From assembly GCA_021774875.1 (NCBI GenBank), contig JAJFIP010000174.1:1-46292 (forward strand): a DNA stretch of 46,292 nucleotides. Reading direction: 5' to 3'. Under the pieces are notes generated by a model. That model did not search any database and had not been told where the DNA came from. It worked only from the letters and a program-made list of their open reading frames with translations. The position numbers and the translations under genes are program-made. Shown here one piece after another: positions 1 to 46,292 of the stretch; positions within the stretch are counted from its first letter, which is position 1; the number at the start of each line of letters is the position of its first letter. This DNA comes from Emcibacter sp. (GTDB lineage: Bacteria; Pseudomonadota; Alphaproteobacteria; Sphingomonadales; Emcibacteraceae).

Positions 1-3000
1 CGATACGAGTGTCACCTGACAGGCCATCGATCATGGCATAGTTTACTTCATGAACAGAACCAGATGGCTGGCTGAAAGTAATATGTGCATTGTTATCACT
101 ATCTACGGCTATATTTGGCCAGCCGCCCCATTGTGAGCCACTACTACCTGGGCCCACAGTCCGTGGGAGCACAACCGCGACGCCAGCCGCATCCAATTGA
201 GCATATATTATTGGCTTGGCCGCACTACTGCTTCTGGTACCTTCGCGCCAGACAAAATGAATATGTCCGCGACCATCAACCGCAAGGCGCGGATGCGATG
301 AACGATTCTCGTCAATTGTGGAGACTATTTTCTGTGCCACAGTCCTGAGCAGTTCGAGATTACCCAAACTGCCATCTCTGGGTATGCTGGCACCATAAGG
401 GTCAATCTGTACATAAGAAACATCATTATCCCGACGATACCAGACAAAATGCACCTTGTCGTCAGGCCCGACTGCGATTGCTGGTTGACGTAGCAAGTTA
501 CTGCCGTCAGTTGTCAGAACCGTATCATCAATCAGCGTCGTGCCATCAGGACTGAGCATTGTATAGATGATCTGATTTCCGAAATTACTGTTCCAGACGA
601 TATGTATATTACCCTGACTATCGACAGCTGGCATTGCCTGATCGGTCTGGATATTTATATTATTAACAAAGTGGAATATTTCGAAATCATCAGCAGCAAA
701 TAGTGGGTCCGTACCGTCAATATTCACTTCACTGCCATCAAAACGTCCACCACCGTCACTATCTGTATCCAGTGGATCAGTGCCATGGGTATTGACCTCA
801 TCACCATCGCTCAGACCGTCATTATCGCTGTCAGGATTGGTTGGGAAAGTAGCATGTATATTCACCTCGTCACCGTCACTCAGACCATCCGTGTCCGTAT
901 CCGCCACTCTGGGTAATGTACCCTGATTAAATTCTTCCAGGTTAGTCAAGCCATCCAGATCCTCATCAATAGCTGAATCATCCAGCAGCGGATCAAGTGT
1001 ATTGTTGACCTCGAACAGATCAGTCATTCCGTCGCCATCGGTATCGTTGCTAAGGGGATCGGTGCTGTGGACATTGACTTCATCACCATCGGAAAGACCA
1101 TCATTATCACTGTCCGTATCAAACGGGTCAGTACCGTTGGCAATTTCATCGCCGTCATTCAGGCCATCACCATCCGTATCAGGATTACGCAGATCCGTTC
1201 CCAGTGCAATTTCTTCAGCATTACTGAGACCGTCACTATCTGAGTCCGCCGCAGCATCGTCAGGATCAGCCGGATTAAGACCAAAGTTCAATTCAATATC
1301 GTCATTTAAACCATCGCCGTCAGAATCCAGTAGTAACGGATTTGTCACAACCGAAATAACACGTCTCATGACAACGGCTCTGTTTGATCCATCCTGATTA
1401 TCAGATTGCCAAATGAATACCAGCGAACCATCATTTAGCAACGCCACTTCTGGTTCTCTTTGGCCATTTAAAACCGTCTGGTTAATAATTCTTTCAGAGA
1501 AATGCGGAACTCCTGATGGACTGAAGTTGCGGGCAACAATCGCATCACTGGAACCATCCTGACCAAATGATTCCCAGACCACGTTGAAGCCATCATCCTT
1601 GCCACCGGTTACAAAAGCAATATCCTGATGACTGGACGTGAATTGGTTAACCTGTATGTCACCGGTTTTCGGCGAGCCATCCAGTTTAAATACCCGGGCG
1701 AAAACCCCATTGCTATTGCCATCCTGATTGCTCGAAGACCAGACAATCGCAAATCCATCCTTAACAGCGGTCACATATGAGTCAATCTGGGTACTCGAGA
1801 TGAAGGAATTGACAACGAACTCATCACCTAACTTGACACCAGTTGCATCGAACATCCGGGCAATGACGCCCCACCCATTTCCGTCCTGACCGAAGGAGGA
1901 CCAGCTGATGACAAATCCATCACCCACTGCTGCAATCGTTGGATTACTCTGAGTACTGCTGGTGAAATCATTCACTGGAATTTCACCACCAGCAGGCAGG
2001 CCATCACTGCCAAAGCGTTGCACTAATATACCTTGACCATTGGCATCAACGCCAGTCCATGCAATAGCAAAACCACCATCGGCCAGGGCCGTTATTACAG
2101 GCTGAAACTGGCCGCTACTCGTTGCCGTATTGACAATGAATTCACCACCGATCTTGGCTCCCGCCTCACTATAGATCTGTGCAATGACAGCATCCCCGCT
2201 TCCATCCTGTTGATTAGAAGCCCAGGTCACCACAAAACGTCCATCCAGTAAAGTAGCCACCGCCGGATCGCGCTGGTTAAAGAGCAAGGTGCTGTTGACA
2301 ACAAATTCAGCCGTAACCGGTACCATGTTGGCATCAAACAGGCGTCCGATTATCTCGTCAGTGAAATTCGCTGCCTGATTTGCACTCTCCCACACAGCAA
2401 CGAAATTACCATTGTTCAGAGCAGAAATAGCAGCCCTTTCCTGTGTATCATTTGTCGTGGAGTTGGCAATAACCTCATCGAAAGGTGATGGCACATAAAT
2501 CAAGCCAAGGGCTTCTGAACCATCGCTCAGGCCATCGCCGTCTGAATCTACATTCAGCGGATCGGTCCCGCCATCTACTTCATCACCATCATCTATACTG
2601 TCGCCATCTGAATCCGTATCACCCGCCTTGGTGCCAAGCGCAAATTCTTCGCCGTTGGTCAGGCCATCGCCATCAAGGTCACCATCGGTATCATCAGCAA
2701 GTGGATCAAGGCCATTACGAACTTCAAAACCATCGGGCATGCCGTCACCATCCGTATCAGGATTAAACGGATCAGTACCATGAAGAAGCTCGTCATCATT
2801 ACTGAGCCCGTCATCGTCTTCATCGCCGATGACAAAAGCCAGACCGGACATGCGGCGGTTACCCATACTGCCAAGGTCGGTAATCAAACCAGTGGTCCGA
2901 TCAACCCTTGCCAACCTGTTATCAACGCTACTACTTGCAATGATACTGATAAAGATATTGCCTTCATCATCAATTCCTAGCCCGGGAACTGTCCGTCGTG

Positions 3001-6000
3001 CCGGACCACCTGAGAGAACCAATGTGCTATTTGTCGCCAATGTTAGCGGATTAAGGAAGTATAATGTACCATTCCTGCCCATGGCCACCACTTGATCAGT
3101 CGTTTTATCAAATGCAAGGTCGGTAATGACCTGTGAAGCAACAGTTACATCACTGGATGCCGCACCCGTAGCCGGATTGACAATCAATACACGTCCACTT
3201 GACCAGACGGACAAATACATTGTGCCGTCAATGCCATGTGCCATACCTTCTACGCCACTCACTGTTCTAATGGTACTTGAAATATTCACAGGTACCGCTA
3301 AGGGTTGGCCAGTATTAATATCAAGCTCTACAATCTGACGATTTCTGACAGCACCGCCATGAGTTGCCCACAATTTGTTTGTGGTTCTGTCAAAACTAAG
3401 ATCACTAAATCCGTTGGGAATGGTGCCTGAAGGTGCCGTGCCGATAAGTGTGGTTTCAACTACACCACTAACGATAACCTCAGGATTAATTTCAAACAAA
3501 CTGCGTTGATCAAGGGCATTATGGGTTGTGGTACCCATCAGACGCGTACCTACCGGAACATCATCGGACGGATCAAGCGGATCATCACCTATGGCAACCT
3601 CATCACCATCGTTACGACCGCCTTCATCCGTATCAGGGTTAAGGGGGTCAGTTCCGTGAGTATTGACCTCATCACCATCGCTCAGGCCATCATTATCGCT
3701 GTCTGGATTAGTCGGATCTGTTGTATGGGTATTGACTTCCGGACCGTCTTCAAGGCCATCACCATCTGTATCCACATTATTGATGTCGGTTCCATTGGCA
3801 AATTCTTCCGCATTGGTCAGACCATCACCATCGGTATCGACAACACCATCGGCAGGATCAAGCGGATCAAGACCACTACTGACCTCAACACTATCGGAAA
3901 TACTATCGCCATCACTATCCGCATTTGTCGGATCAGTGCCATGGGTATCTACTTCAGCACCATCCAACAGGCCATCATCATCACTGTCATTATCCAGGAA
4001 GTCCGTACCTTGCTCAAATTCTCGGGTGTTGCTGAGGCCATCGCCATCGGTATCGACACTACCATCAGATGGGTCAAGCGGATTAAGGCCGTTAGCCACT
4101 TCTGCCCCATCCGGAACCAGATCGCCGTCCGTATCGGCCAATGTGGGATCTGTACCGCGAACATTTACTTCATTACCATCACTCAGGCCATCGCCATCTG
4201 TATCGGAATTGGCAGGATCGGTACCCAGAGCCTCCTCTTCAATATCTGTCAGACCATCTATATCACCATCATACGTATAAGGAATGGCATTGGATTGGGA
4301 ATTCGGTGTCAGAATTTCAACCTTAATATCACCGCTACTGGCATTGAATGGCACAAGTACCCGGAGCTGGGTCTTGGTAGCACTGAATGGTGTCACGCTG
4401 ATGTCGTTAAACAGAACCCTGTTGTTAAATCTGTTCGCCGCATCAAAGAAACGTCCATTAATGAATAGCTGCTGATTTGGAATGAGTGCTGTCGTGTCAT
4501 TGATACTGAGAATTTCAGGCGAATTAATTGCCGGCAACAATGTGACATTCACCGGATCAGAAACTGCTTCATTATCACCAAAGTCACGCGCTGTGGCCGT
4601 GATCGCCACTGGCCTGCTCTGGGTCAGGTTTGCGAGATTAAACAGCGCACTGAACGGTTCACTGGTGTCTGTCAGAGTTTCATCAATGGTGCCATCATCA
4701 GACAATATCCTGAAATCAACTTCCTTGACGCCCTGATTATCTGTTGTATCTGCCGTCACAATGAGCGCATCTGCGCCAAACTGTATGACAGAAGGCAGAA
4801 CTTCAACCAGTTGGGCAACATCATCCACATCGGTAAAGACACCGCCTGTGGCATCTGAAAGTGCCTGTAGTGCTGCATTTTCTGCATCCACACCAACCGA
4901 AAAACTATTAATAATCACGCCACTGGCTACCGCACGATCTGTTTCAAATGTCGGAACAGCATCCGGGGTGCCGTCTGACATGAAGATCATAACCGGCGTT
5001 GCCCCTTGCCTGGAACGAGAAAGGATCAATTCGTCGGTAGCCCGGTCCATGGCATCATCAAAGTTGGTTGAACCAGATGGTCCGGCATTCAGAATATCCA
5101 CAAGGCCAGTCTCAATACTGGCAAAGTTAGTGCTCAGACCCCTGCGCAGGGTTCCAAAGCTGGAGAAACTGACCAGACCCACCTTGGTATCTTCTGAATT
5201 AAGTAGCGCCATTAGCGCACGGGCTGCGGCCACTTCTGCTTCAAGAATGGTATCTTGCTGTCCATCAGCATTACCATCACCGTCAACATCAACACCCTCG
5301 CCCAGCAATGCTGCCGTACTGCCAGAAGTATCGATAACAATCATCACATCACTGATACCAACGGAAATAGCTGTACTATCCTCTGGTGAGGTCAGAGTGA
5401 CCGTCGGTGGTATATCGTCATTGCGGCGAATGATGGAACGCGTGCTCAAAGTCCCGGTCTGCCCCAGAGTATCAATTGCCTGAGCACCCAGAACGACAGT
5501 ACTACCATCATCCCCGTTATCAATTACAGTGTCAAAGCTATAGGGTGATGTCGTATCACTTCCCACAACAACGCCATCAACCAAAAATTCTACTGATGCC
5601 ACCCCTTTATCATCCGTAGCCGTTGCTGTAAGTGTTACACCACTACCTTCCTGTAACTCAATGCCTGCCGCTGGTGCTGTCAACGTTGCCGTGGGCGGGA
5701 GATCATCAAGAACATTAACAATGATTGGATCGGATTCTGTACGCTGTCCGTTATTGTCAATGGCAACCATTTTATATTCAACTGTCGGTACAGTAAGATC
5801 GTCAAACAATTGAATATTGGTATTGAAGGTGAAGGGTGCCCCAAAATCCGTCCCTATAACACTATTGCCCCGCAGAAGCTGTACGCGCATACCCGTATTA
5901 TCATCTGTTACAGTTGCGGCAAAGTTTACATTGGTGCCTTCAAACTCATCCGCATTTGGTTGAGCCGTAACAGTTATAACAGGTGGTTCATCTGGTATAA

Positions 6001-9000
6001 CTGAGACCGTCACCGTTGCAGTTGTGCTGTTGCCAGCCGGATCAAAGGCGGTCGCTGTCAAAACCAGTGGTGTCGCTGCCCCCGCATCATCGGTATACTC
6101 CAAAGGAATGAAGAAGTTACCGTTATAAGACGGTACGGTATCAGTTCTGAATATTGTCCCGTTAGCGGCAAATTCAACTCTGGTAACTTTAAGATCATCG
6201 CTGGCCGTAGCCGAAATAAAGACATTGCGGCCTTCAAATACCTCGGTTCCTTCTGTAGGCTGGAGAATATTCACAACAGGCGGTTCGGCATCATTCAACA
6301 CTGTCAATTGAACAGCAGGAGCATCGGTTGTCTGGCCAATACTGTCTTTGGCAACAAATTTCACTTCGAGGGGGCTGTCCGCTTCAACCAAAGGCATTGT
6401 AATAAAGAAGCTTGAGACCCCCGCTCCACCACGGCTTTGAACCAGTTCCCCGTTTACAAAGACGTTTGTTTCAACAGAAACATCGTCTGACACCGTGGTG
6501 AAAAATGTCTGAACCGAACCTTCAATAACATCTGTTCCAGTTGATGGCCCCGACAGGATGGAAATTGTTGGCGGCAGATCAGGTATGATATTCAACACCT
6601 TATCGTCATCCGTAGTATTGCCCTTGGCATCAACGGCTCTCGCAGTAATTGTAAGTGGCGTTGGCCCACTATCAGCAAAATTCTCAGGGATTATAAATGT
6701 CGCCATAAACGGCGCCATACTATCTTCCGCAAATACCACACCTCCTGAAAGGAATTGTACTTTTCCAAGTGCCAGATCATCGGAAGCCGTCGCTGTGATG
6801 GCGACTGGGCGACCTTCTATAAATGTTTGTCCCGCTACGGGTGAAATAATATTTACTACCGGTGGCACATCATCCACATCAATACTAATTTCAACGGGCG
6901 CAGATACTGTCACATTTCCGGCTATGTCAAAGGCACGTGCTGTCATAGTGAAAGTTGGGGAAACGGAAGCATCATTTGGCGCGACTATACTGACTGTATA
7001 AGGTGCTGAGTTGTCGGTAACGACGGGCACACCATCTTGCAGAAATTCTACCTTTGTCACACCAAAGTCATCAGCAGCCGATGCGGCAACAATAATACTA
7101 TGCCCTTCAAACACGCTGCTCCCTGGTGATGGCGACGTTATACTGACAACTGGCGGCAGATCAACAGGTACGCTGACAGGCACAACAACTGTCTGAAAAT
7201 CCGTATTAATGGTACCCGAAACCTGACCGAAAGAGGCACTATTCAAAGGATTGCGCACAATAACCGTGAAGGCCCCTCCCGGAACCGTATTAACGGTACG
7301 CCTTCCAAGCCCGTCAGTGAAACCTACATTGACGAAATTTGGACTTAACAGGGGTCGGAGCATTTGAACCTGGGCACCAGAGACAGGCGTACCTGACCCT
7401 TCAACGCTAGCTTCTACCATAACCGAGCCCACAATAGTCAGATTTACATCCTGCACAGTTATATTATCCGTAGTAACCTCTACGTTATGAATCGTTGGTA
7501 TATTTGTCCGTGGTTCCAGTGCCCGGATAGAATGATTTCCAGCAGGCACATCAAGGAAACTATATTGCCCGCCAGTATCAGTTCTCGTGCTACGGTTAAA
7601 ACCATCCCCATCAAGGAAAACAAGGGTATTGACAACTGGCCCACCAAGACCGTTACGAACCGTACCTTGAACGCCACCAGTGGAAAGAATGACAATTTCA
7701 ACCTCGGCCACGCTGAAAGCCGGGTTTTCTTCATTCAGATTCAATACGACGACGGCTTCCCCACTTAAACCCGAGACTCCGCCAGGAACTGCCCGCACCG
7801 TGTAGGTAGCGAACCTTAATCCTTCATAGGAAAAACGCCCATCTGCGCCAATGTTTTTAGTAAGAGTAGTACCTAAACTACCCCCGGTCAGGAATACCTG
7901 ACCTGAACTGACCACTGAGCCGTCATGACGGCGCACTATTCCCGAGATTATCCCAAGATTAGTAAAGAGAATATCACGAACCGCGAATAACGGATCATCA
8001 TCACGCGGATCATCTACTATATCCACATCAAAACTGCCCAGTAGCGGCCCTGAATTAATGCCAGTTGCCGGGTGATTTGCATCCGCGGTAAAGTCTTCAA
8101 GGGGAATGGCAATGCTGCTGGTACTATTCCTCAGGACAGATGATAATGTATAACTGTTATCATTAGTCTGACCACGGGAAGCCACTGAATAGGTACGATT
8201 GTGGAAAAGGCTGTCGCTTTGCAGGCGCACTGTCGTCCTGCCAAAAGTATTGACAATATCACCTGTTATCGTTCCAGTTACAGGCGGCAAGGGATCAAGA
8301 GTGCTGGCAGAAGGCACAGCAAAATTTATGATCTGCGTTTTTTCATCTTCACTCAGGCCTTCAAGTGCTTCAGGCGGCAATTGCACCAGACGGGCCGCAG
8401 TAGCTTGTACAGAGTCCCTAGAGGTCTGCTGACTGACAAAATGCATCAGTATGATTGTTTCACCGGGCTGAATCTCAATAACCTGCCAGAGCTGATTTAA
8501 ATTACCAATATTGTCAAAGGTGAAATCAGCTTGATCAGGCTGGTCTGCACCCCCGGGGCCGCTGAATATATGCGCCACGGAAGGTAAATTATTGTCAAGG
8601 AACGGATCAAGATCTCTGGTGTCATCCAAGACTACCCAGTTATCTGAAGTGCTCAGGAATCCATCCCCGTTTGATGATGAAACAACCGCGGGTATTTCGG
8701 TTACAGAAGTGCCATTGCGGTTTACGGTTAACGTACGAATATAGCTTTTGAGTCGCACATTCACGCCCATCAAATCCGAACTGTTATTTGTCAGTATTTC
8801 CAGATAACGGGTAAAATAGCCATCATTGGGAACAAAGACTTTTCGTGAAACTACCAGATCACCACCTTCATTCTGAGACATCAGAATTTCACGGCCATCC
8901 TGTTCGCTGGAGAAGTTCTCTCCTAAAAAGTTCTCTTCACCGGCCCCCTCATTAATCAGCAGGTTAGCTGCACCGATACGTCCGCCGCCATCACCCAGAA

Positions 9001-12000
9001 ATACTGTTCGCTGACCCTGTCTTTGTGTGCCATCTGCGTATACCGAGCTATTGAATCCATTGGCATCGTAGAGTCCTGAAATGCGTGGCATGGCTGCGTT
9101 AGTAGTGGTTGGTGGCGGTGGTGGAATGAAATTAACTTTCATAACCAGGTCGCCAACATCCTTCACCACACCATTGCCGCTAAAGCTGTCTGTCCGGGAA
9201 AGTGCCCCAGTCCCAGCAGTGGCGACCAACCTGAAAGTACCCTCGATCACATTTCGCAAAGCAAAGGTACCATCAGAGAGTGTTTTTGTTACCCGATTAG
9301 GAAATCCGGACCTAGAGGGATTAAAGGTCACTGGCACACCAGCCCCGATCGGTGTAATACCATCCACATTAAGTATCCGGCCAATGACATCGCCACGGCC
9401 TTTCAGGATGATATTCTGCACCACTTCCTCATCATGGCTTGATATGATTATATTACCAACGCTGCCATGAAATCCACCTGTGGACTCATGAGCAGAGAGT
9501 GTATATGGACTACGGGCTATGGGCAGCATGTCAAAGCGGAAACGCCCGTCTGCCGCTGTCGTCACTGACAGGTTAAAGGGTGTCAATGTAACTTTAATAT
9601 TGGCCGCTGGCGTCACCCCGTCAAACAGAAATACTGTCCCGGTAATATCTCCCGCAGGCTCCAGTGAAACTTTCACATTAACAGTTTCATCTACGGCCAC
9701 ATTCGAGCCAATCTGTCCGCCAAGCCGATCCACCGGATCCATAGCAGTAATAGTGAAGGAGCCAGCAAGTACATTTACGAATGTGACGCTTCCGTCCACA
9801 CCAGTAATGCCTGTCTTGACCGAGTTAAATCCAGTCTGGCTACTCACGTCTACCTGTGCATTGGGAACAATATTGCCATTGGCATCCAGAACCGTAACAA
9901 TCACGGTTCCAAGGCCATTAAGCACCACATCCTTGGTGACAACAGTATCTGAAACATCTAACACGACATTTTCTTGGCCTCTGTCACCATTGGAAGTTCG
10001 TGTTACAACCACCTGATAATTGCCAAGAGGAAGATTTTCCACGCTGTAGACACCTAGAGAATTTGTGCTTATATCAGCCGAAAGTCTTCCACCCCTGAAT
10101 ATTTGAACGCGGGCGCCCGCAACTGTTGTCTCTTCGTCATTTTCAAAAATCGTTCCCGTAAGATCTGCTGCCGGATTGAGGATCAGGTTGCTTGTCCTGA
10201 CATCACCTTCAAAATTAATATTGCCAATATTAGAAGCTGCGAGCTTGCTGCCTGGAAGCGTAGCACGCAGGCTGTAAGGACCAATAAATACCCCTTCAAA
10301 GCGGAAAAATCCGTTGACCCCGCTTACTAATGTCTGGCTACCACCAAAAACACTTTGCCCAAACAGGGTAACATCCGCACCCTCTACTTCCGCCCCTGCG
10401 GAAGTGAATACCTGGCCTTCAACTGTCCCCCGGCCAAGATAGAATATATCAGCCGTGACAACCTGACCAGTGGCCGTGATAGTTTCCATGTTACGGCCAC
10501 GGTTACCATCTCCATCAGAAGCATTAACTGTATGTTTTCCAAGACGAATGAAATCAAAACTATATCTGCCGCGTGCATCGGTTTCTACTGCCGAATTGCT
10601 GCCCGGACCCGAAATCGAAACTGTAACCCCGGCTCCAACCTGGGTAATGCCATCTCGGCCAATAACCGTACCAACAATTTTTCCAAGCGGCTCCAGAGTA
10701 GAATTCAGAATAAGGGAACCATCCACAGGCATCGTCCCGCGGGCAACTCCACGAAGATTGGTATCCGGGTCACGCACCTGAATTTCAACGGCACCGGACT
10801 GAAGCTGAGTGGCTTCATACTGACCCAAAGCATCTGTCGCCACCATTCTCTCTTCGCCAAGAGAAATTATTGTGACCTGGGCACCCTCTACCGCCGTTCC
10901 ACCAGGCAGACGCACAACACCGGTAATAATGCCCGTAACCTTTTTCACATTTATGGTGCCCACATCCGTAATCCCGGCAACACCACCAGTAGTGGGAACC
11001 GGAGGAAATGACCCAGACTGGCCATCAAAAATTACGTCATCAACAATGACTCGTACTGCAGCGGTAATATCACCCCTGTCCGCTGGTACATTCAGAATGA
11101 TAAAGTCACCATTGACATCAGTTGTGCCCGTGAAACGCTGCAAAACGGTAGCTGCGGCACCCTCAACAGCTGTATTTTCACTGTCGAGAACCGTACCTAT
11201 TACCGTAGTTGTCTCATTGAAGATCAGCGGATCAAGACCCAGTTCAAGTTCAGTCTGATCGGGAATACCATCTCCATCACTGTCATCAAGGAGTGGGTCC
11301 GTCCCGAGCAGTAGTTCATCACCATCCGTCAGACGGTCACCGTCCGTGTCTGGATCAAGAGCATCTGTACCCCCGGATTGCTCATCGAGGTCATTTATGC
11401 CATCGCCATCGGTATCCGCATCAAGAAGATTGGTTCCAAGTTCAGATTCCTCTAAATTAGTCAGGCCATCGCCGTCCGCATCGTCATCGGCATCTGACGG
11501 GTCGTTAGGATCAAGCCCATTGGCAAGCTCAAACTCATCGGTCATACCGTCCCCGTCCGTGTCATTGGGGATCAGAACTTCAATCATGATGGTGGAAACA
11601 ATGGCGTTATTGACAGCGGTAATGATTGCCATACCGTTGCTTACGGCTGTCACAAGTCCATTAGGACTAATGGTCGCAATATTCGCGTTACTGGTCACAT
11701 AAACCGTATCTGTACTTGCTGGAGTCAGATCAAGCAGAAAACCATTAGGAGCCGTACCCCGTACAGTGAGCTGTACTGTCTCTCCGGGTGTGGTTAGAAA
11801 TGTGTTGTCAGCCAAAATTTCTATGGAAAGGGGAAGTGGTATGAGATTATTAAGATCAATGGAGCCGATGAACTGATCACCGTCAACGGCCATCGAGACA
11901 GCTTCGGAATAAAATATCTGCGGATCCCCGCTTCGGACCTTACAAACGATACGTACCCTCTGTAGTCCAGCCGCAGAAGGGACGTTTGACAGGGCAAAAG

Positions 12001-12196
12001 TTCCATCCGGATTGATTTGAATGGTCTGATTACCCAAAGACGCCGTACAATTCTGGTTAAGTTCCTGTGCAGAAGATGTCATTACCATAGAAGTCCAGAT
12101 CAGACCGGACAATATTCCCAGCATGATTCTCGAAAACAAAGAATACTTCCTGTTTTCAGACTTTGAAGTCATTTCCTTCGCATATTTCCACTTCAT
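1..12196 (-). CDS. Giant multidomain exported surface protein (partial, C-terminus beyond window)
   Basis: An open frame starts at ATG 12196 and is still open at base 1, giving at least 4065 residues. The reading phase was checked at 12196, 5332, 832 and 34. A signal peptide ends near the SSA-QE site (about residues 30-45). Approximate domain order by residue: Big_2-like Ig 133-209; thrombospondin type-3 (TSP3) calcium repeats 209-322; eight carboxypeptidase-regulatory-like repeats 324-1041; an unrecognised domain 1043-1303; three more such repeats to about 1670; Ig-like repeats 1678-2540 with a von Willebrand A domain at about 2283-2473; IPT/TIG 2556-2641; TSP3 2643-2884; an SMP-30/NHL-like propeller 2884-3123; TSP3 3123-3231; seven QDG repeats 3240-3604; TSP3 3619-3833; a second HIVW-repeat propeller to the edge. 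The architecture indicates a very long calcium-rigidified surface or secreted adhesin-like protein. The role is inferred; ATG 12172 is an alternative start. Confidence 0.9.
705..1335 (-). repeat. TSP3-type calcium repeat block 4
   Basis: About eight acidic DxDxDG(L/M)xDxxE repeats follow the QDG repeats. They lead into a second region with recurring (H/I)-(I/F)-V-W strands that runs off the left edge of the window. Confidence 0.8.
1350..2470 (-). repeat. Seven QDG repeats (probable seven-bladed propeller)
   Basis: Seven consecutive repeats of about 52-56 residues have the pattern N-x-x-x-x-x-x-Q-x-x-P-x-(I/V)-x-x-L-x-D-G-x-F-(V/A)-(V/I)-x-W-x-S-x-x-Q-D-G-x-x-x-x-(V/I)-x-(A/G)-(Q/R)-x-F. This repeat is common in very large bacterial surface and RTX-type proteins. 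Seven copies fit one beta-propeller, which is an inference. Confidence 0.7.
2505..2830 (-). repeat. TSP3-type calcium repeat block 3
   Basis: Acidic DxDxDG repeats separate the SMP-30/NHL-like propeller (about 3545-2830) from the QDG repeats. Same motif as the other blocks. Confidence 0.8.
3560..4275 (-). repeat. TSP3-type calcium repeat block 2
   Basis: Repeats of the [12 protein letters not shown](V/F) type follow directly after an IPT/TIG-like domain (about 4530-4275). Several units carry the N-T-H-G-T-D-P spacer. This is the second of four such blocks in the protein. Confidence 0.8.
4780..5350 (-). other. von Willebrand factor A domain inside the giant protein
   Basis: The encoded segment begins [13 protein letters not shown], the first strand and DxSxS part of a metal-ion-dependent adhesion site (aspartate codon at 5332). 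It continues through VGLVSFSS, a GSTNFDDA threonine motif and IFMSDGTPD, the second MIDAS aspartate. An extra DxDxDGxxDxxxD calcium-type loop (about 5252-5290) sits between the first strand and first helix. vWA domains bind protein ligands through a metal. Confidence 0.85.
5395..7165 (-). repeat. Ig-like repeats (PPxVxI...P type)
   Basis: Six complete repeats each begin with PPxVxIxSP followed by a (F/I)EG motif, a D-D-x-G-V-x-x-V-(E/Q)-F strand and an A-x-D-x-x-G-N end. They resemble bacterial Ig/cadherin-like stalk domains. A seventh copy starts at about 5400 and is interrupted by the vWA domain. Confidence 0.7.
7185..11219 (-). repeat. Carboxypeptidase-regulatory-like / CNA-B-like repeat array
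   Basis: Eight repeats of about 75-90 residues (roughly 11225-9075) and three more (roughly 7985-7185) share a G-x-V-x-x-x-x-G beginning, an A-x-V-x-(V/L) strand and a T-D-x-x-G-x-(Y/F)-x-F turn. The pattern is typical of beta-sandwich CarboxypepD_reg or CNA-B stalk domains. A differently built region of about 260 residues (9070-8290) sits between the two groups and matches no family I recognise. Confidence 0.7.
11220..11575 (-). repeat. TSP3-type calcium repeat block 1
   Basis: Tandem copies of the D-x-D-x-D-G-x-x-D-x-x-E loop spaced by G-x-(D/N)-P segments are encoded here. This is the thrombospondin type-3 repeat, which wraps calcium ions. It joins the N-terminal Ig-like domain to the carboxypeptidase-regulatory-like repeats. 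Confidence 0.8.
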
Positions 12197-12229
12197 GACA
12201 TATCAACCATTCTTGCTATTAAATAGCAC

Positions 12230-12925
12230 CTACCTTATTGTTCGCTCTATAACGATACTGTCTTTCTCCACTAATTCCGGGCTATTGAAATTTTGATAGA
12301 CCGGATCATCTATCTTTAATCTTGCCGTCACGAGCCAGGTTCCTTCCCGAACACTCATGACAATGGGAATTTCTAACCCCTCTTTTGGTATTTGGGGGTT
12401 GTCTTCTGAATGAAGTCGGACAGTAATAATCAGGTAGCGTCCTGTTTCAATCCACTGCTCCATAGTCACATTGGTGTCCTGTAGGAGTGCAACCCACTGT
12501 GCTTTACGTTTTTCGACAAAATCCTTTTCTATGTCCGCAGTCTTCATCATTTCCCTGAGTTGCTCATCCATCGTGGAGAGCCACCAGTCATAATCACCCG
12601 CGCGCATAGCAGAAATATGGCTCCTGACGACCTGTTCAGGGAATAATAGCTCTTCAAACAGAATAGGTTCTGCAAGCTGCTCAACAACCACGGCCGGACT
12701 GAAATTTCTAATTGTGAAATTATAATGTTTGACGGCGGTAAATTCTTTTTTCAGAGGTGTAGAGCGGGCAAAGGAAGGCCATGTGAATTTTTCATCCTCA
12801 GACGTAGAGGCAGCCATTGCCATTTCAAGACTCAGGAAAATCCAAAACAAGATGGCAATTATGCTGCCAGTCAAAGTAATATTTTTCCATTCTATTCTGG
12901 TCATATGTCCATCTAGCCTGTTCAT
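12230..12925 (-). CDS. Exported hypothetical protein, paralogue of the upstream gene
   Basis: A 231-residue protein with an N-terminal hydrophobic segment (about residues 17-38) ending in MAMAAS, consistent with export. It shares with the next gene upstream a G-D-Y-D-x-x-L-S-x-x-D-E motif, a W-x-x-x-L segment, a G-L-(E/K)-(I/F)-P strand, a T/S-W-L-(V/A) motif and a V-(I/M)-E-(R/K)-T-(I/V)-R ending, so the two are paralogues from a local duplication. Its start overlaps the upstream stop in a TAATG arrangement, so translation is probably coupled, and it ends 33 bases before the giant protein gene. No known family is recognised. Position suggests a periplasmic helper, chaperone or anchor for the giant proteins. 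Confidence 0.85.
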   Translation of the reverse strand: MNRLDGHMTRIEWKNITLTGSIIAILFWIFLSLEMAMAASTSEDEKFTWPSFARSTPLKKEFTAVKHYNFTIRNFSPAVVVEQLAEPILFEELLFPEQVVRSHISAMRAGDYDWWLSTMDEQLREMMKTADIEKDFVEKRKAQWVALLQDTNVTMEQWIETGRYLIITVRLHSEDNPQIPKEGLEIPIVMSVREGTWLVTARLKIDDPVYQNFNSPELVEKDSIVIERTIR

Positions 12926-13641
12926 TAGCGCACCGTTTTTTCCATTACATCTTGCCCGGAAGTCCAGGGCGCAGCACCCAAAAGATCATCTTCGCGCAAC
13001 GCTTGCGAAGCAAGCCAGCTCCTATCTGTTTTTTTAAACGTCACCGGAAATTTTAAACCTAGTTTTTCTCTCTTCCCGGTCTTTTGCTGAAAATCGTATA
13101 AAAGGACCACATACCCGCTGACATCAATCCGCCGCAACATAACCATATCGACCTGACGGAGTGTTCCCACCCAGTTGCCCACCATACTTTCACGGGTAAT
13201 TTTCTGGTGCTTGAATTCTTTTTCAGTGATAAGTCGACTTTCTTCATCCCAATAACTCAAATAAAGATCATAATCACCGTTAATAAGTGCCGCGGTTCTG
13301 GAGAGCATGGCCCTTTCTGGTGAACTGGTATCGCTCAATCCTTCCGGAATGCGGGACAAGATCAGGGGAGGACTATATTTGGATTCATCATAAAAATAAT
13401 GCTCCACCATCGTTATCAGCTTTGGGACAGGTTCTGACATGGGATAGCGTGGAGTTGCAATAACTCTGGAATCAAGCGTCTTGGGTACATAATTGTCTGG
13501 GGGAAAAACCAACTCTTCCCCTTTCGGCGGCTCTGGCTCATTCTTTAGCTGAGCCGCGTCGGCATTGACCACAAATATTGGGCCTAACAAGCCCAATATC
13601 AGTCCAATCACGACCGCGGTTATATACTTATAATGCTTCAA
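12925..13641 (-). CDS. Exported hypothetical protein, paralogue of the downstream gene
   Basis: A 238-residue protein starting at TTG 13641, with AAGGAG seven bases upstream and no in-frame ATG nearby. A signal peptide covers about residues 5-30 and ends near ADAAQ. The C-terminal half (about residue 125 onward, G-D-Y-D-L-Y-L-S to M-E-K-T-V-R) matches the downstream 231-residue protein. The compact domain with many conserved W, Y and D positions is reminiscent of small NTF2/SnoaL-like folds, but that is a guess. It lies 15 bases after the stop of the 1740-residue protein and overlaps the next gene by one base. Confidence 0.85.
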   Translation of the reverse strand: MKHYKYITAVVIGLILGLLGPIFVVNADAAQLKNEPEPPKGEELVFPPDNYVPKTLDSRVIATPRYPMSEPVPKLITMVEHYFYDESKYSPPLILSRIPEGLSDTSSPERAMLSRTAALINGDYDLYLSYWDEESRLITEKEFKHQKITRESMVGNWVGTLRQVDMVMLRRIDVSGYVVLLYDFQQKTGKREKLGLKFPVTFKKTDRSWLASQALREDDLLGAAPWTSGQDVMEKTVR

Positions 13642-13656
13642 TACATAGCTCCTTAA

Positions 13657-16600
13657 TTACTGCGGCAAGGCAACAAAAGTTGTCCCAAGTGTTTGTGCGG
13701 GCAATGGGGACCAAACCTGAGTGAATGAAGGGATGATAGATCCTTCAAACAGGATGAATTTAAGCTCAATCGAGAAGCCTTCATGTCGCAACTCCAATGC
13801 AAGCTTCACACAATCCACGGTACCTATTCCGGAAAGGCCTGTTTTTGCTTCTCCAGATATCAGAAGCAAAGCACAGTCGACGATTTCAGGATCGGGCAAT
13901 TTTATACCATCTGAATCGAACCTATCCCGTTCGCATGGTGAGGTTGTAAATGGGTTATCAACCTCTACCTTTAACTCAAGTCCAATTTCAGCGGTAAGTT
14001 TAGCCGTACCTGCCCAGCAGACCTGATCCACACATTCATTGCTGGTACGGCTCAAGCCAACACTCAGACCTATGCCAAAGTTCACGAAGGCACCGGCCGC
14101 TATAGTGATGTCAGTACCCGGAATATCATAATTAAATACCCACGGTGGTGCTCCCAGAGGGATTGGTCCAAATTCCCACTTCTTGAGCACCATGGTTCCG
14201 GAAAGTTTAGTTTCCCGAGTTGTGGCACCGTCTTTTTGTTCACAGCACTCATTAGTCCGTTCAATTTCAAAATTGATGGCAGGTGGAGGTGGAGCTTTGG
14301 CAACACCTACAACTGCTGACACCTTCTCTACTGCCGTAAGTAACTGTCTAAGTCTCTGCATATCAAAAGTAATTTTGGTCGGTATGGGCTGAGAAACATC
14401 TTTCGGCTCACCTTTTGTGCATACGCCAGATGAACATGTGCTTTTTTCAAAACATTTGAGGCCATCATCACATGACGTGCCATCAGGTTTGTCATCGCCA
14501 ATACAAGTACCATTAAAACAGAAACCGTTATCGGTACAACTGTTCTTACCGGGTGACCCGCCACAGTTTATTTGGTTATCCGGGTCCGTAGTACCGAGGT
14601 TCTCATGGGTACAACCGCAAGCTGGGCTGGGCAGTTTTCCGTCCCTCGTACATTCATTTTTGTCGTCACATAATACCTTGCAGATCGGTGGTGGTGGTGG
14701 TGGTGACGCCCCATGCCAGCCCGATTTGACAATACCAAAACCGGGATCAGACACCAGAAAGGCACCATCGGCTGTCACAGTACCCGGCCCGACAGAAATA
14801 AATTCTTCCAGATCATGGTCAAAGCTGAAAATTTCAATCACCTGCCCCGGAGACAGTCCTTCCACATTAGGCAATTGCATGCGAACAGGTGGGTCAAAAT
14901 GAATATTTGCCGGCTGCAGGGTGGAGAAAAGAGTGGGTGCTGACCCATCAGGTGGCGGCATAGGAACACGGTCAGCCGGAATTTGGGTCAACATCAGTGG
15001 CCCGACATATTTATCACCATTGGGCAAGGACGCCGAATTGGCAAATACGGTATATTCTACCCCCGAAACCCCCTTCATGGTCAATACGACATCCTCATCG
15101 CCACCAACTATTTTAGCACTTTCCTGATCAATAGCCGGAATTTGTATGGGCATACCGATGGTATTATCTTGACCTGAAATGGTCGTGGCCATAAACGCAA
15201 GGAAGGTAAATAGAATTTCTTCTGCCTCCTGACGTGGGCTGGTACTGCCATCCACCAGAAGATGGATGACACCCACAGGCACACCAGTAATAATGAAACG
15301 GCCATCTTCATCGGTAGTAGTCACCAGACCCGGCTCGCCAATAATCTGGACTGTTGTGCCCGGAATCGGTACCTCGCCCATATCCAGAACCACACCACTA
15401 AAGCTGGTATTTTCCGCCGCAGCTAAATCAGCAAAGACAGAAGATGACAGGAAATTCACTACCGGCTCAACCAAACCAGCAATATTAGCCACAGCAAGAT
15501 TGTTGTTTACCCCGCTCTGCTCGCCCGGGGTGAACAGGATGGAAGCCTTGCCGTCAAGATCAGTAGGCAAACTCACAGCCAATTCCCCGGCAAAAGATCC
15601 TGATCCTTCTATGACGGAAAATTCAACATCTGTTTCAGCCACAGGGTTACCAAACATATCTGTTACCAATACCTGGAACGGAACCGGAAGTGGTTGGCCC
15701 CCTACACCGCGCTGATTATTGCCCATTGTGGCAACAATATTCACCGGATCACCCGGCAGGGAGGATTCACAGAAAATAACATCGCCCACAAAACCCTGTG
15801 ATGAAACCGCTACCTGATTATTTCCGGCCCCGGTACGGGTACCCAGTGTGAAGAGAGCACTGGCTTGACCAAACTCGTCAGTTACGACCTGGACAATCTG
15901 TTCTCCTTCTTGTGGCAATGCACTCAGAACGCCATCGCTTCTGACCACACTGAAGTTCACAATCCGGTCCGGTAGAACCCGACCATCCGCATCCTGCAAT
16001 TCAACAACAAGCGGTTTAGGCAATTCGCTGCTGCTTAAACCTGTTTGGTTATTACCGGAAACCATAACAATACGTTGCTGACCAGTTGCATCCAGAACTT
16101 CAACCTGAATTTCATGAAAACTCTCATTACCGGCAATATCCCGTGCGACAGCACGCAAAGTATTTATACCGCGTACCAGAAGCAAATCCCGCACCTCAAA
16201 ACTGCCGTTCAGAACCGTCGCTGTGCGCCCGTTTATTTCAACGGATATTTTTTCTTCATTCACCGGCCCGCCGACAAGATCATTGACAATTCCTACAACT
16301 GTGGTCTGGGTGCTGGTCAGTTTTGCCCCATCAGGAGGAGCATTGATTCTGACAATCGGCGGTGTGGTATCAAGCGAGAGTTGTATGGTACTGGTTCCCT
16401 GCCTGTTCTCCGTTACAGAGGTGGCAATAGCTGCTATCAGATTTTGTCCTTCGCGCAGAGGCACATCAGCCGCAGAATAAGTTGTGCCATTGATCACTGC
16501 CTCAACACCATTGACGATAACTTTTTCCGCTAACTCATCAACGGTGCCTTCAATATCGACCATCGGCACCCTTACCAGAGCCAAAGTTCCGGGCGAGGTA

Positions 16601-18879
16601 ATATTAATTGCAAGCGGGTCACCTAAGTCACCGCTACTTCCCCCAATCAAATTAACAGAAGTGCTGTCGCGGCCCTCATTGCCAACAGCATCTGTAGCCC
16701 TGGCATTAAGGAAGTTCTCTCCGGGAGAAAGATTTACATTTTCGGCGCTAAATGTTCCAGCTGACACCACCGCCGTTACCCCATTGACAACAACAACTGC
16801 GCTGTCATCATCCACGGTACCACTGACCGTAATGCTGCCGGATTCTGTGTCACTGCCATCAGCTGGGCTTAATATATTAACAACCGGCGCAATGGTATCC
16901 AGTGTGACCGAAATATCATCGGTGCTGGTATTGCCTGCCGTATCCGTTGCCACGGCAGTAACCAGATTGGCACCTTCGCTCAGTGGAACATTCGTCGCCC
17001 AGCTATCACCTGCACCGCGCACAGCTTCTACGCCATTGACCACAACTGTGGCCGTATCATCATTAACTGTCCCCTGCACCGCAAGAGATGGCGTCTGAAC
17101 AATATCATTATCAAGTGGGTCCGTGATCTCCACCACAGGAGGAATATCATCGACCCCGGAAGTATTCAGGGTCACTACAATACTTGTGTTGGTTGTGTTG
17201 CCTGCCGGGTCGGTGGCAGTCAGGGTCAATAGATTTTGACCCTCTACAAGAGCAACTTCCAGCTCGAAATCGCCAGAAGGTACAGAAACCCCGTTAAGGG
17301 TTGCCACGGCCAGACCATCATTGATAAAACCGGTGACGGTAATGGGTGAACTTGTCACCACTGCATTATTGCTTGGACTTTCTATGGTTGCTTCAGGTGG
17401 TTCGGTATCATCCACACCTTCGGTATTAAGATTGACCGATATGAGATCTGTGCCCACATTATCTGCCGGATCGGTGGCTGTGGCCGCAAGTTGATTAGCC
17501 CCTTCAATCAAAGGTACCGTTGCGGAAAATGTCCCGTTCACTACCAGGGCATTAACACCATTAACGGTGACCTCTGCCGTATTGTCATCCACTGTACCTG
17601 TAACCGGGATCGGGGAGAAAGTGAAATCGGCCCCGGTCAATGGATTTGTGATAACCACTACCGGAGAAGTCACATCACCAGATGCTAGTAGCGTTACGTT
17701 AACAGTATCAGATGCCGGATCCGATCCCGCACGGCTGGCTACAGCTGTAATGGCATTACTACCCACTGTCAACGGCACGCCAATGGAAAAACTGCCATCA
17801 CTGGCGACAGGGGCGCTCAGACCGTTCACTTTGACAGTCACAGTAGCCGGACTGGCGATTCCTGTAACCGTAACGGGACTATTGCTCACTTCCGCACCCT
17901 CAGCAGGACTTGAAATATTAATGCCCAGTATCACACTGCCCGCTAGCTCAACCGTAACATCAATACTGTCAGAGGCGCTGTTGCCAGCCGCATCAACCGC
18001 TGTCGCCGTTATACTATTGGCACCTTCAACCAGTGTTATATTGGCAGAAAACGAACCGCTATTAATTGCGGCAGAAACACCATTGACCGTAACAGAATCG
18101 GCACCCGATACAGGCCCTGTAACCGTTAAGGTTGTTGAATTCAGAACGGCAAGATTCGCTGGGCTGCCAATACTGATAGTGGGCGGGGTTGTATCCAGAA
18201 TTACATTGATAGCGTCCTGTCCTTCACCACCGGCATTGGTGGCGGTTGCGGTAATGGCATTACTGCCTTCGGATAATGGCACAGAAACAGAAAAAGCGAG
18301 GTCAGTGACCGTCGCTTCAACCCCATTCACACTAACTGTGGCTTCTCTGTCCAGCGACCCGGTGACTGTAATCGGACCCGCGTCAAACAATGCCCCGTCA
18401 AGAGGGGACTGGATGGTAACCACTGGTGCAGGCGGCGGTGCCTGAGCCGGCGGCTGGATATAAACCTGTGCGCCAATAACCAGCACGTTACGTCCGATAT
18501 TGGCAAACTCCATATCTACCGTTGCCACGCCACCCGGGGCGAGTTCAGTTGACGGGATGGTGTATATAGATTTTCCGGTCGTGGAAATATCTCCAGCACC
18601 TATAACTATGGCTGAAGTGGGGGAAAGCTGGTCAATGACCACATGAATAGGGCCGACAATAGTGCCCGCAGAAATATTTGTCAGAGTGGCGCGAACCTTT
18701 GAATTACGCGTTACGCGGTCGGTAACCGGTCGGGATAATAATATGGAAATTTTTGTGCCATCGGCACGATCAACTGTATCCAGGTCGATCGTCGCTGCCG
18801 CAACCGGCGTCACCATCCCACCAAGCCAAAGCGCAAAACCACAAAGTATTGCGCTGAAATTTAGCTTGAATATCTCCAT
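13657..18879 (-). CDS. Large exported Ig-repeat protein with Cys-rich C-terminal region
   Basis: A 1740-residue protein with a signal peptide (residues 1-28, cut near VAAA). Residues about 151-925 hold nine Ig-like repeats of the glucodextranase domain-B type, each with P-x-(V/I)-x-I-x-x-P, V-T-V-x-G, V-x-V-N-G-V and a L-x-E-G-x-N-x-(I/L)-x-A-x-A-T-D-x-A-G-N motif. Residues about 930-1130 hold two Big_1 (invasin-like) domains, and about 1148-1233 a carboxypeptidase-regulatory-like domain. After a proline run there is a cysteine-rich EGF/Dickkopf-like stretch (about 1397-1493) and a C-terminal domain of about 240 residues with further cysteines that I do not recognise. Its start has AGGGGAG upstream. 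It heads the operon with the two small paralogues and the giant gene. A role as a secreted or surface stalk/adhesin is inferred. Confidence 0.9.
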   Translation of the reverse strand: MEIFKLNFSAILCGFALWLGGMVTPVAAATIDLDTVDRADGTKISILLSRPVTDRVTRNSKVRATLTNISAGTIVGPIHVVIDQLSPTSAIVIGAGDISTTGKSIYTIPSTELAPGGVATVDMEFANIGRNVLVIGAQVYIQPPAQAPPPAPVVTIQSPLDGALFDAGPITVTGSLDREATVSVNGVEATVTDLAFSVSVPLSEGSNAITATATNAGGEGQDAINVILDTTPPTISIGSPANLAVLNSTTLTVTGPVSGADSVTVNGVSAAINSGSFSANITLVEGANSITATAVDAAGNSASDSIDVTVELAGSVILGINISSPAEGAEVSNSPVTVTGIASPATVTVKVNGLSAPVASDGSFSIGVPLTVGSNAITAVASRAGSDPASDTVNVTLLASGDVTSPVVVITNPLTGADFTFSPIPVTGTVDDNTAEVTVNGVNALVVNGTFSATVPLIEGANQLAATATDPADNVGTDLISVNLNTEGVDDTEPPEATIESPSNNAVVTSSPITVTGFINDGLAVATLNGVSVPSGDFELEVALVEGQNLLTLTATDPAGNTTNTSIVVTLNTSGVDDIPPVVEITDPLDNDIVQTPSLAVQGTVNDDTATVVVNGVEAVRGAGDSWATNVPLSEGANLVTAVATDTAGNTSTDDISVTLDTIAPVVNILSPADGSDTESGSITVSGTVDDDSAVVVVNGVTAVVSAGTFSAENVNLSPGENFLNARATDAVGNEGRDSTSVNLIGGSSGDLGDPLAINITSPGTLALVRVPMVDIEGTVDELAEKVIVNGVEAVINGTTYSAADVPLREGQNLIAAIATSVTENRQGTSTIQLSLDTTPPIVRINAPPDGAKLTSTQTTVVGIVNDLVGGPVNEEKISVEINGRTATVLNGSFEVRDLLLVRGINTLRAVARDIAGNESFHEIQVEVLDATGQQRIVMVSGNNQTGLSSSELPKPLVVELQDADGRVLPDRIVNFSVVRSDGVLSALPQEGEQIVQVVTDEFGQASALFTLGTRTGAGNNQVAVSSQGFVGDVIFCESSLPGDPVNIVATMGNNQRGVGGQPLPVPFQVLVTDMFGNPVAETDVEFSVIEGSGSFAGELAVSLPTDLDGKASILFTPGEQSGVNNNLAVANIAGLVEPVVNFLSSSVFADLAAAENTSFSGVVLDMGEVPIPGTTVQIIGEPGLVTTTDEDGRFIITGVPVGVIHLLVDGSTSPRQEAEEILFTFLAFMATTISGQDNTIGMPIQIPAIDQESAKIVGGDEDVVLTMKGVSGVEYTVFANSASLPNGDKYVGPLMLTQIPADRVPMPPPDGSAPTLFSTLQPANIHFDPPVRMQLPNVEGLSPGQVIEIFSFDHDLEEFISVGPGTVTADGAFLVSDPGFGIVKSGWHGASPPPPPPICKVLCDDKNECTRDGKLPSPACGCTHENLGTTDPDNQINCGGSPGKNSCTDNGFCFNGTCIGDDKPDGTSCDDGLKCFEKSTCSSGVCTKGEPKDVSQPIPTKITFDMQRLRQLLTAVEKVSAVVGVAKAPPPPAINFEIERTNECCEQKDGATTRETKLSGTMVLKKWEFGPIPLGAPPWVFNYDIPGTDITIAAGAFVNFGIGLSVGLSRTSNECVDQVCWAGTAKLTAEIGLELKVEVDNPFTTSPCERDRFDSDGIKLPDPEIVDCALLLISGEAKTGLSGIGTVDCVKLALELRHEGFSIELKFILFEGSIIPSFTQVWSPLPAQTLGTTFVALPQ

Positions 18880-19075
18880 CAGGTACTCCCCTTGTCATCA
18901 TACGTCAAAACGTGCAAATGCGGCGCGGCCAACCCGCACCACACAAAGGAGCAAGAATACTTGAAGACCTAAAAAAATTTACAGAAATTACACACTTACT
19001 TCATTGGTCTTATAATATTTAAAAAGAGTAATTGTCTCTTCCTTCTCCTCTACCCACTTGTAAAAAGAATTTAGT

Positions 19076-19687
19076 TTACTTATTTAATAATTTATTAACC
19101 TTACGACTCCTCCGGGCGATATTCAACCATACTAAGCTCAAAAACATCAGCCCGGTTACTGGCGGTATTGGCACATCAGGAGTTTCAATTCTTACGTTAC
19201 TAACGGTTACCATTGAAGCCAGATGAATAGACGAATCGAAAGGATTTTCAAAGGAGTCAAGTTGAAAATGTAGCCCGAGTGGTCCCACCAAAGAAGAAAT
19301 ATCCCAACTGATAGACCCATTCGTCGTTGCATCCAAGGTTAATTCAAAACCTAAAATGGAAAGACCTGAACCATCCAGTACAGCGGCAAAAAACTCGTCA
19401 TCGTTATCAGTGCCCTCAGTAAAATCATAATCAAATTTCAACAACGCGCCAGCAGATGGAATGATAACATTTGGATCAAAAAAACTGGGGTCGTTGGAAA
19501 GGATTACAGATGCACAGCAAGCATCCTCAGATATTTTGGCGGACGAGCCATCGGCTTCTACGACTACTGATAAATCAGCAAAAAAATCGTTGAGATCAAT
19601 ATCAACTACCGTTGCGCTTGCTGACGTAGAAAATACGCCAAGGCATGTAGCCAGAAACATGGCTAAAATAGTTTTGTTGTTATTCAT
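19076..19687 (-). CDS. Exported protein with PEP-CTERM/VPLPA-like sorting tail
   Basis: A 203-residue protein with a signal peptide ending at ASA-TV (about residue 25) and AAGGAG eight bases before the ATG. The C-terminus has VPIPP, a hydrophobic segment (about residues 174-190) and an ARRSRK basic cluster. This is the three-part layout of PEP-CTERM or VPLPA-CTERM sorting signals processed by exosortase-type enzymes, though the motif is not canonical. The body is acidic, contains a Cys-Cys pair and looks like a beta-sandwich of unknown role. It lies between the T2SS operon and the giant-protein operon on the same strand, with its own promoter-like box. No exosortase is in the window. Confidence 0.8.
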   Translation of the reverse strand: MNNNKTILAMFLATCLGVFSTSASATVVDIDLNDFFADLSVVVEADGSSAKISEDACCASVILSNDPSFFDPNVIIPSAGALLKFDYDFTEGTDNDDEFFAAVLDGSGLSILGFELTLDATTNGSISWDISSLVGPLGLHFQLDSFENPFDSSIHLASMVTVSNVRIETPDVPIPPVTGLMFLSLVWLNIARRSRKVNKLLNK

Positions 19688-19718
19688 AAATTTAACTCCT
19701 TTGGACCCCAGCAGGAAT

Positions 19719-19738
19719 ATTATACGCTGAGTAACTCA
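19719..19738 (-). promoter_or_regulatory. Probable -10 box and palindrome upstream of the PEP-CTERM-like gene
   Basis: On the minus strand a perfect TATAAT (19724-19719) lies 31 bases before the start codon at 19687. Directly upstream is the palindrome TGAGT-T-ACTCA (19728-19738 on the plus strand). No good -35 box is seen, which fits an activator-dependent or extended promoter. Functional assignment is inference. Confidence 0.4.
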
Positions 19739-20016
19739 ACCCGAATCCAAACCTATATGTGGATTCTTGACAAATACAATAACGTAGGTAAGCAATATAT
19801 ATGCCAGATTAGTAAAGCTTTTAAATATCAAACACTTATAATTTAGGGGTAAGACAAAAAGCTTAAACATGTAAAGAAATCCGACAGTTTATGCGCTCAG
19901 AACGGTCTTATTTGGGAATAATGCAACCGATAAGTGGATATAATATATTAAGAACATAGCATTAGAGGAAATATGCCTATTATTCTAATGTGTAAAATAT
20001 TCCGACTCTTAACGGT
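19739..20016. other. AT-rich intergenic region between gspD and the PEP-CTERM-like gene
   Basis: With the promoter region this makes a gap of about 330 bases. It is AT-rich and shows no convincing gene. The only structure seen is a 7-bp inverted repeat (CATTAGA 19960-19966, TCTAATG 19984-19990, 17-base loop) just after the gspD stop, without a T-run. It could be a weak transcript end. Confidence 0.4.
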
Positions 20017-22266
20017 TTATTCGCCAGAATTATCTTCTATCTCAGGCTGCATAATTCTACCATCCAGAACCCTAAGCCCTTGAAGCCGATCACGTAGTTC
20101 ACGGGTAACACGTCTGGCTTCGGCGGCATTGCGGACTACTTTTGGCGTGATCAGGACCAGAAGTTCTTTTCGCACCATAGACTTTTCGGTACGGCTAAAG
20201 GCATAGCCCAAAATGGGAATTCGTGACAATACGGGCAACCCTGCATTAGTTCGGGTTTCCTCTTCTGAAATCAGGCCACCCAGAACAATCGTTTCCCCGG
20301 ATTGGGCTACGATGGCACTTTTAACCTTGCGCTGGGATATAGTCGGGGTCAGCTGGCCACTGTCTATGGCCTGAACAACATTACTGACTTCCTGCTCAAT
20401 TTCCATGTTTATTGTGCCGCTGGCACTGACACGAGGGGTGACCCGTAAAATTACACCGGTATCACGAAACTGCACAGTATTAACAAGATTTGAGCTGTTG
20501 TTAATAGTGCTTTGTTGCTGTTGGGTTACAACAGGAACTTCATCCCCCACTTTCAGTTCTGCGGTATGGTTATCCAGCACCATCAGATGAGGAGAGGATA
20601 TGACATTAACTGTTGTAACCCCTTCCAAAGCATCCAGTACACCGCGAATGCCGCCTGCAGCGTTGGTGATCGTGCCGGCAAAACCCGGAAAAGTTGCTGA
20701 CAGTGAGCCATCACTGCCATTGGTCAATCTGACAGTTCCATCCAGACCGTCACCCAGGCTGCCTGTATTAAACAGCCATTGCAATCCAAAGCGTAATTCA
20801 TCGGTCAAAGTAACTTCAGCAATTGTTGCTTCGATTAACACCTGTAGCGGTACAATATCCAGTTTTCTGAGGGCCGCTTTGACCATGCGGTAATCCTGCT
20901 CACTGGATAATATCAGCAGCGCATTATTAACATCATCGGCAATGATCCTGATATCTGCGTTTGGTGAAAAGGAAAGCGCATCGCCCTTATTACCCGAAGT
21001 TGCCAGGCTGGGACGGGTGGTTTGGCGACTGGCAGCATTAGGCACATTATTGGCACTGTTCTGATTATTTCTTGCCCTGCCAGTGGCTGGAGTGCCACTG
21101 CTATCAGCAGAACTCAAACTCACTGACTGCCGTCCTGGCGCAACCTGTCCGGTGGCACCATCGCGTTTTGAGCGTCGGTCAGAAAATAGCTCTGTCAGAA
21201 TACTTGCAAGATCAGAAGCTTTTCCGTGCTGCAACGAATAGACATATAAATTTTGTCCGGACTCACTACCCCTGTCTAGCCGATTAATCCACATTTCTGC
21301 CCGTTCCAGATAATCGGGACGTGTGGTCATAACAAGCACCCCGTTAAGTCGGTTTACGGTCACAAAACGAATAACACCTTCAAGCGGACCATCCGTACCA
21401 TTGCCAAAGATGGTGGTTAGTTCTTCAACGATAGTTTCTGCATTTACCGATGTCAGACGGAATATACCCACAGACTTGCCCTTGAGCCAGTCCACGTCAA
21501 ATAACTCAACTGTTTCAAGCAGTCTGGTCATTTCATATCCAGCAGCAGCCAATACAAGAATATTCCGGTCTACATCCACTCTGACAACTGATTCCTGAGG
21601 CAAAAAAGGTTCCAGAAGTTTGTCCATCTGAAGTGCGGAAATATATTCCAGCGGAATCAGACGCACGGAGAATCCCGGCGGAATACTCTCACCGCCCTCG
21701 GCTATTTCCGGCACAAGATTTCCTTTGATAACCTCACTGACCGGAACGATTTTATATAAATTTTCGTCAATCACCAGTGCGGCATTATTCATGCGCAGCA
21801 TGGTTTCAAGTATTTCCAGTATGATATTTCCCGGCAGTGGACCTGTAGTCTTCAGGCTGACAGTTCCTTCTACGCTTGGGTCATATAAATAACTTACTTT
21901 CAAGGTCTGGCCCAGAATGACCTCAACCACATCGCGCAATTCGGCATTCTCAAAATTCAGGACTATATTGCTTCCCAATACCTCAATCTGCTTGGTGACT
22001 TTTTTAGCTGAGGCAAGAAATTTTCCTGTTCCAGGAAATACGTTACTTTGCTCCCCTGGTTCCGTGTCATCGTTGGATGCTGTAACTGTTTCTTGCTCTG
22101 AACGTGATGATTTGCTGGTTGTTGATGATCTTTCTGCGTCATGAGAAATCCTGGATATCTGGCTTTGTGGGCGGGTCGGTTCATTGATCAGAGGTGAACA
22201 GGATAACAATAATAATGGCGCAAATAATATCACGCCTCTATTGAGACAAAACCAGTTTTTTCTCAT
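20017..22266 (-). CDS. gspD: Type II secretion secretin GspD (lipoprotein form)
   Basis: The secretin forms the outer-membrane channel of the T2SS. I place the start at ATG 22266 (749 residues), which has AAGGGG upstream and gives a clean signal peptide; the frame itself extends to 22341. A lipobox LLSC (Cys23) makes it a probable lipoprotein. An N0-like domain (NFENAELRDVVEVI) is followed by N1-N3 ring-building repeats, a Ser/Asn/Arg-rich low-complexity loop inside N3, and the C-terminal secretin domain with the LPVLSRIPILGYAF signature and a conserved ELLVLITPKVV strand. It is the last gene of the eight-gene minus-strand T2SS operon, separated by about 127 bases from the gspC-like gene. Confidence 0.95.
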   Translation of the reverse strand: MRKNWFCLNRGVILFAPLLLLSCSPLINEPTRPQSQISRISHDAERSSTTSKSSRSEQETVTASNDDTEPGEQSNVFPGTGKFLASAKKVTKQIEVLGSNIVLNFENAELRDVVEVILGQTLKVSYLYDPSVEGTVSLKTTGPLPGNIILEILETMLRMNNAALVIDENLYKIVPVSEVIKGNLVPEIAEGGESIPPGFSVRLIPLEYISALQMDKLLEPFLPQESVVRVDVDRNILVLAAAGYEMTRLLETVELFDVDWLKGKSVGIFRLTSVNAETIVEELTTIFGNGTDGPLEGVIRFVTVNRLNGVLVMTTRPDYLERAEMWINRLDRGSESGQNLYVYSLQHGKASDLASILTELFSDRRSKRDGATGQVAPGRQSVSLSSADSSGTPATGRARNNQNSANNVPNAASRQTTRPSLATSGNKGDALSFSPNADIRIIADDVNNALLILSSEQDYRMVKAALRKLDIVPLQVLIEATIAEVTLTDELRFGLQWLFNTGSLGDGLDGTVRLTNGSDGSLSATFPGFAGTITNAAGGIRGVLDALEGVTTVNVISSPHLMVLDNHTAELKVGDEVPVVTQQQQSTINNSSNLVNTVQFRDTGVILRVTPRVSASGTINMEIEQEVSNVVQAIDSGQLTPTISQRKVKSAIVAQSGETIVLGGLISEEETRTNAGLPVLSRIPILGYAFSRTEKSMVRKELLVLITPKVVRNAAEARRVTRELRDRLQGLRVLDGRIMQPEIEDNSGE

Positions 22267-22393
22267 TTTCCGACCCCTTATTTTTTCGAATTGAATCCTG
22301 TTTATGGTACATATTGTGTACCTGTTTGGCCAATAACTCAATATACTTGTGAAAAAATTTACCCGTAAGCTATCAAATAATATGACTTTTAAG

Positions 22394-22966
22394 CTATTTT
22401 TTCCGGTTAACTGATCGCCGTGATGTTTTATTCTTACTGCGCTTCAAACGGGCTTTTCTGAGTTTTTCCGCCCTGATTTTAGAAGCGCGCTGGGCTTTTC
22501 TTTTATCTGTAATCGTGGGTTTATTATCCCGTAAACGAACCGTAGTGAAATTTGCCCCTTTATTGAGAGTAATTTCCTCAGGCTTGATCTGCACCAGTCG
22601 CCACCCGTCTATGGTTTGCTGTTTTTTAAGTTGCACCAGATCACCATTATTCCCTTTTCGCACAAGGGCAATATATTCCACCCCGTCATTAATCACTCCG
22701 GAAAGTGATAAATTTATTTTTTTCTCCACTAATGCTTTTTTTTGGGTAGGACGCCGGATAGGGGCTGGTTTAATCAGGCTTACGGGACGTCGGCTGCTGA
22801 GAAACAGCGGCCTCTGAACCATAGCCGAAAACTTTTCAAAGGGAGGGGCCATAAATTCAGGAAATCTGTTCTCAGACTGTTGCTCATTTTCCTCAATCGC
22901 ACCAACTGTTACTGCGGTAAAGCAGAATTGCATCAGGAGACAGAAAAAAAGTATCTGTCTATTCAT
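22394..22966 (-). CDS. GspC/PilP-like T2SS inner-membrane protein with HR domain and basic tail
   Basis: A 190-residue protein with an N-terminal hydrophobic segment (residues 3-23). A short RPLFLSSRRP motif typical of GspC/GspN-type proteins leads into an HR-like domain (about residues 83-150, starting LSLSGVI and ending near FTTVRL). In T2SS the HR domain links the inner-membrane platform to the N0 domain of the secretin, and its place just before gspD fits. There is no PDZ or coiled-coil domain as in full-length GspC. The last 35-40 residues are extremely rich in Lys and Arg. Its start overlaps the gspM stop by four bases (ATGA). Confidence 0.75.
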   Translation of the reverse strand: MNRQILFFCLLMQFCFTAVTVGAIEENEQQSENRFPEFMAPPFEKFSAMVQRPLFLSSRRPVSLIKPAPIRRPTQKKALVEKKINLSLSGVINDGVEYIALVRKGNNGDLVQLKKQQTIDGWRLVQIKPEEITLNKGANFTTVRLRDNKPTITDKRKAQRASKIRAEKLRKARLKRSKNKTSRRSVNRKK

Positions 22967-23550
22967 GATGTTTCTCCCACTTTGCGATAACCGAAAAAAG
23001 AAATGGTGACTTTCAATGACTCTGCCTGATTATTTTCCGCAGCGCGGCGTTGTGAAAGAGCCTTTATGTCCACCTCTTCAATAAAGAGGTAAGGACGCTG
23101 GGTTTCAATAACGTAAAGTATTTTTTGCAGGTTTATGGTGTTCACAGTCATACTCGCCCGCATGGAAATTTTCTCCAGTGACTGCTCATTAGCCGATGGC
23201 ATCATCTGTGTCGTTTCCAGACGCCCGCCTGCATTACCGACTATCTGTTTCAGTCGCGTCTGCAACTGGGCACCCACAAGGGCAACACTGTCTCCTGACA
23301 GAAGAGCAACGGATTCCAGAGCTGCGCCCTGAAGTTCTTCCAGACGCTGACGCAATACTCCCTCACTGCCAATAGCCTGCGTATAACTGGCCTGTGCATT
23401 TTCAAGATTTGCCAGCCGCTCATTACTGCTGAGATAAAGTGTCAGAAAAATCCAGACAATCCCCCCCGCGACAACAGACAAAAGCCCAACCGCCAGAATA
23501 CGCCGGAAAGTACGGCTTTCCATTAAATTCTGTTCAAGAATATTTGTCAT
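22963..23550 (-). CDS. gspM: Type II secretion assembly protein GspM
   Basis: A 195-residue bitopic inner-membrane protein with one transmembrane helix (about residues 17-38), a coiled-coil segment and a ferredoxin-like periplasmic domain, as in GspM/PilO. It pairs with GspL to hold the GspE ATPase to the inner membrane. The start overlaps the gspL stop by four bases and its own stop overlaps the next start by four bases, so this is one tightly coupled operon. Confidence 0.85.
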   Translation of the reverse strand: MTNILEQNLMESRTFRRILAVGLLSVVAGGIVWIFLTLYLSSNERLANLENAQASYTQAIGSEGVLRQRLEELQGAALESVALLSGDSVALVGAQLQTRLKQIVGNAGGRLETTQMMPSANEQSLEKISMRASMTVNTINLQKILYVIETQRPYLFIEEVDIKALSQRRAAENNQAESLKVTISFFGYRKVGETS

Positions 23551-24671
23551 TTCCCCCCCTCCTCTGTTACTGGTGCATTTTGTGAGGGCATATTCACATC
23601 CGCTGCCACCTGAAATCTTTCAACATTCTTGTCTTTTTGCTGGACTACTGCAGAAATGAAATGGACATTGTCAAATAATGGCGAAGTTTCCAGATCTTCA
23701 AGCACCCCGGAGGCAGTTGCCGAATATCCAAAAATCTGGATACCATCTTTCGTTACAGTGAGTTGTTCAAGCCAGGTATCATCCGCGAGCAGTGCCGAAA
23801 TTTCACTTACCAGCTGAATAGCAAGCGGGCTGCTATTTTTCTTGTCGACCAGATAATGGACATCTTTTTTGAGGCTTTCATAATCCCGTTTCAATTGTAC
23901 AGAAGAGCGCGCCTGAAATTTGCTGTCACCAATATTTTGCTCCAACCCCGAAATTTGATAGTGGTTATACGCCGTGGGCAAAACGGCCAGAAGACAAATA
24001 GCAGCAGCTGTCAGCCACCCTTGCACAGGCCAGCGCATTTCCTGCCGACGTGCCACTTTCGCGCCGGGCAGATTTATTTCTTCAAAAGGTCGCGCAGAAA
24101 CATCGCTGATTTCCAGACAGTCCACTTCTACTCCGCTCAGCCTCAGAAGTCCCAGAAACCCATCACACTTGACTTTGGGGACAATGAATATATCCAGATT
24201 TATTTTTTCAGTGGTATATTCTTCAGGATTCAGCTGATAGTCAAAATATACCTGATCAGCAGGATAAGGAACGAGCCTGTCTATCTGATTAACCAAAATT
24301 TCCCCAATGTCGCCAAGAGCAGCGCGCGGTAGCCTCATGGGTTTTGCAAGGCAATATTCCCGGGGCAATCGTACTATAGTCCGCCACCTGACCCTGGGGG
24401 TCACGGACGCTAGAAAATCTTTGATTTCATTAGAAGATTTATTTTCATCAGCCAGGGAAATCTGCTTCTGTTCCTTCCATTTCTGCCCTTCCCGGGTTGA
24501 AAGATGCAACATGTCTCCCACAAGACTGAAATGCAGAATATCTGCCTCTGCCCGGTTTCTGCCAGCAATCAGTTCCTGCCAGATTTCCTGTAGCTCACCC
24601 GTCCACCAGACCCAAAAATGAGTTGGTGGGGCCAGAATCTTCTTTAGCAGATTATTATATCTGTCTTTCAT
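23547..24671 (-). CDS. gspL: Type II secretion platform protein GspL (PilM/PilN-like)
   Basis: A 374-residue protein from ATG 24671; a TTG one codon earlier is possible. The cytoplasmic N-terminal domain (about residues 45-200) has the actin-like/PilM-like pattern with L-V-P-Y-P-A-D, which recruits GspE. A single transmembrane helix lies at about residues 217-236, followed by a PilN-like periplasmic domain (W-L-x-x-L-T-V near residue 300). Overlaps gspM by four bases. A gap of about 80 bases separates it from gspK. Confidence 0.88.
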   Translation of the reverse strand: MKDRYNNLLKKILAPPTHFWVWWTGELQEIWQELIAGRNRAEADILHFSLVGDMLHLSTREGQKWKEQKQISLADENKSSNEIKDFLASVTPRVRWRTIVRLPREYCLAKPMRLPRAALGDIGEILVNQIDRLVPYPADQVYFDYQLNPEEYTTEKINLDIFIVPKVKCDGFLGLLRLSGVEVDCLEISDVSARPFEEINLPGAKVARRQEMRWPVQGWLTAAAICLLAVLPTAYNHYQISGLEQNIGDSKFQARSSVQLKRDYESLKKDVHYLVDKKNSSPLAIQLVSEISALLADDTWLEQLTVTKDGIQIFGYSATASGVLEDLETSPLFDNVHFISAVVQQKDKNVERFQVAADVNMPSQNAPVTEEGGK

Positions 24672-24754
24672 CAACTCTCATCTGATTATTTTGCCCTAAT
24701 GGAATCTCAGCATACATTATTATTAATTTTCTGACATAATAAAATGCTAACCCG

Positions 24755-25657
24755 TTACCTCACCTCCAAAATCCAGTAGGGTAACTGACCCGGTGGCGGG
24801 CTTTTCCGGTCGTCTTCCCCCAGCCAGATTACGAGCCTGCTTTCATAGCTTTGCCCGGATGGCATAACCGCACGGCCCATCAGGGTATAGACTGTTACAG
24901 TATCTTTATCAGTATAATCTGTCACCCCGGCCAGAGTGGGAAGTTCTTCCCCTGAACCACTCAGAGGTTCCCTTTCCCGGGATTCAAGAAATTCATCCAC
25001 CTCCCCCTGCCTAACCCCCGGCAACGCCCGTAATGCCCCTTCCCCGGCAAAATTCGGATTGATAGTCGTTTTATAGGAATAAACTGTCACAGAAGGTAAG
25101 ATAAGTTTGGAAATTTCCTGATCTACGCCAAGAAGCTGCTGAAATTCCAAAACTGACCTGAGCGGCATGTTTGATGGCCCATAACCCGCCTTATCCAATT
25201 CATAATCGTTGAATTCCGCCCCCTGTAACCGTGACAGGTCGTCCTCATCCTGCCAGTCGCGCAACTGATCCAGCAGTTCTTCTGCTGTGATGTCATCCCT
25301 ATCCTGAACAATAGTTTGAAATAACCCCATAAGCAATTCATCGGACGCGCTGTTGAGATCAATTTTTCCGCCTTCGGACTGAATGGAAAAAAACAACTGC
25401 GCCCCAGCGTAGGCAAATTCATATTCCTGCCCGTCCAGTTTCCAGCTCTGTGTCTGCCCCGGATTAAACAGAGCATGAATTCCCCGCTGAAGGGCGGCTT
25501 CGGACAGGGCTTTGACCTTATATTGTCCCGTAGCCGTTGATAACATACTACTTCCGGTGCGCACTTGCCCTGAAAATCCTATCACCATCAGGGACAGCAA
25601 GGCTAATACCCAAACCACCAATACCAGTGCAAAACCCTGTTTTTTCAGATCAGACAT
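24755..25657 (-). CDS. gspK: Type II secretion minor pseudopilin GspK
   Basis: A 300-residue protein with a short leader KKQG-F and a hydrophobic helix (ALVLVVWVLALLSLM). As in the GspK family, the glutamate at position +5 after the cleavage site is missing (Leu instead). The large periplasmic domain contains the KIDLNSAS motif, an RDWQDEDD calcium-type region and helix-hairpin-helix-like L-x-x-L-P-G-V. GspK caps the pseudopilus tip with GspI and GspJ, which are encoded 8 kb away. It starts 3 bases after the gspG stop. Confidence 0.93.
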   Translation of the reverse strand: MSDLKKQGFALVLVVWVLALLSLMVIGFSGQVRTGSSMLSTATGQYKVKALSEAALQRGIHALFNPGQTQSWKLDGQEYEFAYAGAQLFFSIQSEGGKIDLNSASDELLMGLFQTIVQDRDDITAEELLDQLRDWQDEDDLSRLQGAEFNDYELDKAGYGPSNMPLRSVLEFQQLLGVDQEISKLILPSVTVYSYKTTINPNFAGEGALRALPGVRQGEVDEFLESREREPLSGSGEELPTLAGVTDYTDKDTVTVYTLMGRAVMPSGQSYESRLVIWLGEDDRKSPPPGQLPYWILEVR

Positions 25658-25660
25658 GCG

Positions 25661-26086
25661 CTAATTATGAACATCGCTATTTTCATCTTCGCCACCTTCC
25701 GTCCCGTCAGCACCGAGGGAATAGAGATCAAAGGGTTTTGTGTCCCCAGGAATATTATAGCCATATTCATTGCCCCAAGGGTCTAGGGGGACTGTATCAC
25801 TACTCAGATAAGGCCCATTCCAGAAATCTACACCCGATGGTTCTACAACCAGCGCCTCAAGCCCTTCACTCTGATTTGGGTATCTGCCCACATCAATCAT
25901 GAATAGATCAAGGGCCGCTCCCATCTGGGAAATTTGCAGTCTGGATGTATCTGTTTTAGCCGTGGACAGGTAATTAATCACCCTTGGGCCGACAATGCCA
26001 ACCAGCAACCCCAGAATGACCATCACCACCAAAAGCTCGACCAGAGTAAATCCGTCTTCCCTGCTTTTCCGCTTTAAATATTTCAT
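25661..26086 (-). CDS. gspG: Type II secretion major pseudopilin GspG
   Basis: A 141-residue protein with the class III prepilin leader RKSREDG-FTLVE, Glu at +5 and a long hydrophobic helix. The globular part has the GspG-type calcium-site loop (DPWGNEYGYNIPG) and the PNQSEGLEAL segment. It polymerises into the pseudopilus after processing by GspO. The gene lies 11 bases after gspF and 3 bases before gspK. Confidence 0.95.
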   Translation of the reverse strand: MKYLKRKSREDGFTLVELLVVMVILGLLVGIVGPRVINYLSTAKTDTSRLQISQMGAALDLFMIDVGRYPNQSEGLEALVVEPSGVDFWNGPYLSSDTVPLDPWGNEYGYNIPGDTKPFDLYSLGADGTEGGEDENSDVHN

Positions 26087-26097
26087 GTATCCCTCTT

Positions 26098-27330
26098 TTA
26101 TAATGCAAGCTGATTAACGCTCATTATTCCGACAAGAATCGATATGATAATTCCTCCAATGAGTATTCCAAAGATAAAAATCAACAGCGGTTCAAGAATG
26201 GCCAGCAACCGTTTGATGCTTCGTTCAACTTCTTCATCATAAATGGCTGCTACATCGGCAAGTATCTGATTCAGCCGTCCAGATTCTTCCCCTACCCGGA
26301 TCATATGAACCGCAAGACGTGGAAAATTACCGTCCTCAATCAGAGGGGCAGAAAGGCTTTCTCCAGCCCTTAGACTTTCCGGTATCCGGGATACAACCTG
26401 TGCCATAACCCGATTGATCAATATGCCCTGAACATTGTGTAACGCCGATAACATGGGCACGCCATTATGCAAGAGAATAGACAATGTGCGGCAAAAACGC
26501 GCCGCCTCCATCTTGCGTATCAGGTCGCCAAAAAGCGGACTTGCCAGAAGCGTTCGGTCCACCTGCCGGGCAAATTTATTAATTTTAAGCAATTTCGGCA
26601 GAAAAACCCCGGCGCCCAGTATAAGTATAAGTGCCACTCCCCAGTTATTGCCAAGCCATTGTGAAACATCAATCACAATACGGGTAGCGACTGGAATAGT
26701 ATCCATTGCCCCCCTGAAAAGATTTTCAAATTGCGGTATGACAAACAAAAGCAACATGAAAAGCGAGACGAAAGATACCAGCAGCAAGATGGCCGGATAG
26801 GTTAAAGCCCCAATAATATTGGATCGCATGGTCTGCATCCGAACCATATATTCTGCCAGATGATCCAACACATCACCCAATGCGCCACCCACTTCACCGG
26901 CACGCACCAGACTTACATAAAGTGGCGTAAAGGGAGCACCCTGGGCTTCCAGGGCCTCGGAAAATAGTTTTCCTGACCGAATGGATTTCAGGAGGCGGGC
27001 CACAAGATCTGACATTTCCGGCATTTCGGAAATATCGGTTAATATTTCAAGAGAACGTTCCAGCGAAACTCCCGCCCCGATCATATTGGCAAGCTCGCGG
27101 GTCATATTCGTTATTTCCCGCATCCCGGGAGATTTTTTCAAAAAAGGAAGACCGGAAAACATGCCGCCCTTACGTCCTGCTTGCTTTATCTGGTCTGCCT
27201 GTTCTGCTGTGACCGGAAGCCAGCCTTTATCCTGAAGCTTGCTGATCACTTCAGCGCGGGTTCTTCCTTTGATCTTTCCCGTCAGAACCTCGCCTGTATC
27301 ACTTATGGCCTTGTATGAATATTCCCTCAT
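26098..27330 (-). CDS. gspF: Type II secretion inner-membrane protein GspF
   Basis: A 410-residue polytopic protein with two T2SSF domains (about residues 70-195 and 270-395), each with the G-x-x-L-x-x-x-L pattern, and three transmembrane segments (about 175-200, 225-245, 380-405). The N-terminal YSYKAISDTGE motif is typical. It forms the core of the inner-membrane platform driven by GspE. One base separates it from gspE. Confidence 0.95.
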   Translation of the reverse strand: MREYSYKAISDTGEVLTGKIKGRTRAEVISKLQDKGWLPVTAEQADQIKQAGRKGGMFSGLPFLKKSPGMREITNMTRELANMIGAGVSLERSLEILTDISEMPEMSDLVARLLKSIRSGKLFSEALEAQGAPFTPLYVSLVRAGEVGGALGDVLDHLAEYMVRMQTMRSNIIGALTYPAILLLVSFVSLFMLLLFVIPQFENLFRGAMDTIPVATRIVIDVSQWLGNNWGVALILILGAGVFLPKLLKINKFARQVDRTLLASPLFGDLIRKMEAARFCRTLSILLHNGVPMLSALHNVQGILINRVMAQVVSRIPESLRAGESLSAPLIEDGNFPRLAVHMIRVGEESGRLNQILADVAAIYDEEVERSIKRLLAILEPLLIFIFGILIGGIIISILVGIMSVNQLAL

Positions 27331-27331
27331 A

Positions 27332-29020
27332 TCAATGCTCTCGGGTTATGCGGCGAACTTCTTCAATGGTGGTCAGCCCCCGAAGTGCCTTGTCTATACC
27401 GTCTTCAAACATGGTAATCATACCCGCTTCAATGGCTGCTTCCTGAATATCGGTTGTTGCCGCCTTTTGCAGTATGAGCTTGCGGATATTTTCATCAACC
27501 ACCAGAATTTCATATATCCCCAATCGACCCACATATCCCTGACCACCACAGGCTTTGCAGCCTACAGGTCTGTAAAGCCTGATGTTTTGATAATTTTCCA
27601 CATGTTTATCGAGCCCCATTCTTTTGCTAAAAGATGCCGGCGGGCTGTATTCTTCGCGGCATTGCTCACAAAGAGTACGTACGAGCCGCTGGCCGACAAC
27701 ACCGTTTACGGTGGAGGTCAGCAGATAATCCTCAACCCCCATATCAAGTAGCCGGGTGATCGCCCCGGCGGCATCATTGGTATGAAGGGTCGACAGCACC
27801 ACATGACCTGTCAAGGATGATTGCACGGCAATTTCTGCGGTTTCCAGATCGCGCATTTCCCCGATCATAATGACATCCGGATCCTGACGAACGATAGAAC
27901 GCAGTACATTGGCAAAAGAAAGGCCAATATTGGCATTAACCTGCACCTGGGTAATCCCGTTCAACTGATATTCGATAGGGTCTTCCACCGTAATAATCTT
28001 GCATTCAGGTTTATTCAGAAGTTTAAGGGCGGTATAAAGTGTTGTGGTTTTTCCGCTTCCCGTCGGGCCGGTTACCAGCAAAATGCCGTGACGTTGACTC
28101 ATCACAGCCATAAAACGCTCATGAAGCAATTTACCCATGCCCAGGCTTTCAAATTCAAGCTTTACCGCATTGTCTTCCAATATACGAATAACCGCGCTTT
28201 CGCCGTAAAGACTTGGCAGGATGGAAACCCTCAAGTCTATGGGTTTGCCTTGAATTTGAAGACTGACCCGGCCATCCTGAGTCAATCGTCGTTCGGCAAT
28301 ATTCAGGTTGGCCATAATCTTGATGCGTGAAATAATGGCCGGGGTCAGCTCCACAGGCGGCGAGTCAACCTCGCGCAATACGCCATCAACACGGTAGCGG
28401 ATAACCAATTGATTTTCATAAGGTTCAATATGAATGTCCGAAGCCCGCTCTTCCAATGCAGTGCTGATAATCCGATTAACCAACCGGATCACCGGGGCTT
28501 CACTGGCCATATCCTTGAGCTTTTTTATGTCATCATCGGTAACATCACCAAAATCAACATCAATATCCTTTAGAATACCACTGAGGGAGCCTTCCCCTTC
28601 CTCATAAGCTCTTTCAAAAGCCCGCTCTATATCCCGTGGCAGGCCAATTTTTATCCGCACTGCTTTGCCAAGCGCATGTTCAAGGGCCTCAATAGTAAAA
28701 CTGTCCGAAGGGTCTGCCATAGCGACCACCACATGATCGCCTTCGTCGGAAAGCGGCATTACCCGTGAGGATTTCAGAAAATTTCCGGATAGAGTTCCAT
28801 TGAACAAAGGCTGGTCGGGATAGTCATCGCTGTCGGCTTCCGGCAGGTCATATTGTTTTGAAAAAGCCTTTGCCAGATTCTGTTCGGACACCAGTTCCAG
28901 CTTTATAAGAATCTCACCAGTAGATTGACCCAGTTCATCGGTCGCAGCCTGCACGCGGTCATAACCTTCCTGATCAAGAAGGCCCATTTTCATGAGAGTA
29001 TCGCTGATCGAATTTGTCAA
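27332..29020 (-). CDS. gspE: Type II secretion ATPase GspE
   Basis: A 562-residue hexameric ATPase that powers pseudopilus assembly. The N1E/MshEN-like N-terminal domain is followed by the Walker A GPTGSGKTT (residues 318-326), the aspartate box EDPIEY (about 346), the Walker B DPDVIMIGEMRD (380-391) and the His box TGHVVLSTLHTND (404-416). The C-terminal domain has two CxxC pairs (CEQC, CKAC), the zinc-binding C4 element. First gene of the eight-gene T2SS operon, behind a good promoter at 29107-29135. Confidence 0.96.
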   Translation of the reverse strand: MTNSISDTLMKMGLLDQEGYDRVQAATDELGQSTGEILIKLELVSEQNLAKAFSKQYDLPEADSDDYPDQPLFNGTLSGNFLKSSRVMPLSDEGDHVVVAMADPSDSFTIEALEHALGKAVRIKIGLPRDIERAFERAYEEGEGSLSGILKDIDVDFGDVTDDDIKKLKDMASEAPVIRLVNRIISTALEERASDIHIEPYENQLVIRYRVDGVLREVDSPPVELTPAIISRIKIMANLNIAERRLTQDGRVSLQIQGKPIDLRVSILPSLYGESAVIRILEDNAVKLEFESLGMGKLLHERFMAVMSQRHGILLVTGPTGSGKTTTLYTALKLLNKPECKIITVEDPIEYQLNGITQVQVNANIGLSFANVLRSIVRQDPDVIMIGEMRDLETAEIAVQSSLTGHVVLSTLHTNDAAGAITRLLDMGVEDYLLTSTVNGVVGQRLVRTLCEQCREEYSPPASFSKRMGLDKHVENYQNIRLYRPVGCKACGGQGYVGRLGIYEILVVDENIRKLILQKAATTDIQEAAIEAGMITMFEDGIDKALRGLTTIEEVRRITREH

Positions 29021-29106
29021 AGTAACCCTTTTTGCCCCATAAACACCGTTGCTGAATGATAAATCAATGGTAATATATTTAGGAAATCTTCACAACTATC
29101 TATCAA

Positions 29107-29135
29107 ATATTATTCGCAAAGATATAAATGGTCAA
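29107..29135 (-). promoter_or_regulatory. Leftward sigma-70-type promoter for the gspE operon
   Basis: On the minus strand TTGACC (29135-29130), a 17-base spacer and TAATAT (29112-29107) lie about 85 bases before the gspE start at 29020. Spacing and both boxes are close to consensus. Confidence 0.6.
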
Positions 29136-29146
29136 TTTTAGTTTAC

Positions 29147-29176
29147 TTGACCAGTAAGGCCTGTGTCCGGCATACT
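29147..29176 (+). promoter_or_regulatory. Rightward sigma-70-type promoter for the dsbA-like/mod operon
   Basis: TTGACC (29147-29152), an 18-base spacer and CATACT (29171-29176) lie 37 bases before the start at 29214. The -35 box is the other half of an inverted repeat with the leftward -35 box (GGTCAA 29130-29135, 11-base gap, TTGACC). Confidence 0.5.
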
Positions 29177-29213
29177 ATGGGATAGAAATTATAATATTTG
29201 AGGGAATTATTTC

Positions 29214-30044
29214 ATGAGTTTTCTAAGGTTATCAGGATTGTATGCTATTATTACTATGGCGGTTTTCTCTCTATATGGTTGCCAGACCACCACTGGGGAA
29301 AAGACAGCAATACCATCGGCAAATGCGCCTTTATCAAGTTCGTCTCTGACTGCAAAATTGTCAGAAACTGACATGCAAAAGTTGCATAAAATCATCAAGG
29401 ATTACATTCTGGCTAATCCAAGCGTTATTAATCAGGCCTTACAGATATCACGCATCCGCCAGCAGACACGCTCTCTGCAAGCCACTTCTGATTTGCTTAA
29501 AAACAGACATAAGGATCTCTATGAAGATGAAGTTCCTCTCGACAATGGTGTTGACGATGCTGAAGTAACTATTGTTGAATTTTTTGATTATCGCTGCGGC
29601 TTCTGTAAGAAGGCCTACCCCGTTGTCAAAACCCTGCTCGCGTCAGACCCTAAAATCAGATTTGTCTATAAGGAATACCCCATCCTGGGCCCGGTATCCG
29701 AATTGGCAACAAGGGCTGCCATTGCGGCACATAAACAGGGTAAATACCTTGAATTTCATGATAAAATTTTCTCTACTCCGGGACGTCTGACTGAAAAAAG
29801 GCTCATGCAGGATGCAGCAAGTATCGGACTGAACATCAAGCAGCTTAAAGAAGATATGCAGGATTCTGGAACAGAAGATCTTGTCCTTCGCAACAAGGTA
29901 CTTGCCAAGGGTCTTAATATATCCGGCACACCAACTTTCATTGTCGGAAACCAGATTATTCAGGGCTTTGTCAATCTTGACAGAATGAAACGAGCCGTAG
30001 CATTAGCGAGGGAAGTTGAGAAAAATGTCGCGAAAAAAGACTAG
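29214..30044 (+). CDS. DsbA/Com1-family thiol-disulfide lipoprotein
   Basis: A 276-residue protein with a lipoprotein signal (LYGC, Cys23). A ScsC/Com1-like N-terminal helical segment (about residues 50-80) precedes a thioredoxin-fold domain with the active site FDYRCGFC (Cys128 and Cys131) and the cis-proline loop GTPTFIV. It should oxidise or shuffle disulfides in the periplasm. It is the first gene of the plus-strand operon and overlaps modA. The neighbouring T2SS and Cys-rich 1740-residue protein are conceivable clients (inference). Confidence 0.9.
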   Translation: MSFLRLSGLYAIITMAVFSLYGCQTTTGEKTAIPSANAPLSSSSLTAKLSETDMQKLHKIIKDYILANPSVINQALQISRIRQQTRSLQATSDLLKNRHKDLYEDEVPLDNGVDDAEVTIVEFFDYRCGFCKKAYPVVKTLLASDPKIRFVYKEYPILGPVSELATRAAIAAHKQGKYLEFHDKIFSTPGRLTEKRLMQDAASIGLNIKQLKEDMQDSGTEDLVLRNKVLAKGLNISGTPTFIVGNQIIQGFVNLDRMKRAVALAREVEKNVAKKD

Positions 30045-30843
30045 GTGTTCTTGTGTTTTTTTTCGAGGTGTGATTATACTGTTAGCCGCTTTCCCGGCAC
30101 AACTGCAGGCTGATGAAACAACTGCACCACAAACGCTTCATGTGGCAGTGGCAAGTAATTTTCTTTTTCCCCTGAAACAACTGGCAATACGCTTCAAGCA
30201 AGAAACCGGGATTGAACTGATTACCAGCAGCGGCTCCACCGGTACTTTATATGCACAAATTTCCAACGGAGCACCTTATGGTGTATTTCTTGCGGCAGAT
30301 AAAAGACGCCCCCGGCTTTTGGTGGAAAAGGGATATGCTGTGAAAGAAAGCCGGATAACTTATGCATATGGACAGATTATTCTCTGGGGAAATGATCGGC
30401 ATGTAGTAACTGATAAAGATTCAGAAAAATGTCTGGCCAGACTTAAGCAGTCCGGTCGTTTAGCCATAGCTAACCCACAAACCGCTCCTTATGGCACAGC
30501 GGCAAAGGAAAGCCTGCTGGCTCTGGGACTGTGGGAAAAAATCAAACCCCGTATGGTATTTGGCAAAAGTATTGCCCAGACTTATCAGTTTGTCGATACG
30601 GGTAACGCTGATTTTGGTATTGTCGCCCGGTCAGAATATCTTCGCATGGGACAACAGCGACCCGGATGTGTCTGGACAATCCCGGCAGAATATTACAACC
30701 CACTTGAACAGCAGGCTGTCATATTAAAAAGAGCAGAAGAAAATGCCAATGCTGCTACTTTTATGGCTTTTCTCACCGATGAGATGACCCGTAACTCCCT
30801 TGAAGATCTTGGATATGGAAACCCTGGGAACAGGGTCCATTAA
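30025..30843 (+). CDS. modA: Molybdate ABC transporter substrate-binding protein ModA
   Basis: A 272-residue periplasmic protein from ATG 30025; a TTG three codons earlier is in frame but less likely. The signal peptide ends near LQADE. The pattern VAVASNFLFPLKQLA, then SSGSTGTLYAQI, FLAADKRRP and the NPQTAPYG(T)AAKE loop is the ModA oxyanion-binding fold (Ser/Thr-rich sites), which binds molybdate or tungstate. It overlaps the end of the dsbA-like gene by 20 bases, so the two are co-transcribed. Confidence 0.92.
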   Translation: MSRKKTRCSCVFFRGVIILLAAFPAQLQADETTAPQTLHVAVASNFLFPLKQLAIRFKQETGIELITSSGSTGTLYAQISNGAPYGVFLAADKRRPRLLVEKGYAVKESRITYAYGQIILWGNDRHVVTDKDSEKCLARLKQSGRLAIANPQTAPYGTAAKESLLALGLWEKIKPRMVFGKSIAQTYQFVDTGNADFGIVARSEYLRMGQQRPGCVWTIPAEYYNPLEQQAVILKRAEENANAATFMAFLTDEMTRNSLEDLGYGNPGNRVH

Positions 30844-30858
30844 CTTCATTCATTGTAT

Positions 30859-30960
30859 ATGAAGAACAAGATTGCCTATGGAATAACCATTACCTGCGCT
30901 TGTTTTCTACTTTTTTTGGCTTATGATGTGACAGAATTGAATGAAATTAATAGGTTCTGA
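30859..30960 (+). CDS. Possible small membrane protein between modA and modB
   Basis: ATG 30859 to TGA 30960 gives 33 residues beginning MKNKIAYG, with one hydrophobic helix (about residues 5-22) and an acidic C-terminal tail. It fills most of the 123-base gap between modA and modB in the same direction. No good ribosome-binding site precedes it, so it may be chance. No family recognised. Confidence 0.25.
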   Translation: MKNKIAYGITITCACFLLFLAYDVTELNEINRF

Positions 30961-30966
30961 CCCTAG

Positions 30967-31650
30967 ATGAATGACTTCTCAATTCCCGGACTTACGCCGC
31001 TGCTCCTCAGCCTCAAGCTGGCAGGGCTGACAACCCTGTTGCTGATTTTTATAGCCACACCACTCGCCTGGTGGTTATCCCAGACTAAAAATGGCTTCAA
31101 ACCACTTTTCGAGGCCATAGTGGCCCTGCCCTTGGTTCTGCCACCTACAGTGATCGGCTTTTATATGCTGGTCCTGCTTGGCCCGGAAGGATTTATCGGC
31201 AGAAGCTGGATCGGAATGGGCGGTGACACTCTGACCTTTTCCTTCACAGGACTTGTCATAGCATCAATGGTCTACTCGCTGCCCTTCGTCGTGCAGCCCA
31301 TACAAAATGCTTTCGAAGGTCTTGGTCGTCATATACTGGAATCTGCATGGACGCTTGGCGCACGGCCCATTGGTGCCTTTTTCAGTGTGGTTCTTCCCCT
31401 GTCAGCCAAAGGATACCTCACGGCACTGGTGTTGGGTTTTGCCCATACTCTTGGAGAATTCGGCATTGTGCTAATGGTTGGTGGCAATATACCGGGGAAA
31501 ACAAGGGTTATTTCCATCGCCATATATGACCATGTGGAAATGCTCGATTACAGCTACGCCCATAAATTATCCGCAGGATTACTGATTTTTTCACTGCTGT
31601 TACTACTTGGGGTATATCTGATTAACCATCGCTGGCGGATCAGGACATGA
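30967..31650 (+). CDS. modB: Molybdate ABC transporter permease ModB
   Basis: A 227-residue inner-membrane permease with about five or six transmembrane segments and the BPD_transp EAA loop (E-S-A-W-T-L-G-A-R-P near residue 125) that docks the ATPase. LPLVLPPTVIGFYML is a typical ModB/CysT segment. The stop overlaps the modC start by four bases (ATGA). The ribosome-binding site is weak. Confidence 0.93.
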   Translation: MNDFSIPGLTPLLLSLKLAGLTTLLLIFIATPLAWWLSQTKNGFKPLFEAIVALPLVLPPTVIGFYMLVLLGPEGFIGRSWIGMGGDTLTFSFTGLVIASMVYSLPFVVQPIQNAFEGLGRHILESAWTLGARPIGAFFSVVLPLSAKGYLTALVLGFAHTLGEFGIVLMVGGNIPGKTRVISIAIYDHVEMLDYSYAHKLSAGLLIFSLLLLLGVYLINHRWRIRT

Positions 31651-32690
31651 CCACATCTGATGTCACCATAAAATTCAACAACCCCGGCTTTGACCTTGAT
31701 GTGCATTTTCCTTTGCCAACAAGAGGGATTTCAGGACTTTTTGGTCCATCAGGGTCGGGAAAAACCACACTTATTCGATGTCTTGCCGGTCTTGAAAGGC
31801 CCTCTCAAGCTCTAATTAGAGTGGGTGATAGTGTGTGGCAGTCGGACAATATTTTCCTGCCAGCCCATAAAAGACGGGTGGGTATGGTTTTTCAGGATGT
31901 CAGACTGTTTGACCATCTGAAGGTTGAGGGAAATTTGCTCTTTGGTTATAAGAGGACACCGGTTCCAGACCGAAAAATCAAAATTGATGATGTTCTGAAA
32001 ATACTGGAACTAAAGCCACTTCTGGGCAAAAGACCCGAAAAACTGTCCGGCGGTGAGGCACAGCGGGTTGCCATTGGCCGTGCATTGCTAACCAGCCCTT
32101 CTCTTATGCTAATGGATGAACCCCTTGCGGCACTGGGAGAGCAGCATAAAAAGGATATACTGCCTTATCTGAAAAAACTGCCTGAGAATTTCGGCATCCC
32201 AATGCTTTATGTAAGCCATGATTTTGAAGAAATAGCAGCCCTAACCCAATATATGATCTGCCTGAACAATGGCAAAATACAGGCGCAGGGAAAATTACCG
32301 GAAGTTGCTTCAAATTTACCCGAAATTATGCACCGTTGGGCCCCGGACAATTTCATCAAAGGGGAGACATGTGGGCCGGGTAAATACAAGCTCCCCGATG
32401 GACAGGTCATTCATATACCACTGGCAGCCTCTCCTGCCCGGATTGTCATCAATGCCCGTGACATCAGTTTGTTACGTATCGCTCCCGAACATCATGCCGG
32501 TGATGCCCTACTCAAAGGACAGATTGAAAAAATCGCCGAAATCTGTGGTGAAAAAAACATGATCAGAATTTCACTTGCCGGACAGGAAATTAATGTGCTT
32601 CTCGGGACACGGGGCAGTAATGAATCCTGGATATGTCCTGGTAATGAAGTTTATATGGTAATCAACAGAATAAAGCTGGAAATGGAATAG
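31647..32690 (+). CDS. modC: Molybdate ABC transporter ATPase ModC
   Basis: A 347-residue ATPase with Walker A GPSGSGKTTL (about residues 32-41), signature LSGGEAQRVAIGRA, Walker B LMLMDEPLAAL and the switch histidine in YVSHDFEE. The C-terminal part (about residues 265-345) looks like the TOBE/MOP domain that senses molybdate in ModC. Overlaps modB by four bases. Confidence 0.93.
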   Translation: MTTSDVTIKFNNPGFDLDVHFPLPTRGISGLFGPSGSGKTTLIRCLAGLERPSQALIRVGDSVWQSDNIFLPAHKRRVGMVFQDVRLFDHLKVEGNLLFGYKRTPVPDRKIKIDDVLKILELKPLLGKRPEKLSGGEAQRVAIGRALLTSPSLMLMDEPLAALGEQHKKDILPYLKKLPENFGIPMLYVSHDFEEIAALTQYMICLNNGKIQAQGKLPEVASNLPEIMHRWAPDNFIKGETCGPGKYKLPDGQVIHIPLAASPARIVINARDISLLRIAPEHHAGDALLKGQIEKIAEICGEKNMIRISLAGQEINVLLGTRGSNESWICPGNEVYMVINRIKLEME

Positions 32691-32693
32691 AAT

Positions 32694-33179
32694 ATGCACG
32701 GTATTTTTTCACGATTTACTATTTTTTTAATCTGTCTGGCTCTCTGCTCAATGCCGGTCAATGCCCAGAAAAGAAAAAAAAACAAGGGAAACAGAATGGG
32801 TAGGGACCGGGCAGCTTCAGAATGTATAGACAAAACCGACCCTACGCTGACCTTCATTCTTGATGGAGAGGAAATCTGGGTCCACACCCCTGAAGAGGTC
32901 ATGGCTCTGCCCGTAAGACAGGAAATTGACAAAGGAAAAAAAGAAACAATTATTATTGTTAAAATGATAGACCTGCTTCCCGAAGGCTGGTCCGGCGGCA
33001 GGGTAAGTTTTATCAGTTGTAAAGGCCAGCGGATTAATGTACCCGCACCGCACCTGAAGAAAAGAGGTGGCCGTTATATTATCACTAAAAACCGAAAAGG
33101 CTTTTTAAAGCTCAGCCTCAATAATGAGAAGGCTGGCAAGGTACTTATGCGTGATTTGCGCAAAATTGATGTCAGGTAG
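32694..33179 (+). CDS. Small exported protein resembling a fragment of the Moco-binding oxidoreductase fold
   Basis: A 161-residue protein starting 3 bases after modC, with a signal peptide ending near VNA-Q (residue 24) and a very basic stretch just after it. The order LTFILDGEEIWVHTPEEVMALP, then VKMIDLLP, then VSFISCKGQRINVP parallels the sulfite-oxidase/Oxidored_molyb domain pattern of a first strand, then L-x-x-L-L, then a strand ending in a G-x-x-(V/I) turn. The cofactor residues are not clearly present and the protein is shorter than that domain. Its position at the end of the mod operon supports a molybdenum-linked role. Function is not established. Confidence 0.75.
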   Translation: MHGIFSRFTIFLICLALCSMPVNAQKRKKNKGNRMGRDRAASECIDKTDPTLTFILDGEEIWVHTPEEVMALPVRQEIDKGKKETIIIVKMIDLLPEGWSGGRVSFISCKGQRINVPAPHLKKRGGRYIITKNRKGFLKLSLNNEKAGKVLMRDLRKIDVR

Positions 33180-33885
33180 GTGGGGGTTCCACATTTCTGC
33201 ATAAACTCACCGGCAGCGGTTCCGGTGCCAGACATGTCCCGTCCATATTCACTCTGACTGGCACAATCAGGTCAGGCCAGCTTTCCCTACCCTGTCCTGA
33301 AAATTTAAATCTTATCAGTTCAGGAAAACTGTCCACCCCCTGCCAGCTCGATGACCAGACATTTTCCTGCCCGTTCTGACTCCCCCCGTAATATCCAAAA
33401 GCAGCCCCCGTTGCCAACTGATCTATCAACAGGGTTCTGCTATCAGGATTAAAATTATCTGTGAAATCTTCTTCTGCTTCATAGGGCTGGCGATAAAGGA
33501 TTAGCTGTTGTCTGTTCTCGCCATCTTCCACAGGGGTACTTTCAATGGCAAATTCCACCAGATACAATCCGCCGCGGGAGGGATAGGGTGGCATAAAAGC
33601 AGCAAATCTGATTCTTGAGCTAGTGCCGGAAAAAACATATTCATTCTCGCCGGTAATGTCATTAACCACGGGATACATCCGGCTCATCCAGTCGTTGGAA
33701 ATCCGGTAAAATGCCTGCATGTCGGAAAGTCTGTCAGTCTGGTCACTGCTGCGTTCCCAGGCCCGGCTGCCAAACTGCAGCCCACTGAATAAAACCACCA
33801 TCAGAACGCCCATAATGCTTAAGACCACCAACAGTTCGATGAGGGTAAATCCAGCTTGTTTCCGCCCCAAAGTCACAAAACCCAT
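33172..33885 (-). CDS. gspJ: Type II secretion minor pseudopilin GspJ
   Basis: A 237-residue protein with prepilin leader GRKQAG-FTLIE (Glu at +5), a hydrophobic helix and the GspJ-type beta domain (D-x-M-x-x-x-Y-P-V and L-Y-R-Q motifs). It is a tip pseudopilin that assembles with GspI and GspK. Starts on the last base of the gspI stop (TAATG). Its 3' end overlaps the 3' end of the convergent plus-strand gene by 8 bases. Confidence 0.9.
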   Translation of the reverse strand: MGFVTLGRKQAGFTLIELLVVLSIMGVLMVVLFSGLQFGSRAWERSSDQTDRLSDMQAFYRISNDWMSRMYPVVNDITGENEYVFSGTSSRIRFAAFMPPYPSRGGLYLVEFAIESTPVEDGENRQQLILYRQPYEAEEDFTDNFNPDSRTLLIDQLATGAAFGYYGGSQNGQENVWSSSWQGVDSFPELIRFKFSGQGRESWPDLIVPVRVNMDGTCLAPEPLPVSLCRNVEPPPT

Positions 33886-34310
33886 TATGGCTCTCCCAAG
33901 ATGTAGCGCAGACTATTGAGCGTCACCTCTTGCTCGCGCAACCCTGTCTGCCAACTGACTCTGACAGATATGTCATATAATTCACCTAATGGGCTGGCAA
34001 CATCCACGTCCCCCACTTCCGGCTCCCCCACTTCCGGCTCATAGGGATTAATTTCAATTTTCCAGTCATATCCCTGATCTGTGCTGCCCTGCTGGATGCC
34101 TTGACGCAATGGCAGGTTATGGCCAAGGTCATTCATCAGAGCTTCGGCCTGTAGCATGGCTCTGAAATTATTTCCCCCGGTATTGACCCTGCGCAAACCG
34201 CCAGAAAATATTTCCAATATCAGGCCAAGGGAAATGGCCAGAATTGTCAAGGCGACTAGCACCTCCATCAGAGAAAATCCTGTCGCCTGGTTATTCTGAT
34301 TTTTTTTCAT
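33885..34310 (-). CDS. gspI: Type II secretion minor pseudopilin GspI
   Basis: A 141-residue protein with leader NQATG-FSLME (Glu at +5) and helix VLVALTILAISLGLILEIF, typical of GspI, which nucleates the pseudopilus tip. Its globular domain contains a duplicated PEVGE/PEVGD segment from a perfect 15-bp tandem repeat. Overlaps gspH by 20 bases and gspJ by one base. Confidence 0.9.
   Translation of the reverse strand: MKKNQNNQATGFSLMEVLVALTILAISLGLILEIFSGGLRRVNTGGNNFRAMLQAEALMNDLGHNLPLRQGIQQGSTDQGYDWKIEINPYEPEVGEPEVGDVDVASPLGELYDISVRVSWQTGLREQEVTLNSLRYILGEP
34011..34040 (-). repeat. Perfect 15-bp tandem duplication in gspI
   Basis: CCCCACTTCCGGCTC occurs twice head to tail (34011-34025, 34026-34040 on the plus strand). 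It keeps frame and encodes two copies of a five-residue PEVG(E/D) segment. Confidence 0.9.
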
Positions 34311-34773
34311 GATCCATCACAACTTTTCCAGTAAGCCAGTTCACAGCAATACGGTAATTGGTCTCACCCTGACTTAGCCGCACATAGCCGCCGGTCGAAG
34401 AACCATCAGGGAAAAAACGAATTGCGGCTGTATCATTTTCACCCTGTTCACTTTTTGCCGTATAAATTTCCACTTCCATCCCCTTGGGAAATTTCTGGTG
34501 AGTAGCAGAATCCTCCGTCCAGAATTCTCCTTGGGTTATATTGAGAAAAAACCTAACTTCACTGCTAGACCTGATGGCCTGAGAGCGGCTTTCAATCATC
34601 TGCATCATCACACCTCGGGCGGCAGTTTTTATCTCAAGGGTTTCCCTGCTGCCGGACAGTGATACCAAAACCACCGAACTCATCAGCCCGATGATGCTCA
34701 GCACCACAAGAAGTTCCAGTAGCGTGAAACCCTCATTGGTTCCATATTTTTGTCCATGACGACGAATAGCCAC
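34291..34773 (-). CDS. gspH: Type II secretion minor pseudopilin GspH
   Basis: A 160-residue protein with leader GTNEG-FTLLE (Glu at +5), a hydrophobic helix and the GspH-type beta domain. First gene of the gspH-I-J operon. It is divergent from the ECF-like gene across a 128-base gap in which no strong promoter is evident for either side. Confidence 0.88.
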   Translation of the reverse strand: MAIRRHGQKYGTNEGFTLLELLVVLSIIGLMSSVVLVSLSGSRETLEIKTAARGVMMQMIESRSQAIRSSSEVRFFLNITQGEFWTEDSATHQKFPKGMEVEIYTAKSEQGENDTAAIRFFPDGSSTGGYVRLSQGETNYRIAVNWLTGKVVMDHEKKSE

Positions 34774-34901
34774 CTGTTTTCTTGTCCTAATCTTTAATCC
34801 AGATAGCCATCATAACAAATTTTCCACTGGCATACAGAAAACAATCTTAAATTTGGCAAATCAGGAAATGCCATGTTAGTCTGTTAAAGGAGGAAAAAAT
34901 A

Positions 34902-36065
34902 TTGGCGGAAGATTTTATCAAACCTGCGACCCGGTCCACAATCAAACTGGTTTATCTGATTTTAGCTTTACAGATACTGGTTTTTCTTTCTGCGCCTTAT
35001 ATGCTGTTATCAATTGCGGTTCTTCAGGCTGGACTATGGATAAATTCGCGCCTGTCTCTGTCCATCCTTGTGGCATCCTTCAGACGTCTTGCTATTTTTT
35101 TTATTGTGATATTATTGTCCTATACAGTTTTCAACGTTGGGGAAAGTCCCACAGTTCTCAACCTAGGCTTTGCTGATCTTGAGATTAATGAGGCTGGCGC
35201 AGAAAAAGCCCTGCTGATGTGCCTGCGGGTTTTTCTTATGGTCTGGGCCAGCGTCTGGGTGCAAAAGAGCGAAAAAACTGGCGAAATGGCGTCAGCACTG
35301 CGCCGAATCGGCCTGCCCGAACTTCTCGCCACTGCCATTGACAGTACGCTCTATCTCCTGACGGGAGGGCAACAAAAAAAGAGTGATGGTGGCGGAAAAG
35401 GAAAAAACAAAAAAAACAAGGTCAAAATATCTTTCCGACAAATATTACAGGGGGATTTTACTTATGTAACCGACCGTTTTCAGGCTTCCCTAGATAAAGC
35501 AACGCAACATCTGGGGGAAAGATACCCCGCACTGGACAAGAAACGTCTTCATGATCTCACTATTATCGTGGGTATTTCTGCGGCCATTATGGGACTTAAA
35601 CTTATCCAGCTCATGCCTGGCCTGCCTGTAGCACCGGGTCACAAGAATATCATCATCATCCCGTTTTTTCTGGCTGCCGCCGCCATGACTCATTTTCGAT
35701 TTGGCGGATTTATTACCGGCCTTGTCGTCGGTATTGTCTCGGTCATGATGGGCTTCGGCAAGTTTGGAATTTTTGAGATCAGCCATTTTGCTGTCCCCGG
35801 CCTGCTTGCCGATCTACTCTTTCCCATGATTTCATTAAATGGGGCCAGATGGCTCAGGGTCATACAACTCAGCCTGATCGGGATGATTATGGGGTTTGGC
35901 CGCTTTAGCGCAAATTTTCTGGTTATTCTTCTGGCTGGAGCACCGGAAGGCGCTTTCATTCTTTATTTGCCAATGATGTTCACTCAAATTATATTTGGTG
36001 GCTTGAGTGTTTTCGTAAGTTTGGTTATCTTACAAGTTATAAATACCAATAAGGATCATATATGA
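34902..36065 (+). CDS. ECF-transporter-like membrane protein (T-component-like half fused to a second membrane half)
   Basis: A 387-residue protein starting at TTG 34902, with AAAGGAGG eight bases upstream. The N-terminal half (about residues 15-150) has transmembrane helices at about 15-45, 50-78 and 105-122 and an ALRRIGLPE segment (132-140), like the ATPase-coupling motif of EcfT/CbiQ. A Lys/Gly-rich soluble linker follows (about 155-212), then a second membrane half (about 216-380) with five or six helices, resembling ECF substrate-binding components or CbiM-like proteins. Its stop overlaps the next gene by four bases (ATGA), and the next two genes encode molybdenum-storage subunits. A molybdate or tungstate channel is the natural guess but is inference; no dedicated ATPase is in this operon. 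Confidence 0.8.
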   Translation: MAEDFIKPATRSTIKLVYLILALQILVFLSAPYMLLSIAVLQAGLWINSRLSLSILVASFRRLAIFFIVILLSYTVFNVGESPTVLNLGFADLEINEAGAEKALLMCLRVFLMVWASVWVQKSEKTGEMASALRRIGLPELLATAIDSTLYLLTGGQQKKSDGGGKGKNKKNKVKISFRQILQGDFTYVTDRFQASLDKATQHLGERYPALDKKRLHDLTIIVGISAAIMGLKLIQLMPGLPVAPGHKNIIIIPFFLAAAAMTHFRFGGFITGLVVGIVSVMMGFGKFGIFEISHFAVPGLLADLLFPMISLNGARWLRVIQLSLIGMIMGFGRFSANFLVILLAGAPEGAFILYLPMMFTQIIFGGLSVFVSLVILQVINTNKDHI

Positions 36066-36904
36066 ACAATGGAGAAACAAAAGGGCGTATTCATGTAGAG
36101 AGTGATCTAATGCGTGAATCACTTGTCAGCAGCGCTCTCAACGCCGCCTCAGAAAAAGGCAATATCCGCCGTATGGCCCCGGATGTGCATTTCATCGCAA
36201 TTGGCGGCCAGAGCATCATGGACCGGGGGTCAGAGGCCCTGTTCCCCCTTGTGGATGAGATTGTGCGCCTGAAAGAAAAATACAAAATTGTACTTGGTGT
36301 CGGTGGCGGGGCCAGGATACGTCATACCTATGCTATTGGCCGTGATCTGGGTCTGCCCGTTGGCGGCCTTGCTCGCATTATGGGCGGTGTTGAAGAACAG
36401 AACCGCGATATGCTGCAATTTCTGCTCGCCCCCCATGGCGGGATTACTTTTGTCAAAGATCATTTTCAGGATCTGCCCATGTTTCTGAATGGTGGCCTAA
36501 TACCAGTCTGTATCGGCCAGCCGCCCTATCATATTTGGGAACCGCCACCCGAAAAGGGATTCCTGCCTGAAAATGGCTCTGACGTGGGGCTTTTTCTCAT
36601 GGCTGAATTGATGGGGGCTGCCAGCATGATTTATATTAAGGATGTGGACGGCATACATACCGATGATCCCTATAAAAATGAAGCGGCAACATTGATTCCT
36701 GAACTGACAGTTGAGAACATGAAGTCCCGTTCCCTGCCTGATAGTCCATTTGAAGAAGAATTACTCAACTGCCTTGAAACATCCCGTCTGGTACGGGAAG
36801 TCAGGCTGATCAACGGACTTGAGCCTGAGCAGCTCGGCAGGGCCCTTGCGGGGGAAGATGTTGGCAGCAAATTAATGGGCAGCAAATCAAGAACACTGGA
36901 TTGA
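36062..36904 (+). CDS. mosA: Molybdenum storage protein subunit (amino-acid-kinase fold), first copy
   Basis: A 280-residue protein of the UMP-kinase-like family that includes the Azotobacter molybdenum storage protein (MoSto), which stores polymolybdate or polytungstate clusters using ATP. Visible motifs are IGGQSIMDRG (about residues 47-56), GVGGGARIRHTY (79-90), PPYHIWEP, KDVDGIHTDDP and the closing GEDVGSKL. The usual lysine of the K-x-G-G motif is alanine here (Ala46). A 35-residue N-terminal extension is present, as in MoSto. It overlaps the upstream membrane gene and is followed 10 bases later by its paralogue. Which copy is alpha or beta is uncertain, so the symbol is provisional. Confidence 0.85.
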   Translation: MNNGETKGRIHVESDLMRESLVSSALNAASEKGNIRRMAPDVHFIAIGGQSIMDRGSEALFPLVDEIVRLKEKYKIVLGVGGGARIRHTYAIGRDLGLPVGGLARIMGGVEEQNRDMLQFLLAPHGGITFVKDHFQDLPMFLNGGLIPVCIGQPPYHIWEPPPEKGFLPENGSDVGLFLMAELMGAASMIYIKDVDGIHTDDPYKNEAATLIPELTVENMKSRSLPDSPFEEELLNCLETSRLVREVRLINGLEPEQLGRALAGEDVGSKLMGSKSRTLD

Positions 36905-36914
36905 GTGGAAAAAT

Positions 36915-37748
36915 ATGAGCAATAATACCAAGGGTAAAATCTCAACCCCCGGAATGGAAAACCCTTTCTCCGGCATGACTAATGCGTCCATGCTATCCGG
37001 CGAGGAACAATATGACGACAATACTGTAAAAATTCTACCTGATGTCTGGATATTGAAAATAGGTGGTCAAAGTATCATGGACCGGGGAAAATCTGCTGTC
37101 TATCCCATCGTTGAAGAATTGCTGCAGGCAAAAAAGCAAGGCATCAAGTTCATTCTGGGTGTTGGCGGTGGAACCAGAGCACGACATGCCTATGCCATGG
37201 GGCTTGATATTGGGATGCCAACGGGGGCATTGGCAAAAATCGGAGCCTCCATCCCGATTCAGAATGGCCGTATGCTGCAAATGCTCATGGCTCATGAAGG
37301 GGCAATCATGGCCTATCATGATGATTTTGAGAAACTGCCGCTTTATCTGAATACTGGCTGCTTGCCTATCATGTCAGGTATGCCGCCGTTTGAATTCTGG
37401 GAAAAATCACCCATGGTTGGCCGCATACCCCAGAACCGAACCGATGCCGGAGTTTATCTTTTGTCAGAATTTTTCGGGGCTAAAGGCATTATTTACATCA
37501 AGGATGAAGATGGCCTTTATACCGCAGATCCAAAAAAAGACCCCGATGCTACCCTAATTGAAAATGCCAATGCCAAAGATCTTCTGGCCAGTGGACAGGA
37601 TGACCTCATCATCGAACGGGTGGTGCTGGAATATATGCAACGTGCCCGCCATACCCATGAAATCAGAATCGTCAACGGCATGAAAAAAGGTCAACTACTC
37701 TCGGCTCTACAGGGGGAAGATGTGGGATCGGTAATCAAGGCGAAATAA
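36915..37748 (+). CDS. mosB: Molybdenum storage protein subunit (amino-acid-kinase fold), second copy
   Basis: A 277-residue paralogue of the preceding gene, closer to the Azotobacter MoSto pattern: KIGGQSIMDRG (48-58, Lys48 present), GVGGGTRARHAY (82-93), SGMPPFEFW, RTDAGVYLLSEFFG, KDEDGLYTADP and GEDVGSVI. MoSto is a hexamer of alternating subunits forming a cage for Mo oxide clusters, and two adjacent genes fit that. Last gene of the plus-strand operon; its stop is 5 bases from the stop of the convergent gspO. Subunit naming is provisional. Confidence 0.87.
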   Translation: MSNNTKGKISTPGMENPFSGMTNASMLSGEEQYDDNTVKILPDVWILKIGGQSIMDRGKSAVYPIVEELLQAKKQGIKFILGVGGGTRARHAYAMGLDIGMPTGALAKIGASIPIQNGRMLQMLMAHEGAIMAYHDDFEKLPLYLNTGCLPIMSGMPPFEFWEKSPMVGRIPQNRTDAGVYLLSEFFGAKGIIYIKDEDGLYTADPKKDPDATLIENANAKDLLASGQDDLIIERVVLEYMQRARHTHEIRIVNGMKKGQLLSALQGEDVGSVIKAK

Positions 37749-37753
37749 ACGTT

Positions 37754-38509
37754 TCAGAGCAATGATAATGGACCGTATAACCATGTCAGCCAAAGCCCCA
37801 CAGACAGATAACTGCCAAAGGGGATTTTCTGGAAGCGATCCGGGGATTTTTTCTCAATTACCCCAAGACTAAAGGTCGCCAACAGGGCCAGAAGCGTGGA
37901 AATGATCAGAATAGTGCCAAGGCCATCAATACCAACCCAGGCCCCCGCAGCGGCAAATAATTTCACATCACCCTGCCCCAGGCCTTCCCGCTGACGGATG
38001 AGGCCATAGAGATAGCTCAAGCCCCCCAAAATAACTGCCGCCACCACCATGCCCACCAAATGCAAAACCAGTCTGTCCGGATTTAACAAAGCTATCATCC
38101 CAAGGCCACCAACTATCAGGGGCAAGGTAATGGCGTCTGGCAGGATAAAATTTCTCCAGTCAATAACGGCAAGCGTCAACAACGCCCAGCCCAACAAACA
38201 ACTTATTACAAAAACCATACCCGTAGTCACAAGGGCAGCCCATAAAACTGCAAGTAAGGCGGCTATTTCCATTAGCGGGTAAAAGGCAGGAATCCTTTTG
38301 GCACAATAGGCACATTTACCGCGCCACAAGACATAGGAAATGAGCGGTATCATATACCAGAATGCCAGAATATGACTACATTCAGGGCATTTTGAACGGC
38401 CAGTCACCAGTCTCTCCCCCAAAGGCAGTCTCAGGATAACCACGCCCAGAAAACTGCCGATAAACGGCGAAATGAGGATCAGTAGCGGGTTATAAAATTC
38501 AGGTGCCAA
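37754..38509 (-). CDS. gspO: Prepilin peptidase/N-methyltransferase GspO (PilD)
   Basis: A 251-residue polytopic membrane protease that cuts the leaders of GspG, H, I, J and K and methylates the new N-terminus. The N-terminal cytoplasmic loop has two zinc-type Cys pairs (Cys41/44 and Cys66/69). The catalytic aspartate motifs are VIDWRNFILPD (Asp117 to Asp125) and GQGD (Asp181). The start is TTG 38509, inside the end of the upstream B3/B4 gene (11-base overlap), so translation is probably coupled. It is the only T2SS gene in this third piece of the locus. Confidence 0.93.
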   Translation of the reverse strand: MAPEFYNPLLILISPFIGSFLGVVILRLPLGERLVTGRSKCPECSHILAFWYMIPLISYVLWRGKCAYCAKRIPAFYPLMEIAALLAVLWAALVTTGMVFVISCLLGWALLTLAVIDWRNFILPDAITLPLIVGGLGMIALLNPDRLVLHLVGMVVAAVILGGLSYLYGLIRQREGLGQGDVKLFAAAGAWVGIDGLGTILIISTLLALLATFSLGVIEKKSPDRFQKIPFGSYLSVGLWLTWLYGPLSLL

Positions 38510-39197
38510 AATTAATTTCCGGTGCTAGCTGATTGAGTTGCTCGGATCTAATGGTGCATGGCCAGATTTCCGTTATTTCCTTAATCAATACCGATGCAAT
38601 TTTTTTAATATCTTCGGAAGCAGTACCGTGCAGTGCCTCGGCGACGATGAGAACACTGCTGGTTTCATCCCGTATGGCAGAATATGCGCTTTGCCGATTG
38701 GTCCAGCGTCTGGCATGGGCTTTATTCTCAGTATCAGCGAAAATCACCTCATTCTCTTTGGGGGGTTCAACTTGCCCCGAAAAAGTCAGATAAGTTTCAT
38801 CACCTACAGCATAACGTACTTCCATATCACCCGTAATTTGTGCGGTATCAAAGGCGGCAATCGGTATGGCAAAGGCAAGAGATATTGCATTACACAGGTC
38901 AATCAACGGATGTATCTGCGGCAATGATTTTTCTTTATTGAATCGCCGCAGTAATGCTTCAGAGGCACATCGATATTTGGTCGGCTTCAGGCCCATTTTT
39001 GAGAATGTCCGCCGCCAGGCCTGTATTTCAGGCAGTTCCCCCACAGAACTTTCAATCAGGCGGGACTCTGCTACGGCATTATATTCCGTAACCCGTGAAG
39101 TCACAGATACATCCTTGGTGATGCCTTGGGTGAAAATTGCACAAGCAACAAGCTCCGGAAAATCAGCCCAGATTTCACTCGAATGGCTAAATCGCAT
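38499..39197 (-). CDS. B3/B4 domain protein (PheT editing-domain-like)
   Basis: A 232-residue protein of the stand-alone B3/4 family (COG3382-like), related to the editing domain of phenylalanyl-tRNA synthetase beta. Typical segments are W(R)RTFSKMGLKPTKYRCASEAL, the H-P-L-I-D-L-C-N-A-I-S-L core and the D-T-A-Q-I-x-G-x-(M)-x-V-R-Y turn. Stand-alone members are thought to act on tRNA or amino acids, but their role is poorly defined. AAGGAAG precedes the ATG. It is co-transcribed with, and overlaps, gspO, which is an unexpected partner. Confidence 0.85.
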   Translation of the reverse strand: MRFSHSSEIWADFPELVACAIFTQGITKDVSVTSRVTEYNAVAESRLIESSVGELPEIQAWRRTFSKMGLKPTKYRCASEALLRRFNKEKSLPQIHPLIDLCNAISLAFAIPIAAFDTAQITGDMEVRYAVGDETYLTFSGQVEPPKENEVIFADTENKAHARRWTNRQSAYSAIRDETSSVLIVAEALHGTASEDIKKIASVLIKEITEIWPCTIRSEQLNQLAPEINFGT

Positions 39198-39225
39198 ACT
39201 TCTTCCTTAGGATATGTCTACGGAT

Positions 39226-39240
39226 TTCATTTAAAATGAA
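39226..39240. promoter_or_regulatory. Perfect 15-base palindrome upstream of the B3/B4-gspO operon
   Basis: TTCATTTAAAATGAA has 7-bp arms around one base and lies 29 bases before the B3/B4 start at 39197. It could be an operator or part of a transcript end. No protein is assigned. Confidence 0.3.
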
Positions 39241-39300
39241 CCCAGATAACATATTAACACCATATCAACTGATCTGCACTGCTTGAATAGTGATAAAGTT

Positions 39301-40926
39301 TTATTTAGGTGTTATGCAGGAAAAATTCTCGGCTTTATCAGTATCGCCTTTGCCAGAGTATCTGGCAACCTGTGGATGGGGACACAAAGGTCGTGAACGG
39401 ACCGTAACGCCCTCTCCGTCAACCTGTTTGGCGATCATGGCATCTGGTGCCACTCCCTTTTCCACCCAAGACTCAATTGCCGTTATCGGATCGAAGCGTT
39501 CAGCACTCTGGTGGGGTGCTTCCAGACAATGTCCGGCACCGGGAACCATAAAGAGCCTGAAAAAATCATCGGCAGTTGCTTTGCCACCGGACAGCTTAAC
39601 CACATCCTCGTAATACCCGATAGTGGCACCGGGAGATGCGCCGGGATCGCTCCAGCCCTGCCACATGATGGCCTTGCCACCCGCTGCCTTGAACTTGCTC
39701 AAATCCGGATTGTCGGCACGATAGACGGGCCGCATGAAATCGAGTTCTTTTGGATATTTATTGAGATCGAAATCATGGAGCGAATAGGTCGGACCGGGAT
39801 CTTGTTCAAACAATACATAGCGGAACAGATTATCCAGATATAACTCCATGACACCCTTGCGACCTGGCGGAACCAGCCATTTCGGCCAGTAGGCTTCCGA
39901 CCCGTAAGCCAGATTATAATGCCAGTCGACACCATGATTATCAGGTAGCCCACCATACCACTTTTGCAATACCCCAACCTGTTTAGTGGTCAGGCAGCTA
40001 TCGCTAGTACTGCCAGCCTTACATTGTAGTTGGCCAGGGTCAAATTTACATTGGGGAGGATCAGCAATCAGATTGTCCTTCAACCCATCCTTGGCATCGC
40101 AGGCAGCCATGACAGCTTTTGCCACCATATCAACCTTGTCCAGCCCAAGGATAAGCTTTCCATCGGGGCCGGTATTGGATTGAATAGCCCATGCGCCGTG
40201 CATGGCCAGCGTACGCCAGTCAAGTGCTGGTGCGCCAATGATCACACCGTCGAATATATCAGGGAAACGCTGGGTTACCATCGCCCCCATGCGTCCGCCG
40301 TTGGAACAGCCTGAAAAGTAGGAATATTCTTGCTTGCGGCCATAAAAGGCCTGAATGATTTCTTTGGCCGCACCGGAAACAGCGGGCAGAACCCGCCAGC
40401 CCCAATCGCGCTCAGCAGCCCGGTTGTTGTAGGCCCATTCGCCATCAGCCGCATGAGCACCCCAATGACCGGCATCAGTGGTAATGACCGCATAATTGCG
40501 GGTCAGGGCCACGTTAATGCCGTTTGATAATCCCAACCGATCGGGCGAAACCTGGCCGCAAAAACCGCCGCAACCTGCCATGAAAAATTTTCCGTTCCAG
40601 TCCTTTACCGGTAGCCGCAGTTCAAAATTCATGGTTGGCAGCACATAACCCCGCACCCGGCAATATTCCGGCAGCGGTGGCCTGTCCTTGGCGCTCATGG
40701 CATGGCTTTTGCCATATCTGAGTGCAGCGGCGGGGAGTGGCTCACTGTTACCATCGACCACGGTTGCTGTGAGAATTGTTGTGTCGGTAAAGGTCTGATT
40801 GATCAGTGACGAGCATAGTGCTTCATTTTCAGATTCGGCTGTGGCTACTCCCGGCATGATAAACATCGCGAGCAGCAGAAGAGCCGGGATCATTAGAACC
40901 CGGCTCTTTGTGCGTGGCGTAACCAA
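39301..40926 (-). CDS. Tannase/feruloyl-esterase family secreted hydrolase
   Basis: A 541-residue protein with a signal peptide (cut near ATA-ES, residue 30). The alpha/beta-hydrolase core carries GCSNGG (nucleophile Ser208 next to Cys207) and GAGHCLEAP (catalytic His next to Cys), the CS-D-HC disulfide-linked triad of the tannase family, which cleaves aromatic or phenolic esters. The frame can only begin at TTG 40926, directly after the stop of the TonB receptor gene; ATG 40893 would remove the basic start of the signal peptide. A strong hairpin (40879-40908) covers the start region. It forms an operon with the receptor upstream, which suggests the ester is a nutrient. Confidence 0.88.
   Translation of the reverse strand: MVTPRTKSRVLMIPALLLLAMFIMPGVATAESENEALCSSLINQTFTDTTILTATVVDGNSEPLPAAALRYGKSHAMSAKDRPPLPEYCRVRGYVLPTMNFELRLPVKDWNGKFFMAGCGGFCGQVSPDRLGLSNGINVALTRNYAVITTDAGHWGAHAADGEWAYNNRAAERDWGWRVLPAVSGAAKEIIQAFYGRKQEYSYFSGCSNGGRMGAMVTQRFPDIFDGVIIGAPALDWRTLAMHGAWAIQSNTGPDGKLILGLDKVDMVAKAVMAACDAKDGLKDNLIADPPQCKFDPGQLQCKAGSTSDSCLTTKQVGVLQKWYGGLPDNHGVDWHYNLAYGSEAYWPKWLVPPGRKGVMELYLDNLFRYVLFEQDPGPTYSLHDFDLNKYPKELDFMRPVYRADNPDLSKFKAAGGKAIMWQGWSDPGASPGATIGYYEDVVKLSGGKATADDFFRLFMVPGAGHCLEAPHQSAERFDPITAIESWVEKGVAPDAMIAKQVDGEGVTVRSRPLCPHPQVARYSGKGDTDKAENFSCITPK
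40879..40908 (-). promoter_or_regulatory. Intercistronic hairpin at the start of the tannase-family gene
   Basis: A perfect 10-bp stem (AAGAGCCGGG / CCCGGCTCTT) with a 10-base loop begins about 18 bases after the receptor stop. The only early ATG of the esterase frame (40893) lies in the loop. There is no T-run after it on the minus strand, so it is more likely an mRNA-stability or translation-control hairpin than an intrinsic terminator. Confidence 0.6.
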
Positions 40927-43188
40927 TTAATAAGTCCAGCTTACAGTAAAGCCCCACATTCTTGGTGGTGCAAACAGGGCGAAACCGGAACCCGCAACAT
41001 CGAAATTCTGAAGCTGGTAGGTTTCATCGAACAAATTTTTCGACCAGACCGAAAATTCGAGATTTCGATCGGTCAGTTCATATGTCAGACGGGCGTCTAC
41101 AACCTGATAGGAGGGTATAGCAGTAATGGGGGATGCTGGAATATCATCATTTGTCTCACTGGTATAGCGATAATTCAGATTTAAAGATACCAGACCATTA
41201 TCACCCACTGGCTGACTCATATCAACACTGAAAGAAAGCGTATGTTCTGGTGAAGTTGCCAGACTTTCACCAATGGCTAATAGATCATCGCCAGTATTAG
41301 AACCAAATTCCTTAATCTCGGTATTCAAATAACCATAGCTGCCGGAAAACTCGAGCCAGGGTGTCGCAAGAACAGTCCATTCTGCCTCAATACCCCAGAT
41401 ATCGGCTTTACCTGCATTGGCCGTTCTGAAGCTGCCCACCGGGTTTTCTGGTGTGGAAACAAACAGGGCGACCTGAAGGTCTGTGTAATTAATGAAAAAC
41501 CCACTGACATTCAGACGAATCCGGTCATCCATCCATTGGGATTTGACACCGAACTCATAGTCAATGGCAAATTCAGGGTCAAACGGGGTAGCGGCAGAAT
41601 CTGGCTCAGAAGGCTGGCCCTGAAAGCCACCACTCTTGAATCCACGGGTGACACTGGCAAACAACAGCACATCTTCGGTCGCTGTATAATCGACACCCAC
41701 TTTCCATGTAAGCGCGTTCCATGTTTTACTTGCTGAAATATCAAACAACTCGGTTATGGTGCTACCGGGTCCGCCGATAAAACCAGCCGTGCTGTCATTG
41801 CTAAAATCTTTCTTTTCCGTGGTGTAACGCAGTCCACCGGTAATATTGAGTTTGTCGGTCACGGCGTAGGTTGCTTCACCAAAAACAGCAAAGCTATCGA
41901 GGATGTTCGCCTGATCAAATATATTCAATGAGGCGAAGTTTGGAACCGTGCCCGGAGGAAAACCAAGAATAGTGGAAAGATCAAGAACCGGCTCGACGGT
42001 TTCCACGCGAACCGCATCTTCATGCAGGTAATAGAGACCCCCGACCCAAGTCAGGCTTTCGCCTTCGGGTGAAGCCAGGCGTATTTCCTGACTGAATTGT
42101 TTGGATGTTTCAGTGGACCTGTCGTCCCCGTTCAGCGTGCCCTGAATGAAAAATGGCGCGATGCCGTCGTTGGTTGTCAAGCCCAGAGGGTCAGTGACCC
42201 AGTCAAAATCTGTGCGCCGGAAAGCAGTGATTGATGTCAGATGTCCGTAGCCTGTATCCCAATCCAGATTACCGTGAATACCCCATAGGTCACGATTTGA
42301 AAGGCCGGTCACATCGCCGACAAAATTCCGGGGATTTTCGATACCACCACCTGCGGCACTGGCAATTGCTCCCGCCGCGCCAGTAATTGGTATGCGGGCA
42401 TCGCCAGCCAGACGGTCGCGGGTGTAATCGGCACTGAGCATGAATTCGGTTGCATCGTTAATCTTAAACAAAAGCTGACCACGCATACTGCTGGTATTTT
42501 CGTCCATCATGTCTTCGCCTAGTTGCAGGCCAAAAGTATGTCCGTCCCGGTCGCGGGAGCTAAAGGCAAATTTTGCGTTTACACTGTCACTCAGGGGACC
42601 AGAAGCCATGGCTCTGATATCAATACGTTTGAAATTACCAACGGAGGCTTCGCCGCGAAGCACGAGTTCATCGCTAGGTTTGCTGGTGACCACATTAATG
42701 GCACCACCGACAACATTTTTGCCGTATAGAGTGCCCTGCGGTCCACGTAGAACTTCGATGCGCTCCAGATCATACAAGTCAAAAACCTGTGATGCGCCGC
42801 GCGCCATATAAACACCATCAAGAAAAACCGCAACGGAATTATCACCGCCGGCGCCGTCTTCGTTGGAGCCGATGCCGCGCATGGTAAGGCCGGGCTGACC
42901 GACACTGAATAAGGTCACATTGAAGCCCGGTGTCCGTGCAGCGATTTCATCCATACGGAAAATACGGGATTTACGCATCTGTTCGGCACCGAGTACGGTT
43001 ACCGAAATTGGTACCTTTTGCAGGCTCTGCGACCTTTTTTGTGCGGTAACGGTAATCTCCTCGATGGCGAATTCATCGTCATCATCTGCAGCCATTGCAG
43101 CAGAGAAGGCATAAGGCGTAATTGTCGCCAAGCCCGTTGCTAACGCAACCATTGATACCGTTTGTCGTGTCGTGAATTTAGTGCTCAT
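40927..43188 (-). CDS. TonB-dependent outer-membrane receptor
   Basis: A 753-residue protein from ATG 43188, chosen because AAGGAGG sits just before it; the frame extends to 43215. A signal peptide (about residues 1-33, ending near AMAAD) leads into a TonB-box-like EEITVTAQKR, a plug domain (VPISVTVLGAEQM to VVGGAINVVT) and a 22-strand-type barrel ending in the aromatic VSWTY. The sequence is of the large family used for carbohydrate, aromatic or lipid-like substrates rather than a clear siderophore receptor. It has its own promoter with an operator shared with the acyl-CoA dehydrogenase operon. The esterase follows directly. Confidence 0.93.
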   Translation of the reverse strand: MSTKFTTRQTVSMVALATGLATITPYAFSAAMAADDDDEFAIEEITVTAQKRSQSLQKVPISVTVLGAEQMRKSRIFRMDEIAARTPGFNVTLFSVGQPGLTMRGIGSNEDGAGGDNSVAVFLDGVYMARGASQVFDLYDLERIEVLRGPQGTLYGKNVVGGAINVVTSKPSDELVLRGEASVGNFKRIDIRAMASGPLSDSVNAKFAFSSRDRDGHTFGLQLGEDMMDENTSSMRGQLLFKINDATEFMLSADYTRDRLAGDARIPITGAAGAIASAAGGGIENPRNFVGDVTGLSNRDLWGIHGNLDWDTGYGHLTSITAFRRTDFDWVTDPLGLTTNDGIAPFFIQGTLNGDDRSTETSKQFSQEIRLASPEGESLTWVGGLYYLHEDAVRVETVEPVLDLSTILGFPPGTVPNFASLNIFDQANILDSFAVFGEATYAVTDKLNITGGLRYTTEKKDFSNDSTAGFIGGPGSTITELFDISASKTWNALTWKVGVDYTATEDVLLFASVTRGFKSGGFQGQPSEPDSAATPFDPEFAIDYEFGVKSQWMDDRIRLNVSGFFINYTDLQVALFVSTPENPVGSFRTANAGKADIWGIEAEWTVLATPWLEFSGSYGYLNTEIKEFGSNTGDDLLAIGESLATSPEHTLSFSVDMSQPVGDNGLVSLNLNYRYTSETNDDIPASPITAIPSYQVVDARLTYELTDRNLEFSVWSKNLFDETYQLQNFDVAGSGFALFAPPRMWGFTVSWTY

Positions 43189-43217
43189 GATTTCCTCCTT
43201 AAGCGATGTTTTCACTC

Positions 43218-43245
43218 AATATAGCGAGTAGCGATCAAGAGTCAA
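43218..43245 (-). promoter_or_regulatory. Leftward promoter of the TonB receptor gene
   Basis: On the minus strand TTGACT (43245-43240), a 16-base spacer and TATATT (43223-43218) end 30 bases before ATG 43188. The -35 box is the end of the operator-like sequence 43241-43256. Confidence 0.6.
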
Positions 43246-43256
43246 GTATTACTCAA
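43241..43256 (-). promoter_or_regulatory. Operator-like site, copy 1 (TonB receptor promoter)
   Basis: On the minus strand the site reads TTGAGTAATACTTGAC. It matches copy 2 at 43779-43794 (TTGAGTATCACTTGAC) in all 13 bases outside the three-base centre. In both copies its end forms the -35 box. Confidence 0.6.
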
Positions 43257-43289
43257 CTTTGGAGTAAAACTATCTTAATTAGGTAAACT

Positions 43290-43667
43290 TCAACCACTAT
43301 TGCCAGTTTGGCGCATCCACGTGGCGGCGTCGAAATAATCCCGCCATATTTTGATCTTGTCGCCTTCTAACTGAAAGACACCATTGCAGGGCAACTCGAC
43401 TGTCTTGCCCTGTATGATAAAGCGATCAAGCCGTTCTGCCATGACATGGTCACCAGTTTTTGCAATGTTCAGAATCTGCCAGTCAACCTTTTCGGCAGGG
43501 TCGATGAATTGTTCAATGACCTGGCGGATTGCAGTCAGTCCGCTGACGGGAGCCATGGGCATGTTGTGATAAACACTGTCGGTTGAGAAGAAAGCCATTA
43601 TCTTATCGATGTCTTTCCTGTTAAAGGCCGCAACCAGTGCCTTTACAACTGCAATTCCAGAATCCAT
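43290..43667 (-). CDS. Limonene-1,2-epoxide-hydrolase-family enzyme (SnoaL/NTF2 fold)
   Basis: A 125-residue single-domain protein. It has the catalytic pattern of limonene-1,2-epoxide hydrolases: Tyr33-x-Asn35, Arg79-x-Asp81 and Asp110 in WRDYFD, which hold and activate the water that opens an epoxide. It is slightly shorter than the founding enzyme. AAGGAG precedes the ATG at 43667. It lies between the receptor gene (same strand, separate promoter) and the divergent acyl-CoA dehydrogenase operon, which suggests a step in the same pathway. The substrate is unknown. Confidence 0.83.
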   Translation of the reverse strand: MDSGIAVVKALVAAFNRKDIDKIMAFFSTDSVYHNMPMAPVSGLTAIRQVIEQFIDPAEKVDWQILNIAKTGDHVMAERLDRFIIQGKTVELPCNGVFQLEGDKIKIWRDYFDAATWMRQTGNSG

Positions 43668-43778
43668 ATTCGCTCTCCTTATCTTATGTTAACGCTGTAC
43701 CTGTCATTCAATCTATTGGCTACTAAATCACTTTGCCTAGTTGAAGCAGCCCCTCGATTATTGTCATATGCTAGGTTA

Positions 43779-43794
43779 TTGAGTATCACTTGAC
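43779..43794 (+). promoter_or_regulatory. Operator-like site, copy 2 (acyl-CoA dehydrogenase promoter)
   Basis: TTGAGTATCACTTGAC overlaps the -35 box of the rightward promoter in the same register as copy 1 overlaps the leftward promoter. A repressor binding here would block both. Confidence 0.6.
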
Positions 43795-43817
43795 AATAAA
43801 GTTTTACTAATTATAAC
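43790..43817 (+). promoter_or_regulatory. Rightward promoter of the acyl-CoA dehydrogenase operon
   Basis: TTGACA (43790-43795, perfect consensus), a 16-base spacer and TATAAC (43812-43817) leave a leader of about 85 bases before ATG 43909. Confidence 0.65.
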
Positions 43818-43908
43818 GTAATTAAAGCTGAATTCAGGGTCGCGTGAGGATTGGCATGCTGGGCGAAAGTACCCAGACTGAGTGCAGAAATAGCCACAGG
43901 AGAGACAG

Positions 43909-45066
43909 ATGGGACAAATTTTCACGGAAGACCACGATCAATTTCGCCATTCACTGCGCAGCTTTGTTGAAAAGGAAATCACCCCCAACGTTCTTGAATG
44001 GGAAGCAGAAGGACAGGTTCCCCGTTCATTTTTCAAGAAATTGGGCGACCTTGGGTTTTTGGGCATACGTCTGGGCGAAGAGTATGGCGGCAGTGGCCTC
44101 GATTTCTTGTATACGACGGTGCTGGTACAGGAATTGATGCAGTGCGGCTCAGTCGGGGTTCCGGTGGCGGCAATGGCACATGCTGAATTTGCCACCAAAA
44201 TTATAGAACGTGCAGGCTCTGACGATCTGAAGGACGAATATCTGCGCGATGCCGTCGCCGGAAATATCATTGGTGCGTTGGGTTTGACTGAACCAGGAGC
44301 CGGTTCGGATGTTGCAGCCATAAGGACCAGAGCCGTACGAGATGGTGATGATTATGTCATCAATGGCTCTAAGGTTTTTATCACCAATGGGACGATCGCG
44401 GATTTCATCACCACGGGTGTACGCACAGGTGAAGATGGATATACTGGGATGTCCCTGCTTGTTGTACCTGCTGATACCAAGGGCCTCACCCGCAGGCGAC
44501 TGAAGAAGATCGGTACCCATTCATCAGATACTGCGGAATTATTCTTTGATGATTGCCGTGTGCCCGCCCGCAACCTGCTGGGGCCGGAAGGCGGTGGTTT
44601 CAAGCCGCTGATGCAGGGCTTCGAGGGCGAACGGATGGTGCTATCTGTCATAGCCTGCGCGCAAATGCGTCTGATGTGGGAAGCGGCACGCCAGCATGGA
44701 CATGACCGCAAGGCATTCGGCCAGACATTGCTTGAATTTCAGGTCTGGCAACATCGCCTGGCCGATGTGATTACTTCGATCGAAGCGGCTGAGGCACTGA
44801 TGTACCGGGGCATTGATATGTATGTAAGGGGCGAGCCCTGTAACGCAGAAATTTCCATGTCCAAGCTATTCGCAACAGAAACCGCACTTACGGTGGCACG
44901 TGAATGTGCGCAAATTCATGGCGGCATGAGCCATATGGAAGAATGTGGCATGGCGCGGCTTTATCGCGACTCTCTGGCCTTTACCATTGGAGCCGGAACA
45001 TCCGAAGTCTTGCGTACCATTATCGCAAATGACAAGGGGCTAGCTAAACGGAGGGATCACAAATGA
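43909..45066 (+). CDS. Acyl-CoA dehydrogenase (isovaleryl/long-chain type active site)
   Basis: A 385-residue FAD enzyme that introduces the alpha-beta double bond in an acyl-CoA thioester. Family motifs are GALGLTEPGAGSD (122-134) and VINGSKVFITNG (150-161). The C-terminal loop reads TIGAGTSEV, lacking the Glu used by medium- and short-chain enzymes. Instead Glu241 in FEGERMVL aligns with the helix-G catalytic Glu of isovaleryl-CoA dehydrogenase. This suggests a branched or bulky acyl substrate. CAGGAGAG precedes ATG 43909. The stop overlaps the next start by four bases. Confidence 0.93.
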   Translation: MGQIFTEDHDQFRHSLRSFVEKEITPNVLEWEAEGQVPRSFFKKLGDLGFLGIRLGEEYGGSGLDFLYTTVLVQELMQCGSVGVPVAAMAHAEFATKIIERAGSDDLKDEYLRDAVAGNIIGALGLTEPGAGSDVAAIRTRAVRDGDDYVINGSKVFITNGTIADFITTGVRTGEDGYTGMSLLVVPADTKGLTRRRLKKIGTHSSDTAELFFDDCRVPARNLLGPEGGGFKPLMQGFEGERMVLSVIACAQMRLMWEAARQHGHDRKAFGQTLLEFQVWQHRLADVITSIEAAEALMYRGIDMYVRGEPCNAEISMSKLFATETALTVARECAQIHGGMSHMEECGMARLYRDSLAFTIGAGTSEVLRTIIANDKGLAKRRDHK

Positions 45067-46112
45067 GCGAACGCTCAGTTGTCATTGCCGGCACGGGCCA
45101 GGTCTGTCCGGTTGCTGAGGATAACAGATCCATCGCGGAAATGGTGCTGGAGGCAGTCGAGTCTGCATTGTCTGATGCTGGTATTGACCATAATGACATT
45201 GACAGTGTCGTCACAGCTTCGGTTGATATCATTGATGGGCTGACGGCATCAAATATTGCCGTGACCGAAGTCGTCGGTGCGGTGATGAAGCCCGAGACGC
45301 GTATTGCCGCCGATGGACTATGTGCTGCTATCCATGCCGCCTGTCAGATATGGTCTGGTGCCTATGATACCGTGCTGGTGGTTGCTCATGCCAAGACGTC
45401 TATGGCACCGTTCCAGGACCTTATGCAATGGGCAATGGATCCCATATATCTGCAGCCTTTAGGCGTAGATTTTCTGACCTGTGCCGGGTTACAGGCGCAA
45501 TTGATAGCAGCCGGGGATCCGGGAGCGGAGCGACGCTGGGCAGAAATTGCGGCACGACGAATCAATGCGGTATCCGATAATCTATCCCTGACAGAAGATG
45601 ATATACTTTCCTCGCCGATTTTGGCATCCCCCCTGCGCCGGGATATGTGTGCACCCATGGGCGACAGTGCTTGCGCAGTAGTACTCAGGGCAGATACAGA
45701 CAACAAGGATGGCAGACCCAGAATTTCCGGCATAGGCCACGATCTTGAGCCACACGGGTTGGGAGATCGGGATCTGCGCTCATGGTCTGGACTGAAACGT
45801 GCCAGCAATCGTGCCTATACCATGGCCGGGATAGATGACCCGGCAACAGCTTTTGAAGTGGTTGAGCCCTCATGCCTTTATCCTCACGAGGAGCAGCTAT
45901 TTTTAGCCGCAGCGGGACTTGATGAAAAGGCGAACTTATCGCTTTCAGGCGGTCTGTTTTCCGGACATGCCCCGATTGTGGCTGGTCTTTCCAGATTGGC
46001 CACGGCGAGTAAAGCTATTGAAGGCATCGATGGTAAAGCTCTCGCTCATGGCACTTGGGGCCCAGCGGGGCAAGGTCAGGCGGTTATTATTCTCGAAGGG
46101 GCAGGAGCATGA
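45063..46112 (+). CDS. Thiolase-like protein (SCP-x/SCP2-thiolase family)
   Basis: A 349-residue thiolase-fold protein. The nucleophile cysteine lies in ADGLCAAIHAA (Cys87), and C-terminal motifs are VEPSCLYPHEE and GGLFSGHAPIVAGLS, a variant of the thiolase GGxxxGHPxG motif. It is shorter than classical degradative thiolases. SCP2-type thiolases and their partner subunits cleave bulky 3-ketoacyl-CoAs, for example steroid side chains. It overlaps the acyl-CoA dehydrogenase and the next thiolase-like gene by four bases each, so the three are one coupled operon and the two thiolase-like proteins may form a heteromer. Confidence 0.85.
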   Translation: MSERSVVIAGTGQVCPVAEDNRSIAEMVLEAVESALSDAGIDHNDIDSVVTASVDIIDGLTASNIAVTEVVGAVMKPETRIAADGLCAAIHAACQIWSGAYDTVLVVAHAKTSMAPFQDLMQWAMDPIYLQPLGVDFLTCAGLQAQLIAAGDPGAERRWAEIAARRINAVSDNLSLTEDDILSSPILASPLRRDMCAPMGDSACAVVLRADTDNKDGRPRISGIGHDLEPHGLGDRDLRSWSGLKRASNRAYTMAGIDDPATAFEVVEPSCLYPHEEQLFLAAAGLDEKANLSLSGGLFSGHAPIVAGLSRLATASKAIEGIDGKALAHGTWGPAGQGQAVIILEGAGA

Positions 46113-46292
46113 ACCGGGCAGCAATCATAGGAACGGGCCAGACCCGCCACGCCAAGCGGCGTGATGATAAATCGCAACCGGAACTGGTGCGTGAGGCTGC
46201 TACCGCCGCACTGGCTGATGCCGGCATTTCACCCGCCGAACTGGACGCCGTTGTCATATCCAATATGGAATTATTTGAGGGCCGCGCCTTTC
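46109..46292 (+). CDS. Second thiolase-like protein, N-terminal part only
   Basis: Starts at ATG 46109 inside the previous stop and is open to the window edge (61 codons). The N-terminus MNRAAIIGTGQT, followed by a E-L-V-R-E-A-A-x-x-A-L-x-D-A-G-I segment and a V-V-I-S-N-M strand, is typical of SCP-x-type thiolases. The active-site Cys lies beyond the window. Confidence 0.8.
   Translation, partial: MNRAAIIGTGQTRHAKRRDDKSQPELVREAATAALADAGISPAELDAVVISNMELFEGRAF

Follow-up and report, generated by a model that had tools for sequence, protein, structure and literature searches.

An EcfT/CbiQ-like fusion membrane protein, most likely a dedicated partner of a divergent MoSto-type cage in Emcibacter

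Results

Organisation of the locus

The window, by which we mean the whole stretch of 46,292 nucleotides analysed here (contig JAJFIP010000174.1 of Emcibacter sp.), carries the genes of a molybdate importer, a small protein with a putative signal peptide, a two-part membrane protein and two subunits of the molybdenum storage protein (MoSto) type, all in the same direction (Table 1). The open reading frame of the membrane protein has a TTG start, which is preceded by AAAGGAGG, with aaaggagg just upstream. Its stop codon shares four bases with the mosA ATG at position 36062 in the form of an ATGA, so that the four-base overlap with mosA described in an earlier note on this DNA is confirmed, and an AAGGA lies about 8 nt ahead of the same ATG. 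The note had also remarked that the operon holds no ATPase gene. This is correct for the run from the membrane gene through mosA to mosB; the nearby modC is located 2.2 kb upstream, beyond the convergent gspHIJ genes.

Table 1. Coordinates of the mod and mos genes and of the parts of the membrane protein in the window
Feature	Position	Strand	Basis and remarks
modA, molybdate-binding protein	30016..30843	+	TIGR01256, 197.6 bits; TTG start
modB-like permease	30967..31650	+	PF00528
modC, molybdate ABC ATPase	31647..32690	+	TIGR02142, 310 bits, over cut-off; no ECF Q-helix motif
Small protein, putative signal peptide, Lys/Gly/Arg-rich stretch	32694..33179	+	Kept beside mod/mos in 3/3 loci
EcfT/CbiQ-like plus second membrane half, 387 aa	34902..36065	+	TTG start, SD aaaggagg; most likely the membrane partner of mosAB
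N half, ~4 TM helices, CbiQ-like, residues 1-121	34902..35264	+	CbiQ profile, hhalign, hydropathy
Cytosolic coupling region, residues 122-211	35265..35534	+	ALRRIGLPE and a Gly/Lys-rich linker; second coupling helix degenerate, with GERYP at its end
C half, residues 212-387, ~6 TM	35535..36062	+	Most conserved part; matches no family
mosA-like MoSto subunit	36062..36904	+	Homology to MoSto chains; ATGA overlap with preceding gene
mosB-like MoSto subunit	36915..37748	+	Homology to MoSto chains; 10 bases after mosA

Distribution and linkage to mosAB

The membrane family was seen in three genomes only, namely that of the window, that of Emcibacter sp. OFTM17 (locus L002), whose homologue is 83% identical to the window protein, and that of the unclassified alphaproteobacterium OFTM82 (locus L003), with 42% identity. 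An order-level search returned G061 only, which, like L002 and G922, is the OFTM17 genome; L003 and G921 are both OFTM82. No further members were found in the viral contigs or plasmids searched, in 385 genomes of the class besides the window’s own, or in 191 relatives of the L003 genome besides itself.

In each of the three loci, mosA and mosB follow the membrane gene directly and on the same strand, with modABC and the small, probably secreted protein alongside. Whether the family always neighbours mosAB was a question raised in the earlier note, and the answer is yes for 3/3 known members, down to 42% identity. The ATGA overlap is common to the window and L002, and L003 has a gap of 288 nt before mosA. 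Among 372 genomes of the class and 398 of the phylum, MosAB was detected in the window only (E ≤ 1e-20), and because MosAB is this rare, the repeated pairing with the membrane gene goes far beyond chance. The mosAB loci of Azospirillum plasmids are without the membrane gene, which indicates that the membrane protein seems to need mosAB, and not the reverse. Its reading frame is intact in all three genomes and under purifying selection, with a dN/dS of ~0.08 (dN 0.105, dS 1.32) that is only approximate because dS is saturated.

Several features of the surroundings were recorded. In all three genomes, which represent two lineages, the mod and mos genes sit within a type II secretion (gsp) cluster (window 20017-38509; L003 1-10866, and L033), where secretin, GspE, GspK, GspM, GspH and prepilin peptidase are supported by Pfam matches. 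The insertion points differ: in the window they lie between gspE and gspJ and between gspH and gspO, and in L003 between gspD and a probable gspC. Adjoining the gsp cluster, a 1740-aa repeat protein with a signal peptide (13657-18879, reverse strand) is a candidate substrate of the type II system, and a DsbA/ScsC-like protein (29214-30044) stands directly before modA and overlaps its TTG start at 30016. Downstream of the OFTM17 mos genes, putative genes for a molybdoenzyme of the xanthine dehydrogenase type (2Fe-2S and large subunit) occupy L002 11651-14499. The small protein matched none of the known families against which it was tested; its counterparts, also beside modC, are located at 4798-5289 in L002 and 5932-6591 in L003. 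A Gly/Lys-rich stretch in it looks similar to the linker on the cytosolic side of the CbiQ-like protein and might perhaps bind a polyanion.

The MosA and MosB subunits

Both MosA and MosB are homologous to the alpha and beta subunits of MoSto over their full length. Searches against the solved subunits gave E values of 1e-60 (beta) and 5e-40 (alpha) for MosA, and of 8e-66 (beta) and 4e-47 (alpha) for MosB. Judged by sequence, the mosA-mosB pair of the window is a genuine but divergent relative of the genes for the Azotobacter MoSto subunits. At the position of H140, which we take to be a cluster ligand of the MoSto alpha subunit, the window proteins have F/Y. The alpha-subunit cluster ligands also include E129 and H156 (PMC4504029); the former is replaced with K or H in the window proteins, and the latter is found in MosA only. 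With their changed cluster ligands, MosA and MosB of the window lineage (36062-37748) form a subtype of MoSto. The form of the stored cluster may differ, and the metal or cluster type stored in this lineage may not be that of Azotobacter.

The N half is related to EcfT/CbiQ

The Pfam CbiQ family (PF02361) matches residues 13-145 of the membrane protein at 36.8 bits, above the curated cut-off of 25. An hhalign comparison of residues 12-151 with a profile built from 26 alphaproteobacterial T components yielded a probability of 95 (E 2e-8). Reversed decoys all remained below a probability of 1, and reversal of both sides, which gives an equivalent pair, again returned 95. The NCBIfam CbiQ equivalog (TIGR02454) gave 48 bits, under its cut-off of 112. 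On this sequence evidence, the homology of the N half to EcfT/CbiQ is real. The earlier note had recognised an EcfT/CbiQ-like half from the motif ALRRIGLPE, located at about residues 132-140, and had described a second membrane half fused to it; the first of these claims is supported by the CbiQ and hhalign scores, and the second by the ~6 hydrophobic segments seen in the hydropathy profile.

The C half is the most conserved part

Between the window and L003 proteins, identity amounts to 54% in the C half and reaches 75% over residues 238-304, compared with 36% in TM1-4. The invariant stretches of the C half are MPGLP-APGHKN, MMGFGKFG, HFA-PGLLADL and GRF-ANFLVILLAGAP, and many of the invariant residues fall within TM stretches. 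As its most conserved part, this second half is presumably the functional core of the protein. It has no sequence match in Pfam, NCBIfam or the PDB, and hhalign detected no similarity to the CbiM and BioY profiles. An assignment as CbiM or BioY is unsupported, with scores no better than those of reversed decoys.

Two AlphaFold models, built from alignments of three sequences, are of low confidence (pLDDT 49 for the whole protein and 61 for the C half). A Foldseek comparison of these low-confidence models with the PDB placed PanT (6zg3_C) at the top by probability in both searches (0.51 and 0.18), with E > 1, and this match gives only a hint that the C half might adopt an S-component fold. Fold searches of the PDB and of viral structures with the weak models returned nothing significant, and a structure-based family assignment was dropped, as these two models were too weak.

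The coupling region

According to PMC3246461, the feature most strongly conserved among T components is a pair of xRx signatures of the Ala-Arg-Gly type, with which they dock their ATPases. In all 26 control T proteins, each of the two signature positions has an Arg on it or immediately beside it. The window and L002 proteins lack the first signature and have the Gly/Lys-rich linker GGQQKKSDGGGKGKNKKNK in its place; the second reads GER rather than ARG/ART, its Arg being displaced. The L003 protein, which was read by hand, retains QRG and ART at near-normal spacing. A loss of the Arg signatures across the whole family is thereby ruled out, and ATPase coupling may persist in the L003 lineage. 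Over the second coupling helix, window and L003 are 16.7% identical; the 54 control pairs whose TM identity is comparable, which are not independent of each other, all lie higher, with a minimum of 23% and a mean of 48%. The cytosolic loop of the membrane protein is large and positively charged (K+R 19-21).

A search for an ABC motor

In ECF A components, a Q-helix that follows the Q-loop contacts the T component (PMC6828968). Its motif was present in 21/21 control ATPases found beside T components. It was seen in 0/18 ABC frames of the window’s own genome, in 0/30 from two relatives and not in ModC, a count that took in part of the L003/G921 ABC ATPases. A CbiO-type ATPase above cut-off was found in none of the three genomes, in each of which the membrane gene is the sole member of the CbiQ family. 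The window’s own genome is 99% complete and G061 100%, and the absence of an ECF ATPase is therefore meaningful in both Emcibacter genomes.

With 0/49 ABC frames carrying the ECF Q-helix motif, the earlier suggestion that a housekeeping EcfA is borrowed found no support. Such an ATPase is very unlikely in the two Emcibacter genomes, since none of the ECF type was found there, and we have rejected this option for both. Taken as a whole, the motor protein that such importers need appears to be missing from at least two of the three genomes. What survives of the ECF transporter envisaged in the earlier note is the EcfT/CbiQ homology, the second membrane half and the linkage to mosAB; a working ECF system is unsupported, given that no ECF-type ATPase was found in the genome of the window or among the ABC frames examined in the relatives, and that the Emcibacter pair has lost its Arg signatures or has them out of place.

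Discussion

The membrane protein is most likely a dedicated partner of the divergent MoSto-type (MosAB) cage. As to its role, we tentatively favour, at somewhat under an even chance, a permease or docking platform for molybdate/tungstate that is dedicated to MoSto and probably independent of an ATP motor; this reading has three sequences and low-confidence structure models to draw on. In the protein, an EcfT/CbiQ-derived scaffold, consisting of four TM helices and the cytosolic coupling region, is fused to a conserved multi-TM domain. There would be no ABC motor, and the C-terminal domain would bind or pass an oxoanion of the molybdate/tungstate type. The lysine-rich cytosolic region, having lost its fit to an ECF ATPase, would face or dock the MosAB cage.

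MoSto polymerises its oxoanion in an ATP-dependent manner, and for loading, this activity of MosAB would serve as the sink; for unloading, the membrane protein could alternatively act as a release valve. Metal binding by MoSto requires ATP (PMC6448029), and S units of subgroup I can take up their substrate when A and T units are absent (PMC3246461). We infer the direction of passage, the contact with MosAB and the absence of any ATPase for the membrane protein, as well as its substrate, for which the gene neighbourhood points to molybdate/tungstate. Given the strict linkage to mosAB and the apparent lack of a motor protein in at least two genomes, the protein may act for the cage by a new mechanism that needs no motor. 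Counterpoints are that ModABC, the canonical molybdate importer, is already present in the locus, that MosAB of Azospirillum manages without the membrane protein, and that L003 retains both Arg signatures. A more specific variant, in which the EcfT-derived scaffold would have lost its ABC motor and MosAB itself, an ATPase of the amino-acid-kinase fold, would energise it or be coupled to it, so that the passage of molybdate/tungstate through the membrane is directly linked to ATP-driven polymerisation in the cage, seems to us improbable.

Other explanations have to be weighed against this. The protein could be a real ECF-type importer, a T-S fusion that takes up molybdate/tungstate with a borrowed ABC ATPase, most plausibly the ModC of the locus. 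The true T homology of the N half, the position of modC adjoining the membrane gene in 3/3 loci and the QRG and ART signatures kept in L003 would all agree with this. Yet ModC is the ATPase of a type I importer, ModBC, and is without the Q-helix motif, no EcfA/CbiO scored above cut-off, and the signatures are degraded in the Emcibacter pair, which leaves the importer an unlikely solution. Equally doubtful is a sensor or membrane anchor, in which the C half would sense a periplasmic or membrane oxoanion and the protein would tether or regulate MosAB at the membrane. Receptors also have S-component-like folds (PMC11109136), and both the charged, large cytosolic loop and the failure to find an ATPase are consistent with this function. 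A signalling domain is absent, however, the S-like fold of the C half is not established, and the invariant TM residues suit ligand binding or passage equally well.

The chances of two further explanations are smaller. Since vitamins, Ni/Co and micronutrients of a similar kind are the substrates of characterised ECF systems (PMC3246461, PMC6828968), the protein might be a permease for some other compound, such as a vitamin, a different metal or a cofactor produced under the same conditions, and share no more than its regulation with mosAB. We consider this improbable, as the gene is kept beside mosAB, a rare gene set, in divergent lineages with modABC alongside, and the C half has no profile similarity to CbiM or BioY. 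The eroded coupling signatures of the Emcibacter pair could also be those of an ECF remnant in decay, without function, that has travelled with the mos genes. An open reading frame that is intact in three genomes, the low dN/dS and a C-half core that is 75% identical at 42% overall identity make this highly improbable.

In the literature searched, no membrane protein or transporter dedicated to MoSto has been described. The conserved gene joined to mosAB offers a single, deletable candidate for the filling or emptying of the MoSto cage. If the dedicated, motor-independent reading is true, an ECF T component has been repurposed away from ABC ATPases.

Comparison with known systems

The ModABC importer shares the locus and the presumed substrate with the membrane protein; it consists, however, of separate genes with its own permease and ATPase, and is unrelated to the CbiQ-like protein. 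With the S components PanT, BioY and CbiM, the C half has in common its ~6 TM segments and, in its first helix, a small-xxx-small pattern (A227xxxG231 in the window protein and SxxxA in L003), but neither sequence nor profile comparison relates it to BioY, to CbiM or to any of the Pfam S families. The MosA/MosB protein of Azotobacter vinelandii (2OGX) is a clear homologue of the window MosA and MosB, both of which are nearer to the beta than to the alpha subunit. In contrast to the Azotobacter protein, other residues stand in place of the alpha-type ligands E129 and H140, H156 is retained in MosA only, and a membrane gene precedes mosAB. With the ECF T components (CbiQ/EcfT/BioN; PF02361, TIGR02454), the membrane protein shares the homology of the N half, the ALRRIGLP region and the cytosolic coupling loop; like BioN, it begins with four TM helices. 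Unlike these, it has a second membrane domain fused on and a Gly/Lys-rich linker, the Arg signatures are missing or shifted in two of the three members, and an ECF ATPase was not found. What is new here is a fused and apparently motorless derivative of a T component that is tied to a metal-oxide cage.

Follow-up and report, generated by a model that had tools for sequence, protein, structure and literature searches.

The window analysed here is a stretch of 46,292 nucleotides (positions 1 to 46,292 of contig JAJFIP010000174.1, C84 below) from the Emcibacter sp. assembly GCA_021774875.1 (G000; 3,896,601 bases on 398 contigs). Towards its end, the window carries a minus-strand operon encoding a TonB-dependent receptor and a tannase/feruloyl esterase family protein, a small SnoaL-like gene, also on the minus strand, and a plus-strand operon encoding an acyl-CoA dehydrogenase (ACAD1) and two thiolase-like proteins (Table 1). 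Copies of ACAD1 in three other genomes are 67-89% identical to it. Proteins of the cluster resemble models of cyclohexanecarboxyl-type dehydrogenases, with scores below the model cut-offs, which makes an alicyclic acid one guess for the substrate. Elsewhere in the window, type II secretion genes (secretin, M, PilN-like, K, G, F, and E) occupy three minus-strand stretches (20017-29020, 33172-34773, and 37754-38509), which also contain pseudopilin-like proteins and a prepilin peptidase; the set is interrupted by ABC transporter genes and two amino-acid-kinase genes. A gene for a 1740-aa protein with nine Glucodextran_B stretches (13657-18879, minus strand) adjoins the secretion genes, and an unannotated open frame of 4065 aa lies at 2-12196.

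Table 1. Features of the cluster in the window and on contig C263 (prefixed coordinates).
Feature	Location	Strand	Evidence or remark
Tannase/feruloyl esterase family protein	39301..40926	-	Pfam PF07519, 3e-111; directly after the receptor
TonB-dependent receptor	40927..43189	-	Pfam PF00593, PF07715; start is the ATG behind AGGAGG, frame open from 43215
TonB receptor operon promoter	43218..43245	-	TTGACT 43245-43240, 16-base spacer, TATATT 43223-43218; sequence and scan
Operator 1, TTGAGTAATACTTGAC	43241..43256	-	Exact match; overlaps the -35 box of the TonB receptor-tannase operon
SnoaL-like/limonene-1,2-epoxide hydrolase-like small protein	43290..43667	-	Pfam PF07858, 4e-22; PF12680
Possible reverse promoter, SnoaL-like gene	43768..43796	-	TTGTCA-17-TAGCAT, operator 2 in spacer; scan
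Operator 2, TTGAGTATCACTTGAC	43779..43794	+	Exact match; overlaps the -35 box of the acyl-CoA dehydrogenase-thiolase operon
Acyl-CoA dehydrogenase operon promoter	43790..43817	+	TTGACA 43790-43795, 16-base spacer, TATAAC 43812-43817; sequence
Acyl-CoA dehydrogenase ACAD1	43909..45066	+	Pfam PF00441/PF02770/PF02771
Thiolase-like protein A (lipid-transfer-protein type)	45063..46112	+	NCBIfam NF005924, 2e-47, below its cut-off
Thiolase-like protein B, first 61 codons	46109..46292	+	Cut by contig end; apparently continues on C263 (from comparison of the junction with the unbroken gene of G045)
TetR regulator	C263:1851-2471	-	Search with the Marinicaulis TetR; PF00440, 1.3e-16, residues 18-62
Operator 3, CTGAGTAACACTTGAC	C263:5907-5922		One mismatch; heads the operon ending in TetR

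An exact-match search of the whole genome with TTGAGTNNNACTTGAC returned two copies, both in the window and on opposite strands. The two 16-mers stand where the sequence-only reading of this DNA had placed them and are identical at all 13 positions outside the central triplet. As it had also claimed, the end of each forms a -35 hexamer, with TATATT or TATAAC following after a 16-base spacer; each of these -10 boxes matches the consensus at five of six positions. The consensus promoter scan lists the promoter of the TonB receptor; the plus-strand promoter is absent from the scan because the latter demands a T at the last -10 position. The description of the two as divergent promoters is loose: the SnoaL/LEH-like gene sits between them. 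Operator 2 also falls within the spacer of the possible reverse promoter of this gene. The corresponding boxes (TTGTCA-17-TAG(C/T)AT), pointing to a divergent SnoaL or MFS gene and with the operator within the spacer, recur in two other places: at a further copy of the motif before an MFS gene on contig C263, and in genome G045 ahead of the SnoaL gene. A reverse box of equal score is present in a Marinicaulis MAG (G776), yet no SnoaL gene was found upstream there, which weakens this part of the mechanism. An extra TTGAGT half-site, without a matching second half, lies over the -10 box of the TonB receptor promoter (43214-43219, minus strand; TATATTGAGT).

The remaining six of the eight matches listed in the window have three mismatches each. 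The motif might have proved common at unrelated places; at zero mismatches, genome-wide, it is not. Three places in the genome differ from it at one position, one of which looks like a real third promoter copy (operator 3). When up to two mismatches are allowed over the whole genome, there is no enrichment (52 matches versus 91 for the reversed control pattern); weaker targets therefore cannot be called. Low-mismatch places were inspected on seven contigs of this genome. Those on C88, C224, C129, C295, and C362, and one of the two on C144, are inside open frames of at least 130 codons. The site on C208 (two mismatches) is between frames, before an amidase gene whose product is 39.5% identical to an amidase in genome G631; we did not count it because what appears by eye to be a strong terminator hairpin separates the site from the gene.

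Two sigma-70 promoters with TTGAC in common could be alike by chance. The -35 core accounts for five of the 13 fixed bases, and a 13/13 match was reached in 2 of 2000 first-order Markov shuffles of the two intergenic stretches, so that the pair alone is just moderately surprising. It is the comparative sequence evidence given below, rather than the pair, that we take to settle the reality of the motif.

In a search for relatives of ACAD1, one close match was found among the 80 loci kept; it is 77% identical and is from the Marinicaulis MAG (the name Marinicaulis is now under Hyphococcus; Parvularculaceae, Alphaproteobacteria). An exact copy of the motif precedes ACAD1 in this MAG, and the operon contains a TetR gene. 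The best match of this TetR in the window's genome is 59% identical and is encoded on C263, the contig with operator 3. C263 starts with a thiolase-like protein B gene (open at the contig start), followed by genes for a ChsH2-like zinc-ribbon/OB protein and a small protein without a Pfam match. On the opposite strand follow, in order, TetR, a second acyl-CoA dehydrogenase (ACAD2), an enoyl-CoA hydratase, a DUF4442 thioesterase-like protein, and BKACE; the motif is ahead of BKACE, and the MFS gene faces away. C84 ends in ...VVISNMELFEGRAF and C263 begins with AFAAGKPCLKVATGG..., while the intact thiolase of G045 reads ...NMELFEGRALPELWVGEGAFATGKPC... across the corresponding junction. The contig ends thus appear to be the two parts of a single thiolase gene, from which an estimated 9-10 codons are absent. 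We infer the adjacency of the contigs from the match of this split gene to the intact G045 gene and not from an assembly result. The repressor that the sequence-only reading had predicted thereby gains a strong candidate in the TetR on C263, seemingly at the same locus past the contig end. A second TetR gene of this genome (L126:408-1067, on C382), whose product is 33% identical to the Marinicaulis TetR, is flanked, by eye, by hydratase-like and CoA-transferase-like genes.

TetR orthologues in three other genomes have 56-74% identity over the aligned parts. The carriers G000, G045, and G631 were found through genome searches, and the Marinicaulis MAG through its ACAD1. TetR searches of 385 genomes of the class and 398 of the phylum (both drawn evenly) added only G631; searches of the families around G631 (three genomes) and G045 (eight genomes) gave no further carriers, and a plasmid search for the TetR gave no matches. 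The motif, with T or C as its first base, precedes the orthologous ACAD1 in all four carriers, with operator 2 as the copy in G000. In G045, it is followed by ACAD1, thiolase A, thiolase B, the ChsH2-like gene and, further on, BKACE and an amidohydrolase, and a SnoaL-like gene faces away. The G045 TetR is on other contigs than the motif, as two non-identical fragments; these partial copies are at contig ends (L131:1-444 and L130:1-498) and may stem from two separate genes or from a mixture of strains in the assembly. The Marinicaulis MAG has a single operon headed by the motif, TetR included. G631, which is listed with 8% contamination, has three sites: CTGAGTAACACTCAA before an amidase gene, a perfect dyad CTGAGTATTACTCAG, and, three bases later, CTGAGTGAAACTTGAC before ACAD1; its TetR is on a different contig from these sites, with the rest of the cluster. 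The G631 amidase gene, with its own operator, lies ahead of the acyl-CoA dehydrogenase operon (C204, L167:8325-10682), and a fatty-acid-hydroxylase-like gene faces away at this locus.

Seven promoters in the four genomes were compared. The invariant columns are TGAGT...ACT..AC and one T downstream. The mean pairwise identity is 0.91 over the 13 fixed positions versus 0.31 over the 40 bases upstream and 0.38 downstream; within this comparison, operators 2 and 3 and the G045 site have flanks in common, so these three do not count as independent. The TetR copies all keep the DNA-reading segment SEAT(L/V)FFYF.

In the 396 genomes drawn from the order (G000-G395), YTGAGTNNNACTTGAC has nine matches in seven genomes. 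Four of these sites are in the two TetR carriers of the order, all at this cluster; among the 394 non-carriers, five genomes have one match each. About 3 kb were fetched around each of these five loci, and no relative of the 23 cluster reference proteins was found at an E-value of 1e-3. One of these matches falls within an unrelated open frame of a congeneric genome that is 62% complete, from which a TetR gene may have gone missing. A looser dyad, YTGAGTNNNACTYRA, has eight matches in the four carriers, seven of them at the cluster, against five matches for the reversed control. A match on C57 of the Marinicaulis MAG precedes a gene of Cro/CI-type HTH and is taken as chance. Around a one-mismatch site on C37 of this MAG, no relative of a cluster protein was found within the fetched 16 kb.

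Chance likeness of two promoters is very improbable in the light of these comparisons. TGAGT...ACT, upstream of the -35 box, is invariant in all seven promoters, and the exact motif is restricted genome-wide to its two window sites; the sites before ACAD1 orthologues and the order-wide specificity in practice refute this explanation. The two window sites might instead be copies of one recently duplicated promoter, which would be uninformative on regulation. Operator 3 starts with CTGAGT and has nearly the flanks of operator 2, over a long stretch, and these two are therefore not independent evidence; the flank identity of operators 1 and 2, however, is just 0.30 on the upstream side and 0.42 on the downstream side, and diverged genomes have kept the site. 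With the flanks of operators 1 and 2 this unlike, a recent duplication is hardly credible.

The TetR on C263 has the N-terminal TetR_N helix-turn-helix (PF00440), as do those of the Marinicaulis MAG and G631. The AlphaFold2 model (a monomer prediction) has a mean pLDDT of 85.5 and nine helices, and displays the fold expected of a TetR protein (all-helical, about 9-10 helices, with a C-terminal ligand and dimer domain). The Foldseek matches listed for the model are TetR-type regulators. FadR of Bacillus, AibR, and KstR2 are similar in predicted fold (query-normalised TM-scores of about 0.53-0.67) and share with this cluster a content of catabolic acyl-CoA genes, whereas they are distant in sequence (16-18% identity). 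For AibR and B. subtilis FadR, there are structures with bound acyl-CoA, judging by the structure titles. Since the predicted fold matches TetR structures that include acyl-CoA binders, an acyl-CoA of the pathway is a plausible ligand; the fold is common to the whole TetR family, so the ligand class is a guess.

The protein is distant from the named families. Its best NCBIfam match (5e-15) is RutR, the TetR regulator of pyrimidine catabolism, which is also among the best PDB sequence matches; at 55.8 bits versus an equivalog cut-off of 368, it is not RutR, and no pyrimidine genes are among those identified on C263 or the adjoining window stretch. The RutR operator also begins with TTGA. For KstR, the score is 20.8 bits against an NCBIfam equivalog cut-off of 280. 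A parallel in organisation is BkaR, the mycobacterial TetR repressor of branched-chain keto-acid genes, for which PMC3920632 describes a regulator gene beside its regulon, few sites per genome, acyl-CoA/keto-acid genes, a palindromic operator, and autoregulation. Here, too, the regulator gene is in an operon headed by the motif, on C263 and in the single operon of the Marinicaulis MAG. The BkaR operator core given there, GTTA(N)T(N4)A(N)TAAC, does not resemble TGAGTNNNACTCA, and regulation by BkaR is shown by experiment, whereas the regulon of the C263 TetR is predicted from sequence. FadP, PsrA, and LiuQ of Proteobacteria are likewise TetR regulators of fatty-acid or branched-chain degradation, with regulons described by comparative genomics; PMC5343134 describes FadP and LiuQ as occurring, of the classes it covers, in betaproteobacteria alone. 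Searches of an open-licence library of papers turned up no account of this operator, though one may exist, and none of the papers there on TetR, BKACE, and operons concerns this regulon by its title.

We consider it most probable (about 0.87) that the 16-mer is the operator of the local TetR repressor encoded on C263 and that this repressor controls three motif-headed operons. The motif, its positions, its conservation, its co-occurrence with the TetR gene, and the content of the operons form the direct basis; from these we infer binding by the C263 TetR and repression. Judging by the palindromic G631 site, the motif derives from a TetR-type dyad; its right half would have changed to ACTTGAC, two transitions from the dyad form, and so doubles as a -35 box. 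Six of the seven sites are imperfect dyads that match three to four of the six half-site positions, and the G631 amidase site matches five; the G631 dyad form suggests YTGAGTNNNACTCAR as the ideal repressor site. A TetR dimer would read TGAGT-N3-ACT(C/T)(A/G)A and, once bound, would keep RNA polymerase off the promoter, because the right half of the dyad overlaps the -35 hexamer TTGAC(A/T). Copy 1 would control the TonB receptor-tannase operon; copy 2 the ACAD1-thiolase-ChsH2-like operon and perhaps the divergent SnoaL gene; and copy 3 the BKACE-thioesterase-hydratase-ACAD2-TetR operon and perhaps the divergent MFS gene. As its gene closes the BKACE operon, TetR would belong to its own regulon. 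An acyl-CoA or acid of the pathway would release it from the operator.

The regulator could also act as an activator, or in both ways, by binding at the -35 region. Some TetR-family proteins activate, and the -10 boxes of the Marinicaulis MAG and G631 are weak (three of six in G631), as in activated promoters. The -35 hexamer within the motif, however, matches five or six of six consensus positions in six of the seven sites, and this near-consensus sequence and its position fit occlusion by a repressor; the -10 boxes of operators 1 and 2 are not weak either. We regard activation as unlikely. Less likely still is another regulator (a further TetR, or one of MarR/GntR type encoded elsewhere) that binds the motif while the C263 TetR has a different operator. 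The search with the Marinicaulis TetR gave 13 more TetR-like matches in this genome, the best of which, on C382, is by eye beside acyl-CoA-type genes. Against this, the motif tracks the presence of the C263-type TetR across genomes and is absent or randomly placed in the sampled genomes of the order that lack it, TetR sits in a motif-headed operon in two of the four carriers, and no other regulator was seen on C263 or among the 30 Pfam-scanned of the 54 listed window ORFs. The earlier proposal that one repressor co-regulates both window operons is thus supported at the level of sequence, and control by the C263 TetR remains the preferred reading. The least supported part of it is the predicted inclusion of the TonB receptor-tannase operon, for which the exact motif at its -35 box and its place at the same locus speak.

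The candidate regulator and the third operator are new relative to the sequence-only reading. The regulon itself is probably new but of a known kind, that is, ordinary local TetR control. We give about even chances to a fuller reading, in which a new TetR regulon serves an unnamed acid-degradation pathway (acyl-CoA dehydrogenases, BKACE, an amidohydrolase, hydratases, and a pair of thiolase-like proteins that have a ChsH2-like partner) with species-specific front-end enzymes, namely the TonB receptor and tannase-type esterase here and the amidase in G631, and in which a half-site of the operator is also the -35 box and, where genes diverge, one operator serves both promoters. Through this finding, an acyl-CoA pathway without an assigned role would gain a regulator, an operator, and a defined set of genes. 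An outer-membrane receptor and an esterase of the tannase type would also be linked to this pathway, and the search for the substrate may thereby be narrowed to an ester or amide of the acid that the cluster degrades.
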